A DNA stretch of 64,000 nucleotides from an uncultured Bacteroides sp. Its GTDB lineage: Bacteria; Bacteroidota; Bacteroidia; Bacteroidales; Bacteroidaceae. The stretch covers positions 124,001 to 188,000 of the forward strand of contig CANSEY010000003.1 in the NCBI GenBank assembly GCA_947646015.1, in the 5' to 3' direction. This document shows, piece by piece, positions 1 through 64,000 of the stretch. Below the pieces are notes generated by a model. That model saw only the letters and a list, made by a program, of their open reading frames with translations. It was not told where the DNA came from and searched no databases. Position numbers and translations under genes: made by a program. The first letter of the stretch is position 1; every line of letters begins with the position of its first letter.

Positions 1-306
1 ATGGACAATGAACTGGTAGCCTCCGTCACCGTAACCAATACCGGAGACCGTGCCGGCAGTGAAGTGGTGCAACTCTACATCCGTGACTTGGTGGGCAGTG
101 TCACCCGTCCGGTCAAGGAACTGAAAGGATTTGAAAAGATCTATCTGCAACCGAATGAATCAAGAACCGTCCGCTTTACAATAGCTCCGGAAATGTTGAA
201 GTTTTACAATGCCGACTTGAAGTTTGTAGCTGAGCCGGGCGATTTCGACGTGATGATAGGCCCGGATAGCCGGAATGTGAAAACAGCACGGTTTACATTG
301 CGTTGA
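1..306 (+). CDS. Glycoside hydrolase family 3 beta-glucosidase, C-terminal end (partial)
   Basis: Only the last 101 residues are inside the window; the frame is open at base 1, so the ATG there is probably internal. The segment matches the fibronectin type III-like domain that closes many GH3 beta-glucosidases: a VTNTGDRAGSEVVQLY stretch, then RPVKELKGFEK, and a final strand ending in VMIGPDSRNV. The catalytic barrel and nucleophile lie upstream and cannot be judged. The next gene is a GH144-type enzyme. GH3 and GH144 are paired in Bacteroides beta-1,2-glucan use, so this enzyme may cleave sophoro-oligosaccharides (inference from context). Confidence 0.9.
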   Translation: MDNELVASVTVTNTGDRAGSEVVQLYIRDLVGSVTRPVKELKGFEKIYLQPNESRTVRFTIAPEMLKFYNADLKFVAEPGDFDVMIGPDSRNVKTARFTLR

Positions 307-340
307 ACCGGATACACAAGGGAATAGAAAAGAATAAGAT

Positions 341-441
341 TCACCACAGAGTCACACAGAGTTCCACAGAGATGATTTTCTCTTAATATGCTATAAACAA
401 AAGATTAAAACTCAGTGAAACCCCATGTTACTCTGTGGTGA
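341..441. repeat. REP-like intergenic palindrome, copy 1
   Basis: Outer arms TCACCACAGAG (341-351) and CTCTGTGGTGA (431-441) are perfect reverse complements, and ACACAGAG-type repeats lie inside the left arm. It lies in the gap between the GH3 and GH144 genes. Related elements occur at 12512, 32647, 41198 and 51209, so this is a dispersed family and not a one-off terminator. Confidence 0.75.
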
Positions 442-471
442 AACAAAAACCATTACAAACAAGAAATCATT

Positions 472-1827
472 ATGAATATCCAACTTGTCACTCACAACAG
501 CAAGCTCCTCTTCGTCCTCTTCGCTCTTTTTCTTTTTGTAGCATGCAAGCCAAAAGAAAAGCCCTCGCCCGCCACATCGCTGACAGATGACGCTCTGATG
601 GATACCGTCCAGCGACGAACCTTCAACTACTTCTGGGATGCTGCCGAACCTAACAGCGGACTGGCACGCGAACGCTATCACATGGATGGCGAATACCCGG
701 CAGGGGGGCCGGAGATTGTTACCTCAGGAGGCAGCGGCTTCGGCATTATGGCTATCCTGGCCGGTATTGATCGGGGATACGTCAGCCGGGAAGAAGGCTT
801 ACGGCGTATGGAGAAAATAGTCGGTTTTCTGGAGAAAGCCGACCGCTTTAAAGGTGCATATCCGCATTGGTGGAACGGAGAGACAGGGCATGTACAGCCT
901 TTCGGACAAAAGGATAACGGAGGCGACCTGGTAGAGACAGCCTTCCTGATGCAAGGTCTGCTGGCCGTACACCAATATTATGCAGAAGGCTCGGCGGAAG
1001 AAAAAAAACTTGCCGGACGTATAGACAAGTTGTGGCGGGAAGTGGACTGGAACTGGTACCGCCATGGCGGACAGAATGTGCTGTATTGGCATTGGAGTCC
1101 CGAATATGGCTGGGAAATGAATTTCCCGGTACATGGCTACAATGAATGTCTGATTATGTATATCCTTGCCGCTGCTTCTCCTACCCATGGAGTACCGGCA
1201 GCAGTCTATCATGAAGGATGGGCACAAAACGGAGCCATCGTTTCACCCCACAAGGTAGAAGGCATCGAACTGCACCTCCGCTATCAGGGTGGAGAAGCGG
1301 GTCCGTTATTTTGGGCACAATACTCTTTCCTCGGACTCGATCCGGTGGGGCTGAAAGACGAGTATTGTCCGAGCTATTTTAACGAAATGCGAAATCTCAC
1401 ACTGGTAAACCGTGAATACTGCATTCGCAACCCGAAGCACTACAAAGGCTACGGACCTGACTGTTGGGGACTGACCGCCAGTTACTCCGTGGACGGATAT
1501 GCTGCCCATGGACCGTTGGAACGTGACGACCGGGGAGTCATCTCTCCCACTGCCGCTCTCTCTTCTATTGTCTACACACCGGATCAGTCACTGCAAGTAA
1601 TGCATCACCTGTACGAAATGGGAGACAAAGTATTCGGTCCTTACGGATTCTATGACGCTTTCAGCGAAACTGCCGATTGGTATCCGAAGCGATATCTGGC
1701 CATTGACCAAGGCCCGATAGCCGTAATGATAGAAAACTACCGGACAGGACTATTGTGGAAACTCTTCATGAGCCATCCCGATGTACAAAACGGACTAAAG
1801 AAACTGGGATTCAATGTAAAGAAATAA
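472..1827 (+). CDS. GH144 / glucoamylase-like family lipoprotein (probable beta-1,2-glucanase)
   Basis: A 451-residue protein with a lipoprotein signal: a hydrophobic run followed by FVAC, with the lipidated Cys at about residue 25. The rest is an (alpha/alpha)-barrel type domain of the glucoamylase-like family used for GH144, including RRTFNYFWDAAEP, SGGSGFGIMAI, WYRHGGQNVLYWHWSP and WGLTASYSVDGY. GH144 enzymes act on beta-1,2-glucan. The length is normal for the family. The gene follows a GH3 end and abuts an SGNH esterase with no gap (TAA then ATG). It probably acts at the cell surface or in the periplasm. The family is clear; the exact substrate and endo/exo mode are inferred. Confidence 0.85.
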   Translation: MNIQLVTHNSKLLFVLFALFLFVACKPKEKPSPATSLTDDALMDTVQRRTFNYFWDAAEPNSGLARERYHMDGEYPAGGPEIVTSGGSGFGIMAILAGIDRGYVSREEGLRRMEKIVGFLEKADRFKGAYPHWWNGETGHVQPFGQKDNGGDLVETAFLMQGLLAVHQYYAEGSAEEKKLAGRIDKLWREVDWNWYRHGGQNVLYWHWSPEYGWEMNFPVHGYNECLIMYILAAASPTHGVPAAVYHEGWAQNGAIVSPHKVEGIELHLRYQGGEAGPLFWAQYSFLGLDPVGLKDEYCPSYFNEMRNLTLVNREYCIRNPKHYKGYGPDCWGLTASYSVDGYAAHGPLERDDRGVISPTAALSSIVYTPDQSLQVMHHLYEMGDKVFGPYGFYDAFSETADWYPKRYLAIDQGPIAVMIENYRTGLLWKLFMSHPDVQNGLKKLGFNVKK

Positions 1828-2571
1828 ATGATAAAATCAATACTTATCGCTTTATGCACAGTTCTCCTCTGCTGGAATAGCATTCCGGCAGAGGCACAGA
1901 CGCCACAGGATTCAGTACGCTTCATCGGATATCTTCCCGTCCGACACACCGACCCCACGAAATGGATAACCCGGTATCAAAGTGAAATAGACCGATACCA
2001 AACAGAAAACCAAATGCTGAAGGATACCTCCTGTGACGTACTCTTTCTAGGCAGTTCTTCCATTAACTTGTGGGATAATATCTATCGGGACATGGCTCCG
2101 CTAAAGATTCTCCGGCGTTCGTACGGAGGTGCCGCGCTCCGGGATATGCTCTACAATTATGATGTAATCGCCCGGGGATATCACCCCCGCAGTATTGTGA
2201 TTTACGTAGAAAATGACCTCGCAGGCACTCCCGAGGACCTGACTGTAGGCGAGACATTCGACTTCTTCCGCTTGCTGACCAATCGCCTGCAACGGGACTA
2301 TCCGGATATTCCGATATTTATTCTCTCCTATAAGCCTTCACTCGCACGCAAAGAGATGATTCCGAAGCATGAAATCATAAATGCTTTGCTTCAGGAATAT
2401 GCTTCGAAGAGAGGGGGACTCACTTATATTGACGTAGCCTCCTGTCTGTACGACAACAATGGAAAGCTAAGAAAAGACATCTTCAAACAGGACGGATTGC
2501 ACATGAATCAGAACGGTTACGATCTGTGGACTGCTATCCTGAAACCGAAAATACTGGAAAGCATCCGATAA
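1828..2571 (+). CDS. SGNH/GDSL-family hydrolase (secreted esterase)
   Basis: A 247-residue protein with a signal peptide of about 23 residues ending in AEA-Q. SGNH blocks are visible: FLGSSSINLW near residues 73-81 holds the nucleophilic Ser, YGG near 99-101 the oxyanion Gly, VENDL near 127-131 the Asn, and DGLH at 222-225 the Asp-His pair. These proteins remove acetyl or other acyl groups from sugars or lipids. The start codon directly follows the stop of the GH144 gene, so the two are surely co-transcribed, which suggests de-esterification of a glucan such as a succinylated cyclic beta-1,2-glucan (inference only). Confidence 0.85.
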   Translation: MIKSILIALCTVLLCWNSIPAEAQTPQDSVRFIGYLPVRHTDPTKWITRYQSEIDRYQTENQMLKDTSCDVLFLGSSSINLWDNIYRDMAPLKILRRSYGGAALRDMLYNYDVIARGYHPRSIVIYVENDLAGTPEDLTVGETFDFFRLLTNRLQRDYPDIPIFILSYKPSLARKEMIPKHEIINALLQEYASKRGGLTYIDVASCLYDNNGKLRKDIFKQDGLHMNQNGYDLWTAILKPKILESIR

Positions 2572-2592
2572 AATTACGATTTCCTCCACAAG

Positions 2593-2630
2593 CCTCCCTA
2601 TCTGTTGCATAGCAGGGAGGTTTATTTCTG
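2593..2630 (+). terminator. Likely rho-independent terminator after the SGNH hydrolase
   Basis: CCTCCCT (2593-2599) pairs with AGGGAGG (2614-2620), with extra CTAT/ATAG pairing inside, and a T-rich tail TTTATTTCTGTTT follows. It separates the beta-1,2-glucan unit from the next locus. Confidence 0.65.
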
Positions 2631-2680
2631 TTTATATACTTTTTTCATAGAGTTGATATATTAAATCTATCTGTTATTTA

Positions 2681-2688
2681 TATATTTG
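2681..2688 (+). promoter_or_regulatory. Bacteroides -7 element for the hybrid sensor gene
   Basis: TATATTTG fits the TAnnTTTG consensus of the main Bacteroides sigma factor and lies 22 bases before the sensor start codon. No clear TTTG -33 box was found at the ideal spacing. Confidence 0.55.
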
Positions 2689-2710
2689 CGTTTATAAATA
2701 CGGAATAACT

Positions 2711-5149
2711 ATGAATAGACATAAATTAGCCTTTTCTTTGATCGGTATTTTCATCGTTCAATTATCTTACGCCGGATATTTTAAGCACATAGGTAGAGAA
2801 GAAGGTCTTTCGCAATCGTCCGTTATGGCTATCTATCAAGATAAGCTGGGTAGAATGTGGTTTGGTACACGTGAAGGAGTCAACATCTACAATAGTAATA
2901 AGATGGCCGTTTATAAGGCATGGATACAAAACGGAAATCGACCGGATCAGAAAATCTTGATAGGGAATGAGGTTAGTGCCATTACAGGGAGTCAAAACGG
3001 AGATGTGTTTCTGATCGTTGACCATGCTTTACTGAAATACGATATTCGTAAAGAGACTTTCGAACGTCTGCGTCAAGGATCTGTCTATGCTCTAACATCT
3101 CATGCCGGTGAGATATGGTGTGCCGGACACGACTCTATTTTCCGATACAACCCCCAAAACAATCAATTAGACTTTCAATTAAAAACAGGTATATCATCCA
3201 TCAACTATCTGACGATAAATGGCAACAGGTTTTATATCGGTGCCAAAGAAGGTCTATATACCACGGAAAACAAAGGGAGGGTTCAATGCCTGATCCCTAA
3301 AGTAGATGTTTATCGTATTTTTCAAAGCTCCTGTCAGGAACTTTGGGTAGGCTGCCGTACACAAGGGCTATACCGTATCAACCGGAACGGACGAATCAAC
3401 CGCATTCCTTATGACCCCTCATCACCAAACGGCATTTCCAGCGAACAAATACGTGAATTTGTAGAAGATCAGCAAGGAAACATCTGGTTCGGGACCTTCG
3501 ACGGTTTACAAAAATATGATCCAAGCACCCAAACCTACAGCCTCATCAAGCAAGAACAACGCCCGGGAGGACTCAGCCATTCTTCTATATTTTCACTCTA
3601 TCAGGATGTACAAGGCACTATCTGGATAGGTAGTTATTATGGAGGAGTCAACTACTTTAACCCGGATAACAACGCATTCAATTACTACACTTATAATCCC
3701 GATCGTAGCGACTGTCTCAACTACCCGTTCGCCGGGGCTATGACCGAGGACAAAGATCACCACCTATGGATATGCACCGATGGTGGTGGATTGGCATGCT
3801 TAGACCGACAAGCGGGACATTTCACCACTTACACTGCCGGAGGCCCCAACTCACTGCCCCACAATAATCTGAAAAGTATTTGTTACGACCCTAAAAGAGA
3901 CTGCTTATATATCGGTACACATATGGGAGGGCTCTCCCGGTTCGACCGCAAGACCGGACGTTTTTACAACTACCTCAATCATTCCACAAAAGGCCTCAAA
4001 GAGCCCAATGATGTTATCTTCCAAGTATCTTTCTATAACGACCAGTTAATCGTTTCCGCTCGTAACGGAGTTTTTTCCATGAATCCCGATACAAATGAAT
4101 TCCGCTTGCTTTATGACGGATATTACTATCAAACTTTCACCATTGATCCCAAAGGTTTTCTCTGGTTGTCGGCAGGTACTAACTTATATAGTATAAATCT
4201 GAAACACCCTGAAGAAGTCAAATCATTCAGTCTGCCTGCATCCATTGGACAGTTCGGCATCAGCAAGATTTTGAAAGGTAACAATCAATATCTTTATATC
4301 GCCACTTTAGGTTCAGGACTTTTTTGTTATAACGAACAAACTCAGACCTGCATCAACTATACTCCCGAGCAGAACCAATTACTCAGTAATTATTGCTATA
4401 ATCTTCTACAGACTTCGACAGACAACATACTCATCACAAGTGATCGGGGTATCACACTGTTTAATCCAACCACCGAATCATTCCGTTCCATTGAACTGGA
4501 TAACGGACTGTCCCTTTCATCCATCATTAATGGTTGTGGTGTATGGATGTGTAGTGACCATACTATATTTATCGGAGGTACAGGCGGGCTTAGTTCTTTT
4601 CTGGAGAAAGACCTGAACAAAGAATATCCCAAACCTAAACTCTATTTTTCAAGTTTATCCGTCAACAACGCACGGATAAGTCCGGATGACAAAAGTCGTA
4701 TACTGACAGAAGGGCTCCCTTTTGTCCGGGAAATAAATCTAAATGCCACCCAAAATAACCTGACTATTGAGTTTGCTTCTTCCAACTATGTGGATATACT
4801 GAATAATACTTGGTATGAGTATCAGTTAGAAGGTTTTGACAAGCAATGGTCACTCACCTCACAAACAAGCCTGAAATACACCAATCTGGATACTGGAGAC
4901 TACGTGTTACACGTACGGCAAAAAGGCAACTCCCTGAAAATGCGCAAAGCACAGGAGATCTTATTACAAATACATATCAATACCCCATGGTACCTTACTT
5001 GGTGGGCATGGCTCAGTTACATCACTATCAGCATTTCAGTGACCTATTTTATCTGGCGCGAAAAAAGTTCCAGAAGAACTTTGGCGATATTACGGCAAAG
5101 CCTCTTTTCTCTTACCTATCATCAGATTCTTTTTAATCCAGCTATTTAA
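2711..5149 (+). CDS. Hybrid two-component system, sensor half (split by DNA inversion)
   Basis: An 812-residue protein: signal peptide (1-21), a long two-component regulator propeller region with many repeats of the type GNIWFGT.DGLQKYD and GTIWIGSYYGGVNYF, a Y_Y_Y Ig-like domain (about 690-755), and a membrane helix at about 764-781 followed by WREKSSRR. In intact Bacteroides HTCS proteins a kinase follows here. Instead the frame runs through a 24-bp repeat (5065-5088) into 20 unrelated residues and stops. The missing half lies on the opposite strand at 5243-6898, ending in the same repeat. As it stands the product would be a membrane-anchored periplasmic sensor with no signalling output. 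Inversion would join Ala792 in frame to the kinase (total about 1341 residues). The neighbouring susC/susD genes are the expected targets. Confidence 0.93.
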   Translation: MNRHKLAFSLIGIFIVQLSYAGYFKHIGREEGLSQSSVMAIYQDKLGRMWFGTREGVNIYNSNKMAVYKAWIQNGNRPDQKILIGNEVSAITGSQNGDVFLIVDHALLKYDIRKETFERLRQGSVYALTSHAGEIWCAGHDSIFRYNPQNNQLDFQLKTGISSINYLTINGNRFYIGAKEGLYTTENKGRVQCLIPKVDVYRIFQSSCQELWVGCRTQGLYRINRNGRINRIPYDPSSPNGISSEQIREFVEDQQGNIWFGTFDGLQKYDPSTQTYSLIKQEQRPGGLSHSSIFSLYQDVQGTIWIGSYYGGVNYFNPDNNAFNYYTYNPDRSDCLNYPFAGAMTEDKDHHLWICTDGGGLACLDRQAGHFTTYTAGGPNSLPHNNLKSICYDPKRDCLYIGTHMGGLSRFDRKTGRFYNYLNHSTKGLKEPNDVIFQVSFYNDQLIVSARNGVFSMNPDTNEFRLLYDGYYYQTFTIDPKGFLWLSAGTNLYSINLKHPEEVKSFSLPASIGQFGISKILKGNNQYLYIATLGSGLFCYNEQTQTCINYTPEQNQLLSNYCYNLLQTSTDNILITSDRGITLFNPTTESFRSIELDNGLSLSSIINGCGVWMCSDHTIFIGGTGGLSSFLEKDLNKEYPKPKLYFSSLSVNNARISPDDKSRILTEGLPFVREINLNATQNNLTIEFASSNYVDILNNTWYEYQLEGFDKQWSLTSQTSLKYTNLDTGDYVLHVRQKGNSLKMRKAQEILLQIHINTPWYLTWWAWLSYITISISVTYFIWREKSSRRTLAILRQSLFSLTYHQILFNPAI
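5065..5088 (+). repeat. Left 24-bp inverted repeat of the HTCS switch
   Basis: This 24-bp stretch is exactly repeated in reverse complement at 6891-6914. It encodes SSRRTLA in the sensor frame, just after the membrane helix. It also contains an internal dyad, AAGTTC-CAGAA-GAACTT, which resembles the paired arms and short spacer of tyrosine-recombinase crossover sites. Confidence 0.93.
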
Positions 5150-5242
5150 ATAGACCATGAGTCCATATTGATTAAATAGTCTTCTTTACGAGCATAAATT
5201 TACTTTCAGATGTTATTCCCCTTATCTGGTATCCGCCTTAGG

Positions 5243-6898
5243 TCATTTAAGATTTTCCTGTTTAGCTCCTTTGCGATATTCCATCGGAGTAACGTTATAT
5301 TGATTTTTAAAACAACGGCTGAAATAGCGTGGAGAACCGAAACCTAATCTATCGGATATTTCCGCTACCTGTAAATAAGGTTCGTTCTTTAACATCAGCG
5401 ATGCTATTTTCAACCGGTGATTTAGAATAAATTCATTGGGTGTCATCCCTGTCAATGCTTTAAATTTGGTGTGCAACAATGTTCGCCCCATTCCAAGTTC
5501 CTGACATAACATACCAATATCAAAATCCTCATTATCAATATGTTTATCTACCACCTTAATCACTCTATCCAAGAAACCTTTATCTATTGGATTAGCTGCC
5601 AACAGGTTGATTTCTAAAATCTGATCTTTGGCAAAACGGCTTTGCATCAACAAGCGGTTACGAATCAAATTATTGCAACGGGTTATTAAGATTTTTGCAT
5701 TGAAAGGCTTGGTGATATAATCGTCTGCTCCACGGCGTAGCCCTTCTATATTTTGATCTACAGTGTCAAGTGCTGTCAACAACACAACCGGAATGTGACA
5801 CAGGTTTATGTTATTCTTTATTTTCAGGCACATCTCCGTTCCTGTCATTACCGGCATCATAACATCACTCACTATCAAATCGGGAACTTCTGCAAAAGCC
5901 TGTTTCAGTCCCTCCTCGCCATTAGCAGCCGTCACCACCTGATAAAGTGATGAAAATATTTCTTTGAGTACCTGCAAAAGCTCCACATTATCTTCTACCA
6001 ATAATACTTTCCGTTTCCCTTCCCGTTCATCTATCAAGGGAGTTTCGAATGTAGAATCATCCTTTTTCATAAAATTCTCATCCGGTATGGTATTCTCTTG
6101 TACCATAGGTTCCTTTTCCGGAGATTCCAGAAAAACGACTTCAGTATCCTTTTCAAAACAATCACGGTTTTTAGGTAACTTCACAATAAAACAGCTTCCT
6201 TCATTTAACTCACTTTCTACCTCAATTGTACCATGATGTAGCTGAATGATACTTTTCGTTAATGCGAGTCCGATACCAGTGCCAACATGAAGCGCTTTAT
6301 TCCGATTGTCCGCCTGATAAAAACGATCGAATATCCGTTCCTGTTCTTCTTTACTAATGCCATTCCCGGAATCCTTAACTGCAATAACAACCTGATCCGG
6401 TGTGGTAGAGGTTAATATGCTTATTTCTCCTTTATCCGGAACATGTTTAAATGCGTTCGAAAGCAAATTAAACAAAACTTTTCGCATTTGCCAGTCATCT
6501 ATCCAAATAGATATATCCTGCTCCAACAGCTTCAGATGGTAAGAAATGGACTTCTGAGAGGCATAAGCAGAAAAAGAAAGATAGACTTCTTCTAAAAATG
6601 TATTCAGACTTTGTTCCGATAGTTTTAATTGGATATAGTTCTGATCGAATTTCCGAAAGTCAAGCAATTCTGAAATTAGAAGTTTCATTTGTTGGGCATG
6701 CTTCCTTATCCTGAAAATACTATTATGCAAAGATGGAGGTATCGTATTCTTTTGTAACATAAGCTCTACCTGACTTATAATAAGAGTTAAAGGAGTACGA
6801 AACTCATGGCTCACATTGGTAAAGAATCGTAGTTTAGCTTGGTTCATCTCTTCAATATGTTCCTTTTCAATACGTTCTTTCTCCAGCGACATCGCCAA
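5243..6898 (-). CDS. Hybrid two-component system, kinase-receiver-AraC half (split by DNA inversion)
   Basis: 551 residues with no signal peptide or membrane helix. Order: HisKA with H-box FFTNVSHEFRTPLTLI (His31); HATPase_c with the N-box LLSNAFKHVPDKG, DSGNGIS and GTGIGLAL (about 140-245); receiver domain with VEDN, SDVMMP (phospho-Asp) and TKPFN (about 295-410); and a C-terminal AraC-type helix-turn-helix ending YRKGAKQ. The listed start is TTG inside the right repeat; the first ATG is at 6892. An in-frame TAA lies six codons upstream of the repeat, and no good ribosome site is seen. In this orientation it may be silent or yield a soluble kinase lacking its sensor. It belongs to the sensor encoded at 2711 and would be continuous with it after inversion. 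Confidence 0.92.
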   Translation of the reverse strand: MAMSLEKERIEKEHIEEMNQAKLRFFTNVSHEFRTPLTLIISQVELMLQKNTIPPSLHNSIFRIRKHAQQMKLLISELLDFRKFDQNYIQLKLSEQSLNTFLEEVYLSFSAYASQKSISYHLKLLEQDISIWIDDWQMRKVLFNLLSNAFKHVPDKGEISILTSTTPDQVVIAVKDSGNGISKEEQERIFDRFYQADNRNKALHVGTGIGLALTKSIIQLHHGTIEVESELNEGSCFIVKLPKNRDCFEKDTEVVFLESPEKEPMVQENTIPDENFMKKDDSTFETPLIDEREGKRKVLLVEDNVELLQVLKEIFSSLYQVVTAANGEEGLKQAFAEVPDLIVSDVMMPVMTGTEMCLKIKNNINLCHIPVVLLTALDTVDQNIEGLRRGADDYITKPFNAKILITRCNNLIRNRLLMQSRFAKDQILEINLLAANPIDKGFLDRVIKVVDKHIDNEDFDIGMLCQELGMGRTLLHTKFKALTGMTPNEFILNHRLKIASLMLKNEPYLQVAEISDRLGFGSPRYFSRCFKNQYNVTPMEYRKGAKQENLK

Positions 6899-6914
6899 AG
6901 TTCTTCTGGAACTT
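6891..6914 (-). repeat. Right 24-bp inverted repeat of the HTCS switch
   Basis: This is the exact reverse complement of 5065-5088. On the minus strand it encodes the same residues in the same frame and leads straight into the kinase. Identity stops immediately outside the 24 bases on both sides, which defines the recombination site. Confidence 0.93.
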
Positions 6915-6926
6915 CTACTTAGTTAA

Positions 6927-6959
6927 GAACAATTAGTGCCTATATTGCGAACAAAAATA
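6927..6959 (+). promoter_or_regulatory. Candidate AraC-domain operator, copy A
   Basis: The 33-base stretch beginning GAACAATTAGTG is 26/33 identical to the stretch at 7151-7183. It lies just outside the invertible segment in the 358-bp gap before susC. Paired direct repeats upstream of susC are expected binding sites for the HTCS AraC domain; binding is inferred. Confidence 0.5.
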
Positions 6960-7150
6960 GCATAGAGGGGGCTCTTCCACGACATAGTTCAACCATGTTA
7001 TTCATATTTTGTAAAGTTTAATAGTATACGGATAATGAAAAAGAACAAATTATGTCCAATATTTCTATCTAATTAAGTATCCTATCGCAAAATTTTGTAC
7101 ATAAAAGACATATAGGAAATACGGATTAAGGCAGACTCCAAATTGACTAT

Positions 7151-7183
7151 GAATAATTAGTGTCCTTATTGAGAATAAAAGTA
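7151..7183 (+). promoter_or_regulatory. Candidate AraC-domain operator, copy B
   Basis: Second copy of the 33-base direct repeat, beginning GAATAATTAGTG. It ends 26 bases before the susC -7 element, so an activator bound here would touch RNA polymerase. Apart from the two copies and the -7 element, nothing else was recognised between 6915 and 7256. Confidence 0.55.
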
Positions 7184-7208
7184 TCACATCGGATCAGATC
7201 AGTTACCG

Positions 7209-7216
7209 TAGTTTTG
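7209..7216 (+). promoter_or_regulatory. -7 element of the susC operon
   Basis: TAGTTTTG matches TAnnTTTG and lies 41 bases before the susC ATG. No TTTG -33 box is evident, which fits an activator-dependent promoter. Confidence 0.55.
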
Positions 7217-7256
7217 TGGTGTATTTAACACTTTTATTAACTCAATCTAAAGTATT

Positions 7257-10200
7257 ATGAGAAAAAGCAAATTACATTTGCTACCCTTATCTTCTAAAAG
7301 GGTACTTGTAAGTACATCGTTAATAATGCTTTTAAGCGGTAGCGCTTGGGCTGTTTCTTCACAAGAGACAGTTGAAAACGGAGATGCGATCACAGCAGTC
7401 CCCCAACAGCGCAGAACGGTTAAAGGTATTGTAAAAGATGCAAATGGAGAACCGATTATCGGAGCCAACGTCATTGTGAAAGGTAATAAAACTATTGGCG
7501 TCATCACAAACCTGAACGGAGAATTTAGTCTCGAAGTACCGTCCAACGCAACACTGCAAATCTCTTACATCGGCTATCTTAATAAAGAAGTCAAAGTAAG
7601 TGGCAACCAGGTGTCTTTCAACATCCAATTGGAAGAAGACAGCAAAACACTCGATGAGGTAGTAGTAGTTGGATATGGCACACAGAAAAAGGCCAATTTA
7701 ACAGGTGCCGTATCTTCCGTTGATTTTGAAGAACAAACTAAATCACGCCCCATTACGACAGTATCTTCGGCATTAGCCGGTCTAAGTCCGGGACTTCAAG
7801 CCAGTTCAGGCTCGGCAATGCCGGGAGAAGATAACACAACCTTACGGGTACGTGGTAACGGCACAATGAATAATGCCTCACCTTTGATTATCATAGATGG
7901 TATGGAAGGTTCATTGAATGCTATTAACCCTCAGGACATAGAAAATATCTCTATTCTAAAAGATGCAGCTTCCTGTGCTATTTATGGTGCCCGTGCTGCC
8001 AATGGAGTCATCTTAGTCACAACAAAAAGCGGTGATCGAGACAAAATACAGGTAAACTATAGTGGACGCATCTCTTTCAACAGCCCGACACGCATGATCG
8101 AAACGATGAGTAACTATGCGGATTATATGGAATTAATGAACGAATCTTGCGAAAATGTTGGCTCCGGTACTCTTTTTGACCAAAAGTATATCGATTTGTG
8201 GAGAGAGAAATCAAAAGATCCCAATGGAGTAAATGAAAACGGTGTTCCTAATTACATCGCATACCCAAATACCAACTGGCTGAAAGAATTATACTCAGGA
8301 GGTATGATACACGAACATAACCTTTCAGTCTCAGGAGGATCTAACAAAATTCGTTTCCTATTGTCAGCCCGCTATCAGGATAATGAAGGTATTGTAGACA
8401 ATACAGCCAACAAGACCTATTCTGTACGTGCCAATATTGAAGCCAATCCAACTCAATGGTTGACTTTAGGTACGCGTACTTATGCTTCACAAATGGATCG
8501 TGAAGTGGGTGACTTTAGCAATGCCAATACTTTCCTCCGACAATCTACAGCCGGTACTTATCCCGAATGGAACGGAAGTTTCGGCTACCCGGAATGTCCG
8601 GACGAACGTGCAACAGCCAATAACCCACTATATAAACTGGCACGGAATGATGGCTTCAAACGCTACAACCGTTTCAACACGACCCTATTTAGCAAGGTCA
8701 AGTTCTTTAAAGATTTAAGCTGGGATTTCAATTTCAATTACAACCGTTACATCTACGAAACCCGCCAATGGGGGGTACCTGCTTATCAGACACGTTTCAG
8801 TGACGGGGTAATTGTCGATGGTATCACTCCTCCTTCTCAATTAAGTACAAGTTTCGGTTATGAGTCCAATTACTCTTATACATTGGAAAACCTGTTAAAC
8901 TACCATCATACATTTGCTCAGAAACACGATGTATCCGCGCTGTTAGGCTATCAGGAATTCTATAAGAATTACTATACTGTAGATGCCGCAAAGAAAGGTT
9001 TGATCGACGAATCACTGAACCAGTTTGATGAAGCAACCGAAATGACAAGTACCAAAGGTGCAACCCAGGATTATGCCACACGTTCTGTATTTGGACGCGT
9101 GAACTATGCATATAATTCCCGGTATTTATTTGAGGCAAATTTCCGTTATGACGGCTCCTCACGTTTCCACAAAGATCATCGTTGGGGATTCTTCCCTTCC
9201 TTATCAGGTGCATGGCGCATCTCAGAAGAAAGCTTCATGGAAAATACCCGTACCTGGCTGGATAACCTGAAAGTCCGTGCATCCTGGGGTAAATTAGGTA
9301 ACTCTGAAATTGGTAACTACGAATACATGTCGGTATACAGTACCACCAACGCAGTATTTGGAAATGCCTTAAATTCTGCATTGTATATGGGTGCCATCGC
9401 CAATAGCTTACTGAAATGGGAATCTACCACCTCTGTCAACTTTGGTATTGATGTTAATTTATTAAAGAACCGTCTGAGCATAAGTGCCGACCTGTATCAA
9501 AAGAAAACTGACGGTATCTTATACCGCCCGACTATTCCTTATGTATTCGGAACAATGACTGCCCCCCGTCAGAACCTCGCCAAAGTGAGCAATAAGGGAG
9601 TCGAGTTATCACTGGGATGGCGTGATAACATAGGAGGGGTAAACTACTCCATTAACGGTAACTTCTCATACAACAAAAGCAATATCGATGCCTATAACGG
9701 CACTTATGAAAGAACATGGGTAGAAGATCCGAATAACAAACTGACCGGTGGTAAATGGGAAGATAATATCGGTAAAGTGTCCAGTGGTGGCACAACACCC
9801 ATTGTTGAAGGCCGCATGATGAACGAATACTATTTACGGAACGTTTATCATGGCAATGGCTCTTACTACAATGCAGATGGCAGCGTAAACCCTCAAGGAG
9901 GACCTAAGACCGGTATGATCCGTACAGAAAAAGATATGGCATGGGTGAAAGATATGATCGCAGCCGGATATGAATTTCAACCGGGGAAAACGGTTGCTAA
10001 AAACAAGATCTGGTATGGTGATTACATCTATGCCGACTCCAATAATAATGGAGTATATGGCGATGATAATGACTATACTTTCCAAAAAACTTCCAATAAG
10101 CCTAAATACAATTTCGGTTTTCAGGCCTCTGCCGCATGGAAAGGATTCGACCTCTCTATGGTATGGGCAGGAGCTGCCGGATTCAGCATATATTGGGGGG

Positions 10201-10610
10201 CAACCACAGGATACAACGCCGCATCTACTGAATGGGGTAGTACTATCGCACAACGGGTTGCTGAAAATCATTATTTCTACAATCCCGAAAATCCGGATGA
10301 TCCACGTACCAACATCAACGCAAAATATCCGCGTATGGCTTATATAGACGGCTATGTACAAAATCGTCATGGCAATACAACCTTATGGCTGTACAAAGGT
10401 GATTACATTAAATTGAAGAACCTGTCTCTAGGCTATACTCTACCGAAAAACTGGGTTTCAAAAATTGCTATGCAAAATGCACGTGTTTATGTTTCAGCTG
10501 AAAATCTGCTGACAATTACCGGATTTGAAGGCCAAGACCCGGAATCTGCTACCGGTATGGGCTATTCTCCGTTTAGGACAATTGCAATAGGTGCCAATAT
10601 AACATTCTAA
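7257..10610 (+). CDS. susC: SusC-like TonB-dependent outer membrane transporter
   Basis: 1117 residues: signal sequence (cleavage likely near 34), a carboxypeptidase-like regulatory domain (about 53-135, GIVKDANGEPIIGANVIVKG), the SusC motif LDEVVVVGYGTQKK, a plug domain with PLIIIDGMEGSL and DAASCAIYGARAANGVI, then a 22-strand barrel ending in a terminal aromatic-type strand (AIGANITF). With SusD it forms the outer membrane complex that binds and imports oligosaccharides using TonB energy. It is 18 bases from susD and is probably activated by the HTCS encoded upstream, when that gene is in the intact orientation. Confidence 0.97.
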   Translation: MRKSKLHLLPLSSKRVLVSTSLIMLLSGSAWAVSSQETVENGDAITAVPQQRRTVKGIVKDANGEPIIGANVIVKGNKTIGVITNLNGEFSLEVPSNATLQISYIGYLNKEVKVSGNQVSFNIQLEEDSKTLDEVVVVGYGTQKKANLTGAVSSVDFEEQTKSRPITTVSSALAGLSPGLQASSGSAMPGEDNTTLRVRGNGTMNNASPLIIIDGMEGSLNAINPQDIENISILKDAASCAIYGARAANGVILVTTKSGDRDKIQVNYSGRISFNSPTRMIETMSNYADYMELMNESCENVGSGTLFDQKYIDLWREKSKDPNGVNENGVPNYIAYPNTNWLKELYSGGMIHEHNLSVSGGSNKIRFLLSARYQDNEGIVDNTANKTYSVRANIEANPTQWLTLGTRTYASQMDREVGDFSNANTFLRQSTAGTYPEWNGSFGYPECPDERATANNPLYKLARNDGFKRYNRFNTTLFSKVKFFKDLSWDFNFNYNRYIYETRQWGVPAYQTRFSDGVIVDGITPPSQLSTSFGYESNYSYTLENLLNYHHTFAQKHDVSALLGYQEFYKNYYTVDAAKKGLIDESLNQFDEATEMTSTKGATQDYATRSVFGRVNYAYNSRYLFEANFRYDGSSRFHKDHRWGFFPSLSGAWRISEESFMENTRTWLDNLKVRASWGKLGNSEIGNYEYMSVYSTTNAVFGNALNSALYMGAIANSLLKWESTTSVNFGIDVNLLKNRLSISADLYQKKTDGILYRPTIPYVFGTMTAPRQNLAKVSNKGVELSLGWRDNIGGVNYSINGNFSYNKSNIDAYNGTYERTWVEDPNNKLTGGKWEDNIGKVSSGGTTPIVEGRMMNEYYLRNVYHGNGSYYNADGSVNPQGGPKTGMIRTEKDMAWVKDMIAAGYEFQPGKTVAKNKIWYGDYIYADSNNNGVYGDDNDYTFQKTSNKPKYNFGFQASAAWKGFDLSMVWAGAAGFSIYWGATTGYNAASTEWGSTIAQRVAENHYFYNPENPDDPRTNINAKYPRMAYIDGYVQNRHGNTTLWLYKGDYIKLKNLSLGYTLPKNWVSKIAMQNARVYVSAENLLTITGFEGQDPESATGMGYSPFRTIAIGANITF

Positions 10611-10627
10611 ATAAATCTTGAAATCTT

Positions 10628-12475
10628 ATGAAACTATTAAATAAATTATTCATATTAACAGCCACAGCAATTGCTATAAGCAGTTGCCAAGGAGATTTAC
10701 TGGACACAAAGCCATATGATAAAGCATCATCGGGCAGTATGTGGAGCAACGAAAACTTTTGTACTATGGGAGTAGCATCTATCTACGCTACCCTGCGCGA
10801 AGGTTATGTAGCAAAAGAGGCTTATCTAATGGAGGCATTCAGCGTGGGAGCAACCTGCCGTGACAACGATTATCCGCTACTGGCCGGTACAGCTTCCATC
10901 GGTTCCGGAATATTCTCAGACTATTGGAAACAACATTATGCAGGTATCTACCGTGCCAATGATGCCATTGTACATCTACCCGACGCACCGATAAGTGAAA
11001 GCGTAAAAGGTAAATTATTATCCGAAGCAAAAGTATTGCGTGCATTTTATTATTACAAACTGAATGCAGTTTTCAGGGGTGTTCCTTATTATAATACGCC
11101 TATGGAACTTGATCAGGCAGACAAACCACGTGAAAGCGAAGAGAATATATGGAATTTCTGCATACAAGATTTAACCGACGCAATAAATGATCCGAATTTT
11201 CCCGACCGTATCGCTGCCGGTAAAGCAGAATGGGGTCATGTCACCAAATCAGTGGCTTATGCATTACGTGGAAAAATCTATCTATGGACCAAAGAATGGA
11301 GCAAAGCGGAAGCAGATTTCCGTAAAGTAGGTGAATTGGGACATTCATTATTTCAGGATGGGTACAAGCAACTCTTCAAAGAAGCTAATGAACAGAGTGA
11401 TGAAGCTATCTTCTCTTTGCAGTGTATCGATAATAATGGTAGCACTTACGGAAATTCCATGAGTTTCCGTTATGGTGGTCGTACCACATTTGGTTCTTGC
11501 TGGAACACTATGTTAGCCAGTGTGGATTTTGTAGAAACCTACGAAAATATAGACGGCAGTAAATTTAACTGGGATGAATACATTCCGGGATTCTCAAGCT
11601 TAGATATTAAAGACCGTGAAGTATTCTTCTTGCGTAATACTGATCCGGCAACAGTAAAAGCACAGTATCGCGAAATCGGCTTTGACGGCACGGAAGAGGC
11701 ATTAGACGACATGGTAAAAAAAATAAAAGCCAAAGTAGACGGACGTCTGGAGAAGTTGAGTGACAAGGCAAAAGCATTATATCTCCCGGCAGGAAACGAG
11801 GCTCGTATCAAAGCTGCTTATGACAGCCGCGATCCTCGTTTAGCCCAAACTGTCATCACTCCATATGCTACATATGACGGTTCGGGAAACAGTGTAGACC
11901 ACACCTTCACTTCACGCTGGCCCTACTATGGTGCTGACACCGATTATCCTTATGACTTACGTACTGACACTCAGAGCCATTTATACTATTTGTTCCGCAA
12001 ATTTGTTGCTGAAGGTTCAAGTGAGATGACCAATCGTGAACAATCTCCGATTGACCTGCCAATTATCCGCTACGCAACTGTCGTCATAGGATTGGCAGAA
12101 GCATTGAATGAGCAGGGTAAAACCGATGAGGCCATCGAATGGCTGAATAAAGTACGCCAACGTGCCGGTGTTGCACTGTTGAACAGCAATACTGCCACTA
12201 TGGTTCAGGGACAGGAAGATATGCGCGTTCGTATCCAGAATGAATTCCGCTGGGAAACAGCAGGTGAAGGAGTTGACTTTTACGAAGAACTCCGTTGGAA
12301 AACATGGAAAGAAAGTAAATTTAATAATGCTGATGGTACAGCCGGGATGAAAGATGTATGGGGGACTATCACCTATCCTTACACATGGGGAGGAGACCAA
12401 TATTATGTATGGCCAATCCCAAAACATGAAACTGATATGAACAAATCCCTGACCCAGAATTCGGGCTGGAATTAA
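10628..12475 (+). CDS. susD: SusD/RagB-like surface glycan-binding lipoprotein
   Basis: 615 residues with a lipoprotein signal (ISSC, Cys about 20). The helical TPR-like scaffold of SusD is recognised from MWSNENFCTMGVASIYATLREGY, SEAKVLRAFYYYKLN, VRQRAGV and RIQNEFRWETAGEGVDFYEELRW near the C-terminus, ending in the usual LTQNSGWN. It caps the SusC barrel and captures glycan at the cell surface. It is co-transcribed with susC. A 351-base gap follows, holding an REP-like palindrome and a weak promoter, so the enzymes may have their own start of transcription. Confidence 0.97.
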   Translation: MKLLNKLFILTATAIAISSCQGDLLDTKPYDKASSGSMWSNENFCTMGVASIYATLREGYVAKEAYLMEAFSVGATCRDNDYPLLAGTASIGSGIFSDYWKQHYAGIYRANDAIVHLPDAPISESVKGKLLSEAKVLRAFYYYKLNAVFRGVPYYNTPMELDQADKPRESEENIWNFCIQDLTDAINDPNFPDRIAAGKAEWGHVTKSVAYALRGKIYLWTKEWSKAEADFRKVGELGHSLFQDGYKQLFKEANEQSDEAIFSLQCIDNNGSTYGNSMSFRYGGRTTFGSCWNTMLASVDFVETYENIDGSKFNWDEYIPGFSSLDIKDREVFFLRNTDPATVKAQYREIGFDGTEEALDDMVKKIKAKVDGRLEKLSDKAKALYLPAGNEARIKAAYDSRDPRLAQTVITPYATYDGSGNSVDHTFTSRWPYYGADTDYPYDLRTDTQSHLYYLFRKFVAEGSSEMTNREQSPIDLPIIRYATVVIGLAEALNEQGKTDEAIEWLNKVRQRAGVALLNSNTATMVQGQEDMRVRIQNEFRWETAGEGVDFYEELRWKTWKESKFNNADGTAGMKDVWGTITYPYTWGGDQYYVWPIPKHETDMNKSLTQNSGWN

Positions 12476-12511
12476 ACAAATACGTTTAAGCTACTGATTC
12501 TTATAAACCAA

Positions 12512-12643
12512 AGGGCTGTGTCAAAAACTCTTTTCACCACAGATTACACGGATTATCACAGATTATCAACATGGATAATCAATGACTTAGAATTCATTTT
12601 GTGTTACTCAGTGTCCTCTGTGGTGAGTTTAGACACACGCCCT
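12512..12643. repeat. REP-like intergenic palindrome, copy 2
   Basis: A long imperfect inverted repeat. AGGGCTGTGTCAAAAACTC on the left pairs with GAGTTTAGACACACGCCCT on the right, and TCACCACAGA pairs with TCTGTGGTGA inside. It fills much of the 351-base gap between susD and the lyase gene and shares the CACCACAGA core with the elements at 341, 32647 and 51209. The rest of the gap is AT-rich, with only a weak TACTTTGC promoter-like element at 12792. Confidence 0.75.
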
Positions 12644-12826
12644 CTATTCCATCTGAAAAGAAAGTTCTAAACAGACTCTTTTATCATTTTTTCCTCTTTT
12701 GAAGGTTGATTCCCTCAAATATCCAACTAAAATAGAAAAATTATATAGCATTAAGAACCATTTAGTAAGATAAAATAGCAATAAATTGTGTTACTTTGCC
12801 TACGTTAAAATCTTAATTTTATTACG

Positions 12827-14734
12827 ATGAAGAAATTATTAATATTCACTCTCTTGCTATGCTGTACTGTAAAAGCTCTCAGCTATACAGAACGGAACTA
12901 TCTTCAAAAACAGGCCAACGTAAGCAGTTTGCAGGAAGTGCTTATATTAAATCAACAATGGGTCACTTATCCTGCTTATACCGACCGAACCGGATGGGAC
13001 ACTTTTTTAGGCTCTTTCAAGAATGAATGTATCCTTCGCGGAGAGAAGCAGTTGAATTATCAATGGCAGGTTGTGAAAGCTACTGATTATATGGAATTTG
13101 AACGCAGCGGCAACCGTAGCGTTATGGAAACTCCTTTCGCCAATAATAACAATGCCATAGCCGACCTGCTACTCGCTGAACTCGCAGAAGGGAAAGGACG
13201 ATTTATCGATCAGCTGATCAACGGTGTATATCATTCCTGCGAGATGACTTCCTGGGCATTGGCCGCCCATTTGAATGCACAACAGTCTCACCGCTCATTA
13301 CCCGATTTTAAAGAAAACATCATAGACCTGACAGCAGGTGACTTAGGCTCTTTACTCGCATGGACCTATTATTACATGCACAAAGAGTTTGACAAGCTCA
13401 ATCCTGCTATATCCGAACGTTTACGGCATACGCTCCAACAGCGTATATTGGATCCTTACATGAATAACGATCACTTCTGGTGGATGGCAGTGAACTATAG
13501 ACCGGGAATGTTGGTCAACAACTGGAATCCTTGGTGTAACAGCAACGCCTTAATGTGTTTTATGCTGCTTGAAAATGATAAAGAAATGTTAGCGAAGGCA
13601 ATATACCGCAGTATGGTTTCGGTAGATAAATTCATCAACTATACCCATACCGACGGTGCATGTGAGGAAGGCCCCTCCTATTGGGGACATGCCGCCGGAA
13701 AAATGTTTGATTATCTGGAATTACTGTCAGCCGTTACCGGGGGAACTGTCTCCATCTTCGATAATCCCATGATAAAGAATATGGGCGAATATATATCACG
13801 TTCATACGTGGGCAAAGGATGGGTGGTTAATTTCGCTGATGCTTCGGCGAAAGGCAGTGGAGACGCTCCCTTGATATTCCGGTATGGCAAGGCTGTAAAC
13901 AGTAACGAAATGAAAGGATTCGCTGCTATGATTAACACCAATAAACTCCCTTCCGGACGCGATATATACCGTACGCTTGCTGCTATAAAAATTGCGAACG
14001 AACTAAAAGAAACTCAAGCGGCACATCTGACTCCCCCATTCTCCTGGTATCCGGAAACCGAATTCTGCTATATAACTGACAATAAAGGAAACTTTCTGGC
14101 CGCTAAAGGAGGATATAACGACGAGAGCCATAATCATAATGACGCAGGTACCTTCTCTTTCTGGATAGACCAAACTCCTTTTCTTATTGATGCCGGAGTA
14201 GGGACCTATACACGCCAGACATTCAGCAAGGATCGCTACACCATTTGGACTATGCAGAGCAACTATCACAATCTCCCCCTGATTAATGGCGTCCCTCAGA
14301 AACACGGAGCAACATATAAAGCAACACAAGTACAAGCTGACAAGAGGAAAAACACATTCACAGCCAATATAGCGACAGCCTATCCGGCCGAAGCAGAAGT
14401 GGAATCATGGATACGTTCCTATTCACTTCAGAAAGGGCAATTACGGATTTCAGACTCTTTCCGTCTGACAACAGCCAAACAGCCTAATCAAATCAATTTC
14501 ATGACATGGGGGCAAGTGAATACGGAAATACCGGGAAAAATTCAATTGGAAGTAAAAGGAAAGAAAGCCTTTATAGAATATGATAAACAACTGTTCGATG
14601 TGAAAACAGAAACAATTCCATTAACAGATCCCCGGCTATCCAATGTATGGGGTAAATCGATTTATCGCATTACACTCACAGCAACAAACATCTATAAAAC
14701 AGGAAATTATTCTTTTATCATAAAAAAACAATAA
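12827..14734 (+). CDS. Heparinase II/III-family polysaccharide lyase
   Basis: 635 residues with a signal peptide (about 1-20). The N-terminal two thirds is an (alpha/alpha) toroid with NNWNPWCNSNAL and DGACEEGPSYWGHAAGKMFDYLE, the Tyr/Asn/Trp-rich catalytic cleft region. The C-terminal third is the anti-parallel beta domain with GGYNDESHNHNDAGTFSFW and NYHNLPLINGVPQ, where lyase family members keep metal- or substrate-binding His. Such enzymes cleave uronic-acid polymers by beta-elimination, giving unsaturated ends. It sits 3 bases before a GH88 hydrolase that removes those ends. The PL subfamily (PL12, PL21, PL33 or other) cannot be set by eye. Confidence 0.85.
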   Translation: MKKLLIFTLLLCCTVKALSYTERNYLQKQANVSSLQEVLILNQQWVTYPAYTDRTGWDTFLGSFKNECILRGEKQLNYQWQVVKATDYMEFERSGNRSVMETPFANNNNAIADLLLAELAEGKGRFIDQLINGVYHSCEMTSWALAAHLNAQQSHRSLPDFKENIIDLTAGDLGSLLAWTYYYMHKEFDKLNPAISERLRHTLQQRILDPYMNNDHFWWMAVNYRPGMLVNNWNPWCNSNALMCFMLLENDKEMLAKAIYRSMVSVDKFINYTHTDGACEEGPSYWGHAAGKMFDYLELLSAVTGGTVSIFDNPMIKNMGEYISRSYVGKGWVVNFADASAKGSGDAPLIFRYGKAVNSNEMKGFAAMINTNKLPSGRDIYRTLAAIKIANELKETQAAHLTPPFSWYPETEFCYITDNKGNFLAAKGGYNDESHNHNDAGTFSFWIDQTPFLIDAGVGTYTRQTFSKDRYTIWTMQSNYHNLPLINGVPQKHGATYKATQVQADKRKNTFTANIATAYPAEAEVESWIRSYSLQKGQLRISDSFRLTTAKQPNQINFMTWGQVNTEIPGKIQLEVKGKKAFIEYDKQLFDVKTETIPLTDPRLSNVWGKSIYRITLTATNIYKTGNYSFIIKKQ

Positions 14735-14737
14735 AAC

Positions 14738-15949
14738 ATGAACTTAAAACCTTTATTGGGAGCAGCCTGCGCAATGATATGTGTGGCTTGCTCAAACCAC
14801 AAACCCACAGTACCGTCTTTTATAACAGAGAATGTAGAATTTGCCAAAGCACAACTTGGTTTGGCCATCGACACCATCGAAGCAAGCGGAAAATGTCTCA
14901 ATCCTGTAACTCTCAATAGAGATGGATCTGTATATTACTGCGGATATGCCGATTGGCGCAGTGGATTTTTTCCCGGTAGCATCTGGTATCTGTACGAACT
15001 GACAGGTGACACCAGCTATCTTCCACTGGCCAGAAAATATACTGAAGCCATTCGCCCGGCCGAGCACCTGACCTGGCATCACGATATAGGATTCATCATT
15101 AATTGCAGTTTTGGTAACGGCCTAAGGCTCGCTCCCGATACAGCTGCATATAAAAACGTAATGATACAGGCAGCCAAATCACTCTGTACCCGTTTTCGCC
15201 CTAATGCCGGAGTCATTCAAAGCTGGGATGTAAAAGGCAATAGCTGGCAAAGTGAAAGAGGCTGGGAATGTCCGGTTATCATTGACAACATGATGAACCT
15301 GGAACTTCTGTTCGAAGCAACCAAACTGTCCGGTGATTCCACTTTCTATAAAGTAGCCGTAGCACACGCAGACCGTACTCTTTCCGAGCATTTCCGCCCT
15401 GATGGAAGTTGCTATCACGTAGTGGACTACAATATTTCGGACGGCTCCGTACGTCATAAACAGACAGCACAAGGATATGCTGATGAATCGGTTTGGTCAC
15501 GCGGGCAGGCATGGGCTATCTATGGCTTCACTATTTGCTATCGTGAAACGAAAGACCGCAAATATCTGGACCAGGCACTGAAAACATTCAATAGGATGAA
15601 AAATGATCCGCACATGCCCGAAGATCTGATACCTTACTGGGACATGGATGCACCCAATATACCCAATGAACCCCGGGACGCTTCTTCTGCATCCTGCATC
15701 GCTTCTGCCCTGTATGAAATCAGCACATATGCAGTATCCGATGCCGCTTCTTACAAAGCATACGCAGACCGCATTATGCATAGTCTCGCCTCACCTGACT
15801 ATCGGGCCGCATTGGGCACTAACGGCAATTTTATCCTGATGCATAGCGTAGGCAGTATTCCGCACAATAGTGAAATTGACGTACCTCTGAACTATGCAGA
15901 CTACTACTTTCTGGAAGCCCTGAAGCGTAGAAAAGATTTAGATAAATAA
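14738..15949 (+). CDS. GH88 unsaturated glucuronyl hydrolase (lipoprotein)
   Basis: 403 residues with a lipobox VACS (Cys about 19). The GH88 fold is supported by WRSGFFPGSIWYLYELTGD, the WHHDIGF motif (one conserved Asp) and IIDNMMNLELL (the catalytic Asp), then WSRGQAWAIYGF and the C-terminal PLNYADYYFLEAL. It hydrates the 4,5-unsaturated uronic acid left on the non-reducing end by a polysaccharide lyase and so releases it. It is tightly coupled to the lyase gene upstream. Together they show that the target contains uronic acid. Confidence 0.93.
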   Translation: MNLKPLLGAACAMICVACSNHKPTVPSFITENVEFAKAQLGLAIDTIEASGKCLNPVTLNRDGSVYYCGYADWRSGFFPGSIWYLYELTGDTSYLPLARKYTEAIRPAEHLTWHHDIGFIINCSFGNGLRLAPDTAAYKNVMIQAAKSLCTRFRPNAGVIQSWDVKGNSWQSERGWECPVIIDNMMNLELLFEATKLSGDSTFYKVAVAHADRTLSEHFRPDGSCYHVVDYNISDGSVRHKQTAQGYADESVWSRGQAWAIYGFTICYRETKDRKYLDQALKTFNRMKNDPHMPEDLIPYWDMDAPNIPNEPRDASSASCIASALYEISTYAVSDAASYKAYADRIMHSLASPDYRAALGTNGNFILMHSVGSIPHNSEIDVPLNYADYYFLEALKRRKDLDK

Positions 15950-15969
15950 TTTTATAATAAAGAAGTATC

Positions 15970-16878
15970 ATGAAAACACAACTGTTTAAATTTGCCTGTT
16001 TAATTATCTGCTTATTAACGATAGCTCCCAATTGCCATGCCGGCAGCAAGTGGAAAGCTAAACATGTAGTCTTAATTGGACTGGACGGCTGGGGTGCCTA
16101 CAGTGTAGAGAAAGCTAATATTCCCCATATCAAACAATTAATGAATGATGGTTCTTACACACTGACCAAACGCTCTGTACTCCCTTCGTCCAGTGCAGTA
16201 AACTGGGCATCTATGTTCATGGGAGCAGGCCCGGAACTACACGGATACACAACCTGGAATTCAAGTACTCCGGATCTTCCTTCGAAAGAATTAAGTAAAG
16301 ATGGCATTTTTCCAACTATATTCCAATTGCTCCGCGAAGCTGATCCGAAAGCTGAAATTGGCACTTTCTACGAATGGGTCGGCATCAAATATCTGGTGGA
16401 TACGCTGGCAGTAAACAAATATAACCAAGGGATTAACTATGAAAAATATCCTACGGAACTATGCGAAAAAGCCGTGAAGTACATTAAAGAGAAAAAGCCG
16501 ACTTTAACACTTATTGCCTGGGATAATCCGGATCATGTGGGACATAAGGAAGGTCATGATACACCAGCCTATTATCACAAACTCGAAGAAATAGACGGAT
16601 ACATCGGCAAAGTAATGAATGCGGTGAAAGAAGCCGGAATACTGGATGAAACGATTTTTATAATAACATCCGACCATGGTGGAATCAATAAAGGGCACGG
16701 AGGAAAGACAATGCAGGAGATGGAGACTCCGTTCATCATCTCGGGGAAAAATATCAAGAAAGGGCATGAAATTCAGGCCAGCATGATGCAGTTTGACGTA
16801 GCTGCTACCGTGGCTGCCATTTTCAAACTCAAGCAGCCACAAGTATGGATCGGAAGGCCCATAATGGAAGTATTTTAG
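15970..16878 (+). CDS. Alkaline phosphatase-like / type I phosphodiesterase family protein (secreted)
   Basis: 302 residues with a signal peptide (cleavage after CHA). Alkaline-phosphatase superfamily features: GLDGWGAYS near the N-terminus (metal Asp), LPSSSAVNWASMFMG (candidate nucleophilic Ser/Thr region), WDNPDHVGHKEGHD (metal Asp and His), TSDHGG and GHGG (metal Asp-His and His). It is shorter than most sulfatases and lacks the C-x-P-x-R sulfatase signature, so it is more likely a phosphodiesterase or phosphatase. Its place between GH88 and GH20 suggests removal of a phosphate-containing decoration from the glycan (inference). Confidence 0.8.
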   Translation: MKTQLFKFACLIICLLTIAPNCHAGSKWKAKHVVLIGLDGWGAYSVEKANIPHIKQLMNDGSYTLTKRSVLPSSSAVNWASMFMGAGPELHGYTTWNSSTPDLPSKELSKDGIFPTIFQLLREADPKAEIGTFYEWVGIKYLVDTLAVNKYNQGINYEKYPTELCEKAVKYIKEKKPTLTLIAWDNPDHVGHKEGHDTPAYYHKLEEIDGYIGKVMNAVKEAGILDETIFIITSDHGGINKGHGGKTMQEMETPFIISGKNIKKGHEIQASMMQFDVAATVAAIFKLKQPQVWIGRPIMEVF

Positions 16879-16911
16879 TAAGAAAGAATGCTAACAAGTT
16901 AAAGACATAGG

Positions 16912-18447
16912 ATGAAACGAACCAACAGAACATTATTCATTCATAATACAGCAAGAGGGAGAATAAAATTTCTTCTTCTTGCTCTATTTGCTTTTCAAGG
17001 CTTACAAGCACAAAAGCTATTCCCCGCTCCTTCTGCGATAGAGACACATAAAGGTACATTCTCTTATGACGAAGTTTCGGCTAAGTGTGTACGAACTACT
17101 ATCTCTAAGTCTCTACCTGCTATCGGTATAGAATACTCGGATGAAGCATATCAACTGGAAATTACACCGGATTCTATCTTCATTGATGCCACTTCTGTGA
17201 AAGGAGCATTTTATGCCCGCCAAGCCATTAAACAACTGGCACAGCACGAACGGGGCAAAATCCGCTGTTGCCGGATTTACAGTTCGCCACGCTACGCATG
17301 GCGCGGATTTATGCTCGATGAAAGCCGCCACTTCTTCGGCAAAGAGAAAGTTAAACAATACCTCGACTTAATGGCTTTACTCCATCTCAATGTATTCCAC
17401 TGGCATCTGACAGACGAACCGGGATGGCGAATTGAAATCAAAAAATACCCTAAGCTGACGAAAATAGGGGCCGTTGGCAATTGGCATGATGCCCAAGCAA
17501 CTCCGCAGTTCTATACACAGGACGATATACGAGAGATTGTGGCTTATGCGGCCGAACGCCAGATTATGGTGGTTCCTGAGTTCGATATGCCCGGACATGC
17601 CACAGCGGTCTGCCGCGCTTATCCCGAAGTATCGGGCGGAGGAGAAGGACGCTGGAAGCATTTCACATTCCATCCTTGCAAAGAAGAAACTTATCGTTTT
17701 ATCAGCGATGTACTCGATGAAATAGTAGCCCTCTTCCCGGCTCCCTATATCCATATTGGAGGTGATGAAGTGCACTACGGCAATCAGAACTGGTTCACAG
17801 ATCCTGAAATCCAGAACTTCATAAAGGAAAAAGGGCTGATCAATGAAACCGGACTGGAGCATTACTTCATCCGCCGTGCTGCCGATCTGGTAGCGGCCAA
17901 AGGTAAAAAAATGATTGGTTGGGACGAAATAGTGGACGCCGGTATCTCCCCCTCCAAAGCGTTGGTTATGTGGTGGCGCCACGACCGTAAGTACCAGTTG
18001 CTGAAAGCGCTTGAGCAAGGCTATCAGGTAGTCCTGACTCCACGTCGCCCGCTGTATGGCGATTTCGTACAGGATGCCTCACATAAAGTGGGACGCTATT
18101 GGGATGGATTCAATCCGTTGCAAGACATATATGCCTTCCCCGAACCGATCAGTCATCTTTTTAAAGGATACGAAGATCAGATACTGGGTATGCAGTTCAC
18201 ACTTTGGACCGAACGGATTGCAGACGGAAAACGGTTGGACTTCATGACCTTCCCACGCCTGATAGCACTGGCAGAATCTGCGTGGACATCGTCCAAAGAG
18301 AAAGACTGGAGTCGTTTCTGCATGCGGTTACCGTCTTTCCTGGAATATCTGAAGGAGCAAGGCATCTATTATTTCGATGTGATTCACCCACAAGAAACTC
18401 CCGAACCGGGCGGACCGGAGAAAGCGGACGTATTACAAAACGGATAG
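16912..18447 (+). CDS. GH20 beta-N-acetylhexosaminidase
   Basis: 511 residues. A GH20b N-terminal domain (about 35-125) precedes the (beta/alpha)8 barrel starting at YAWRGFMLDESRHFFGKEKVKQYLD. The catalytic Asp-Glu pair is in HIGGDEVHYGN. HWHLTDEPGWRIEIKKYPKL and VPEFDMPGHATA are typical. The enzyme removes terminal N-acetylglucosamine or N-acetylgalactosamine by substrate-assisted catalysis. The N-terminus has a basic stretch and then a hydrophobic run (KFLLLALFAFQGLQAQ), an acceptable signal peptide. It lies in the same direction as the lyase and GH88 genes with a 33-base gap. Confidence 0.93.
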   Translation: MKRTNRTLFIHNTARGRIKFLLLALFAFQGLQAQKLFPAPSAIETHKGTFSYDEVSAKCVRTTISKSLPAIGIEYSDEAYQLEITPDSIFIDATSVKGAFYARQAIKQLAQHERGKIRCCRIYSSPRYAWRGFMLDESRHFFGKEKVKQYLDLMALLHLNVFHWHLTDEPGWRIEIKKYPKLTKIGAVGNWHDAQATPQFYTQDDIREIVAYAAERQIMVVPEFDMPGHATAVCRAYPEVSGGGEGRWKHFTFHPCKEETYRFISDVLDEIVALFPAPYIHIGGDEVHYGNQNWFTDPEIQNFIKEKGLINETGLEHYFIRRAADLVAAKGKKMIGWDEIVDAGISPSKALVMWWRHDRKYQLLKALEQGYQVVLTPRRPLYGDFVQDASHKVGRYWDGFNPLQDIYAFPEPISHLFKGYEDQILGMQFTLWTERIADGKRLDFMTFPRLIALAESAWTSSKEKDWSRFCMRLPSFLEYLKEQGIYYFDVIHPQETPEPGGPEKADVLQNG

Positions 18448-18503
18448 AGAAATACCGATGATCTCAATAATAACATCATTAATCAATACATAATCAAGAA
18501 CAT

Positions 18504-20591
18504 ATGAAACAGCAGAAATGTAACTATTTTCCCTCCTTGTGGTGGAGGGGTCGAGAAAAAGGTTTAAGTACTTTTCTTTTCCTACTTCTCTTTTCCATCT
18601 CGCTCCATGCCCAGCGTCAGGATATTCTACTCAACAATAACTGGAATTTCCGTTTTTCGCATCAGGTACAGGGAGACACCCGGCGGGTGGACTTGCCGCA
18701 CACCTGGAATGCACAAGACGCACTTGCCGGCAAAATAGATTATAAACGAGGTATTGGCAACTACGAGAAAGCTTTGTACATCCGCCCCGAATGGAAAGGT
18801 AAACGTCTTTTTCTTCGTTTCGACGGAGTAAACAGTATAGCCGATGTATTTATTAATCGCAAGCATATAGGTGAGCACCGAGGCGGATACGGAGCCTTCA
18901 TCTTCGAAATCACGGACTTGGTAAAATATGGAGAAAAGAACTCTGTCCTGGTACGCGCCAACAACGGTGAACAGTTAGACATCATGCCGCTGGTGGGTGA
19001 CTTCAATTTTTATGGAGGAATCTATCGGGACGTACATCTGCTGATAACCGACGAGACTTGTATCTCACCTTTGGACTACGCTTCGCCGGGAGTTTATCTG
19101 GTACAGGAGGTCGTCAGCCCGCAGGAAGCGAAAGTATGCGCTAAAGTTAACCTATCCAACCGTGCAGCCGACGGAACTGCCGAACTTCAGGTCCTGGTAA
19201 CGGATGGCACCAAGGTGATTTGCAAAGAGAGCCGCAACGTGTCATTGAAACAGGGAGCTGATATTCAGGAACAACTCCCTCTAGTGATTCAGAAACCACG
19301 TCTCTGGAATGGTTGCGAAGATCCCTTTATGTATCAGGTCAGTATCAGTCTTCACAAAGACGGCAAACAAATTGACAGTGTAACGCAGCCATTAGGATTG
19401 CGCTATTATCATACCGATCCGGATAAAGGATTCTTTCTGAATGGCAAACACCTGCCGCTTCATGGAGTCTGTCGCCATCAGGACCGCGCAGAAGTAGGCA
19501 ATGCACTCCGCCCGCAGCATCACGAAGAAGATGTGGCACTGATGCGCGAAATGGGAGTCAATGCCATCCGCCTGGCACACTACCCTCAAGCTACCTATAT
19601 GTACGACCTGATGGATAAACACGGTATTGTAACCTGGGCCGAGATTCCGTTTGTAGGTCCCGGAGGATATGCAGATAAAGGTTTTGTAGACCAAGCTTCC
19701 TTCCGCGAAAATGGTAAACAACAATTGATCGAACTGATCCGGCAGCACTACAACCACCCTTCCATCTGCTTCTGGGGACTATTCAATGAGCTGAAAGAGG
19801 TGGGTGACAATCCCGTAGAATATGTAAAAGAACTGAATGTACTGGCAAAACAGGAAGACCCTACCCGCCCGACAACTTCGGCCAGTAACCAGGACGGCAA
19901 TTTGAACTTCATTACCGAAAACATAGCCTGGAACCGTTACGACGGTTGGTATGGAAGTACTCCGAAAACACTGGCAACCTTTTTGGACCGTACACATAAA
20001 AAACACCCCGAACTACGCATCGGCATCAGTGAATATGGGGCAGGAGCCAGCATCTATCATCAGCAGGACTCACTCAAACAACCGTCGGCTTCAGGCTGGT
20101 GGCATCCCGAGAACTGGCAGACTTACTACCACATGGAGAATTGGAAAATCATTGCCGAACGTCCCTTCGTATGGGGTACTTTCGTTTGGAACATGTTCGA
20201 TTTCGGGGCAGCTCATCGTACGGAAGGCGACCGTCCGGGTATCAACGATAAAGGACTTGTCACCTTCGACAGAAAAGTGAGAAAAGATGCTTTCTACTTC
20301 TACAAAGCTAACTGGAATAAACAGGAACCGATGATTTATCTGGCGGAAAAACGCTGTCGGCTCCGCTATCAGCCGGAACAAACCTTCATGGCTTTCACCA
20401 CTGCCCCGGAAGCCGAACTATTTGTAAACGGTGTCAGTTGTGGTAAACAAAAGGCGGACACCTACTCAACCGTTGTGTGGAAAAATGTCAAACTCACCTC
20501 GGGAGAGAATATCATTCGTGTGACTACTCCCGGCAAGAAACCACTTACAGACGAAGTGACAGTAGAATATAAAGAAGACAGACCGCTCTAA
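18504..20591 (+). CDS. GH2 family beta-glycosidase
   Basis: 695 residues with a signal peptide (about 1-36, ending HAQ). Domains in order: the sugar-binding jelly roll (LNNNWNFRFSH, PHTWNA, NFYGGIYRDV), an Ig-like domain, the TIM barrel (about 310-600) with LHGVCRHQDR, the acid/base Glu in GLFNELKEV and the nucleophile Glu in GISEYGAGAS, then a C-terminal domain. GH2 includes beta-galactosidases, beta-glucuronidases and beta-mannosidases; specificity is not clear by eye. It overlaps the next gene by one base (TAATG), so the two are translationally coupled. Confidence 0.9.
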   Translation: MKQQKCNYFPSLWWRGREKGLSTFLFLLLFSISLHAQRQDILLNNNWNFRFSHQVQGDTRRVDLPHTWNAQDALAGKIDYKRGIGNYEKALYIRPEWKGKRLFLRFDGVNSIADVFINRKHIGEHRGGYGAFIFEITDLVKYGEKNSVLVRANNGEQLDIMPLVGDFNFYGGIYRDVHLLITDETCISPLDYASPGVYLVQEVVSPQEAKVCAKVNLSNRAADGTAELQVLVTDGTKVICKESRNVSLKQGADIQEQLPLVIQKPRLWNGCEDPFMYQVSISLHKDGKQIDSVTQPLGLRYYHTDPDKGFFLNGKHLPLHGVCRHQDRAEVGNALRPQHHEEDVALMREMGVNAIRLAHYPQATYMYDLMDKHGIVTWAEIPFVGPGGYADKGFVDQASFRENGKQQLIELIRQHYNHPSICFWGLFNELKEVGDNPVEYVKELNVLAKQEDPTRPTTSASNQDGNLNFITENIAWNRYDGWYGSTPKTLATFLDRTHKKHPELRIGISEYGAGASIYHQQDSLKQPSASGWWHPENWQTYYHMENWKIIAERPFVWGTFVWNMFDFGAAHRTEGDRPGINDKGLVTFDRKVRKDAFYFYKANWNKQEPMIYLAEKRCRLRYQPEQTFMAFTTAPEAELFVNGVSCGKQKADTYSTVVWKNVKLTSGENIIRVTTPGKKPLTDEVTVEYKEDRPL

Positions 20592-21811
20592 TGAAACGGA
20601 TCATTTTATCGATTGTATGGGGACTGCTGACCGGATGGGCGGCAGTCCCTTGCCTTTGGGCACAGTCACGCACAGGAACTGCCGATCGGGAGATCTGGGT
20701 AAAAACTCTTGTACGCCTGGCCGATCCCGTACTCAGTAACCTGGCCAATGAAACACTGAAAAAGGAAATGCCTTACGAATCGCTTGCTCCCAACCGGCAA
20801 CGTTTTTCTTATCTGGAGGCAGTGGGACGAACCGTATGCGGCATTGCTCCATGGCTGGAACTAGGAGAAGACGATACTCCCGAAGGACAATTACGCAAAA
20901 AATACATCGAACTGACGGTGAAAGGGATCAGCAATGCAGTGAATCCGCCCTCACCCGATTACCTGATCTTCGGAGAACCTTCACAACCCTTGGTAGATGC
21001 CGCATTTCTGGCAGAAGGATTATTGCGTGCACCTAAACAATTATGGGGCAACCTCTCACCCGCTGCCCGCAAGCAAGTGGTGACGGAGTTAAAACGAAGC
21101 CGTGTTATCAAGCCCAATGAAAGCAACTGGCTGCTGTTTGCCTCCATCGTGGAAGCAGCCCTGCAAGAATTCACCGGAGAATGTGATACAACGCGGCTCA
21201 ATTATGGGGTACGCAAGTTCAGAGATCTTTGGTATAAAGGAGACGCCCAGTATGGAGACGGAGCAGAATTCCACCTCGATTATTACAATAGCTTCGTGAT
21301 TCATCCTATGCTTACCGATGTATTAGTCGTCATGCAGAAGCACCGGATGCCGGAAAGTGAATTTCTGAATGTACAGCAAAAACGCCTGGGACGCTATGCC
21401 GAACAATTGGAGCGTTTCATTTCTCCGGAAGGAACATATCCGGTAATCGGACGTTCGATTGTCTATCGTACCGGAGTATTTCACGCATTGGGACAAGCAG
21501 CTTTACTGCATCTCCTTCCGCAACAAATTGTTCCCGCACAGGTACGCTGCGGCATGACGAAAGTTATAGAGAACCAATTCCGATCTGCTGCCAATTTCGA
21601 CACAAAGGGTTGGTTGAAGATAGGTTTCTCCGGTAATCAGGTTCAAATGTCGGAGTCCTACATTAATACAGGAAGTACTTACTTGTGCCTGACCGGTTTC
21701 TTGCCATTGGGACTACCCGCCGACGATCCTTTCTGGAGTGCCCCTCCGGCCGAATGGACCAACCTGAAAGCCTGGTCGGGGAAAGAGGTGCCGACAGATC
21801 ATTCTTTATAA
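20591..21811 (+). CDS. DUF2264 family secreted protein
   Basis: 406 residues with a signal peptide (about 1-25, ending LWAQ). The sequence matches DUF2264: RLADPVLSNLANETLKKEMP, LEAVGRTVCGIAPWLEL, NSNWLLFASIVEAAL-like and YGDGAEFHLDYYNSFVIHPML. These are helical, probably (alpha/alpha)-toroid proteins common in glycan loci, with no assigned general reaction that I can state. The start overlaps the GH2 stop by one base. It is the last gene of the operon and is followed by a terminator. Confidence 0.85.
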   Translation: MKRIILSIVWGLLTGWAAVPCLWAQSRTGTADREIWVKTLVRLADPVLSNLANETLKKEMPYESLAPNRQRFSYLEAVGRTVCGIAPWLELGEDDTPEGQLRKKYIELTVKGISNAVNPPSPDYLIFGEPSQPLVDAAFLAEGLLRAPKQLWGNLSPAARKQVVTELKRSRVIKPNESNWLLFASIVEAALQEFTGECDTTRLNYGVRKFRDLWYKGDAQYGDGAEFHLDYYNSFVIHPMLTDVLVVMQKHRMPESEFLNVQQKRLGRYAEQLERFISPEGTYPVIGRSIVYRTGVFHALGQAALLHLLPQQIVPAQVRCGMTKVIENQFRSAANFDTKGWLKIGFSGNQVQMSESYINTGSTYLCLTGFLPLGLPADDPFWSAPPAEWTNLKAWSGKEVPTDHSL

Positions 21812-21951
21812 ACCGGCATTTGCTCTTTACGCTTACGGCATTCTTTTTGTAAGACACCGGCATTTAAATAAAGAAAAGGGGATGTCAGGACTCAAACTTA
21901 AAGAAGGAGAAATTGGAATCAGAAACGTCCACCCTTATCAACAACGAAAAC

Positions 21952-21996
21952 AGCCCTATCATTACTCTAAAATAGAGTTCGATAGGGCTATTTATG
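21952..21996. terminator. Strong, probably bidirectional terminator
   Basis: AGCCCTATC (21952-21960) pairs with GATAGGGCT (21981-21989), with an inner ACTCT/AGAGT stem, followed by ATTTATGTTTTT. It sits between the convergent DUF2264 and TonB-dependent receptor genes. Confidence 0.85.
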
Positions 21997-22091
21997 TTTT
22001 TGGTTGTAATCTGTAGCTGTTTCAAGTGGTCATTTTAGTTCCGACACACTTTCTTCTTTACGGACTGCTGTTCACGGTTGGACGCAAATTC

Positions 22092-24668
22092 CTAATTAGC
22101 GCCACCACCTTGACCGCCTTGTCCGCCGCCACCTTTCACGTCATCATTATTGATACTGCGAGCGGCTTTCTTCACACTGGCCTTCAACTCTCCGATACGG
22201 TAGCTAAGGCTGATACCAAAGCTACGGCTCTGATAACGGCTGCTGCTCTTCGACAAGAAGTTTTCACCCATAGTGGTATTATTATACGAACGATACTTCT
22301 CGAAGATATTGCTTACATAGGCACTCACTGTAAAGCGGTCTTTGATGAAAGAGCGGTTCACACCCAGACTATAGTAATAATATCCCGATCCCTTACCTTG
22401 CAAGCTGATGTAAGGAGTACTTCCTCCGGCATTCAGACTGGCACGTATCTTCAATGGGAAGGTGTGCTGGATACCACCGTATAAAGAGGCATTCCATCCA
22501 TAGTTATGCAATCCCTGAGCCGGACTCTTAATATCAACGTAGCTGCCATCACCGTTCAGATAGATACGGGTGTTGGGAGAAGCGTTCCAGTTACCGTAAA
22601 GGCTCAGACCTGTATTGCGGTTCTTACCGATATTTTCGTAAGTGCTATACAATGCACCTTCGGGAGCATGATGTCCTCCGGGGAACTCTTCACCACCCTT
22701 ACCAATCAAACGGCTGACCCGTTCGATACCGTTGTTTCCGAATGAGTGGCGCAGAGAGATATTGACATTAAACTTCATGCTGAACATACTATAGCTCAGG
22801 TTGAACGAGTGGCTCTTTTCACTTTCCAGATTCGAATTACCCTGGCTGATAAACATCGGGTTGCGGTCGTCAAAATAAGGATTCAAGTTCCAGATACCCG
22901 GACGCCAGATACGCATGTTGTATCCACCGCGCAAGTTCTGTGTCTTACCGATCTTGATGCCCATGGTTACAGAAGGAACAAAGTCATTATAACTGGTACT
23001 GAAATCCGCTTCAGGTCCGATGGCTCCTGCCAGATACTTCACATCCTGTGACGTATATTCATAACGTACTCCCGGCTTGAATGAGAATGTTTTATAACGA
23101 AGTGTGTATCCCAGATAAGCGGCAAGAATGTCATTCAGATGTTTATACTTGCTACTACGGTCGTTGTTGTATTCGTAGTTGTCACTGACGCCCTCGGCTT
23201 CGAACAGTTTGTTATCACTAAGGTTATTACGGATGATATATTTAGCTCCGGCTTCAATAGTATGCAATTTTCCGATTGGAGTAGTATAATCCACCTGGAA
23301 TGTATGTTCGGTAGTATTGGTCTTGCCATCCGAATGAGAGTTATTCAGCAAGAATTTCTTAACGATATCCATTTCAAACGGATCTTTGATATCTTTATAG
23401 TCCGTATAATAGTCAGAGTTCTGCGGCTGTGTACTGATCTTGTACGAGAGAGTGATCATACGGTCCTTGTTCTTTTTAGAGGTACGCTGATAATCGACAT
23501 TACCACGCATAGAATACCAGGAACCGTCTCCGTCGCTCAACGAGCGGTATTGATAAGCCAATCGGTCTCTCTGGGCATTCCACATTGTAGTCAACCCGTC
23601 GCTCTTATTATCATTGGCACCGCCGTACATACCGAATGACGCTGTCAGCAAACGTAATGTATCAATTTCGTAACTGGCCTCAAGATTGCCGTACTGGAAA
23701 CTGCCGTTATAATCGGAAGAGCTTTTCGATTCCAGATACTTCTGATCTTCCGAATCATAATTTTCACGGTAACTGTCCGAATAGCTTTTAGGCGATGTAT
23801 CGTAGTTATAATTATAATTTCCTGTAATAGTCAGTTTTCCGGATTTGATAGTAGCATATCCACCGGCACCGGCACCACGATTGCTACCACTGGCACGGAA
23901 AGTTGCAGTATAACCTTCGAATCCACCACCGACAGTTACAATATTCAGGATACCGCCCACACCTTCTGCATCATATTTAGCTCCCGGAGAAGTGATTACC
24001 TCAATATGTTTAATGGTATTGGCCGGCATACTCTTGAGCACGTCTTTCGGGTTATTGCTCATCATATTATTAGGCTTACCGTTTACATGGATTTTAAAAC
24101 TGCTGCTGCCATTTACCTTAATGTTATCTTCGCCGTCCACTGTTACCAACGGTACTTTACGAAGCATTTCCATTACGGTATTGGTCTTCGAGTCAGGATC
24201 GTCTTCGATGTTATATTCAATTTTGTCTACATCCACCTTTACCAGTGGCTTCTGAGCAACGACTTCTATACCTTTCAGTTCGTTAGTAGCCTCGGCCATA
24301 TTTAATTTTCCCAGATCGATCACCTTTTCACTCGCTTTGACAGTAAAGTCTTTCACGATCGTGACTTTACCTACAGACGATAAGGTAATAATATACTCTC
24401 CGGGAGCAACAGTCAGTTTCTCCTGGAATTTACCATTCAAATCGGTTACAGCCATTTTAAGAGCTTTTTGAGGAGCATTCTTTTTTGCGATCTTAATTGT
24501 AGCATAAGGTTCGCCTTCCTGAGTCAACGAATCAAGAAGCACGCCTTTCAATGTATAAGATGGAGCTGCCGTACGTTGTTGGGATTGCTGTGTTTTTTGC
24601 TGTTGGGCATACATCATGCCGGATGTCATGAACATCAACAGCAACAATAGTAGTAGTTTGTTTCTCAT
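22092..24668 (-). CDS. TonB-dependent receptor, outer membrane beta-barrel family
   Basis: 858 residues: signal peptide (about 1-21), a Q-rich linker, a carboxypeptidase-like regulatory domain (about 36-115, LKGVLLDSLTQEGEPYATIKI), a plug (EVVAQKPLVKVDVDKIEYN, VPLVTVDGEDNIKVNGSSSFKIHVNG), then a large barrel of the OMP_b-brl_3 type with MRIWRPGIWNLNPYFDDRNPMF. Unlike the SusC gene it has no SusD partner, so its ligand may be a metal chelate, peptide or other small molecule. The C-terminus ends in a glycine-rich tail (DVKGGGGQGGQGGGAN) after the last strand, which is odd because most barrels end in an aromatic residue. Confidence 0.9.
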   Translation of the reverse strand: MRNKLLLLLLLMFMTSGMMYAQQQKTQQSQQRTAAPSYTLKGVLLDSLTQEGEPYATIKIAKKNAPQKALKMAVTDLNGKFQEKLTVAPGEYIITLSSVGKVTIVKDFTVKASEKVIDLGKLNMAEATNELKGIEVVAQKPLVKVDVDKIEYNIEDDPDSKTNTVMEMLRKVPLVTVDGEDNIKVNGSSSFKIHVNGKPNNMMSNNPKDVLKSMPANTIKHIEVITSPGAKYDAEGVGGILNIVTVGGGFEGYTATFRASGSNRGAGAGGYATIKSGKLTITGNYNYNYDTSPKSYSDSYRENYDSEDQKYLESKSSSDYNGSFQYGNLEASYEIDTLRLLTASFGMYGGANDNKSDGLTTMWNAQRDRLAYQYRSLSDGDGSWYSMRGNVDYQRTSKKNKDRMITLSYKISTQPQNSDYYTDYKDIKDPFEMDIVKKFLLNNSHSDGKTNTTEHTFQVDYTTPIGKLHTIEAGAKYIIRNNLSDNKLFEAEGVSDNYEYNNDRSSKYKHLNDILAAYLGYTLRYKTFSFKPGVRYEYTSQDVKYLAGAIGPEADFSTSYNDFVPSVTMGIKIGKTQNLRGGYNMRIWRPGIWNLNPYFDDRNPMFISQGNSNLESEKSHSFNLSYSMFSMKFNVNISLRHSFGNNGIERVSRLIGKGGEEFPGGHHAPEGALYSTYENIGKNRNTGLSLYGNWNASPNTRIYLNGDGSYVDIKSPAQGLHNYGWNASLYGGIQHTFPLKIRASLNAGGSTPYISLQGKGSGYYYYSLGVNRSFIKDRFTVSAYVSNIFEKYRSYNNTTMGENFLSKSSSRYQSRSFGISLSYRIGELKASVKKAARSINNDDVKGGGGQGGQGGGAN

Positions 24669-24838
24669 GTGAAGTTATGTTTTAGTTTATAGTCTATCTG
24701 ACGTAAAATCATAGTATTTGTCACAGAATGGCAACGAAAATATCGACTTTATATTCGTTTACGAAACCCTCGGAGTTAAGAAAGGTGAAATAGAGTGATT
24801 TTTATTCTTTTTTATCAGAAGTCGTTCGATAACGCACA

Positions 24839-26134
24839 TTAAATCAGATAAAAGAAAAAAAGTACGACAACATTTGCTGCGATTACACATCCGAATCCGC
24901 CCAATATCCACGAGCGCAATTTACTCTGCTTACCCGAGAAGAAAAGCGCATAACACATGTTGACCACAATGTTACTGATAATGGCCTGCATGGTACAAGC
25001 CATCACCACAGTAGCCGCTACACTTCCCGTGCCCTGCAATAAGTTTAGGATAAAAGGAGTAATATCACTAAAACCGGAAACGAACGACAGCAGGTTCAAC
25101 CCTCCTGTCCCGGCATAAATCAAGGTATAGTGTGTCAGTACGGTAAATATAACAAATAACCCTGCAAAAATCAAAGCCACCTTGAACTCCAACGGATTAC
25201 TGCTGTCATCTTCTTCTTCCACAAGGTCAGCGTCGGGTGTCCGCTTCCGACGAGTGTGGATAAACCAGGCTACAACGGCTGCAACGGCGGCCATAATCAA
25301 GAGATAAGGATAGATAGAAGTAAAAATAGTGGAGCTGAAAATAAGAATTAGAATCATGAAGCGCAAAAACATCATGCTGACAGCCAAAAGCATGGCGGCA
25401 ACATATTCGGATGCTTCCTGCGAGTGTGCATTACGGCTTTTACGGGCGAGTACCGAGATTGTAGCCGTACTACTGTAGAGCCCGCCGATAATGCCGGACA
25501 CCAATACCCCCGATTCACGAAAGACATACCGCTTCAGCAAATAGGAAAGATATGAAATACCCGAAACCACTACTGTGGCCAGCCAGATGGTATAAGGCGT
25601 CAGGTTGATGTCAGGGATAATATTTTCATTAGGCAACATCGGAAGGATGATACCACTGATAGCCAAGAACTTGGCCAACGTAATCATTTCATCGTTTTTC
25701 ATTCGCTGTGCGATCTCCGTAAAAGTATGCTTCAGTTCGGTAAGCAATAAAACAGTAACAATCACCATGACGTAAAACCATGAAGGCTGTGTAGACACAA
25801 TCGGAGCAATGCAGTAGGTGATCAGTGCGATGATAATAGTCGTCACCCCGAATACATGGAATTGGGACTGCTTCACATAATAGTTGAGCCCTAAAAGAAT
25901 GCCGAGTATCAAACCACCTCCCATGAAAAGGTGCATCTCTTCCGGATCGAGGATATACAAAAGATACCCCAGCATTCCGATAAACGTAAAGGTGCGGTCA
26001 GTACCGAAAAGAGTGGTTTCTCCTTCACGTTTCAGACTGATTTTACGTTGCGAAAGTCCTATTAAAAGTGAAAACAAGGTAACCAGGATAAAGGTCACCA
26101 GCTTTTCCGGCAAGTAGTTGTACAGTTGTTCCAT
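24839..26134 (-). CDS. MgtC/DUF4010 family integral membrane protein
   Basis: 431 residues and about a dozen hydrophobic helices. The N-terminal third resembles MgtC/SapB (FILVTLFSLLIGLSQRK..., then GMLGYLLYIL), and the C-terminal half is DUF4010 (SGIIGGLYSSTATISVLARKS, GTGSVAATVVMACTMQAI). A charged loop around 310-325 (DADLVEEEDDSSN) splits the two halves. Function is unknown; MgtC proteins are linked to magnesium or phosphate stress. It lies 56 bases after the CYTH gene in the same direction, which supports a phosphate-related operon. Confidence 0.85.
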   Translation of the reverse strand: MEQLYNYLPEKLVTFILVTLFSLLIGLSQRKISLKREGETTLFGTDRTFTFIGMLGYLLYILDPEEMHLFMGGGLILGILLGLNYYVKQSQFHVFGVTTIIIALITYCIAPIVSTQPSWFYVMVIVTVLLLTELKHTFTEIAQRMKNDEMITLAKFLAISGIILPMLPNENIIPDINLTPYTIWLATVVVSGISYLSYLLKRYVFRESGVLVSGIIGGLYSSTATISVLARKSRNAHSQEASEYVAAMLLAVSMMFLRFMILILIFSSTIFTSIYPYLLIMAAVAAVVAWFIHTRRKRTPDADLVEEEDDSSNPLEFKVALIFAGLFVIFTVLTHYTLIYAGTGGLNLLSFVSGFSDITPFILNLLQGTGSVAATVVMACTMQAIISNIVVNMCYALFFSGKQSKLRSWILGGFGCVIAANVVVLFFFYLI

Positions 26135-26190
26135 ATATCTTTATTCTTGAGCTCTTAACTAAAGAAACAAATATACGGATTATTTGTTAG

Positions 26191-26661
26191 CTACAACCAG
26201 GTAGTATACGGTTTTTTCATCAACTGCGAATTATAGTAACGAATGTCACCCGTAACCTCTTCTCCGATAAAGCCGGGTTTTACAAACACTTCGTCTTCCG
26301 AACCCAATTCCACCTCAGCCACAACAAGTCCTTCATTCTCTCCATAGAACTCATCTACCTCGAAGATATGTTTCCCGCTACGCACCAGATAACGGGTCTT
26401 ATCGATCACTCCCGGTTCGCAAAGCTTCATCAGTTCCTCAGCCTCCGCGAGAGACAGTTCCTTCTCCCACTCGTAACGGCTTATTCCCGAGGCATCCGAA
26501 GCTCCTTTAATAGTCAGATAGCCTTTTCCGTCACGTATGCGTACGCGGACCGTTCTTCCACGGGCACTACTGATATATCCCTGAACGATGCGGCTCTGAT
26601 CAAAAGCCTGTGACTTATAATCTCCACTAACGAGAAATTTACGTTCTATTTCCTGTGACAT
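26191..26661 (-). CDS. CYTH domain triphosphate-tunnel metalloenzyme
   Basis: 156 residues, the full size of a bacterial CYTH protein. The signature ExExK is present at the start (EIERKFLV). It is followed by basic and acidic strands that line the tunnel: VRVRIRDGKGYLTIKG, YEWEKEL, DKTRYLV, FEVDEFYGENEGLVVAEVEL. Bacterial members hydrolyse inorganic tripolyphosphate or related triphosphates in the cytoplasm. The gene starts 7 bases after the porin gene, so the pair is an operon; import of phosphate compounds and their breakdown would fit together (inference). Confidence 0.92.
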   Translation of the reverse strand: MSQEIERKFLVSGDYKSQAFDQSRIVQGYISSARGRTVRVRIRDGKGYLTIKGASDASGISRYEWEKELSLAEAEELMKLCEPGVIDKTRYLVRSGKHIFEVDEFYGENEGLVVAEVELGSEDEVFVKPGFIGEEVTGDIRYYNSQLMKKPYTTWL

Positions 26662-26668
26662 ATATTAT

Positions 26669-27988
26669 TTAAAAATTCAATTGAATACGAAGCCCCAGAA
26701 TACCATAAGCATTCCCTCCTTTACCCAACAATTCATCTACTTCCTCGGGTTTATAGGCAATCTCTCCGTTCGATTTATACCCTACCGCTGCCTGTCCGAA
26801 GGCATTGGCATATTTATCATTATCTACATATGAATAATTGAGCTGAAATTTAAGATTCCGGGTAGCATAATAATTCACTCCGAATGTCCATCCGTTGGAC
26901 GATCCCCCCATCACTTCTGTTCCGTTCAGGTCGATACGGTCAAAACGGGCTGCCAATTCTATATCCCCCCAACTGCGTCCGAACGATGGCTGCGAGAAGG
27001 CTCCACGCGATTTACTATATCGTTGCTGCCCACCGAACAAAAGATAAGCCGCCTGCACATAGAAGCCGTTGAACTTCTCTGTTGCCAACCCTTCCATACG
27101 CACCGTATTGTTCATGATATACTCTCCCTGAAAGCGAAAACCTCTGTAAAATCCGGCCAGTTCGGCACCGGCCAACCAATCGTGACTGACAGAAGCAATC
27201 GGCGATGTATCCAGAAACTTGATTTTGTTAATATAAGAAAGTGATCTTGTACTATATCTCACAGTATTCGGCATCAGCGAACCGACTGTTGTCTTCGGAG
27301 TACGATAAGATGCGGCTATTCCCAAATGAAGACCTTTTACCTTATCTGCCGAAACCGGTTGCCAGACAGCACGGGCTGTAACCGATATTCCTTCATCCTC
27401 CCCCGCTTTATTATTACTTTCGGAATAGTCTTTCTCTTTGTTACCTTCTATCTTTTTAAAATGTACACCCGCTACTCCCAGAAACTGGTCATGTTCCCAG
27501 GTTCCCTGTACACCGATATGATATTCCGGAGCAAATGCAGATACCACGTTCGCCTTTTCCATGAACCACAAATCGCCCGAGGAGGTCATTGCAGCCATGC
27601 CAAAACTCTCTTTAAAATTACCTGCCCTAAAATAAAGCCCATTCGGGAAAGCATATTTAATGAAACAGTCCTTCAATGAAAAGCCACCGTCGGTAAGATC
27701 CATTTCTATCTTACCGGACAACCTTTTGCCAAAAGCAGCAGTAGCTCCCAAACGTACACGCCTGAATCCGACACCGTTGCCTATGGGCTGGTAGTCTTCT
27801 CCAAAGAACATAGCTCCGTCTGCCTGGATGCGCCCATTGAAAGTCAGTTTAAACTTATTGTCCTCCGAACTGAAGGTTAATGACTCTTTCTTCACCTCAG
27901 GAAGAAAAGATTTAGACTCCTGGGCAGAAACCATTCCCAGACAAGTAATTGAGAAGATAGAAAAAATAGTAATCAGTTGCTTGTTCAT
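26669..27988 (-). CDS. Phosphate-selective porin O/P family outer membrane protein
   Basis: 439 residues with a signal peptide (cleavage after VSAQ, about 22). The barrel belongs to the OprO/OprP family: FKLTFNGRIQADGAMFFGEDY near the start, GVGFRRVRLGATAAFGKRLSGKIEMDLT, and FKESFGMAAMTSSGDLWFMEK, with a terminal LGLRIQLNF strand ending in Phe. These porins pass phosphate or pyrophosphate; ligand choice here is inferred. It is the first gene of a likely operon with the CYTH and MgtC-type genes. Confidence 0.88.
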   Translation of the reverse strand: MNKQLITIFSIFSITCLGMVSAQESKSFLPEVKKESLTFSSEDNKFKLTFNGRIQADGAMFFGEDYQPIGNGVGFRRVRLGATAAFGKRLSGKIEMDLTDGGFSLKDCFIKYAFPNGLYFRAGNFKESFGMAAMTSSGDLWFMEKANVVSAFAPEYHIGVQGTWEHDQFLGVAGVHFKKIEGNKEKDYSESNNKAGEDEGISVTARAVWQPVSADKVKGLHLGIAASYRTPKTTVGSLMPNTVRYSTRSLSYINKIKFLDTSPIASVSHDWLAGAELAGFYRGFRFQGEYIMNNTVRMEGLATEKFNGFYVQAAYLLFGGQQRYSKSRGAFSQPSFGRSWGDIELAARFDRIDLNGTEVMGGSSNGWTFGVNYYATRNLKFQLNYSYVDNDKYANAFGQAAVGYKSNGEIAYKPEEVDELLGKGGNAYGILGLRIQLNF

Positions 27989-27998
27989 CCGTCTTTTT

Positions 27999-28100
27999 AG
28001 TGATTAGCGATTTATTAGCAGTGATTAGCAGCTAATAACCGGTGATCAGTACGATTCATCCACCCGGTACCAATCACTAATTGTCAGTCACTAATCACTC
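27999..28100. repeat. Intergenic repeat with GTGATTAG units
   Basis: AGTGATTAGC occurs at 27999 and again at 28020, and the reverse units AATCACTAA and CTAATCACT occur at 28073 and 28091. The stretch can fold into an imperfect hairpin. It lies between the small membrane gene and the porin gene; role unknown. Confidence 0.5.
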
Positions 28101-28104
28101 ACTC

Positions 28105-28239
28105 TCAGCCCAAAAGAGAAAAACCGATAATCATAGCCAATGCCAGGATAACCAGCGAGACAAAAACTATCTTAACAACCTTTTTGGCTTGTTCTTCTTC
28201 TTTCTTGCTGTGTGTTACTTTTTTCTTATTCTTACTCAT
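28105..28239 (-). CDS. Small basic single-pass membrane protein (44 aa), function unknown
   Basis: An ATG to TGA frame of 44 codons reading MSKNKKKVTHSKKEEEQAKK and then a 22-residue hydrophobic helix ending FSLLG. The basic and acidic charged head followed by one membrane segment is a coherent small-protein design. The charged half is inward by the positive-inside rule. It lies between the porin and prfB genes, all on the minus strand, and the prfB terminator lies upstream of it. I do not recognise a family. Confidence 0.65.
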   Translation of the reverse strand: MSKNKKKVTHSKKEEEQAKKVVKIVFVSLVILALAMIIGFSLLG

Positions 28240-28334
28240 AATCGTTAGCTTTAAAGTTCAACGCTAACAAAGTAAGAACAAATCTTTTAACCTGCCAAAA
28301 ATATAGAGAATAAAATGACGGACAAAGAAAGGAA

Positions 28335-28376
28335 ATAAAAAAACATCCCCCGGAGCAGAAAAATCCGGAGGATGTT
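28335..28376 (-). terminator. Rho-independent terminator of prfB
   Basis: On the minus strand AACATCCTCCGGA pairs with TCCGGGGGATGTT (28342-28376 on the plus strand), followed at once by a T run (TTTTTTTATTT). It lies 15 bases after the prfB stop codon. Confidence 0.85.
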
Positions 28377-28391
28377 ACAATTCTGTTATTT

Positions 28392-29508
28392 TTAAGCTTC
28401 TTCCGAAGAAAATTCCATCAGATAGGCTTTGATAAATCCTTCTATTTTTCCATCCATCACTCCGTTTACATCAGAGGTCTGGAAGTTAGTGCGATGGTCT
28501 TTTACACGACGGTCGTCAAAGACATAGCTTCGTATCTGTGACCCCCATTCGATTTTTTTCTTACCGGCTTCCACTTTAGCCTGTTCTGCCATGCGGTGCT
28601 GCAATTCTTTATCGTAAAGAATAGAACGCAACTGACGCATTGCATTTTCACGATTTTTGGGCTGGTCACGGGTTTCGGTATTCTCTATCAGGATTTCCTC
28701 TTCCTCACCGGTATAAGGATCCTTGTATTGATAGCGTAAACGAACGCCGGACTCTACCTTATTGACGTTCTGTCCACCGGCACCTCCCGAACGGAAAGTA
28801 TCCCAAGAGATACAGGCCGGCAAAATATTTACCTCGATGCTGTCATCCACCAATGGAGTGACAAACACGGAAGCAAAAGAAGTCATACGCTTACCCTGCG
28901 CATTATAAGGGGAAACACGAACCAAACGATGTACACCGTTCTCACCTTTCAAATACCCGTAGGCATAGTCGCCTTCAATCTGTATGGTACAAGTTTTAAT
29001 ACCCGCTTCATCACCTTCCTGCAAGTTGGCCATGGTTGCTTTATAACCATTGGTCTCGGCATAACGGAGATACATACGCATCAGCATCGATGCCCAATCC
29101 TGACTCTCCGTACCACCGGCACCGGAGTTAATCTTCAGTACGCAACTCATTTGGTCGGCCTCATCACGAAGCATGTTCTGCAATTCCAGATTCTCGACAT
29201 GCTCTAATGCCTTTGCATAGGCCTCGTCTACTTCTTGTTCGGTAACCAGTTCGTCTTTATAAAAATCGAAAGCCAGTTCCAGTTCGTCTGTCAGTGTCTT
29301 GACATCATTGTATCCCTCAATCCACTTTTGCAGTCCCTTCACCAGTTTCATTTGTGCTTCGGCTTTCTTCTGGTCATCCCAGAAACCCGGAGCCTGCGTT
29401 CTTAATTGTTCTTCTTCGACCTGAATTTTCTTCCCGTCGATGTCAAAGATACCTCCTCAGCGCATCAGTGCGCTCTTTCACGTCTTTAAGTTGTTCAATA
29501 GTAATCAT
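28392..29508 (-). CDS. prfB: Peptide chain release factor 2, with programmed +1 frameshift
   Basis: 371 residues after frameshifting. The first frame starts with ATG at 29508 and gives MITIEQLKDVKERTDALRRYL before an in-frame TGA (29443-29445). The site is the classic one: AGGAGG, three bases, then CTT TGA C. A +1 slip on CTT gives GAC and continues as DIDGKKIQVEEEQL into the main frame. The main frame has the GGQ loop (SGGAGGQNVNKVESG) that triggers peptide release. RF2 reads UGA and UAA and thus controls its own level through the UGA. The anticodon-like tripeptide is SPY (VRVSPYNAQGK), where E. coli has SPF. The frame that begins at 29351 is only the C-terminal part. Confidence 0.95.
29443..29457 (-). 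promoter_or_regulatory. RF2 programmed frameshift site
   Basis: On the minus strand: AGGAGG TAT CTT TGA. The Shine-Dalgarno-like AGGAGG lies three bases before CTT, the known spacing for +1 slipping. When RF2 is scarce the ribosome shifts and makes full-length RF2. Confidence 0.95.
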
Positions 29509-29568
29509 ACTTCTTTTTTATGGTTTTCATTAATTATGGGGAGCAAAGATATACAAAATTTTGTGTTC

Positions 29569-31374
29569 TTACTCCTCATACATTTTATCAATTACCTCTT
29601 TATAGTTGCGTGCCACTACCGGACGTTTCAACTTCAGGGTATTAGTCAGTTCCCCTTTTTCCATGCTGAACGGTTCGGGAAGCAACGTAAATCGTTTAAT
29701 CTGTTCGTAATGGGCAAACTGCTGCTGCAACGTATCGATACGTGCGCGGAACAAAGCAGTAATTTTAGGATGCTCCAACAATTCGGCCATATCTTTGTAT
29801 TCGATGCCTTTCTCTTTGGCATACTGTTTCACAAAACCGTATACCGGTACAATCAGTGCAGATACAAACTTACGCTGATCGGCAATAATAGCTATCTGAT
29901 CGATATAACGGTCGATAACCAATTTGGTTTCCAATGCCTGAGGAGCGATATATTTTCCGTTCGATGTCTTAAACAGGTCTTTGATACGCTCTGTCAGATA
30001 CAACTGCCCATTTTTAAAATAGCCGGCATCACCGGTATGAAACCAACCTTCTTCATCGATGGCTGCAGCCGTCGCTTCCGCCTTTTTATAATACCCTTTC
30101 GTGATGGTCTTTCCACGAAGCAGAATCTCGTTATCTTCGCCGATCTTCACTTCTACCTCCGGCATCACCTGACCTACCGAACCAATATCATAACCCGTCT
30201 TCGAAGTACACGAAACAGTTGCCGTAGATTCTGTCAAACCATATCCAACCAGCATATCGATACCTACCGAATGTACAAACTCGCAAATTTCATCGGGAAC
30301 AGCAGCACCGGCTGTCGGGAAGAAGTTACCGTTCTCTATTCCGATGGTCTTTTTCAGCAGAGCATAGATAGTCTTCTCATAAAACTTATATTTCAGCTGA
30401 ATCATTCGGGGAGGCGTCTTACCCACCCGCAAATAATCCAAATTATGGATACGGCCTACTTTAATAGCATCCAGCATCAGCATTTTTTTTATTCCGGTGG
30501 TCTCGGCTATTTTTTCCTGAACGCCGGCGTACACTTTCTCCCAAAAACGAGGGACACTACACATCAATGTCGGACGGATTTCTTTAATGGTTGTCTGGAT
30601 ATCGGCCGGACGAAGATTGATGCAGACCTGTACGCCCTTATGCACACAGAGATAAGTCCATGCCTTCTCAAACACATGGGTCAGCGGCAGGAAGTTCATC
30701 GAAACATCCTTATCGGTCATATCTACCAGACGGATATCATGAATACGGAATGCTTCCAAATAGCAAGAATGATGCAACATGACTCCTTTAGGTTCGCCCG
30801 TAGTACCGGACGTATACAGGATGTTTGCCAAATCCTCGGCACTGGCACGTGCCGTACGTTCTTCCACTACTTCATTGTGTGGCAAATCTTTTCCTTTAGC
30901 CAAGAACTCGTCATAGTAAATAGAACTCATATCACGCGGATCTTTCACTACCGCCGGATCAAAAATGATCAATTGTACAAGTGAAGGGCAGAAGCCGAAC
31001 ACACTGAAAGCAGCATCATACTGGAACTGCTCGCCTACAAATAAGAAACGTATCTGGGCATCATTGATGATATATTGAGCCTGTGCCGGAGAACTGGTTG
31101 CATAAAGCGGAATAGTTACTGCACGGTTGGCAAAAGCGGCAAAATCCGTAAACAGACATTCCGGCTTATTTTGAGAGAAAATACCGATATTTTCTTCTTC
31201 CTGTACTCCCAATTCCACCATAGCATTGGCGGCTTGCCTTACAGTTTGCGAAAATTCATTCCAAGAGATAGGTATCCACTGCGCCTTCTCATAGTCACGG
31301 TATTTCAGGGCTGTCTTGTCGCCATACTTTTCAGCCTGACGATGGACCAAGACAGATAAATGATGATAAGTCAT
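29569..31374 (-). CDS. fadD: Long-chain fatty acid--CoA ligase (AMP-binding)
   Basis: 601 residues, the usual size. The ANL-superfamily motifs are present: the P-loop ILYTSGTTGEPKGVML, GYGLTESTATVSC, the hinge/ATP motif GWFHTGDAGYF, and a C-terminal KDLFKTSNGKYIAPQALE with the catalytic Lys region. It activates fatty acids by adenylation and thioesterification, in the cytoplasm or at the inner membrane. It is monocistronic by position, with its own -7 element (31401-31408). The symbol is by family likeness; B. theta-type genomes carry several such ligases, so physiological role is not fixed. Confidence 0.9.
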   Translation of the reverse strand: MTYHHLSVLVHRQAEKYGDKTALKYRDYEKAQWIPISWNEFSQTVRQAANAMVELGVQEEENIGIFSQNKPECLFTDFAAFANRAVTIPLYATSSPAQAQYIINDAQIRFLFVGEQFQYDAAFSVFGFCPSLVQLIIFDPAVVKDPRDMSSIYYDEFLAKGKDLPHNEVVEERTARASAEDLANILYTSGTTGEPKGVMLHHSCYLEAFRIHDIRLVDMTDKDVSMNFLPLTHVFEKAWTYLCVHKGVQVCINLRPADIQTTIKEIRPTLMCSVPRFWEKVYAGVQEKIAETTGIKKMLMLDAIKVGRIHNLDYLRVGKTPPRMIQLKYKFYEKTIYALLKKTIGIENGNFFPTAGAAVPDEICEFVHSVGIDMLVGYGLTESTATVSCTSKTGYDIGSVGQVMPEVEVKIGEDNEILLRGKTITKGYYKKAEATAAAIDEEGWFHTGDAGYFKNGQLYLTERIKDLFKTSNGKYIAPQALETKLVIDRYIDQIAIIADQRKFVSALIVPVYGFVKQYAKEKGIEYKDMAELLEHPKITALFRARIDTLQQQFAHYEQIKRFTLLPEPFSMEKGELTNTLKLKRPVVARNYKEVIDKMYEE

Positions 31375-31400
31375 ATCCTTTGTTGTTAGTTATTCGTCTG

Positions 31401-31408
31401 CAAAGGTA
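31401..31408 (-). promoter_or_regulatory. -7 element of the acyl-CoA ligase gene
   Basis: On the minus strand TACCTTTG matches TAnnTTTG, 27 bases before the ATG at 31374. Confidence 0.55.
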
Positions 31409-31531
31409 TCGTTTAATTTGGAATTATCAGGTGTGAATACTGAATTATTTTGCTCAACAGAGTCAGGCACTTAGCCATATAGCGCCTGATAAATAGTTGT
31501 CTGACAAACTGAAAGATTCAAGTATTATTTG

Positions 31532-31539
31532 TACATTTG
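31532..31539 (+). promoter_or_regulatory. -7 element of the ArgE-like gene
   Basis: TACATTTG matches TAnnTTTG and is followed by C. It lies downstream of the farthest in-frame ATG (31497), so translation must start at the later ATG at 31563. Confidence 0.65.
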
Positions 31540-31562
31540 CATCCATTCAAAGCAAAAAAGAA

Positions 31563-32624
31563 ATGATAGACGAATCCATTACATCCGAAGCTGTCGGCTT
31601 GCTGAAATCTCTTATCAGCATCCCTTCGCCCAGCCGCGAAGAAGAAAAAGCAGCCGACTATCTGCAAAATTATATCGAGGCCGAAGGCATGACCACGGGC
31701 CGTAAAGGAAACAATATCTGGTGCCTGAGCCCTATGTTCGACCTGAAAAAGCCGACAATCCTGCTCAACTCCCATATTGACACTGTAAAGCCGGTCAACG
31801 GTTGGCGGAAAGATCCGTTCACTCCACGCGAAGAGAATGGAAAACTTTATGGATTGGGCAGCAATGATGCCGGTGCCAGTGTAGTAACACTCTTACAGGT
31901 GTTTCTGCAACTATGCCGCAAACAACAAAGTTATAACCTTATTTATCTGGCTTCCTGCGAAGAAGAGGTATCCGGAAAAGGCGGTATCGAAAGTGTATTA
32001 CCGGGACTTCCCCCCATCAGTTTTGCCGTAGTAGGAGAACCCACCGAAATGCAACCTGCCATTGCCGAAAAAGGCCTGATGGTGCTCGATGTCACAGTTA
32101 CCGGAAAAGCAGGACACGCCGCCCGCAATGAAGGTGACAATGCGATATATAAAGTACTGGACGATATTGCCTGGTTCCGCGACTACCGCTTTGCAAAAGA
32201 ATCACCATTACTGGGACCTGTCAAAATGAGCGTTACGGTGATCAATGCCGGTACGCAGCACAATGTCATTCCCGACCGTTGCAGTTTTGTAGTAGATGTG
32301 CGTAGCAACGAACTGTACTCTAACGAAGAGTTGTTTACTGAAATACAAAAGCATATCTCTTGTAAAGCTGAAGCCCGTTCGTTCCGCCTCAACTCTTCAC
32401 GTATCGAAGAAAGCCACCCGTTTGTACAGAAAGCAAAGAAACTGGGACGCGTGCCTTTCGGCTCTCCTACTCTCTCGGATCAAGCTTTAATGGTGTTCCC
32501 CTCAGTCAAGATAGGCCCCGGCCGTTCTTCACGTTCGCATACGGCCGATGAATATATCATGATTAAAGAAATAGAAGAGGCATTGGAATTGTATTTGAAG
32601 ATACTGGACGGACTGGAAATCTGA
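31563..32624 (+). CDS. argE: M20-family deacylase, ArgE-like (acetyl- or succinyl-ornithine/citrulline deacylase)
   Basis: 353 residues from the ATG at 31563, chosen because a good -7 element lies between this and the longer frame's ATG at 31497. M20 metal ligands are visible: NSHIDTVKP (His, Asp), GLGSNDAGASV (bridging Asp), SCEEEVSGKGG (catalytic and metal Glu), GEPTEMQPAIAEKG, and a late His in SRSHTADEYI. Dimerisation-domain residues follow GKAGHAARNEG. Bacteroides make arginine through N-acylated intermediates, and this protein probably removes the acyl group from N-succinyl or N-acetyl citrulline/ornithine in the cytoplasm. The exact acyl group is inferred. Confidence 0.88.
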   Translation: MIDESITSEAVGLLKSLISIPSPSREEEKAADYLQNYIEAEGMTTGRKGNNIWCLSPMFDLKKPTILLNSHIDTVKPVNGWRKDPFTPREENGKLYGLGSNDAGASVVTLLQVFLQLCRKQQSYNLIYLASCEEEVSGKGGIESVLPGLPPISFAVVGEPTEMQPAIAEKGLMVLDVTVTGKAGHAARNEGDNAIYKVLDDIAWFRDYRFAKESPLLGPVKMSVTVINAGTQHNVIPDRCSFVVDVRSNELYSNEELFTEIQKHISCKAEARSFRLNSSRIEESHPFVQKAKKLGRVPFGSPTLSDQALMVFPSVKIGPGRSSRSHTADEYIMIKEIEEALELYLKILDGLEI

Positions 32625-32646
32625 TTTTCCCCTCTCCCTGTCATTC

Positions 32647-32792
32647 GTATAGGATGAAGGTGTCATAACTCACCACAGATTACACAGATTTACACAAAAC
32701 GATTTTAATCTACTGACAACCCATACTAATTATCTGTATAAATCAGTATAATCTGTGGTGAATACGAATTTTGACGCATCTTCATCCTATAC
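32647..32792. repeat. REP-like intergenic palindrome, copy 3
   Basis: Left arm GTATAGGATGAAG (32647-32659) matches right arm CTTCATCCTATAC (32780-32792), and CACCACAGAT pairs with ATCTGTGGTG nearer the middle. This 146-bp element fills almost all of the gap between the convergent ArgE-like and GH78 genes and may also serve as a two-way terminator. Confidence 0.8.
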
Positions 32793-32803
32793 AAACATAT
32801 TTA

Positions 32804-35442
32804 CTATTCGGGAATGACAAAAATGTGTTCGCCCCCCTTCACAGCTTTCGGCTTCTGCCCGGGCAAAACAACAGTAGCCATAGCCGTTGAAGGCAGAACC
32901 AGATGTAACCGGATCTTCCCTTCTTCCCGTCTCCAATCAACCCGGATAGTGCCATACATCGATTCATGGCTGGCTTCTACAAAATCAAGATCGGACAGGA
33001 AACACGGCTGAATTAATATTTTCTTAAAAGCCAGTGCATCCGGTGAAAGATGTATACCTGCCGGATACTTATACATCCAGGCACTGACAGCCCCCATTGA
33101 AGGATGATTCAGAGACGCATCTCCGATACGGCGGGTCACGTCCCAGGTTTCGTACAAAGAAGTCGCCCCGGTTTCTTTGATCCAATATCCCCATGAAGGT
33201 AATGTAGTTTTTGTCAACATCCTATAGGCCGTTTCCGCATAACCGGTCTCCGCCAATACATCAGGTACCATTACGCTGCCGATAAACCCGAAATCAAGAC
33301 TGTAGTCATTGGCTGCTATGATCTTATGCAGATTCTCGGCAAGACGTTCCCTATATGCTTCGGGAACAATATGAAGATAAAGCGGCAAGGCATATGAAAG
33401 TTGCGTTTTATTAGCATAAGACACAGTCTGAGGGTCAAAAAAATGATCGTTAATCCGTTTCTTAAGCTCTTCGGCTTTTGCCAGATACTTTTGTCTGTCT
33501 TCTACACGTCCGGTAAGTTCAGCCATCTGTGCCATCATCAGGTTGTCCCAATACACAAAACCGGTAGCCATGAAATCGACCGGTGTTTCAGCCTTATAGA
33601 ACAACCAGTCACCCAATCCATGATTAATCAATCCCCGTTCATCTTCCGTCGTTTCGATATACTTCAGATAACGTTCGGCAGCCGGATACACCTGACGCAT
33701 GGTTTCGATATCACCGGTATAACGATAAAGATAAGAGGGCACAATGAAGATGGCCGCATCCCAAAGCGGTCCCGCCCAATTGGAATCCCACCTCCGGGAA
33801 GTCGGGGCAATACCGGCTACATTGCCATTTGCCTCCTGCGTATCGATCATATCTTTCACCCACTTGGCATATACATTCCGGCTGTCATAATTGAACATAC
33901 CCGCCTCCTGCACCATAAAGCCATCCGCCATCCATCCATTCTTTTCACGAGTGGGGCAATCGGTCGGTATCCCGAACAGATTACTCAGATATGAGTTTCG
34001 GCAAATATCGAAAATAGTATTGAGTAACTGATCGGAGCATTTGAACCTTCCCACTTCAGCCACATCACTATGCATCCTGAGGGTTTGAAGTTTCACGTCC
34101 GCAACAGTAAGGGGACGATCGGAGGTCAGTTCTATATAGCGGAATCCGTGATACGTGAATGGTGGAATAAAAGTTTCCACCCCCTCTCCTTTCAGGACAT
34201 ATTCATCCGTCTGGATAATTTCACGTTTGTTGCGAGGACGTAAGTGCATGTCAATATTACGCTGGTCGATATTCCCATCTTTCTGAAGCATCTCGGAATG
34301 CCTTAAACGAATCCGGGTTCCGCGTTCTCCTTTTATCTCCAAACGGGGAACTCCGGCTGTGTTGATACCCATATCGAACACGTAGCAAGTATCACTGATA
34401 CAGTTGACAGACACAACAGAAAGAGTATCTGCTGTAGTAATGGAAGGCATCTTCTGTGCTTCGATCAGTGGGGCAGGTGCCGCAGTCAATTTAGCATGTT
34501 GCCAAGAGACATCATCAAAAAGTTCCGTATCCCACCCTTTCTGTTCCAGACGGGCATCATAGAAAGAGCCTACATAAAGATTATCAAACAGGAGCGGTCC
34601 TGTAGATGTCTTCCATGAAGTATCGGTCGTTATGATATCCTTGCTGCCGTCAGTATAACAGAGATGTATCTCAGCAATCATTTGCGGGCGCTTTCGCCAG
34701 GGTGCCTCATGAAAGTACCACACGGCAGGAGTTTGCTCATTGAACCAGCCATTGCCCAACTGAACCCCTATACAGTTTTTACCATGCCGGAGCAGTCCGG
34801 AAATATCATACGTGAGATAAAGCACCCGCTTACTATAATCCGTAAACCCCGGATCGAGTGCATGATCATTGACAGCCTTCCCGTTAAAGGACAGCCTGTA
34901 ATACCCCAAACCGCTTATATAGCAACGGGCAGAAGCAACCTCTTTGGAAACATCGAACACTTTACGAAACATCGGAGAGGGTTCGTAGTCTTTATCATCC
35001 CATCGGTAATCCAGGAAGCTTCCCAATCCGTTGCCGAAAATTTTCCGGTTTCAAACCACACAAGTTCCGAAACGACCTTCTTATTATTCAGCCACACTTC
35101 TACCCTCCACCAGTATCGGGTGTGAGGACGCAACGTGCTCCCGGCGTAAGAAACCAATTGCTCATCCGACTTCTGTTTGCCGGAATCCCAGATATCAGCC
35201 TCTCCTTGTCGCAACAGTTCCGGAGTAGAAGAGACCAAAATCCTATAGGCCGTTTGCCTACTGGGCACATCGGAAGTGTCCACTTTCCACATCAGACGTG
35301 GGCGCTGCACATCAAGTCCTAAAGGCGTTTTAATGTATTCACACTTCAACGAAGTGATTCTCTTCTTGGCAAAAAGATCTTGACGGAAAGAGAATAACAG
35401 GACGAGAAGCAGAATACCCGGTTTAAGATATCCTATTTTCAT
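32804..35442 (-). pseudogene. GH78 alpha-L-rhamnosidase, broken by a one-base frameshift
   Basis: Two overlapping frames make one enzyme of about 880 residues. The upstream frame (35442 down to about 35000) gives a signal peptide and the N-terminal fibronectin-like region (SLKCEYIKTPLGLDVQRPRLMW, WDSGKQKSDEQLVSYAG) and ends at WITDG. The downstream frame resumes with DDKDYEPSPMFRKVF and holds the jelly-roll domain, the (alpha/alpha)6 barrel (PTDCPTREKNGWMADGF with the likely acid Asp/Glu region) and the C-terminal beta domain. The break is at GATGGGATGAT (CCC on the plus strand at 34999-35001); one more G would restore DG-DDKDYEP. It could be a real mutation, a slippage switch or a sequencing error. 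It sits in the GH51-GH127 cluster. Confidence 0.88.
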
Positions 35443-35451
35443 AAAAACAAC

Positions 35452-37851
35452 TCACTTTTTAAGTACAACAATCGTATACGAATAACCAGGGAATGAATAG
35501 GTAAAATCAGATCCGGGAGCCTGCTTCCAGGTAGCTTTCGGCAGAATCCGTGTAGGCGTATCCGGAAGGTTCTCATCATTCAACTCTCCACTCAGCGTAT
35601 ATATTTCCATATTCCCTTTCGGAATGAAACCGGACAGACTAACCTGAGTCTCCCGCACTTCAGAGGAAGTGTTGACTACATGAAGAATCACTTCATCGCG
35701 TGCCTCGTTCGTAGTGGCCGTCATATCCAGTTCTCCCACTGTCTCACTCCACAACCGCAGCGGATGGTGATGGGCCGAAGACATCTGCTGTGCATAGAAA
35801 GTCGGCATACCCCAAACCTGTCCCGGAGTGAAAAAAATTTGTCCCTGATCCCAGCCGTTGTCATTTTGCAAATAGGGTTGAAGAGCATTGGCCGCACAGG
35901 TGGTCAGAATAAAATCACCATGGCGACGAACCACATTCTGAACAGTAGCATGCACAATGGCGCGCTGAACGTTGTGCAGATTACCGTTTTCTTCGAAAAT
36001 AGCACAACGCATACTTGTCTTCGGATTCCATTTCAGGAATTTAGCTTTCATATCCGTCAACTCCCGGTCTATATTTACGTGACTGCCAAGATCATCCGTC
36101 CAAGGATGGTAATCCCAATAGGCTGCTTTACCATCAAGTGCTTTAAATACTTTCTCCATATTAGGTGATTCGGGACGCCACCAGGCAGAATGAATAAACT
36201 GCACTTCCGGATCCTTGGCATGAACAGCCTCATAAATATCATTAAATCGATCGATATAATGCTGATAATCGGCTTCAATATCCCCCCAGATAACTTCTTC
36301 ATTTCCAATTTCCAGATATTTTAACCCGTAAGGCTCAGGATGTCCGTTCTCTGCACGCTTCTTACCCCACTTCGTATCTACCGATCCGTTCAGGTATTCG
36401 ATCATATCCGCCATATCCTGCGCCGACTCTTCTACATTCACTGCATAAGCAGGCATAAATCCGGCTTTCTCACAAAAATGAAGGAAATCCTCAATTCCGA
36501 AACCGTTGGTAGAATACGTATACCAATGACCTTTATAAGGAGGTCTTTCCGCACGGTCTCCAATCATCTTCTTAAAACGGTATTCAGGTGCATTGACCAT
36601 GGTGCCGCCATAGCGGAGAAAGCGTAAACCCTGATCCACCATTGCCTGCCCGATGTCATTACGCAGCGGCAACCCGCAAAACTGACGGTCCGCGCCGTTC
36701 ATAAGGGTGACCATGTCTACCTGAATGCGTCCTTTCTCTTCCAGATAAATAGCAAGACGTGCATTTTCATCGGTTTTATCAGGAGTTAGCTCAAACGTAT
36801 ATTTCTTCCAGTCACCGGCATTGGCCCGAATGCACTGCACAGCATATTCTTTTTCACCATCCACACTCTGCAAGGCTACCCGGACTTCTGCTTTTCCCTT
36901 TAAATAAAGGCTGCCGGTCTTTTTCTCTCCCTGACGTACAGATATTCCCCAACGATTCAGGCTCCGGTTAGCAATACCCACTTTACCGGTTCCTACCAGA
37001 TACTCTATCTCCTGCGCATACTGGCCATGAAAAGGTTTATCTGCAATTTGTTTGTAAACAGCAGCGGCAGCCAGGTCAGCAAAAGCATCCCACATCCCGC
37101 TGACTTGTGGAGTTGCTTTGGTCAACAGCTTGACAGGAGTATTGCTTCCGATAGTCAAACTACGATAAGATACATCGGCTCCCCAGTTTCGGAAAGCGAC
37201 TTTCCCATTACGCAAACCTGTATCCCGATCTTCGAAACGCAACACCTCACAGTCATTCAGCAGAATCACCAGTTCATCTCCATCCAGTTTCACTTCCATA
37301 CGGTTCCATTGCGTCGGATCTACATCTACCGGAGTCGTTTTCAACTCTTGCCAGTTATGCAAGTGTTTCCCTAACAGCAAGCGCTTTCCATCAGCAAACA
37401 GACTGACCTCATATCCATCAAAGTTATCGGCTCCGCCTCCATATTCACCGACACGCAGTAAAAGTCCGGCATTGTTGGAGGATGAAGTACCGTTCGTAAA
37501 TTTAAGATCGACCCCGACCGTTCCGTCGGAAAGCTGCGTGTCATCATATACCAATTTTGCTCCCGGATGTGCCTGTACGGAAAGTTGGTCATCTTGTAGT
37601 TTCCACACCCCTTCACAACGGGTAAACCCGATAAAATTATCCATGGAAACAGGTTCTTCAAAACTCTCGCCGAAAATTTTCTGGTCATAAAGACCACCGT
37701 AAATCTCATGATTTACGTCTTCCATACAAGCTCCGTACAAATAGGGAGTTATTTTATTTTCAACCTTACCGGCATCCACCCGGATAACGGCATCTTGTGC
37801 CGCCAATGATGAAGCAGACAATGCCAAGGCTAAAAGACAGTTTATTTTCAT
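35452..37851 (-). CDS. GH51 alpha-L-arabinofuranosidase with inserted concanavalin-like domain
   Basis: About 800 residues from the ATG at 37851, which begins a proper signal peptide (MKINCLLALALSASSLAAQ); the longer frame upstream has none. The start of the barrel (ITPYLYGACMEDVNHEIYGGLYDQ) is followed by a DUF1080-type jelly roll (about 45-235), then the rest of the barrel: acid/base Glu in YLEIGNEEVIWG and the nucleophile Glu in CAIFEENGN, and a C-terminal beta domain (YSFPGYSYTIVVLKK). It removes terminal alpha-L-arabinofuranose. It lies 9 bases before the GH78 gene, forming an operon with GH127 upstream. Confidence 0.92.
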   Translation of the reverse strand: MKINCLLALALSASSLAAQDAVIRVDAGKVENKITPYLYGACMEDVNHEIYGGLYDQKIFGESFEEPVSMDNFIGFTRCEGVWKLQDDQLSVQAHPGAKLVYDDTQLSDGTVGVDLKFTNGTSSSNNAGLLLRVGEYGGGADNFDGYEVSLFADGKRLLLGKHLHNWQELKTTPVDVDPTQWNRMEVKLDGDELVILLNDCEVLRFEDRDTGLRNGKVAFRNWGADVSYRSLTIGSNTPVKLLTKATPQVSGMWDAFADLAAAAVYKQIADKPFHGQYAQEIEYLVGTGKVGIANRSLNRWGISVRQGEKKTGSLYLKGKAEVRVALQSVDGEKEYAVQCIRANAGDWKKYTFELTPDKTDENARLAIYLEEKGRIQVDMVTLMNGADRQFCGLPLRNDIGQAMVDQGLRFLRYGGTMVNAPEYRFKKMIGDRAERPPYKGHWYTYSTNGFGIEDFLHFCEKAGFMPAYAVNVEESAQDMADMIEYLNGSVDTKWGKKRAENGHPEPYGLKYLEIGNEEVIWGDIEADYQHYIDRFNDIYEAVHAKDPEVQFIHSAWWRPESPNMEKVFKALDGKAAYWDYHPWTDDLGSHVNIDRELTDMKAKFLKWNPKTSMRCAIFEENGNLHNVQRAIVHATVQNVVRRHGDFILTTCAANALQPYLQNDNGWDQGQIFFTPGQVWGMPTFYAQQMSSAHHHPLRLWSETVGELDMTATTNEARDEVILHVVNTSSEVRETQVSLSGFIPKGNMEIYTLSGELNDENLPDTPTRILPKATWKQAPGSDFTYSFPGYSYTIVVLKK

Positions 37852-37879
37852 GTTGTAATTGTGTTTATGTTCGTTCATG

Positions 37880-39967
37880 TCATTTATTTGCGGGCATCCA
37901 AACGACATAGCCTTTATCCTGACGATTGCCCAGAGCATAATAAGGAATAGCCGAAACCGACACTTTCTTTCCTGTCTTATCCAGTGCCTGGCCTTTAATT
38001 ACATTAACTCCATTCAGCAGTTCTTTTTCAAAAGTCATCGATAAAGGAGCGCGCGTATCGAGTCTCAGATCAGCCACCCCTTCATTGTCACATCCTTCCA
38101 GGCAATATACAAAAGGACCGGCAGCAATGGCCACCTTATTTTGCAGATCCGCTACAGCTTCATTGGCCGTTACCAACCGCGGCTGAACAGGTAATGTCAA
38201 CTCTACTCTATCTCCCTTTTTCCACTTCCGCTGAATTTCGGCATATCCTTTAAATATTTTCATTGCGATAGATTTGCCGTTTACTTTCAGATTGACAGCA
38301 GACTTCACTTCCGAACGATACAAATCGTATGGATTCTCGACTCCCTGTGCCCATCCCGGGATCCGTACTTTTAATAAAAAAGTTTTTTCTTTCTCCGGTT
38401 CAACAGTCATGACAACAGAACCATCCCATGGATATCCGGTCTTTTGCGTCAACCGTATCCGACTCTGATCCGATAGGCTCAGTTCCGTTTCACTGCCGAT
38501 AAAGAGGTTTACATAGATATCATCCCCCTTCTGTGAATAGATAAATCCGGGCATTGCGGACATCATTTTCAAGAACATGGGCGGACAGCAAGGACAATCA
38601 TGCCATCCCCAACGGGCGTGCTTGGCGGAATTCAACGGATTCTGATAAGTATATTGTGTACCCGAAAGAGAAATGCCTGTCAGGACATTATTATATAAAG
38701 TACGTTCCAGCTCGTCCATATATTTAGCATCACCGGTCAGTTCATTCATTCTCTGGCTGAAAAAGCCGGCACCGACAGCAGCACAAGTTTCCAGATAAGC
38801 ATCCGTAGGCAAGAAATAATCAGGCCCGAACTTTTCGTCAAAGTGAACAGCACCTACCCCACCGGTGATAAACATACGTTTACCAATCATATTATCCCAT
38901 AAACGGCTGACGGCAGCTATATACTCCGGTGAACGATTTTCAAGTGCAGCAGACGTTGCTCCGGTAGCAAACAAGGTGGCACGAACAGCATGCCCCTCGA
39001 TTGTCTTCTGCTCGAAAAACGGAATAGAATCCTGTGCATAGTCTCCCCATGACGGGCGGGTATGATTGCCAAACTCAGGAGCCTCGTATTTCCGGTCGCG
39101 TATCCATTGTTCGGCAGCAGGGTTACCCCATGTCCCCCACAACGGGAATCCGCAATGTTTTCCTCTACCTTCGATCCAGAATTCAGCCAACCTGAGATAT
39201 TCCCGCTCAACTACCGGAACATTGATCTGTTTCTTCAGTCCCGGATTGTCTCTATATAAGGTATACAGTTTCACCAAAGCCTCTTCCGGACCCGAATGTG
39301 CAGGAACCACATTCTTTTTAGGAAAAGTCCCCATATATTCAGCCATCAAATTAGCACAGCGAGTTGCCACTTCCAGTAATTTTGTTTTTCCGGTCGCATT
39401 ATAATAGTGTACGCCCGCTTCCACCAACATACCGGCGTTGTATACATCGTGTTGCCAACGGAGCATTCCTCCCCGCTCTCCCCACTGATGGTCGGCTTCC
39501 ATCAGTTGAGTGTAAGTATCGATATACCCGTTAGGTTCAGACGCCTGTGCCACAGCAATCCGATCGATATATCCGTCCACCCGTTTTTCCAAAGCCGCAT
39601 CCGATTGCCTTGCCATCAGGTCTGCCACTCCACGGATAGTCTCGTAAACAAGCCCATCGAACCAGGGAGCTCCTGCATGCCGTCCGATATTGCGTTCACC
39701 TTTCGCCACACGATCGAAGTTTTCGAACGTATTACAGAATTCTCCCGGATGCTCCAGATGCTTTCCTTCAAACTTATCGAAAACATCGTTTACCGTTACT
39801 TTCTGCCAAAGATTCAATTTGGGTTTCCAGAATGTATCTTCTATTTTCACTTGGTTTACTTCCGGAAACCGAATACCGGAGCTCCCTTTATCAGACGGCC
39901 CTGCCGTCAAACTTCCGGTTGCAGTCATTGCAAGTAGTACCGGAAACATAAATCTGTACGTTCTCAT
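37880..39967 (-). CDS. GH127 beta-L-arabinofuranosidase (DUF1680)
   Basis: 695 residues with a signal peptide (cleavage near LTAG). DUF1680/GH127 features are clear: VKIEDTFWKPKL at the start, NGYIDTYTQLMEADHQWGERGG, the Glu and Cys in DAYLETCAAVG, and HDCPCCPPMFLKMM. In this family a Glu and three Cys bind zinc and one Cys is the nucleophile. The enzyme releases beta-L-arabinofuranose, as found on plant extensins, arabinan or rhamnogalacturonan side chains. It is first in the operon with GH51 and GH78 and is divergent from a GntR regulator. Confidence 0.93.
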   Translation of the reverse strand: MRTYRFMFPVLLAMTATGSLTAGPSDKGSSGIRFPEVNQVKIEDTFWKPKLNLWQKVTVNDVFDKFEGKHLEHPGEFCNTFENFDRVAKGERNIGRHAGAPWFDGLVYETIRGVADLMARQSDAALEKRVDGYIDRIAVAQASEPNGYIDTYTQLMEADHQWGERGGMLRWQHDVYNAGMLVEAGVHYYNATGKTKLLEVATRCANLMAEYMGTFPKKNVVPAHSGPEEALVKLYTLYRDNPGLKKQINVPVVEREYLRLAEFWIEGRGKHCGFPLWGTWGNPAAEQWIRDRKYEAPEFGNHTRPSWGDYAQDSIPFFEQKTIEGHAVRATLFATGATSAALENRSPEYIAAVSRLWDNMIGKRMFITGGVGAVHFDEKFGPDYFLPTDAYLETCAAVGAGFFSQRMNELTGDAKYMDELERTLYNNVLTGISLSGTQYTYQNPLNSAKHARWGWHDCPCCPPMFLKMMSAMPGFIYSQKGDDIYVNLFIGSETELSLSDQSRIRLTQKTGYPWDGSVVMTVEPEKEKTFLLKVRIPGWAQGVENPYDLYRSEVKSAVNLKVNGKSIAMKIFKGYAEIQRKWKKGDRVELTLPVQPRLVTANEAVADLQNKVAIAAGPFVYCLEGCDNEGVADLRLDTRAPLSMTFEKELLNGVNVIKGQALDKTGKKVSVSAIPYYALGNRQDKGYVVWMPANK

Positions 39968-40040
39968 TGTTTTATTTTTAGTTTGTTGTTTCTTCCGCTC
40001 CTTTTTTTGCCTGTGAATCTTTACAATCCGAGCAACAGTG

Positions 40041-40048
40041 CAAAGATA
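40041..40048 (-). promoter_or_regulatory. -7 element of the GH127-GH51-GH78 operon
   Basis: TATCTTTG on the minus strand, followed by C, is a perfect TAnnTTTG and lies 73 bases before the GH127 ATG. Confidence 0.6.
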
Positions 40049-40062
40049 ATGAAACCTATCGT

Positions 40063-40082
40063 AACTGATACGAACTGGTATG
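40063..40082 (+). promoter_or_regulatory. Candidate operator: tandem AACTGRTA repeats
   Basis: AACTGATA (40063) and AACTGGTA (40073) are spaced exactly 10 bases, one helical turn, between the two divergent -7 elements. The second unit also forms a small dyad, ATAC-N6-GTAT. This fits a regulator site, likely of the GntR protein beside it. Confidence 0.4.
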
Positions 40083-40151
40083 TATTTTTATTATGTTACA
40101 AAACATATACGATATCCGGACAATAGCTGTACCCTTTTACGTTTTTTATCC

Positions 40152-40159
40152 TATCTTTG
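40152..40159 (+). promoter_or_regulatory. -7 element of the GntR regulator gene
   Basis: TATCTTTG followed by C is a perfect TAnnTTTG, 19 bases before the ATG at 40179. It lies downstream of the farthest in-frame ATG (40080), so that earlier start is ruled out. Confidence 0.65.
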
Positions 40160-40178
40160 CAGCACCAAAAACAAAAGT

Positions 40179-41156
40179 ATGAAAAGGAACGAATCAAAAT
40201 ACAAACAGGTAGTAAACCACGTAATAGACGGTATCAATAACGGTAGTTATAAGAAAGGTGACTGGATTCTCTCTATCAACGAATTCAGGAAAAACTATAA
40301 TCTATCCAGAGATACGGTATTCGCCGGTTTAAGCGAACTGAAATCAAAAGGAATCATTGATTCGACTCCGGGTGTAGGTTATTATATAGCGACGACCCGC
40401 ATCGCACAAAAGCTGAATATATTCCTTCTTTTCAACGAATTCAATGAATTCAAAGAAGATCTTTACAATTCATTTATTTCATCCATCAGGAAAACCGCCA
40501 ATGTAGATCTATATTTTCATAATTACAACCGAAAGGTTTTTGAAACTCTGATCAACGAAGCCAATTATAAATACACAACCTATATTCTGATGCCCGGTAA
40601 ATTCACTAATATAGCCCCACTATTGGAAAGCCTATCGGGTCGTGTCTTTTTACTCGACCATTTCCATCCCGAACTGGCCGGAAAATACTCTTCTGTCGCA
40701 CAGAATTTTGAAAAAGACACCTACGAAGCCTTGGTATACGGACTTCCCCACCTAAAGAAATATGATCATATCATAATGGTTCAGAAAGAAGAAAAAGAAC
40801 CGATCGAGCGCTATAACGGGCTTTGCGCATTCTGTGAAGAATACCATTTCACGCATGAATATACCGACTCCGTCCGGAACAGGGAAATCAGGCAAGGGGA
40901 AACCTTCATGGTCGTTAATGACCGGGATCTCGTCGACCTGCTTAAACAGGCCCAACTACAGAATTTCGCACCGGGAAAAGACTTTGGAATCATTTCTTAC
41001 AACGACACCCCGCTTAAAGAAATATTGGCCGGAGGAATCACCACTTTGTCTACCGACTTCAAACAAATGGGACAAACAATGGCTTCACTCATTACACAAA
41101 AAGAGATAAAGACCATCGAGAATCCCTGGAAGTTGGATATCCGGAACTCACTTTAA
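40179..41156 (+). CDS. GntR-family transcriptional regulator with sugar-binding-like domain
   Basis: 325 residues from the ATG at 40179. The N-terminal winged helix spans about 1-75: YKQVVNHVIDGINNGSYKKGD, then SINEFRKNYNLSRDTVFAGLSELKSKG, then the wing GVGYYIATT. The rest resembles a periplasmic-binding/LacI-type sensor (LLFNEFNEFKEDLYNSFI, FGIISYNDTPLKEILAGGITTLSTDF). It likely senses arabinose or rhamnose-related sugar and controls the divergent GH127-GH51-GH78 operon; the ligand is not shown by the sequence. The later start is chosen because a strong -7 element lies at 40152. Confidence 0.88.
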   Translation: MKRNESKYKQVVNHVIDGINNGSYKKGDWILSINEFRKNYNLSRDTVFAGLSELKSKGIIDSTPGVGYYIATTRIAQKLNIFLLFNEFNEFKEDLYNSFISSIRKTANVDLYFHNYNRKVFETLINEANYKYTTYILMPGKFTNIAPLLESLSGRVFLLDHFHPELAGKYSSVAQNFEKDTYEALVYGLPHLKKYDHIIMVQKEEKEPIERYNGLCAFCEEYHFTHEYTDSVRNREIRQGETFMVVNDRDLVDLLKQAQLQNFAPGKDFGIISYNDTPLKEILAGGITTLSTDFKQMGQTMASLITQKEIKTIENPWKLDIRNSL

Positions 41157-41197
41157 TGTCCGGATTCATATACCAACCCTTTTTTTAATATTTGAAA

Positions 41198-41262
41198 GAT
41201 CACACAGAGGCATACCAATACCCTGCATTAAACATCAATTATTCATATACTTCTGTGTGATC
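41198..41262. repeat. REP-like intergenic palindrome, copy 4 (weak)
   Basis: GATCACACAGAG (41198-41209) pairs with TTCTGTGTGATC near 41251-41262. It shares the ACACAGAG core of the family but lacks the CACCACAG outer arm. It lies between the convergent GntR and PepSY-like genes. Confidence 0.5.
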
Positions 41263-41315
41263 TGTGCCAATTTCTAACGTATTTCCAACTGAAATACATT
41301 GTTGAGACCGTACCG

Positions 41316-42698
41316 CTACTTCGCGGCAGCGATCATTTCCACAAAGTTACCATCCCGATCGAACCTGACCTGTGATCCGTCTCCCAATTTATAAATCCAC
41401 CCCTCTATGCTATAAGAAGAGAAATACATATTGAGGTCATCCGGAAATTGATGTCGCATATATCTGTATGTTTTCTCGGAAATGCTCAATTCTATTTTTT
41501 CTTTTCCAAGAAAACCTCCCTGGGAATCAAACATCAGTCCGTCACCATTCGTCAACTCCACCAAAAATGAAGCTGCAACCGAACGATCGACTCTCGTAAT
41601 TTCGGAGTTCGAATGTGCCGAAATATATTCGGTAATCTTTTCAGGAAGCGATGCTACCAGCTTTTCAGGAAATGCAAATCCGTTCCCATCTATATTCAAC
41701 CATTCGCTGGCATCTTCGTTGACAAGCATATTAAATCCGTTCGGCAAACAGACCTTGAAATTCAAAACATCCGTATGAAGCGGATGACTGATGGAAATGG
41801 AACGCAGTTTGCCAAAGTACTCTTCAGCCAAAGCTTGTGCCTGCATCACAGGTACTACTATCGGTTTGTTTTCCGGATCGATAGTCACATACACCGTCTT
41901 GCTGACCTGAATGGTATAACAGGTACCCTCCAAACGAATGTAAGTAACTTGTGCAGCCGGATAATCCCGATACAATTGTTCGGTTACTTTTGCAGGTAAA
42001 GTCTCCAGAATCGAAACCGGCAGCAACTCTGTACCTCCATTCACTTCTGTCCACTGACCACGATCATTCAGCACACATTTAAATCCATTCTCCAACCAGA
42101 ATGAATAGCCGGCAGTAACATTCTCATTCGGAATGTGCTCCACCACCGCCTGGAAAACTCCATCCGGAAAATACGTTGCAACAAAATCACGTACAGGTTG
42201 CGGCACTCCGGATTCATCTTTTATATCCATTTCATAGCCAATACACGTTCCGTCATAATAGAACGCTATTTTCTTACCGCTACTTAACAACACACAATCC
42301 CCATAACAGGCATTCTCTATACCGATAAACGGATCATCGGGAAAAAGTTGCTGTACATATTCAATAATCTTTCCCCAAAGAGAGTCTAAGGACCCGGGTA
42401 ACTTTTGATCCGGAATCATCAATCTTTTCCATCCTCCATTTTCACTAAATTCCACTTTAACTTCATTGGGAAAAACAACACGATAAAGCAACCGGGCATT
42501 TTCCTGATCGGTATTCGTTCTTTCTATTTTCTCCGGAGTTTGTCCCGGAAAGTAATTAGATAAAAAAGATTGTGCAGTGCCCGGCAGTTGATTCATTTCG
42601 ATTGTACCGGAAGATTCATTCTCCTCCGAACAACTGCCCAGAAACGGAAGTAATCCGAATAAGAAACATAAGTAAAGGACAGGATAAAAAGATTTCAT
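41316..42698 (-). CDS. PepSY-like (DUF2874) repeat lipoprotein
   Basis: 460 residues with a lipoprotein signal (LGSCSEEN, Cys about 23). The body holds several copies of a PepSY-like unit of about 90-130 residues, each with a helix ending in Y(F)P and a GG/G-W strand: LSNYFPGQTPEKIERTN, FVATYFPDGVFQAV, LYRDYPAAQVTYI, YISAHSNSEITRV, and a final YMRHQFPDDLNMY. These units are found in cell-envelope proteins of Bacteroidetes with no fixed role. It is a single gene facing the GntR gene. Confidence 0.75.
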   Translation of the reverse strand: MKSFYPVLYLCFLFGLLPFLGSCSEENESSGTIEMNQLPGTAQSFLSNYFPGQTPEKIERTNTDQENARLLYRVVFPNEVKVEFSENGGWKRLMIPDQKLPGSLDSLWGKIIEYVQQLFPDDPFIGIENACYGDCVLLSSGKKIAFYYDGTCIGYEMDIKDESGVPQPVRDFVATYFPDGVFQAVVEHIPNENVTAGYSFWLENGFKCVLNDRGQWTEVNGGTELLPVSILETLPAKVTEQLYRDYPAAQVTYIRLEGTCYTIQVSKTVYVTIDPENKPIVVPVMQAQALAEEYFGKLRSISISHPLHTDVLNFKVCLPNGFNMLVNEDASEWLNIDGNGFAFPEKLVASLPEKITEYISAHSNSEITRVDRSVAASFLVELTNGDGLMFDSQGGFLGKEKIELSISEKTYRYMRHQFPDDLNMYFSSYSIEGWIYKLGDGSQVRFDRDGNFVEMIAAAK

Positions 42699-42966
42699 AG
42701 TTGCGTGGTTTTTATGTTTCAGACAAAGTTAACGGAAAGCTCTGAATATAAGCACATAGAGGCGTTAAACTTCTTTAAGGGGCAAGTCAAAACGAGCACA
42801 ACGCTTACTCCAGCTCCCCTAAAGCCCCAACATAAAACACAAAGGACAGCTGTCAGGACCGACAACCTTTGTTTATATCTATATGCCTATTTATTAAATT
42901 TACCTCTCTTCCACATCAAAGGGGCGGATTTAAGATCGATAATTTTTAGGAATTGATAAAATTATG

Positions 42967-42974
42967 TAAGTTTG
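42967..42974 (+). promoter_or_regulatory. -7 element of the Crp/Fnr-family gene
   Basis: TAAGTTTG matches TAnnTTTG. It lies downstream of the earliest in-frame ATG at 42953, so translation begins at 42986 or at 43001. Confidence 0.55.
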
Positions 42975-42985
42975 TAAACAGAATA

Positions 42986-43564
42986 ATGAATTCCTCTCCA
43001 ATGAAAAACATCATAAACAAAATCAGGCAGTTATACCCGGTTTCGGATGAAGCGCTCCAGGCATTACAGGCAAACATGCAGGTAAAGTATTATCCCAAAG
43101 ATACTTATATAGTGCAATCGGGAATAACGGATCGCCTGGTTTATTTCATCGAAGAAGGTGTCACCCGTTCTGTATTTCATCACAACGGGCAAGATACCAC
43201 CACCTGGTTCAGCCAAGAAGGTGACGTTACTTTCGGCATGGATTCGTTATATTATAAACAGCCGTCCATAGAGAGTATTGAAACCCTTTCGGATTGCAAA
43301 ATCTACGTTCTCCATATAGACGAACTGAACGCCCTTTACGAAAAGTATATCGATATAGCCAACTGGGGAAGGATCTTGCATCAGGACGTCAACAAAGAAC
43401 TCAGTCACATGTTTGTGGAAAGACTCCAGCTTTCTCCCAAGGAACGATACGAACAGTTCAACAGGCGCTACCCCGGACTGATCAATCGGGTAAAGCTGAA
43501 GTATGTCGCTGCATTTCTGGGTATTTCCATTTATACACTCAGCCGGGTACGCGCTAAAAAATAG
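42986..43564 (+). CDS. Crp/Fnr-family transcriptional regulator
   Basis: 192 residues from the ATG at 42986 (or 187 from 43001, MKNIINKIRQLYP). The N-terminal cyclic-nucleotide-type beta roll covers about 25-130 (KDTYIVQSGITDRLVYFIEEGVTRS, WFSQEGDVTFGMDS). The C-terminal helix-turn-helix is LKYVAAFLGISIYTLSRVRA. The acid-cluster residues that bind cAMP in true CRP are not evident, so the ligand is open. A promoter element lies just before, and an acyltransferase gene follows 97 bases later on the same strand with its own promoter. Confidence 0.88.
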   Translation: MNSSPMKNIINKIRQLYPVSDEALQALQANMQVKYYPKDTYIVQSGITDRLVYFIEEGVTRSVFHHNGQDTTTWFSQEGDVTFGMDSLYYKQPSIESIETLSDCKIYVLHIDELNALYEKYIDIANWGRILHQDVNKELSHMFVERLQLSPKERYEQFNRRYPGLINRVKLKYVAAFLGISIYTLSRVRAKK

Positions 43565-43617
43565 CTCCCGGCCGGTCTTTTTTGCTTTTAAGCAAAAGAA
43601 CTTCATTTTGCAAGCCG

Positions 43618-43625
43618 TATCTTTG
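43618..43625 (+). promoter_or_regulatory. -7 element of the acyltransferase gene
   Basis: TATCTTTG followed by C is a perfect TAnnTTTG, 36 bases before the ATG at 43661. Confidence 0.6.
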
Positions 43626-43660
43626 CCATCTGAAAATATTAACTAACTAATAAAACACAG

Positions 43661-44815
43661 ATGTCGAATATTTCTTCAACAGTTTTTGCAGATACCAAGC
43701 CGCATTATCATCTACTGGACGGGCTCCGGGGAGTAGCCGCTCTTATGGTTATATGGTATCATGTATTCGAAGGCTATGCTTTTGCCGGTGGTACCACTAT
43801 CGATACCTTCAACCACGGATATTTAGCAGTAGATTTCTTCTTTATCCTTTCAGGTTTCGTTATCGGTTATGCTTATGATGATCGTTGGGGTAAGAATTTC
43901 ACCATGAAAGATTTCATTAAACGCCGTTTGATACGTCTTCATCCGATGGTAATCATGGGTGCCGTAGTGGGTGCTATCACATTCTATATCCAGGGTTCTG
44001 TACAATGGGACGGAACACATATCGGCATATCGATGGTGATGTTGTCTCTTCTTTGTACCATCTTTTTCATCCCTGCAATGCCGGGTGTAGGTTACGAGGT
44101 TCGCGGCAATGGCGAAATGTTCCCATTGAACGGCCCCTGCTGGTCATTATTCTTCGAGTACATAGGCAATATCCTTTACGCTTTGTTCATTCGTCGTCTG
44201 TCAAATAAAGCGTTGACCATAGTTGTAGTATTACTGGGAGTAGCATTGGCTTCATTTGCCATCTTCAATGTCTCGGGTTATGGAAACATAGGAGTCGGCT
44301 GGACACTGGACGGTGTAAACTTTATAGGCGGATTATTAAGAATGCTTTTCCCCTTCTCCATGGGTATGCTTTTATCGCGTAACTTCAAGCCCATGAAGTT
44401 GAGAGGTGCATTCTGGATATGTACCCTTGTAATGATCGCCTTGTTCGCAGTGCCTTATTTGGAAGGAACGGAATCAATCTGCACAAACGGCATTTATGAA
44501 GCATTCTGTATTATCATAGCTTTCCCCATCCTGCTTTGGATAGGAGCATCGGGAACCACCACGGATAAGAAGTCAACCCAAATATGTAAATTCCTGGGAG
44601 ATATATCTTATCCGATCTATGTGATACATTATCCATTCATGTATTTGTTCTATGCATGGTTGATCAAAAATCAACTTTTCACATTAGGAGAGACCTGGCA
44701 AGTTGCCTTATGCGTTTACGCATGGAACATATTGTTTGCTTATCTATGCTTGAAGCTATATGATGAACCGGTACGCAAATATCTGGCTAAACGCTTCCTG
44801 AATAAGAAACAATAA
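43661..44815 (+). CDS. Acyltransferase family 3 membrane protein (OafA/YrhL-like)
   Basis: 384 residues with about ten membrane helices. The family motif HYHLLDGLRGVAALMVIWYHVFEGY is at the N-terminus, with the conserved catalytic-type His in WYHVFE. RRLIRLHPMVIMGAVVG contains the RxxR-like motif, and PLNGPCWSLFFEYIGNILYALF the conserved WSL.FE. These proteins O-acetylate or acylate surface sugars such as O-antigen, capsule or lipid. The acceptor cannot be told. It follows the Crp-type regulator, which may or may not control it. Confidence 0.9.
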   Translation: MSNISSTVFADTKPHYHLLDGLRGVAALMVIWYHVFEGYAFAGGTTIDTFNHGYLAVDFFFILSGFVIGYAYDDRWGKNFTMKDFIKRRLIRLHPMVIMGAVVGAITFYIQGSVQWDGTHIGISMVMLSLLCTIFFIPAMPGVGYEVRGNGEMFPLNGPCWSLFFEYIGNILYALFIRRLSNKALTIVVVLLGVALASFAIFNVSGYGNIGVGWTLDGVNFIGGLLRMLFPFSMGMLLSRNFKPMKLRGAFWICTLVMIALFAVPYLEGTESICTNGIYEAFCIIIAFPILLWIGASGTTTDKKSTQICKFLGDISYPIYVIHYPFMYLFYAWLIKNQLFTLGETWQVALCVYAWNILFAYLCLKLYDEPVRKYLAKRFLNKKQ

Positions 44816-44871
44816 TATGTACTTGCTCTATATAAGTAGCGCCACAAACATAAACACATGGCTGAGATAGA

Positions 44872-44926
44872 AGAGTTGCAGTGAATTCACTTTAAGGTAG
44901 GCCTTAAGTGAATTCACTGCAACTCT
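44872..44926. repeat. Near-perfect 55-bp palindrome
   Basis: AGAGTTGCAGTGAATTCACTT (44872-44892) is the reverse complement of the matching arm ending at 44926, with an inner TAAGG/CCTTA and one bulged T. The core CAGTGAATTCACTG is itself palindromic, so the DNA could form a cruciform. It lies in the 234-bp gap between the convergent acyltransferase and propeller genes and could be a terminator, an element end or a recombination site. No T run follows. Confidence 0.8.
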
Positions 44927-45049
44927 CATTATGGAAGAATCCAATCTCGGAAAAGGCATTTGATGATTGCATAAATTGTTCAACCGGAACTTCCGAGAGT
45001 CCGAACAATACATTAGTCAGAATATTCTTCAGCAAGATTCAGCTAATAC

Positions 45050-46081
45050 CTAAAGTTCAAACTTCAGCACATCACTCCCCCCTTCTTCCGTTATATTCAG
45101 TCCCAATACATATCTACCGGATGGAGCAACAGCAATTCTTTCCAATTTTACATCTGTCTGATAGATGGCAACCGGAGCACCTTGCCAGGTAAAGACCATA
45201 ATTTTTGATTTACCCGAAGTACCCGGGAAACCGTTATAAAGGGCATAAAGATAATTGGGAGTACCACAAAGAGAAATGAAATATTTAGGTGCATTCGGAA
45301 AATCAAGAAACTCAGGGTCATACTCCGGGGATTTCAACTCTTTCCCTATCACTATTTCTTTCATCAGATTTCCTTTTAAATCATAAAAACAGAGAGAGTT
45401 CAGATTCAGCAATCCCATACAAGCTGCCTTTGCATCTTGATTTACCATTAAACAACTTTCGTATAGATAAGATAAATGTCCTTCCGGATATCCGGACCTA
45501 ATATCACGATGATAATCCACAGTCTTAACACGGGCAGTATGCTTATCATAAATGAAAAACAAACCATGCTGCATATCTACATCAATGCCATATACACAAG
45601 AGTCTGTTTCATTATAATCCCTGACTACAGGCATCTCCGGCAATTGTTGTGCCTCAACGACAGAAACAGCGACAGGAGCGGGAGATGCTGCCGAATGAAT
45701 CGCAACAATCTTTTTATTCCAACTATTCAACTCAATGAACGATAGCTTTCCTTTGCCCTCTCTGCCTATCGATTTCTCAAAAAAAGGAAAAAGAAAATCA
45801 TCCGGGCCCTCTCCTTTCATCCCCAATCCGACAAGAGCAGGAGGAATTGTAGCAGTGAAGATCTTTAATAATGTATCATTACGTGTGTCCAAAAAAGCAC
45901 AAAAAGAATCAGTTACACACAAATCATAGAAAATATTCAGTCCTTCTTCTTCCGGCAAGAAGATTTCGTATTGAAGAGTATCCGTACACGTATCAGGAAT
46001 ATACACGGTTAACTTTTCCTGTTCCGATCCGCAAGAGATCATTACTATCGTTGCCAGACATATCAATAAGAGTTTAACCAT
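45050..46081 (-). CDS. BF3164-type beta-propeller lipoprotein
   Basis: 343 residues from the ATG at 46081 (a TTG two codons upstream is the only alternative). The signal ends in MISCGSEQ (lipidated Cys about 17). The rest is strand-rich with the family hallmark GMKGEGPDDFLFPFFEK, seen also as GNKGMGPDDFLS in the paralogue at 49027 and GRTGEGPEEFIDF in that at 50159, and predicts a six-bladed propeller. Family function is not established; these lipoproteins are numerous in Bacteroides. The -7 element TATCTTTG lies at 46127. Paralogues on the other strand at 48-51 kb point to local duplication. Confidence 0.82.
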   Translation of the reverse strand: MVKLLLICLATIVMISCGSEQEKLTVYIPDTCTDTLQYEIFLPEEEGLNIFYDLCVTDSFCAFLDTRNDTLLKIFTATIPPALVGLGMKGEGPDDFLFPFFEKSIGREGKGKLSFIELNSWNKKIVAIHSAASPAPVAVSVVEAQQLPEMPVVRDYNETDSCVYGIDVDMQHGLFFIYDKHTARVKTVDYHRDIRSGYPEGHLSYLYESCLMVNQDAKAACMGLLNLNSLCFYDLKGNLMKEIVIGKELKSPEYDPEFLDFPNAPKYFISLCGTPNYLYALYNGFPGTSGKSKIMVFTWQGAPVAIYQTDVKLERIAVAPSGRYVLGLNITEEGGSDVLKFEL

Positions 46082-46126
46082 AATCAAATCTTTTTCATAA
46101 TAATCAGTTTTAGTTCATTAGTCTGA

Positions 46127-46134
46127 CAAAGATA
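46127..46134 (-). promoter_or_regulatory. -7 element of the propeller lipoprotein gene
   Basis: TATCTTTG on the minus strand, 45 bases before the ATG at 46081. Confidence 0.55.
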
Positions 46135-46267
46135 ATAACTACAAACATATCCTTAAAAGAAAATAACAATAAATCCGGTACAACAAAGGATGCATTAGAA
46201 AGAAATAACTTCTGAAAAGATCACTTATATTTTTGACAGTTTGCTAAACAACTCTTCTCAGGTTTGA

Positions 46268-46816
46268 TTATTTCAGCACATTAGCCAGGTTCTTACTAAA
46301 AATCGCCCCTATTTCATTTTTCCGTTTATCATATTGCAGGAATCCAGATATTTTCACAACACAATGAACGCCCAAAGGAGAAAGTAAGAGTACTCGTGTT
46401 TGTTTTTCGCAAAAATAAAGCGCTTTTGGAAAGTCAGAGAGTAGTCTTCTGTGCTTGTCAACCAGAAAAAGAAGGAGCAAAATAAGCTCTCTATTATGGA
46501 ACAATATATGTAATCGTGCAAAACATTAGGAGATTTTCAAAAAAGAAGTAAGCATTTTCAGAAATTGCTTACTTCTTTTAGAGTAGATACTTACTTCTTT
46601 TGTACCAGATGCCTACTCCTTTTCTAGGAAATGTCGGCTTCAGAGTCCAAAAAGCCCGGCTTTTCGTTGCATTCACCCCGATTATCACCCTCCTATCCTT
46701 CCGGTTGAACAGAAAGGAAGGAAGAGGAAGTTATCAAAAAAGGCATTTTAAATACTTTTTGAAAGCTGATACAGATAAATAGAATCATACTATCAAATCG
46801 CTTTCTCTGCCTTACT
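46268..46816. other. Region without a recognisable gene, with a 14-bp hairpin
   Basis: AT-rich DNA between a propeller gene and a GH43 remnant. A minus-strand frame at 46268-46504 (78 codons) has no known domain and may be a scrap. AAAAGAAGTAAGCA (46541-46554) and TGCTTACTTCTTTT (46566-46579) form a clean hairpin, and a partial third copy, ACTTACTTCTTTT, follows near 46588. Nothing else is recognised. Confidence 0.5.
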
Positions 46817-47115
46817 TTACCAGCTCTGCAGTAACATAATCTCTGCTATATGTACATGATAAACGATACGAAACTTTCCCTCTTTATCTTTAAACATAGT
46901 GTTATACCCTACACCCTGCAAAAGCGCCGGGATTCTGCAAGATAAGATTTTCATCGTATTTGGTCCATTTGCCGATTATATCGGTTGCCGTAGCACAGCC
47001 TACCCCATAGAACGGACTTTCAAAGCTATTGCCGGAATAAGCCATATAGTACAGCTCCTTATGTTTAAACACATAAGAGCCTTCGTTGTCCCAAGACCAG
47101 ACTTCTTCTCAAGCT
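46817..47115 (-). pseudogene. Decayed C-terminal fragment of a GH43 glycoside hydrolase
   Basis: Read on the minus strand, one frame gives VWSWDNEGSYVFKHKELYYM, then MAYSGNSFESPFYGVGCATA and IIGKWTKYDENLI before a stop. After a shift near 46915, another frame gives GVGYNTMFKDKEGKFRIVYH and ends at a TAA (46817). This is the pattern of the last barrel blades of GH43 enzymes (arabinofuranosidase or xylosidase), where GHNTMF is a familiar motif. An in-frame stop lies just upstream of the first part. At least one frameshift and loss of the front mean it cannot make an active enzyme. It is a relic of a former glycan locus. Confidence 0.72.
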
Positions 47116-47169
47116 TGATACATTTTTCAAAACAACCAATATGTAAAGAATGAATTTACATTTTCTGTA

Positions 47170-47597
47170 TTACTTAAATATACGTTCCAAATATTTCTTT
47201 GTCTGATCAGGAAATTCCTTTCTTGGTATAAAAAAATCGGAAATATGTCCTTTCTTGTCAATCATAAAAACATATGGAGTCAAAGAATAATCAAAATCAA
47301 ATGAGAGTGAATCAACCCGATACAGTCGAGGATTATCAAACTCTTTACATTTCACATGTAGATCTCTAACTGGAATATTAGCTATCAACATAGCCATTTT
47401 AATTTTACTTTGCTTTTTAGAGCAATCTAACTCAGAAATCAAGAAGTTAAGACAGTCTCTACAAGAATAAACAGAAAATCTAACAATTAATAAACTATCT
47501 TCAAGAATCTCCCTTATTTTCATAGACAAGTTCTAAAAGTCAATAATTTTTTATCCAAATCAAACGATATACTTCTATTTTTGATTGAAGTTATCAT
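47170..47597 (-). pseudogene. Thioredoxin-like (redoxin) fragment, probably frameshifted
   Basis: The intact frame (47529 down to 47170, 119 codons) carries LLIVRFSVYSCRDCLNFLI, a CxxC pair (CRDC) in a thioredoxin-like setting, and PYVFMIDKKGHISDF near the end. Upstream, a second frame from the ATG at 47597 reads MITSIKNRSISFDLDKKLL, and one extra base near 47535 would join it as F-R-N-L-S-M-K-I. No signal peptide or membrane anchor is left. Small redoxins often sit beside propeller lipoproteins in Bacteroides. It is likely inactive or partial; the frameshift reading is inferred. Confidence 0.6.
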
Positions 47598-47608
47598 CCA
47601 TTTTAAGG

Positions 47609-47990
47609 TCATATATCTAATATTTTTTTATTAAACACACAAAGTGAAGGATTTTTCTCAAGATTACCCTTATCTTCAAAAGCTATAACAATATCATCTC
47701 CTAGAATCTTGAAGAAAGAGCATTCTTTTAGTTGCATTTCATCTGTCAAAATTGCAAATATTTCTGATTTCTTTGTTTTCTCACTATATCTACATAAGTA
47801 AACACGATCATACCACATAAATGTAAAATATATATAATATCCATCTATCTGATAGAATCTTGCGACAGAAGCGCAGCTTTGATTTTCCGGCTTATTTAAA
47901 TACATTATTCGAGCATATATATCTTTAGCTGCCTCCTCTTCAGGTATCGCATAAGTACCAAAATCTATTTTAATTCTTGTTTGTTCTTGT
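47609..47990 (-). pseudogene. C-terminal fragment of a beta-propeller protein
   Basis: The minus-strand frame has coherent coding only after about 47980: IDFGTYAIPEEEAAKDIYAR, YQIDGYYIYFTFMWYDRVYL, KILGDDIVIAFED and a last strand NPSLCVFNKKILDI. This matches the closing blades of six-bladed propeller lipoproteins of this kind of cluster. The front, with its signal peptide and first blades, is missing. The frame that runs on to 48253 only mirrors the coding strand of the next gene. The cut lies against the truncated front of the propeller gene on the other strand. Confidence 0.6.
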
Positions 47991-48026
47991 TCAGATAGGA
48001 AAGAGCATATAGCAAATATTCTGTCA

Positions 48027-48998
48027 ATGAATTCTATAGATATTAAAACTAATAGGATTAATAAAGACGAAGTAATTGCTAGAGGTGCATTTCCTTTTGA
48101 AATGATTGATTCATTATTCTTTCTTTTCAATGGAGATCCTTCGTCTGGAGCATTGGTTTTATGTGAATCGAATGCTTCCGAACTGGGACACTTCTTGCAA
48201 AAAGGAAATGGTTTTGGAGAATGTATCACTCCTGGATATATAGGACATTGCAATGATACTATTTATGTTTCTGAACGTTCTAGAACAAGGCGAATGACTT
48301 ATTTACTATCAAATCATAATGATAGTTTGCAATATAAGTGTCTTGAAGATGTTAGTCCTAAAATGAATTCAGAATTTTATTATCAGATTTGTCGTCTACA
48401 AAGTGGTTTATTTGTAGGTGCCCGTTTATTTGGAAAAGAACATTTGTTTACATTGTTAGACGAAAGTTTGGATACACTTACCACTTTTGCACGGGTGCCG
48501 ATAGACATTGAGGAAAATGCAAATAATAAGCTCGCTCCTTTTATTGGTCATTTATGTATAGATGATAATACGGTTTATTATGCTTCTAATGACTTTTCTT
48601 ATATGGCTGCTTATGATATTTTATCTGAGAAAGAGATAAAACCAGTATTTGAGAGGATGTATATATCTCCAATAATCCAAAAATCAGCGAATGGGATTTC
48701 ATTAGATAAATACAAACATCTTTTGGGCTTTGGTGATATCAGGGTTTATCAGAATTATATTTTTGCGACGTATATAGGGAAACCTGATATAACAATGGAT
48801 CAAGAGAATGATATTTCAGCTTTAGTCCCCACTCATTTGCTGGTTTTTAATAAAGATGGAGTTCCAATTGTAAAATTTAAGTTTCCGTTTAAAATAAGAT
48901 CATTCGTGTTTACCAAATCCAAGATGTATCTATTAGATGTGGATTGTAATATAGAATCTGTCGATTTGGTAGAGTTGTGGAAGCATTTGCCCGATTGA
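48027..48998 (+). CDS. BF3164-like beta-propeller protein, N-terminus truncated
   Basis: 323 residues from the first ATG. Upstream the same frame is open back to 47955 and reads SILILVCSCSDRKEHIANIL, which is plainly the end of a lipoprotein signal with its lipobox, but no start codon remains before the stop at 47952. So the first few codons were lost at a junction. From the internal ATG the product would stay in the cytoplasm and is probably useless. The propeller contains GHFLQKGNGFGECITPG, the counterpart of the family's G..G.GP..F motif. Low GC and neighbouring remnants suggest acquired, decaying DNA. Confidence 0.65.
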   Translation: MNSIDIKTNRINKDEVIARGAFPFEMIDSLFFLFNGDPSSGALVLCESNASELGHFLQKGNGFGECITPGYIGHCNDTIYVSERSRTRRMTYLLSNHNDSLQYKCLEDVSPKMNSEFYYQICRLQSGLFVGARLFGKEHLFTLLDESLDTLTTFARVPIDIEENANNKLAPFIGHLCIDDNTVYYASNDFSYMAAYDILSEKEIKPVFERMYISPIIQKSANGISLDKYKHLLGFGDIRVYQNYIFATYIGKPDITMDQENDISALVPTHLLVFNKDGVPIVKFKFPFKIRSFVFTKSKMYLLDVDCNIESVDLVELWKHLPD

Positions 48999-49026
48999 AG
49001 TGGGATAGTGACTTTATAGAATAAAT

Positions 49027-50079
49027 ATGAATAATATGAGATTTAATTTAGTCGTTTTATTTGTAATTTTACTTTCTTTCTATTCTTGTGGCAGGGAAGA
49101 AAAAACTGTGTATGATTTTCCTTTAGAACAATCGCTTAAGAGTGATAAGGAAGTTAGTTTAAACAAGGAACTATTAGCTCCCTATCTGATGTGTTCTTAT
49201 GATTCCACTCTGTGTCTAATAGATTGGACTGCCAATCCGATGGTGCATGTTTATAACATGAATACAGGGAAAGAGATGGTTGCTTTTGGGAATAAAGGCA
49301 TGGGACCGGATGATTTTCTATCTATATCCCAAATGTATGTAGATATGGGCAAGCGTTCTTTGGTACTGTATGATCAGTCTTTGCAAACTATAAGTTCTTT
49401 TCAAATTGATAGTTTAGCTCAAGGCAGTCTTTCAAAGATAGATTGTGTTTCAGCTCCTAAGTTAGGAATGAATAGGGTATATGCTTATTCGGATTCCATA
49501 TTTTACGGAAGTGGGACTTTTGAAAGTGGCTTGATAGCGAAATGCAATCAGAAAGAGATTTTAAATCAATATCTCCCTTTTCCACACACAGAGCAAGCGG
49601 TAAATCGGGATGTAAACTATTTGTTGTTTCAGGGGGATCTTATTATGAAGCCGGATAAAAAACGTTTTGCTTACTTGGCGTATGAGTGCGATTTATTATC
49701 TATTCAGAAAGTGGTAAATGACACGTGCCTGGAAAGTGTAGTACATTTGAATACGTATACGCCGTTATTTGAGAATCAATCTACTAACGAAGTGTCTTCT
49801 GTTAATGTCTCTACCGATTCTCCTAAAGGATTTCTTCGTGGGGTAGCCACTGAAAACTATGTTTATGCACTTTACAGTGGGCAAATTGGGAAAAATAAGG
49901 CAATAGCAAATGAAATTTATGTATTTGATTGGGAAGGACGTGCTGTAAAGAAAGTGATACTGGATAGATGGGGTGTATGCATCTCGGTGGATAGTAATGA
50001 TGAACGACTCTGCCTGATGACAAAGGAAACGGATGGTGGAGAAGAGCGTTATCATTATTATTGTTATCAGTTAAACTGA
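49027..50079 (+). CDS. BF3164-type beta-propeller lipoprotein
   Basis: 350 residues with a lipoprotein signal ending FYSCGREE (Cys about 21). The family motif AFGNKGMGPDDFLSISQM is near residue 80-95, and EIYVFDWEGRAVKKVILDR near the end matches the blade-closing motif FDWEG of the paralogues. It lies 28 bases after the truncated paralogue and 79 bases before the next one, and the three point the same way. Such lipoproteins are probably periplasmic or surface-exposed; no reaction is known to me. Confidence 0.85.
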   Translation: MNNMRFNLVVLFVILLSFYSCGREEKTVYDFPLEQSLKSDKEVSLNKELLAPYLMCSYDSTLCLIDWTANPMVHVYNMNTGKEMVAFGNKGMGPDDFLSISQMYVDMGKRSLVLYDQSLQTISSFQIDSLAQGSLSKIDCVSAPKLGMNRVYAYSDSIFYGSGTFESGLIAKCNQKEILNQYLPFPHTEQAVNRDVNYLLFQGDLIMKPDKKRFAYLAYECDLLSIQKVVNDTCLESVVHLNTYTPLFENQSTNEVSSVNVSTDSPKGFLRGVATENYVYALYSGQIGKNKAIANEIYVFDWEGRAVKKVILDRWGVCISVDSNDERLCLMTKETDGGEERYHYYCYQLN

Positions 50080-50158
50080 CTTTTTGGTTAGGGTGTTACG
50101 GGTTTGCTTGATATACTTTAAAAATGAAATATACGTTAGTTGTTTAAAAATAACGAAG

Positions 50159-51202
50159 ATGAAACAAAAATATATCTTATTTCTTTCATTGTGTTTTGTG
50201 CTTTTTTCATGTAGGAAGAACGATGTTGGTTCGGTCTATTCATTTGACACAGTATGCAAAATTGTAGACTATAATCTTATTTGTTCAGATGAAAATGCTC
50301 CTTGGGGAGCTATAATGAATATGGAAATAGTAGACAGCATTTTAATTCTCCAGCATGCAATGGATGAATATGCATTTTCATTTATTAATGTAAATAATGG
50401 GGAGCTATTATCTCAATGGGGGCGTACAGGCGAAGGACCAGAAGAGTTTATAGATTTTGGGTCTGGTTTTGAAATCGTTGACTCGAGAATTGTTTTTCTG
50501 GATCGAATGAAGAAAGAAAGGATTTCGGTATTATTATCTGATATCTTAAGCAAAAAAGAACATCCGGATATAACAAGGGAGGCTTATCCTTATAATGTGG
50601 ATTTCAGGGTTTTGGAGATTAATGCTGTTGGCAATAAAAAAATAGTAACAGGCGGGTTTAAGAAAGGTTATTGGGGAGCTCTTGACTCACAGAATCATAT
50701 TATACCTAATGTGGCAGAGCTTCCTTTCGATGCGGGTGAGGTGTCCGGTTTAGAGAAGGGTATCGTTTTCGGAGGTATATTGAAGGCAAATAGTAAACAA
50801 TCCAAATTTGTGCTTTCAATACGTGCTTCTGATATTTTCGAAATTTATCGTGTTTCTGACGATGGAATAAATCGTGTCTATGTGAGTCCTTTTAAGCATA
50901 TTCCGAAAACCTGGAAGAAGGGAGGCGGTTATGCAATTGATTATAACCAAAGTATTGGAGGAATAAAAAATATAGCAGTCTCGGATGACTTGATTTGTTT
51001 TTCACTCTTTTTACAAAATTACAATGAGGCTGCAAAAACAGACTTTGCGTCTAATGAACTGTTCTGTTTTGATTGGGATGGGAATAAAGTGAAAAAATAT
51101 GTGTTACCTTTTCCTATAGGTAATTTCTGTATTGATGGAACTCATATCTATGGAGTTCGGAACTTTGAAGATAAAATTATCATTTATCGTTTTAACATGT
51201 AA
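50159..51202 (+). CDS. BF3164-type beta-propeller lipoprotein
   Basis: 347 residues from the ATG at 50159, which begins the lipoprotein signal MKQKYILFLSLCFVLFSC; a longer frame from 50084 has no signal at its start and is not favoured. The motif WGRTGEGPEEFIDFGSGFEI matches the paralogue at 49027. FCFDWDGNKVKKYVLPFPIG matches its last blade. It ends just before an REP-like palindrome. The arrangement suggests tandem duplication with divergence. Confidence 0.85.
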   Translation: MKQKYILFLSLCFVLFSCRKNDVGSVYSFDTVCKIVDYNLICSDENAPWGAIMNMEIVDSILILQHAMDEYAFSFINVNNGELLSQWGRTGEGPEEFIDFGSGFEIVDSRIVFLDRMKKERISVLLSDILSKKEHPDITREAYPYNVDFRVLEINAVGNKKIVTGGFKKGYWGALDSQNHIIPNVAELPFDAGEVSGLEKGIVFGGILKANSKQSKFVLSIRASDIFEIYRVSDDGINRVYVSPFKHIPKTWKKGGGYAIDYNQSIGGIKNIAVSDDLICFSLFLQNYNEAAKTDFASNELFCFDWDGNKVKKYVLPFPIGNFCIDGTHIYGVRNFEDKIIIYRFNM

Positions 51203-51208
51203 TCTGAA

Positions 51209-51289
51209 CACCACAGAGGACACAGGGTAGCACGGAGGCGATTTTAAATCGTTGATTATTAATAAAAGGCTCTGTGATGCTCCGTGGTG
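51209..51289. repeat. REP-like intergenic palindrome, copy 5
   Basis: CACCACAGAG (51209-51218) pairs with CTCCGTGGTG (51280-51289) with one mismatch; GACACAG and CTCTGTGATG-type units lie inside. It overlaps the earliest in-frame ATG of the next gene, which argues for a later start. Confidence 0.7.
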
Positions 51290-51300
51290 AAAAGAGTTAT

Positions 51301-53286
51301 ATGAATATGAAAATTATGAAATATATTGGGTTAGGCTTGCTTCTGCTTGTCTGCTCATGCGGGGGTAGAGACAGACAAGTGGAGGAGGCCTTATCCCTTT
51401 CGGGCAATAACCGTAATGAACTTGAAGCGGTGCTGAAGCATTATGAAGGAGATGGCCGGAAGCTGGAGGCGGCACGCTTCTTGATTGGCAATATGCCCGG
51501 AAGTTATGGAGCTAATCCGATAGTAGAGCAGGATTGTTCTGCTTTTTACGAGGCTTATGATTCATTGGGACAAAAGTATGACTATCGGGTAGGAACGGAA
51601 TGGGGGAAACAGGTAGATAGTCTTTGGAAGGATTTTAGTAATCGACATCGGGTAAGGCAGGAACTTAACTATGATATTACCCGCATGAAGGCGGAAGATT
51701 TAATCCGGGAAATTGATCTGGCATTTCGGGCATGGGTGGAGAATGTGCATTCAAGAAACTGTTCGTTTGAAGATTTTTGTGAGTATATACTGCCTTATAG
51801 GCGACAGAATGGCTTATTGATTGACAATGCACGCTGGGAGTTCAACAAACGGCATCAGGGAAAGTATTTTGTGAAAGAGGGAAAGGATTGGCAACAAGAG
51901 ATCGATTCGTTGTTATATGAATATAAGTATCTGACTCATTCCGGTTTTTGGGGGACGAAGATTCCGATATGGAATGCGGTGACTCTTGAGAAGATGCGTC
52001 ATGGGTTATGTGCACAGCGCTGTTGGTATAACTCTTTGTTATTATCATCATTGGGGATTCCGGTTGCCATTGACTTTGTTCCGGCATGGGGAAACCGAAA
52101 TAATTCGCATACCTGGAATGTGGTGCTAATAAACGGGGAATCGCATGCTTTTGAGGCGTTTTGGGATAATGATCGCTGGAAATATAAGCGGATTTATAAT
52201 AACCGGGATGATGATGAACTTTGGGGAAGATTCCGCCTTCCGAAGGTATACAGATATACCTACTCAAATCATATTGAAGGACCGTTGGCAGATGTAGAGG
52301 TGGATAAAGCTGATATTCCGGAGCTATTTCGTAGTGTGAAAAAGGTGGATGTTTCTTCGGAGTATTTTGAAACGGCCGATGTAACGGTGGAGTTGACAGG
52401 TGAGGCGCCTCAAGGGGTGAAATATGCGTATTTGGCTGTGTTCGGATATCAGGACTGGCACCCTGTGCAGTGGGCAAAGATAGAAAATGGGAGGGCTGTC
52501 TTTCGGGAAATGGGTAAGGACATGGTTTATTTACCCGTTTATTACAAGCGGGGAGGATTATTGCCCGCAGCAGAACCTTTCAGATTGCGGAATGACGGAA
52601 CGATGGAGAAGCTGAGCGGAAATGAAGGAACAGAGGAGGTTGCCGTGAGGATGGTGACGGGAGCGCCGGCTTATGATCAGAATAGGGAATATCTGGGGTG
52701 TATGAAAGGAAGCCGGATAGTAGGATTACTTGATGGAAAATCAGAAGAAGAACTGTGCAGATGGACGGACTCGCTGGCTCTGCAGTCGGTTGTACGGAAG
52801 GTGTCCGCACGATTACCTTACCGTTTTGTAAGGTTATTATTACCGTCGGATAGCATTGCTTTGGGGGAGCTTTCTTTTTATACGGAAGAAGGACGGATCG
52901 GGAATGTGAGGATAATTACTCCGATGAGGGCTACCGGAAGGAATGAAGTGCCCGGGATGATAACCGATGGTTTGGGGGCGACGGGCTATCGAGGCAGGGT
53001 GGCAGAAAGGCTGGTAGATATAGATCTGGGAAAAGAGTATATGGTCAGTCATATTGGAATGACTTCTTACCTGAAAACACAGTTGTTCTGTCCGGATGAA
53101 TTTGAGTTAAGATATTGGGATAATGGTTGGAAGACTGTGGAGCGTAAGCAAGCTGATCATAAAGGGTATCTTGTATTTGAGAGAGTGCCCCGGGGAGCAT
53201 TGCTGATGTTGAAAAACTGTCGCTGGAAAGGAAAGACGGCAGAGCGTATATTTACTTATGAAAAAGGAGATGTGAAGTGGGAATGA
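51301..53286 (+). CDS. Transglutaminase-like domain lipoprotein
   Basis: 661 residues from the ATG at 51301; an earlier ATG at 51274 lies inside a repeat. The signal ends LLVCSCGG (lipidated Cys). A helical region leads to a transglutaminase-like core: Cys in HGLCAQRCWYNSLLL, His in NSHTWNVVLI and Asp in AFWDNDRWKY, the usual Cys-His-Asp order. Two beta-rich regions follow, the last resembling an F5/8 discoidin-type domain (LVDIDLGKEYMVSHIGMTSY). It may act as a protease, peptidase or cross-linker outside the cytoplasm. The order of genes suggests it is separate from the propeller lipoproteins. Confidence 0.82.
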   Translation: MNMKIMKYIGLGLLLLVCSCGGRDRQVEEALSLSGNNRNELEAVLKHYEGDGRKLEAARFLIGNMPGSYGANPIVEQDCSAFYEAYDSLGQKYDYRVGTEWGKQVDSLWKDFSNRHRVRQELNYDITRMKAEDLIREIDLAFRAWVENVHSRNCSFEDFCEYILPYRRQNGLLIDNARWEFNKRHQGKYFVKEGKDWQQEIDSLLYEYKYLTHSGFWGTKIPIWNAVTLEKMRHGLCAQRCWYNSLLLSSLGIPVAIDFVPAWGNRNNSHTWNVVLINGESHAFEAFWDNDRWKYKRIYNNRDDDELWGRFRLPKVYRYTYSNHIEGPLADVEVDKADIPELFRSVKKVDVSSEYFETADVTVELTGEAPQGVKYAYLAVFGYQDWHPVQWAKIENGRAVFREMGKDMVYLPVYYKRGGLLPAAEPFRLRNDGTMEKLSGNEGTEEVAVRMVTGAPAYDQNREYLGCMKGSRIVGLLDGKSEEELCRWTDSLALQSVVRKVSARLPYRFVRLLLPSDSIALGELSFYTEEGRIGNVRIITPMRATGRNEVPGMITDGLGATGYRGRVAERLVDIDLGKEYMVSHIGMTSYLKTQLFCPDEFELRYWDNGWKTVERKQADHKGYLVFERVPRGALLMLKNCRWKGKTAERIFTYEKGDVKWE

Positions 53287-53420
53287 TTGCTATGAACGAA
53301 CAGTTGCCTTGCCATTATTGTTAAACCTCCTTAAGGAAATGCCTATTCGTCACTTTTTATTTGTTATTTTGCACCAAATTCGGGTGGAGTGTGTCCTGAC
53401 GTTTCGGGGTACACTTAAAT

Positions 53421-54335
53421 ATGCAGATAAAACCAATGAATAAACTCACTATAAATGCCTGTCCGCTATGTGGGGGCGCACATTTGAAACGTGCTATGAC
53501 CTGTACGGATTTTTATGCTTCCGGTGAACAGTTTGACTTGTACACCTGCGAAGATTGCGGATTTACTTTTACGCAAGGAGTCCCGGTAGAGGCGGAAATA
53601 GGCAGATATTACGAAACACCTGATTATATTTCCCATTCGGACACGAAGAAAGGTGCCATGAATGCCATTTACCATCATGTACGTCAGTATATGCTTGGAA
53701 GAAAGGCGCGTTTGGTGATGAAAGAGTCTCATCGAAAAACCGGGAGGATACTGGATATCGGTACAGGTACCGGTTACTTTGCCCATACGATGCAGAATAG
53801 GGGATGGGAAGTAGAGGCCGTGGAGAAGAGCGGACAAGCCCGTAATTTTGCACGCGAACATTTCGGGCTGAATGTGAGGCCGGAGGCTGCATTGAAAGAA
53901 TTAGTTCCGGGAACGTTCGATGTAATCACGTTGTGGCACGTCATGGAGCACTTGGAACATTTGGACGAAACGTGGGAATTGTTACGTGAACTGTTGACCG
54001 AGAAAGGGGTATTGATAGTGGCTGTGCCTAATTGCTCGTCGTATGATGCGATGAAATACGGGAAGTACTGGGCTGCTTATGATGTACCCCGTCATTTATG
54101 GCATTTTACGCCTGCCACGATTCAGCAGTTCGGGTCGAAGCACGGATTTATTCTGGCAGCCCGTCATCCGATGCCGTTCGATGCTTTCTATGTATCGATG
54201 CTGACGGAGAAACATAAAGGTAGTGCATACTCCTTTGTGAAAGGCATGTGGACCGGAACGGTGGCATGGTTGAGTGCCCAGGCTAAAAAGGAACGGAGTA
54301 GTTCGATGATTTATGTATTCAGAAAGAAACGCTGA
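53421..54335 (+). CDS. Class I SAM-dependent methyltransferase with N-terminal zinc-ribbon
   Basis: 304 residues (or 299 from the second ATG at 53436, MNKLTINACPLCGG). Two CxxC pairs (CPLCGG and TCEDCG) form a zinc ribbon at the front. The Rossmann core follows: ILDIGTGTGYFAHTM (SAM-binding glycine motif), VEAVEKSG, and FDVITLWHVMEHLEH. It methylates an unknown small molecule or sugar intermediate in the cytoplasm. It overlaps ftsX by one base (TGATG), heading a conserved housekeeping operon. Confidence 0.88.
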   Translation: MQIKPMNKLTINACPLCGGAHLKRAMTCTDFYASGEQFDLYTCEDCGFTFTQGVPVEAEIGRYYETPDYISHSDTKKGAMNAIYHHVRQYMLGRKARLVMKESHRKTGRILDIGTGTGYFAHTMQNRGWEVEAVEKSGQARNFAREHFGLNVRPEAALKELVPGTFDVITLWHVMEHLEHLDETWELLRELLTEKGVLIVAVPNCSSYDAMKYGKYWAAYDVPRHLWHFTPATIQQFGSKHGFILAARHPMPFDAFYVSMLTEKHKGSAYSFVKGMWTGTVAWLSAQAKKERSSSMIYVFRKKR

Positions 54336-55216
54336 TGAAGAGTAAAAGCAGAAATAACGCTGTGTCATATTTTGATATGCAGTTCATCACTTCCAGTATC
54401 AGTACCACGTTGGTATTGCTGTTACTGGGGCTTGTGGTGTTCTTTGTATTGGCGGCCAATAATTTGTCTGTTTATGTGCGGGAAAATATTAATTTTTCCG
54501 TGCTTATCAGTGATGATATGAAGGAGACAGATATTCTGAAGCTTCAGAAACGGCTGAATAATGAACCTTTTGTGAAAGAAACAGAATATATCTCGAAAAA
54601 ACAGGCATTGAAAGAGCAGACGGAAGCCATGGGGACCGATCCGCAAGAGTTTTTGGGGTATAACCCGTTTACGGCTTCAATAGAAATTAAATTGCATTCG
54701 GACTATGCGAACTCCGACAGTATTGCGAAAATAGAGAAATTGATTAAAAGAAATACCAATATACAGGATGTGCTTTATCAGAAAGACTTGATCGACGCGG
54801 TAAATGAAAATATCCGTAATATCAGTCTTGTTCTGCTGGCATTGGCCGTGATGTTGACATTTATCTCTTTTGCGCTGATTAATAATACAATCCGGCTGGC
54901 TATCTACTCGAAACGTTTCTTGATACATACGATGAAACTGGTGGGAGCGAGCTGGGGATTTATTCGTCGTCCGTTTTTGAAAAGGAATATATGGAGTGGG
55001 GTTCTGGCTGCTTTTATTGCAGATACGATCCTGATGGGGGCCGCTTACTGGCTGGTATCCTATGAGCCTGAATTGATTCGGGTAATTACGCCCGAAGTCA
55101 TGTTACTGGTATCGGGCGCAGTATTGGTGTTCGGTGTGGTCATCACTTTCTTGTGTGCTTATCTTTCTATTAATAAATATCTGAGGATGAAAGCAAGTAC
55201 GCTATATTATGTGTAA
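54335..55216 (+). CDS. ftsX: Cell division protein FtsX
   Basis: 293 residues with a cytoplasmic head, one membrane helix (about 20-48), a periplasmic loop (FSVLISDDMKETDILKLQKRL...YISKKQALKEQTEAMGTDP) and three C-terminal helices. This is the permease-like FtsX plan, which with FtsE signals to cell-wall hydrolases during division. FtsE is not next to it here. It overlaps the methyltransferase gene and is followed by a DUF3098 gene and uppP. Confidence 0.92.
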   Translation: MKSKSRNNAVSYFDMQFITSSISTTLVLLLLGLVVFFVLAANNLSVYVRENINFSVLISDDMKETDILKLQKRLNNEPFVKETEYISKKQALKEQTEAMGTDPQEFLGYNPFTASIEIKLHSDYANSDSIAKIEKLIKRNTNIQDVLYQKDLIDAVNENIRNISLVLLALAVMLTFISFALINNTIRLAIYSKRFLIHTMKLVGASWGFIRRPFLKRNIWSGVLAAFIADTILMGAAYWLVSYEPELIRVITPEVMLLVSGAVLVFGVVITFLCAYLSINKYLRMKASTLYYV

Positions 55217-55256
55217 TTCCGGATTTATAGATGTAAATAAATTAATGTAAATAACA

Positions 55257-55490
55257 ATGGGTGATAAACAAAAATTTGCCTTCGATAAAACGAACTTCAT
55301 TCTGCTTGCTATCGGCATGGCAGTGGTTATTCTGGGCTTTATCCTGATGACAGGGCCTTCATCGTCGGAAACGGTGTTTCAGGCGGACATTTTCAGTGTG
55401 AGAAGAATTAAGGTGGCTCCGGTGGTCTGTTTCCTGGGCTTTATTTTTATGATATATGGCGTGATGCGCAAACCCAAAACAAAAGAATAA
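55257..55490 (+). CDS. DUF3098 family small membrane protein
   Basis: 77 residues with two membrane helices (about 14-33 and 49-66) joined by a short outside loop (GPSSSETVFQADIF). Typical sequence: FAFDKTNFILLAIGMAVVIL and VVCFLGFIFMIYGVM. Its constant place between ftsX and uppP in Bacteroidetes suggests a cell-envelope role, but none is established. The next gene starts 6 bases later. Confidence 0.9.
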   Translation: MGDKQKFAFDKTNFILLAIGMAVVILGFILMTGPSSSETVFQADIFSVRRIKVAPVVCFLGFIFMIYGVMRKPKTKE

Positions 55491-55496
55491 AACAGG

Positions 55497-56297
55497 ATGG
55501 AATGGTTTGAAGCACTGATCCTTGGATTGATTCAGGGACTGACTGAGTATTTACCGGTAAGCAGTAGCGGGCATTTGGCCATTGGTTCGGCTTTATTTGG
55601 TATAGAAGGAGAAGAAAATCTGGCATTTACCATTGTGGTGCATGTAGCCACTGTGTTCAGTACATTGGTGATTCTGTGGAAAGAGATAGACTGGATTTTC
55701 CGTGGTTTATTTAAGTTTGAGATGAACAGTGAAACGCGCTATGTAATCAATATCTTGATTTCGATGATTCCTATTGGTATCGTCGGGGTGTTTTTTAAAG
55801 ATGAAGTGGAGGCCATTTTTGGCTCGGGATTACTGATTGTTGGCTGCATGCTGTTGCTGACGGCTGCGTTACTGTCGTTTTCGTATTATGCAAAGCCACG
55901 CCAGAAAGAGAACATCTCGATGAAGGATGCATTTATCATTGGACTGGCGCAGGCGTGTGCAGTATTACCGGGATTATCTCGTTCGGGCAGTACGATTGCA
56001 ACCGGTTTGTTATTGGGTGATAATAAAGCGAAACTGGCACAATTTTCTTTCCTGATGGTGATGCCTCCTATATTGGGAGAGGCGCTGCTGGATGGTATGA
56101 AGATGATAAAAGGTGAGGCTATTGCGGGCGATATTCCTACTTTGTCATTGATAGTAGGTTTCATTGCGGCTTTTGTTTCAGGTTGCCTGGCTTGTAAGTG
56201 GATGATTAATATCGTGAAGAAAGGTAAGTTGATTTACTTTGCTATTTATTGTGCAATAGTTGGAGTGGTCACCATTGTCGTTTCACAATTGCAATAA
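55497..56297 (+). CDS. uppP: Undecaprenyl-diphosphatase
   Basis: 266 residues with about eight membrane helices. The two family signatures are visible: [13 protein letters not shown] (with catalytic Glu and Ser/His region) near residue 17 and [13 protein letters not shown] in the second half. It removes one phosphate from undecaprenyl diphosphate to recycle the lipid carrier of peptidoglycan and other glycans, and gives bacitracin tolerance. It lies in a tight operon, 6 bases after the DUF3098 gene and 7 before truB. Confidence 0.96.
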
Positions 56298-56304
56298 ATT
56301 GCGG

Positions 56305-57006
56305 ATGAATTTTAAAGAAGGAGAAGTACTTTATTTTAATAAACCGTTGGGATGGACGTCTTTTAAAGTCGTGGGGCACGCCCGTTACCATATGTGCCGG
56401 CGGATGAAAGTGAAGAAATTAAAGGTTGGACATGCAGGTACACTCGATCCCTTGGCAACAGGGGTGATGATTGTTTGTACAGGCAAGGCTACCAAGAGAA
56501 TAGAGGAGTTTCAGTATCATACGAAGGAGTATGTGGCTACCATACAGTTGGGCGCTACTACTCCGTCTTACGATCTGGAACATGAAATAGATGCTACATA
56601 CCCTACGGAGCATATTACCCGTGAGTTGGTGGAAAAGACGTTGAAAACGTTTGTTGGCGAGATACAGCAGATACCTCCCGCTTTCTCGGCTTGTAAGGTA
56701 GATGGTGCACGCGCTTACGATTTGGCCCGTAAAGGCCAGGAAGTGGAGTTGAAACCGAAATTGCTGGTAATTGATGAGATAGAGTTGTTGGAGTGTAATT
56801 TACCGGAAATTAAAATACGGGTGGTTTGCAGCAAGGGGACTTATATTCGTGCATTGGCACGTGACATCGGAGAGGCTTTGCAAAGCGGGGCGCACTTGAC
56901 CGGGCTGATACGTACCCGTGTGGGAGACGTCAAGTTAGAGCAGTGTCTGGATCCGGCAAAGTTCGCGGAATGGATAGATCAGCAAGATGTTGAGATATCT
57001 GATTGA
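56305..57006 (+). CDS. truB: tRNA pseudouridine(55) synthase
   Basis: 233 residues from the ATG at 56305, the start that does not overlap uppP; the family begins FKEGEVLYFNKPLGWTSFKVV. The catalytic Asp is in GHAGTLDPLATGVMIVCTGKAT. TYIRALARDIGEAL matches the downstream RNA-binding part. It isomerises uridine 55 in the T-loop of tRNAs. It is co-transcribed with uppP and queA. Confidence 0.95.
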   Translation: MNFKEGEVLYFNKPLGWTSFKVVGHARYHMCRRMKVKKLKVGHAGTLDPLATGVMIVCTGKATKRIEEFQYHTKEYVATIQLGATTPSYDLEHEIDATYPTEHITRELVEKTLKTFVGEIQQIPPAFSACKVDGARAYDLARKGQEVELKPKLLVIDEIELLECNLPEIKIRVVCSKGTYIRALARDIGEALQSGAHLTGLIRTRVGDVKLEQCLDPAKFAEWIDQQDVEISD

Positions 57007-57053
57007 AGTAAAAAAATAGAAAATAAAATAATTAATAAACGCACATTATTATC

Positions 57054-58112
57054 ATGAAACTGTCGCAATTTAAATTTAAGTTACCCGAAGAAAAGATTGC
57101 TTTGCACCCTACAAAGTACAGAGACGAGTCGCGCTTGATGGTACTCCACAAGCGTACGGGAGAGATTGAGCACAAGATGTTTAAAGACATCCTGAATTAT
57201 TTTGATGATAAAGACGTGTTTGTATTCAACGATACCAAGGTGTTTCCTGCACGCTTATACGGAAATAAGGAAAAAACAGGTGCGCGTATCGAAGTGTTCT
57301 TGTTGCGCGAGTTGAACGAGGAATTGCGTTTGTGGGATGTATTGGTAGATCCGGCACGTAAAATCCGTATCGGCAATAAGCTTTACTTTGGGGATGATGA
57401 CTCAATGGTTGCTGAAGTAATTGATAATACTACTTCACGTGGGCGTACGCTTCGTTTTCTGTATGACGGACCTCATGATGAATTTAAAAAAGCATTGTAT
57501 GCATTAGGAGAAACTCCATTGCCACATACAATTCTGAACCGTCCGGTTGAAGAGGAGGATGCAGAACGTTTCCAGTCTATCTTCGCTAAAAACGAAGGGG
57601 CTGTGACAGCACCGACTGCAAGTCTGCACTTCAGCCGTGAGCTGATGAAACGTATGGAAATTAAGGGAATAGACTTTGCATATATCACATTGCATGCAGG
57701 ACTCGGAAACTTCCGTGATATCGATGTGGAAGACCTGACAAAGCATAAAATGGACTCTGAGCAGATGTTTGTGACGGAGGAGGCTGTCAAGATAGTGAAT
57801 CGTGCTAAAGATCTGGGTAAGAATGTATGTGCTGTGGGAACAACTGTAATGCGTGCTATTGAAAGTACGGTAAGTACAGACGGACATTTGAAGGAATACG
57901 AAGGATGGACGAACAAGTTTATCTTCCCTCCATACGACTTTACTGTGGCAAATGCCATGGTATCAAACTTCCATATGCCGCTTTCTACGTTATTGATGAT
58001 TGTGGCTGCTTTTGGTGGCTACGATCAGGTGATGGATGCATATCACATAGCGTTGAAGGAGGGTTACCGCTTTGGTACTTATGGAGATGCGATGCTGATT
58101 TTGGATAAGTGA
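57054..58112 (+). CDS. queA: S-adenosylmethionine:tRNA ribosyltransferase-isomerase
   Basis: 352 residues, the usual length. Family motifs: [24 protein letters not shown] near the start, [14 protein letters not shown], and [11 protein letters not shown], then [22 protein letters not shown] and [16 protein letters not shown] in the second half. It transfers the ribosyl part of SAM to preQ1-modified tRNA in queuosine synthesis. It overlaps folK by one base (TGATG). Confidence 0.96.
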
Positions 58113-58573
58113 TGAAAGTATATTTGGGATTAGGTACCAACTTGGGTGATAAGGAGCTAAATCTTCGTGTTGCCCTACAAAAAATAGAGGAGCGGATAGG
58201 GAAAATCATTTCTCTTTCCGCTTTTTATGCTACTGCTCCCTGGGGATTTCAGTCGGAAAACAACTTTCTGAATGCTGCGGTGGGAGTGGAGACAGTATTG
58301 TCTCCTGTCGGGATACTGGAAAGTACTCAACGGATAGAGCAGGAAATAGGGCGTTTGCATAAATCACGGGACGGTGTGTATAGTGACCGCCTGATTGACA
58401 TTGATCTTTTGCTCTATGGCGATAAGATACTACAGGATGAAAGGCTTATAGTGCCTCATCCGTTGATGACCGACCGTAAGTTTGTTCTGGAACCCCTTGC
58501 CGAGATTGCACCGGACGTTGTTCATCCGGTGTTTCATAAGACGATTAAAGAGCTATTTCTGGCTCTTTCGTGA
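58112..58573 (+). CDS. folK: 2-amino-4-hydroxy-6-hydroxymethyldihydropteridine pyrophosphokinase
   Basis: 153 residues from the ATG at 58112; a GTG one codon upstream is less likely. The HPPK signature is complete: LGLGTNLGDKELNL near the start, then FLNAAVGVET, DRLIDIDLLLYG (metal-binding Asp pair) and VPHPLMTDRKFVLEPLAEIAP. It transfers pyrophosphate from ATP to the pterin in folate synthesis. It is the last gene of the operon. Confidence 0.95.
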   Translation: MKVYLGLGTNLGDKELNLRVALQKIEERIGKIISLSAFYATAPWGFQSENNFLNAAVGVETVLSPVGILESTQRIEQEIGRLHKSRDGVYSDRLIDIDLLLYGDKILQDERLIVPHPLMTDRKFVLEPLAEIAPDVVHPVFHKTIKELFLALS

Positions 58574-58747
58574 TTTGCGAACCATCAGGTGTCGGGGAAG
58601 GTAGGCTACGCAGCCGATCAGTACGGCATACAGTATGCGCAAATCGTCGAAGGGCTGGTGATTCAGATGGCAGATTAAGGCGTAAATACCCACTGTGACA
58701 GCAATATACACCAATAATGTAAAAGCGGTTTTTAGTTTATTTTTCAT
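58553..58747 (-). CDS. Small two-helix membrane protein, function unknown
   Basis: 64 residues: a basic head (MKNKLK), one helix (TAFTLLVYIAVTVGIYALICH), a polar loop (LNHQPFDDLR), a second helix (ILYAVLIGCVAYLP) and a basic tail (RHLMVRKSRKSQK). The design is that of a small inner-membrane protein. It is convergent with folK and overlaps its 3' end by 21 bases, so transcription may interfere. No family recognised. Confidence 0.7.
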   Translation of the reverse strand: MKNKLKTAFTLLVYIAVTVGIYALICHLNHQPFDDLRILYAVLIGCVAYLPRHLMVRKSRKSQK

Positions 58748-58799
58748 AAGGTAGTCTGTTAATACGAAGCAAAAGTAGCAATAAATCCAAAATATTATC

Positions 58800-58807
58800 T
58801 ACCTTTG
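58800..58807 (+). promoter_or_regulatory. -7 element of metK
   Basis: TACCTTTG matches TAnnTTTG and lies 15 bases before the riboswitch-like stem, so the leader RNA would begin right at the aptamer. Confidence 0.65.
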
Positions 58808-58821
58808 TCCCTGAAATGAAA

Positions 58822-58873
58822 TGTGGAAAGATTTGAGTAGCTTGCAACCACAGAAAAAAATGCTAAAACAACA
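58822..58873 (+). promoter_or_regulatory. SAM-II-like riboswitch in the metK leader
   Basis: The sequence from 58822 has the SAM-II plan: a P1 stem TGTGG (58822-58826) with CCACA (58848-58852), a loop containing GATTTGA and CTTGCAA, an A-rich linker (AGAAAAAAA), then TGCTAAAACAAC, whose GCTA (58862-58865) can pair with TAGC (58838-58841) as the pseudoknot. It lies between a -7 element and metK, which makes SAM. SAM-II normally represses methionine/SAM genes when SAM is high. Confidence 0.72.
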
Positions 58874-58955
58874 TTCCCTTCTGTATGCGTTTTCTACTCT
58901 TTTTTGAATCTTTGCCCTCATTCATAATTTATAATTCATAATTCATAATTTTATT

Positions 58956-60248
58956 ATGGGATATTTATTCACATCCGAATCGGTGTCTGAAGGACACCCC
59001 GACAAAGTGGCCGATCAAATATCGGACGCTGTGCTTGACAAACTGTTGGCTTATGATCCCAGTTCGAAAGTAGCTTGCGAAACCTTAGTAACTACCGGAC
59101 AGGTGGTGCTTGCGGGAGAAGTGAAAACAGGTGCTTATGTTGATTTGCAACTGATTGCACGTGAAGTGATCCAAAAGATTGGTTACACGAAAGGCGAATA
59201 CATGTTCGAAAGTAATTCGTGCGGTGTACTTTCTGCCATTCATGAACAAAGTGCGGACATTAACCGTGGTGTAGAACGCGAAGACCCGATGAACCAGGGA
59301 GCAGGCGACCAGGGTATGATGTTTGGTTATGCAACCAACGAAACAGAAAACTATATGCCGTTGTCTCTTGACCTGGCACATAGAATACTTCTTGTGTTGG
59401 CCGATATCCGCCGCGAAGGTAAAGAAATGACTTATCTTCGTCCGGATGCAAAGAGCCAGGTAACCATTGAATATGATGATAACGGTACTCCGGTACGCAT
59501 TGATACGATTGTTGTTTCAACACAGCATGATGAATTTATATTACCGGCTGATGATTCTGTCGCTGCCCAACTGAAGGCTGATGAAGAGATGTTGGCAGTG
59601 ATCCGGAAAGATGTGATTGAGGTGCTGATGCCTCGTGTCATTGCTTCTATTAATCATCCGAAGGTTCTTGCTTTGTTCAACGACCATATTATCTATCATG
59701 TGAATCCGACCGGTAAGTTTGTGATCGGTGGCCCTCATGGAGATACAGGACTCACCGGACGTAAGATCATTGTGGACACTTATGGTGGAAAGGGGGCTCA
59801 TGGTGGCGGTGCTTTCTCCGGTAAAGATCCAAGCAAAGTAGATCGTAGTGCTGCTTATGCTGCCCGTCATATTGCTAAGAATCTTGTTGCTGCCGGCGTT
59901 GCCGACGAAATGCTGGTACAGGTTTCTTACGCTATCGGTGTGGCTCGTCCTATTAATATTTATGTAAATACATACGGACGCAGTAACGTGAAGATGAGTG
60001 ATGGAGAGATCGCCAAAAAGATCGATGAACTGTTTGACCTTCGTCCGAAGGCTATTGAAGACCGCCTGAAACTGCGTTATCCGATTTATAGTGAAACTGC
60101 TGCTTACGGGCATATGGGGCGTGAACCTCAGATGGTGACTAAGCATTTTCAATCTCGTTATGAAGGCGACCGGACTATGGAAGTGGAACTGTTTACATGG
60201 GAAAAACTTGACTATGTGGACAAAGTAAAAGCCGCTTTCGGTTTGTAA
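58956..60248 (+). CDS. metK: S-adenosylmethionine synthetase
   Basis: 430 residues. Conserved elements: [22 protein letters not shown] at the N-terminus (ATP and methionine site), [22 protein letters not shown] (the GAGDQG loop), [21 protein letters not shown], and [20 protein letters not shown]. It forms SAM from ATP and methionine in the cytoplasm as a tetramer. The leader holds a SAM-II-like riboswitch, so product feedback is likely. A strong terminator follows. Confidence 0.97.
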
Positions 60249-60277
60249 TCAGCGTAGCTTTACAGCTATTTATTATA

Positions 60278-60337
60278 GAAGGCTGCACTTGTTTTTAACC
60301 CGATATGGGGAGAAAACAAGGCAGCCTTCTTCTTTTC
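60278..60337 (+). terminator. Rho-independent terminator after metK
   Basis: GAAGGCTGC (60278-60286) pairs with GCAGCCTTC (60321-60329), extended by CTTGTTTTT/AGAAAACAAG inside, then TTCTTTTCT follows. It lies 29 bases after the metK stop. Confidence 0.9.
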
Positions 60338-60351
60338 TCCTTGAAATTTGG

Positions 60352-60359
60352 TACTTTTG
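60352..60359 (+). promoter_or_regulatory. -7 element of the LOG-family operon
   Basis: TACTTTTG followed by C matches TAnnTTTG, 20 bases before the ATG at 60380. Confidence 0.6.
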
Positions 60360-60379
60360 CAGCGTGTTGAACTAAACCC

Positions 60380-60976
60380 ATGCAAGAAATGAACCAAATA
60401 ACTTCCGTATGCGTATATTGCGCTTCAAGTACAAAAATAGACCAGACTTATTTTGATGCAGCCATGAAATTAGGGCATCTGTTGGCAAACCGGCATATCC
60501 GTTTGATAAATGGAGCGGGGAATATAGGATTGATGCGTTCGGTGGCTGATGCAGTATTGCAGAATGGGGGAGAAGTGACCGGAGTAATTCCTCATTTTAT
60601 GGTAGACCAGGGATGGCATCACACAGGATTGACAGAGCTTATCGAGGTAGAAAGTATGCACGAGCGTAAGAGGTTGATGGCTGAAAAGAGTGATGCCGTG
60701 ATTGCACTGCCCGGAGGATGCGGAACTTTGGAAGAGCTGCTTGAGATTATTACCTGGAAACAGTTGGGGTTGTATCTTAACCCGATCGTGATATTAAACA
60801 CTAATGGTTTCTTTGACCCGTTGCTGGAGATGCTTGAAAATGCTATAGAAGGTAATTTCATGAGGAAACAGCATGGAGATATCTGGCATGTGGCACATAC
60901 TCCGGAGGAGGCTGTAGAGTTGGTTTATTCCATACCGGTGTGGGATGGTTCTATTCGTAAGTTTGCCGCTATATGA
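60380..60976 (+). CDS. LOG-family Rossmann-fold protein (TIGR00730)
   Basis: 198 residues (195 from the ATG at 60389, MNQITSVCVYCAS). Family motifs: INGAGNIGLMRSVADAVLQNGG, the ligand motif MHERKRLM, and LPGGCGTLEELLEIITWKQLG (the PGGxGTxxE motif). Proteins of this kind cleave nucleoside 5'-monophosphates to base and ribose 5-phosphate, as in cytokinin activation by LOG; in bacteria the natural substrate is unsure. It overlaps the next gene by four bases (ATGA). Confidence 0.92.
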   Translation: MQEMNQITSVCVYCASSTKIDQTYFDAAMKLGHLLANRHIRLINGAGNIGLMRSVADAVLQNGGEVTGVIPHFMVDQGWHHTGLTELIEVESMHERKRLMAEKSDAVIALPGGCGTLEELLEIITWKQLGLYLNPIVILNTNGFFDPLLEMLENAIEGNFMRKQHGDIWHVAHTPEEAVELVYSIPVWDGSIRKFAAI

Positions 60977-61803
60977 TTTTTGTCCAGGACTCTCTTGGCG
61001 CACAGGAGGCAGATACTGTGCAGCATGTAATTAGTGCAGCCGGTGCTCCCCAGGATACGTTGGGTAGCCGGGTGGATTTACAGGCGGTAAGTGAGACCGT
61101 GACCGGGGCGGAGGGTATGCCGATTCCTTATTCTCCAAGAACTGACGATGGGTTGGCTATGATACTGTTGGGATGTTTTTTTGTTTCTGCGTATGTGTTG
61201 GCACGCAGCAAGAAGTTTCTGTTGCAACAGGTGAAAGATTTTATGTTACATCGTGAAAGAACGAGCATTTTCGCTTCTTCTACGGCGGCTGACATGCGCT
61301 ATTTGCTATTACTTATCGTGCAGACCTGCGTTCTTGGAGGTGTTTGTATTTTTAACTATTTTAATGATATCAGGCCCGCATTGATGGAGCGTGTTTCGCC
61401 GCATATACTTTTGGGAGTTTATGTGGCTGTTTGTTTACTCTATCTTTTGTTTAAATGGATTTTATATTCGTTTTTGGGATGGGTGTTTTTTGACAAAAGC
61501 AAAACCGATATATGGCTGGAGTCTTATTCTACGCTGATTTATTACCTTGGATTCGCTTTATTTCCGTTTGTTTTGTTTCTGGTCTATTTTGATTTGAATG
61601 TCACCTTTTTAGTTTCAATTGGTTGCGTTTTGGTAATTTTTACTAAAATATTGATGTTTTACAAGTGGTTAAAGCTTTTTTCCTGTAATATTTATGGGGT
61701 TTTCCTTTTAATTTTATACTTTTGTGCCCTTGAAATCGTACCTTGTCTGATAGTGTATCAAGGTATGATTCAGCTAAATAATGTTTTGATAATAAATTTT
61801 TAG
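60973..61803 (+). CDS. DUF4271 family membrane protein
   Basis: 276 residues. A soluble, Gly/Ala-rich front of about 65 residues comes before six or so membrane helices (LAMILLGCFFVSAYVLARS, YLLLLIVQTCVLGGVCIF, VYVAVCLLYLLFKW and so on). DUF4271 is a Bacteroidetes membrane family placed before hemD (uroporphyrinogen-III synthase) as seen here; its role is not established. It overlaps the LOG gene and is 4 bases before hemD. Confidence 0.88.
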   Translation: MIFVQDSLGAQEADTVQHVISAAGAPQDTLGSRVDLQAVSETVTGAEGMPIPYSPRTDDGLAMILLGCFFVSAYVLARSKKFLLQQVKDFMLHRERTSIFASSTAADMRYLLLLIVQTCVLGGVCIFNYFNDIRPALMERVSPHILLGVYVAVCLLYLLFKWILYSFLGWVFFDKSKTDIWLESYSTLIYYLGFALFPFVLFLVYFDLNVTFLVSIGCVLVIFTKILMFYKWLKLFSCNIYGVFLLILYFCALEIVPCLIVYQGMIQLNNVLIINF

Positions 61804-61807
61804 GACG

Positions 61808-62560
61808 TTGAAAATTAAGAAAGTATTAGTGTCGCAGCCAAAGCCTGCTTCAGAGAAATCTCCTTATTACGACATTGCTGAAAAGTATGGTGTAAAAATA
61901 GATTTCCGCCCCTTTATCAAGGTTGAGAGCGTCTCTGCGAAAGAATTCAGACAACAGAAAGTATCTATTTTAGATCATACGGCTGTTATATTTACATCGC
62001 GTCATGCGATTGATCATTTCTTCCATCTTTGTACGGAGTTGCGTGTGACGATCCCTGAGACGATGAAGTATTTCTGTGTAACAGAAGCTGTTGCTCTTTA
62101 TATTCAGAAGTATGTGCAGTATCGTAAGCGTAAGATCTTCTTTGGTGCTACGGGCAAGATCGAGGATCTGATTCCTTCGATTGTGAAACATAAAACAGAA
62201 AAGTATCTCGTCCCGATGTCGGATGTACACAACGATGACGTGAGGGATCTGCTGGATAAAAATAACATCCAGCATACGGAATGCGTAATGTATCGTACTG
62301 TTAGCAATGACTTCATGGAGGGAGAGGAGTTTGATTATGATATGTTGGTATTCTTTAGTCCTGCCGGAGTATCTTCGCTGAAGAAGAACTTCCCTGATTT
62401 TGATCAGAAGGACATTAAGATCGGAACATTCGGATCGACTACAGCACAAGCTGTTCGTGATGCCGGACTCCGTCTTGATCTTGAAGCACCTAACGTAAAA
62501 GCTCCTTCAATGACGGCTGCCCTCGATTTGTTTATTAAGGAAAACAATAAAGGAAAATAA
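61808..62560 (+). CDS. hemD: Uroporphyrinogen-III synthase
   Basis: 250 residues with a TTG start at 61808 (MKIKKVLVSQPKP); no ATG is in a suitable place. The two-lobed HemD fold is indicated by SKPASEKSPYYDIAEKYGV-like front, DHTAVIFTSRHAIDHFF, PMSDVHNDDVRDLL, MLVFFSPAGVSSLKKNFPDF and GTFGSTTAQAVRDAGL. It closes hydroxymethylbilane into uroporphyrinogen III. Known heme auxotrophy of many Bacteroides raises the question of its real role here, which the window cannot settle. Confidence 0.9.
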   Translation: MKIKKVLVSQPKPASEKSPYYDIAEKYGVKIDFRPFIKVESVSAKEFRQQKVSILDHTAVIFTSRHAIDHFFHLCTELRVTIPETMKYFCVTEAVALYIQKYVQYRKRKIFFGATGKIEDLIPSIVKHKTEKYLVPMSDVHNDDVRDLLDKNNIQHTECVMYRTVSNDFMEGEEFDYDMLVFFSPAGVSSLKKNFPDFDQKDIKIGTFGSTTAQAVRDAGLRLDLEAPNVKAPSMTAALDLFIKENNKGK

Positions 62561-62563
62561 ATG

Positions 62564-62641
62564 AAACGGTAAACAATAAATGGTGAACGATGAACAAGCT
62601 AAGTTATCTGTCCGTTGTTTACTGTTTATTGTTTACCGTTT
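62564..62641. repeat. 17-bp perfect inverted repeat between hemD and rnpA
   Basis: AAACGGTAAACAATAAA (62564-62580) and TTTATTGTTTACCGTTT (62625-62641) are exact reverse complements, with the loop containing more GTTTA/TAAAC-like units. It would form a strong RNA hairpin in the gap and may limit readthrough from hemD into rnpA. Confidence 0.75.
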
Positions 62642-62650
62642 GTTATTATT

Positions 62651-63031
62651 ATGGCAAATACCCTGTGCAAAGCCGAAAGGCTGAATAGTAAGATTCTGAT
62701 TGAGAAGATGTTTGCGGGCGGCTCAAAGTCGTTTTCCATCTTTCCGTTGCGTGTGGTGTATATGCCTGTTGAAAATCAAGATGTTCAGGCATCTATTTTA
62801 CTGAGCGTTTCGAAAAAACGATTTAAACGTGCAGTAAAAAGAAATCGGGTGAAACGCCAGTTGCGTGAGGCTTACCGGATGCATAAACATCAACTTTTGC
62901 AGATTCTTACTGATAAGCAGCAACAGTTGGCTATTGCCTTTATCTATCTTTCGGACGAATTAACGTCCTCGGCCGAAATAGAGGAAAAGATGAAGATTCT
63001 ACTGGCTCGTATTAGTGAGAAACTGGTATGA
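62651..63031 (+). CDS. rnpA: Ribonuclease P protein component
   Basis: 126 residues from the ATG at 62651 ([11 protein letters not shown]); a longer frame from 62615 runs through the hairpin and is not favoured. The RNase P signature is present: [21 protein letters not shown], with the basic helix that binds the RNA. It helps the catalytic RNA remove 5' leaders from tRNA precursors. It overlaps yidD by four bases (ATGA). Confidence 0.94.
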
Positions 63032-63249
63032 AACGCCTGTTGTCATATATATTGTTGCTTCCTATCTACTTTTACAGAGCATGCATTTCGCCCATGACTC
63101 CTCCTTCATGTCGTTTCACTCCTACTTGTTCGCAATACGCTATTGAAGCGATTAAGAAACATGGCCCTTTTAAGGGACTTTATCTTGCTGTCAGACGAAT
63201 TCTCCGTTGTCATCCCTGGGGTGGATCGGGATACGATCCGGTTCCTTAA
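63028..63249 (+). CDS. yidD: Membrane protein insertion efficiency factor YidD
   Basis: 73 residues. The whole family pattern is seen: an N-terminal amphipathic stretch ([22 protein letters not shown]), [16 protein letters not shown], and [15 protein letters not shown] at the end. It is found next to rnpA in many bacteria and aids membrane protein insertion. The start overlaps rnpA. Confidence 0.96.
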
Positions 63250-63255
63250 TAGTCT

Positions 63256-63891
63256 ATGGACATTCTCGATATACATACACATCGGATGCCTGTTGAACTT
63301 GGACAGGCGATACAAAATTGTCAGCCCGCAGAGTTTGATCCGTTGGCCGGTGCTTATTATTCTGTCGGAATTCATCCGTGGTATCTGACTCGTGAAAACC
63401 TTGACCGGCAGTGGGAGATGTTGCTTGCAGCGATACAGTGTCCCCAGGTTCTGGCAATAGGTGAAGCCGGTCTTGACAAATTGGTTCGGACAGACTATAT
63501 GTTGCAACAGGAAGTATTTGAGAAACAGGCTATGCTTGCACACGAAATGAAATATCCGTTGGTGATTCATGCAGTGCGTTCGGCGAACGAAATTATCTGC
63601 CTGAGGAAAAAAATGAAACCCTCTAATCCCTGGATTATACATGGGTTCCGTGGAAAGAAAGAACTGGCTTTGCAGTACATCCGGGAAGGGATCTATGTTT
63701 CATTGGGTGAGAAATATCAAGAGGAAGTGCTTTGGGGCATTCCCTTGGAATATTTATTTCTGGAAACGGATGAAAGTATGATAGATATTCATTGTCTTTA
63801 TGAACGTGCTGCTTTGCTATTGGAGATACCTCTTTGCAAACTTATGCAACAAGTGCGTCAAAACATTAATAACGTCTTTTTTAGGCAATAA
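63256..63891 (+). CDS. TatD-family metal-dependent hydrolase
   Basis: 211 residues, a little short for TatD (about 260). It starts with the metal motif DIHTHR and has GIHPWYLT, GEAGLDKL (metal Glu), LVIHAVRSANEIICL (His) and FLETDESMIDIH (Asp). This is the family order for TatD/YcfH-type DNases or hydrolases. It lies 6 bases after yidD and upstream of tyrS. Confidence 0.9.
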   Translation: MDILDIHTHRMPVELGQAIQNCQPAEFDPLAGAYYSVGIHPWYLTRENLDRQWEMLLAAIQCPQVLAIGEAGLDKLVRTDYMLQQEVFEKQAMLAHEMKYPLVIHAVRSANEIICLRKKMKPSNPWIIHGFRGKKELALQYIREGIYVSLGEKYQEEVLWGIPLEYLFLETDESMIDIHCLYERAALLLEIPLCKLMQQVRQNINNVFFRQ

Positions 63892-63917
63892 GAGTTGCTT
63901 GTTACGATAAAGAGTCG

Positions 63918-63925
63918 TACTTTTG
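63918..63925 (+). promoter_or_regulatory. -7 element of tyrS
   Basis: TACTTTTG followed by C matches TAnnTTTG, 33 bases before the ATG at 63959. Confidence 0.55.
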
Positions 63926-63958
63926 CCCTAATTAAACTTTAAAACTTATTATCATTCG

Positions 63959-64000
63959 ATGAATTTTGTAGAAGAACTAAGATGGCGTGGAATGGTGCAT
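63959..64000 (+). CDS. tyrS: Tyrosyl-tRNA synthetase, N-terminal start (partial)
   Basis: Only 14 codons are inside the window (MNFVEELRWRGMVH). The start, ending in the region before the HIGH motif, fits bacterial tyrosyl-tRNA synthetases, whose first helix often reads FVEELRWRGM. The identification rests on this short stretch. Confidence 0.75.
   Translation, partial: MNFVEELRWRGMVH

What the first reader, a model, noticed from the sequence alone, without database searches (positions are those of the whole stretch)
2711..6914. A glycan-locus master regulator split by an intragenic DNA inversion switch
The sensor half (+ strand, 2711-5149) and the kinase-receiver-AraC half (- strand, 5243-6898) of one hybrid two-component regulator break exactly at two copies of a perfect 24-bp inverted repeat (5065-5088, 6891-6914). 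The reading frame is conserved across both: ACT TTG GCG AT then A or G. Flipping the 1.8-kb segment would give a 1341-residue protein, the normal size and domain order. Phase-variable invertible promoters are known in Bacteroides. Here the crossover would be inside the coding sequence, right after the membrane helix, and would decouple sensing from gene control for a whole PUL.
Basis: partly seen in the sequence, partly recalled or inferred. Interest (0 to 1): 0.95.

Follow-up and report, generated by a model that had tools for sequence, protein, structure and literature searches.

The report
DNA flip splits a sugar sensor
In a Bacteroides close to B. fragilis, the gene for a regulator that likely controls a set of sugar-eating genes is cut in two at a pair of perfectly matching mirror-image DNA sites; flipping the piece between them would rejoin it into one normal-sized protein, and related genes are found in databases both joined and cut at this same point, so the bacteria likely switch this sensor by turning DNA around inside the gene.

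Summary
The sensor half (+) and kinase-receiver-AraC half (-) of a hybrid two-component regulator (HTCS) break at a perfect 24-bp inverted repeat found nowhere else in the assembly; an in-silico flip gives an intact 1341-aa HTCS. Four of 158 genus genomes carry it, all split, both halves under strong purifying selection. New evidence: (i) the repeat holds AGTTC-N5-GAACT, a site class that also forms matched inverted pairs here, two of them directly upstream of susC-like genes; (ii) in frame the site encodes SSRRT: of 120 listed homologues, all 9 sensor-only proteins carry SSRRT, and none of the 105 without it is sensor-only; (iii) metagenomic relatives occur fused and split at this point, interleaved on trees (3-5 state changes). 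Against: no fused B. fragilis protein surfaced among 5.8 billion proteins, so there the fused state is rare or lost; the recombinase is unknown; the relatives' second site was not seen as DNA. Best reading: an intragenic inverton that joins or uncouples sensor and regulator, using a susC-promoter-type recombination site. New variant of a known kind.

The parts
2711..5149 (+). sensor half of the HTCS: Reg_prop propeller, Y_Y_Y, membrane helix, then a short tail after the site (812 aa)
   Evidence: dN/dS 0.06-0.10 among 4 genomes up to the site
5065..5088 (+). inverted repeat copy 1 (IR1), in frame, codes for SSRRTLA; core AGTTC-CAGAA-GAACT at 5066-5080
5065..6914 (.). predicted invertible segment (1850 bp including both arms)
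   Evidence: inversion inferred
5089..5149 (+). split-state tail of the sensor; divergent (17 of the first 60 columns after IR1 vary among 4 genomes, against 0 of 24 in IR1 and 3 of 60 before it)
5243..6892 (-). kinase-receiver-AraC half, ATG at 6892 (549 aa); open frame runs on to TTG 6898
   Evidence: dN/dS 0.05-0.14
6891..6914 (-). inverted repeat copy 2 (IR2); core at 6899-6913
6951..6959 (-). -7-like promoter element TATTTTTGT for the split kinase half, outside the invertible segment (predicted; no -33 TTTG in the 32 bases upstream)
   Evidence: consensus TANNTTTGY from PMC8748976 (passage)
6927..6951 (+). candidate HTCS operator 1, 12 bp from IR2 (predicted)
7151..7175 (+). candidate HTCS operator 2, 33 bp upstream of the susC -7-like element (predicted)
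7209..7217 (+). -7-like element TAGTTTTGT of susC (predicted)
2681..2689 (+). -7-like element TATATTTGC of the sensor / fused gene (predicted)
7257..10610 (+). susC-like TonB-dependent transporter of the polysaccharide utilization locus
10628..12475 (+). susD-like protein
12827..21811 (+). enzymes of the likely controlled locus: heparinase II/III-like, GH88, phosphodiesterase/sulfatase, GH20, GH2, DUF2264

Best explanation
The sensor half and the kinase-receiver-AraC half of one hybrid two-component regulator lie on opposite strands and break at a perfect 24-bp inverted repeat, and the 1.85-kb piece between is likely flipped by a site-specific recombinase acting in trans, which would switch the regulator between one membrane-bound protein and two separate halves. 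Fused state (predicted): the sensor promoter transcribes a 1341-aa HTCS that reads a periplasmic sugar signal and activates susC and the enzymes behind it. Split state (the one seen here): a membrane sensor without kinase, and a soluble kinase-receiver-AraC protein with its own predicted promoter outside the flipped piece; signal and gene control would be uncoupled. The crossover falls in AGTTC-N5-GAACT, the site class seen as matched inverted pairs upstream of susC-like genes in the same genome, so the recombinase of those pairs is the most likely enzyme. Shown: repeat, halves, open fused frame, site class, both states in relatives. Inferred: enzyme, reversibility in B. fragilis, effect on the locus.
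For: Perfect repeat, unique in the assembly, in frame. Same split layout in 4 of 158 genus genomes, dN/dS 0.05-0.14 in both halves. Exact AGTTCNNNNNGAACTTNG hits over both strands, against the reversed-pattern control, in the six genomes searched: G014 14 vs 1, G081 18 vs 1, G124 21 vs 3, G056 10 vs 1, G133 11 vs 3, G134 1 vs 1. In the own genome four other inverted pairs with matching 5-base spacers (C25, C6, C29, C49; picked by eye, some arms with one core mismatch), those at C25 and C49 directly upstream of a susC-like gene; in G081 nested pairs in a susC/susD cluster. SSRRT and splitting go together: 9 sensor-only and 6 full length with SSRRT; without it 0 sensor-only and 105 of 1011 aa or more, of 120 listed (list). 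Seven other sensor-only relatives (65-70% identical) end soon after SSRRT, five with unrelated tails of more than 20 residues. Six fused relatives run through SSRRTL into the kinase. Split kinase P0199 is 96.5% identical to the kinase part of fused P0001. Trees: at least 4 (sensor) and 5 (kinase) changes of state, 3 and 3 when only the safest split rows count. Two split pairs share a longest-contig length, 6996 (P0123, P0201) and 12844 (P0127, P0206), as if on one contig. G056 carries a fused form with AAGTTCAAGAAGAACTTTG at the junction.
Against: No fused B. fragilis form: the best full-length hit to the fused protein was 73% identical over its last 642 residues (7995 candidates scored, best 120 listed), while split-kinase clusters hold 251 and 845 member sequences and the split-sensor cluster 2061 (members not inspected one by one). 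All 4 genomes are split. The relatives' second repeat was not seen as DNA; in G056, the only SSRRT relative with DNA, no second copy lies in the 12 kb examined, no second exact core on that contig, and the gene is frameshifted. No recombinase identified; none of the 41 PF00589 matches lies on the window's contig; serine recombinases were not searched. Conservation of IR2 alone is weak evidence (0 of 24 columns vary, against 51 of 342 beside it). Split kinase rows have no foreign tail, so contig-edge fragments cannot be told from true halves: plain for P0210 and possible for P0200 (contigs of 1518 and 1757 bp), not excluded for P0199. State labels are not clearly clustered on the trees (99 and 293 of 500 shuffles as low), which fits frequent switching but also mislabelled fragments. 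With one mismatch allowed the own genome has 56 hits against 33 control hits. None of the three -7-like elements has TTTG within the 32 bases upstream.
Confidence: 0.74

Rival explanations
1. Frozen split: one past inversion at these sites became fixed in the B. fragilis lineage, and the halves now work as two separate proteins, a membrane sensor of unknown use and a soluble, signal-blind kinase-AraC regulator with its own promoter.
For: All 4 genomes split; no fused form listed; both halves under purifying selection; an ATG at the repeat edge and a -7-like element for the kinase half present in all 4 genomes; candidate operator beside it.
Against: Both repeat copies stay identical in 4 genomes; the split sensor tail is not conserved (17 of 60 columns vary); relatives change state repeatedly; the site belongs to a class of paired sites.
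Confidence: 0.22
2. Decayed regulator: the inversion inactivated the gene and the pieces are on their way out.
For: Shortened kinase clusters exist (P0204 401 aa, P0209 354 aa; contig-edge fragments possible); G056 is frameshifted.
Against: dN/dS 0.05-0.14 for both halves and intact frames in 4 genomes.
Confidence: 0.03
3. Assembly artefact at a repeat.
For: Inverted repeats can mislead assemblers.
Against: Same layout in 4 separate assemblies, two with the locus on a chromosome-sized contig; a 24-bp repeat is shorter than usual reads; flanks differ between genomes.
Confidence: 0.01

Closest known systems
Hybrid two-component system (HTCS) regulators of Bacteroides polysaccharide utilization loci
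   Same: Domain set and order after the flip; position beside susC/susD; full-length SSRRT relatives of 1334-1340 aa.
   Different: Here the chain is cut just after the membrane helix by an inverted-repeat site; of 105 listed relatives without SSRRT, 104 are 1304 aa or longer and one is a 1011-aa record named 'partial'.
Intragenic / gene-altering invertons (Chanin 2024; Milman 2023; known to me from reference lists and recall, papers not held)
   Same: Inverted repeats lying in coding sequence, flipping changes the protein; PMC11892184 says gene-intersecting invertons can give new isoforms (passage).
   Different: Here the flip would join or separate the input and output modules of one signalling protein, rather than swap a specificity domain or add a stop; found by comparison, not by reads.
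Invertible susC/susD promoters of B. fragilis (Kuwahara 2004, Nakayama-Imaohji 2009: reference-list entries only)
   Same: AGTTC-N5-GAACT pairs with matching spacers, seen here by susC-like genes in G000 and G081; that these are the published switches is recalled.
   Different: The C25 and C49 pairs lie in non-coding DNA upstream of the gene; this one encloses 1.8 kb that is mostly coding and one arm is translated as SSRRTLA.
Phase-variable two-component system behind an invertible site (C. difficile Cdi6, PMC5903667, passages)
   Same: A signalling system under a DNA inversion.
   Different: There the site lies upstream of the operon and the proteins are unchanged.

Membership tests
HTCS | Propeller + Y_Y_Y sensor, membrane helix, HisKA/HATPase, receiver and AraC HTH in one chain | tested here: inconclusive
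   Met by the in-silico fused frame; not met by the sequence as it stands (two chains).
HTCS | Gene sits beside a susC/susD locus | tested here: met
   susC at 7257, susD at 10628.
Intragenic inverton | Inverted repeats with at least one arm inside a coding sequence | tested here: met
   IR1 in frame in the sensor; IR2 ends in the kinase start codon.
Intragenic inverton | Both orientations observed in one species | tested here: inconclusive
   B. fragilis: only split seen. Relatives: P0001 fused and P0199 split, kinases 96.5% identical, but their contigs were not seen and P0199 could be a contig-edge fragment.
Intragenic inverton | Inversion by a recombinase | not testable with these tools
   41 PF00589 matches in the genome, none on contig C3; no read data or assay.
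AGTTC-N5-GAACT paired-site class | Core motif in an inverted pair with identical spacer | tested here: met
   CAGAA in both arms; other pairs.
AGTTC-N5-GAACT paired-site class as invertible promoters | Pair encloses a promoter | tested here: inconclusive
   No TANNTTTGY in 5089-5245 on either strand; the coding rest of the segment was not scanned. Filed only as using this site class, not as an invertible promoter.
Shufflon | Three or more sites or alternative cassettes | tested here: not met
   Only two copies of the repeat in the assembly and two core sites in the window.

The most novel reading that the evidence does not exclude
A recombination site has become part of a receptor's coding sequence: SSRRTL is the translated crossover site, kept across a clade of sugar regulators, and a recombinase shared with the susC-promoter switches toggles them between a signal-reading membrane regulator and a signal-blind soluble regulator plus an empty receptor, so the choice of transporters and the ability to sense their sugar would be shuffled by one enzyme.
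Probability: 0.45. Interest if true: 0.87.

Novelty: new variant of a known kind. Interest (0 to 1): 0.74.

Why it matters
If right, it is a DNA switch acting on the wiring of signal transduction: it would connect or disconnect sensing and gene control inside one protein instead of turning a promoter on or off. It predicts cells in one clone that can and cannot respond to the same glycan, gives a sequence signature (SSRRT, with AGTTC-N5-GAACT in the DNA) for finding more, and links sensor switching to the susC-promoter switches. The same signature warns annotators that 'truncated' HTCS genes may be one state of a switch.

Tried and rejected
Looked for a fused B. fragilis form by searching the fused protein and the sensor: none listed. 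Looked for the 24-mer elsewhere: none in the own genome within 3 mismatches; 4 of 158 genus genomes. Viral contigs: 5 stretches with one match each, not followed. G022, first seen as an 835-aa HTCS frame, is interrupted beside an integrase-like open frame and no inverted repeat of 13 bp or more flanks it: set aside. G134 and G133 (61-63% identical, fused) lack SSRRT. A direct-repeat search in 6860-7260 found no family, so the two 25-bp candidate operators were noticed by eye; the pattern used was built from them, so the chance figure is circular. Left out of the trees: G056 (frameshifted), P0121 (internal duplication), P0122, P0195-P0198, P0203, P0204 and P0209 (B. fragilis-lineage copies, shortened or chimeric). 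P0125 and P0126 (two residues past SSRRTLA), P0200 and P0210 (short contigs) may be contig-end fragments; one search repeats the counts without these pairs: 4 and 5 changes, as before. Papers by Chanin, Milman and Kuwahara on invertons and B. fragilis inversions are not held, nor are three others tried; whether they list this locus could not be checked. Ten library searches showed no title or abstract start describing an HTCS split by inversion (one search listed 20 of 25); only passages of eight papers were read (and the listings). No structure prediction was run.

Full report
What is there. At 2711-5149 (+) lies the sensor half of a hybrid two-component regulator and at 5243-6892 (-) its kinase-receiver-AraC half. 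A perfect 24-bp inverted repeat, 5065-5088 and 6891-6914, sits at the two break points; within three mismatches it occurs nowhere else in the 4.9-Mb assembly. Flipping the segment in silico gives one 1341-aa open frame with the normal domain order. The break is a few residues after the membrane helix (sequence).

Not an accident of this assembly. Between them nucleotide identity of the halves runs from 93 to 99.6% and dN/dS is 0.05-0.14. Neither repeat copy varies (0 of 24 columns each); 3 of the 60 columns before IR1, 17 of the 60 just after it and 51 of the 342 between IR2 and susC vary. Constraint on the sensor frame thus drops at the edge of the repeat.

The site. Inside the repeat is AGTTC-N5-GAACT, inverted arms with a 5-base spacer. 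Exact AGTTCNNNNNGAACTTNG hits against the reversed-pattern control are 14 vs 1 (G014), 18 vs 1 (G081), 21 vs 3 (G124), 10 vs 1 (G056), 11 vs 3 (G133) and 1 vs 1 (G134) (near-palindromic sites can count on both strands). In the own genome the looser pattern (one mismatch) gives 56 against 33; by eye its list holds, besides ours, four inverted pairs with matching spacers, 257-402 bp apart (C25, C6, C29, C49), some arms with one core mismatch. The C25 and C49 pairs lie directly upstream of susC-like genes; the C29 and C1 contigs end within about 55 bases of copies of one site, the C1 copy at the N-terminal end of a susC-like frame. In G081 nested pairs sit in a susC/susD cluster. So the intragenic repeat uses a site class that elsewhere flanks susC upstream regions. 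That these are the published invertible susC/susD promoters is recalled, not read.

The peptide signature. Read in frame the core gives S S R R T. Among the 120 homologues listed for the sensor, 15 carry SSRRT: 9 are sensor-only and 6 full length; of the 105 without it, 104 are 1304 aa or longer and one is a 1011-aa record named partial (Fisher p about 5e-10, rows not independent; P0121 and P0122 among the nine are B. fragilis-lineage). Seven sensor-only relatives at 65-70% identity end soon after SSRRT. Five have unrelated tails (P0123, P0124, P0127, P0128, P0129), as expected when the frame runs past a crossover into other DNA; two end after two more residues (P0125, P0126). The six fused relatives continue through the same point into the kinase. 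Of nine split kinase rows of the relatives, eight begin at or within about 20 residues of it; P0210 begins further in, on a 1518-bp contig. P0199 (split) and the kinase part of P0001 (fused) are 96.5% identical; P0202 and P0002 89.4%. Kinase rows carry no foreign tail, so a contig edge cannot be excluded for them, P0199 included.

Trees. Built without the junction columns, sensors (22 rows, 5 of them outgroup) need at least 4 changes of state and kinases (24 rows, 5 outgroup) at least 5; well-supported branches force 4 in each. Leaving out the doubtful split rows gives 4 and 5; keeping as split only B. fragilis and the two relatives whose halves share a contig length gives 3 and 3. Splitting and rejoining, or repeated splitting, has therefore happened several times at one point. 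The labels are not clearly more clustered than shuffled ones (99 and 293 of 500 shuffles as low).

What speaks against switching in B. fragilis today. The fused protein's best full-length match is 73% identical, whereas split clusters are large (2061 members for P0122; 251 and 845 for P0195 and P0196). The fused state is thus rare, transient, selected against in sequenced cells, or lost. G056, the one SSRRT relative with DNA at hand, has the core at a fused junction but no second copy in the 12 kb examined, no second exact core on that contig, and several frameshifts. No PF00589 recombinase gene lies on the window's contig; serine recombinases were not searched. The enzyme would likely act in trans.

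How it most likely works. Three -7-like elements (TANNTTTGY, consensus from PMC8748976, passage) precede the sensor (2681), susC (7209) and, on the minus strand, the kinase half (6959) (51 such elements in the window, 0.27 expected per 342 bp; none of the three has TTTG within 32 bases upstream). The kinase one lies outside the flipped piece. Two similar 25-bp stretches, the only two of their kind in the genome by a pattern built from them, lie at 6927-6951 and 7151-7175; I read them as operators of this regulator, one by the susC promoter and one by the split kinase promoter (inference). Fused: one membrane HTCS from the sensor promoter. Split: a sensor without output and a soluble, separately expressed regulator, uncoupled from the sugar signal. 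Whether the soluble form is inactive, constitutive or self-regulated is open; I lean to signal-blind with the locus largely uninduced. The likely targets include susC/susD, a heparinase II/III-like enzyme, GH88, GH20, GH2 and a sulfatase/phosphodiesterase, which suggests a sulfated, uronate- and hexosamine-containing glycan (inference).

Known or new. Gene-intersecting invertons are a known kind (PMC11892184, passage; Chanin 2024 and Milman 2023 seen only in reference lists). Phase variation of a two-component system through an upstream invertible site is known (PMC5903667, passages). Splitting and joining the input and output modules of one sensor-regulator at a translated recombination site did not turn up in the listings; the library lacks the main primary papers, so an earlier listing of this locus cannot be excluded.

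Noticed in passing
window 6927-6951 and 7151-7175: Two similar 25-bp stretches (GAANAATTAGTGYCNWNATTGNGAA), the only two in the genome by a pattern built from them, flanking the kinase-side and susC-side promoters: candidate HTCS operators.
   Followed up: partly
L154 (G081:C1:1071500-1089900), sites 2492, 8002, 15853, 15901: Nested AGTTC-N5-GAACT pairs around a susC/susD cluster; two susC-like frames at its ends start with the same residues: a shufflon-like susC/susD switch.
   Followed up: partly
L153 (G081:C1:2828500-2837500), sites 3463 and 4932: A 1.47-kb inverted pair (spacer TTACG) just after an open frame, enclosing two similar open frames on opposite strands: possibly another coding inverton with alternative C-terminal cassettes.
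   Followed up: no
L057 (G056:C106), core at contig 2449-2466: A fused relative with the core site in frame but several frameshifts and no partner repeat in the 12 kb examined.
   Followed up: partly
L036 (G022:C6), 5763-8267: Another HTCS frame is cut at 835 aa just upstream of an integrase-like open frame: likely an integrated element in the gene.
   Followed up: no
P0198, P0203: B. fragilis-like kinase halves that change near residue 398 into a different AraC-like end (P0198) or an end with PF00486 (P0203); assembly chimeras or real domain swaps.
   Followed up: no
G000 contigs C1, C29 and C90, ends: Contigs of the window's assembly end at or within about 55 bases of AGTTC-N5-GAACT-like copies, as expected if the sites are repeated or in mixed orientation.
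   Followed up: partly
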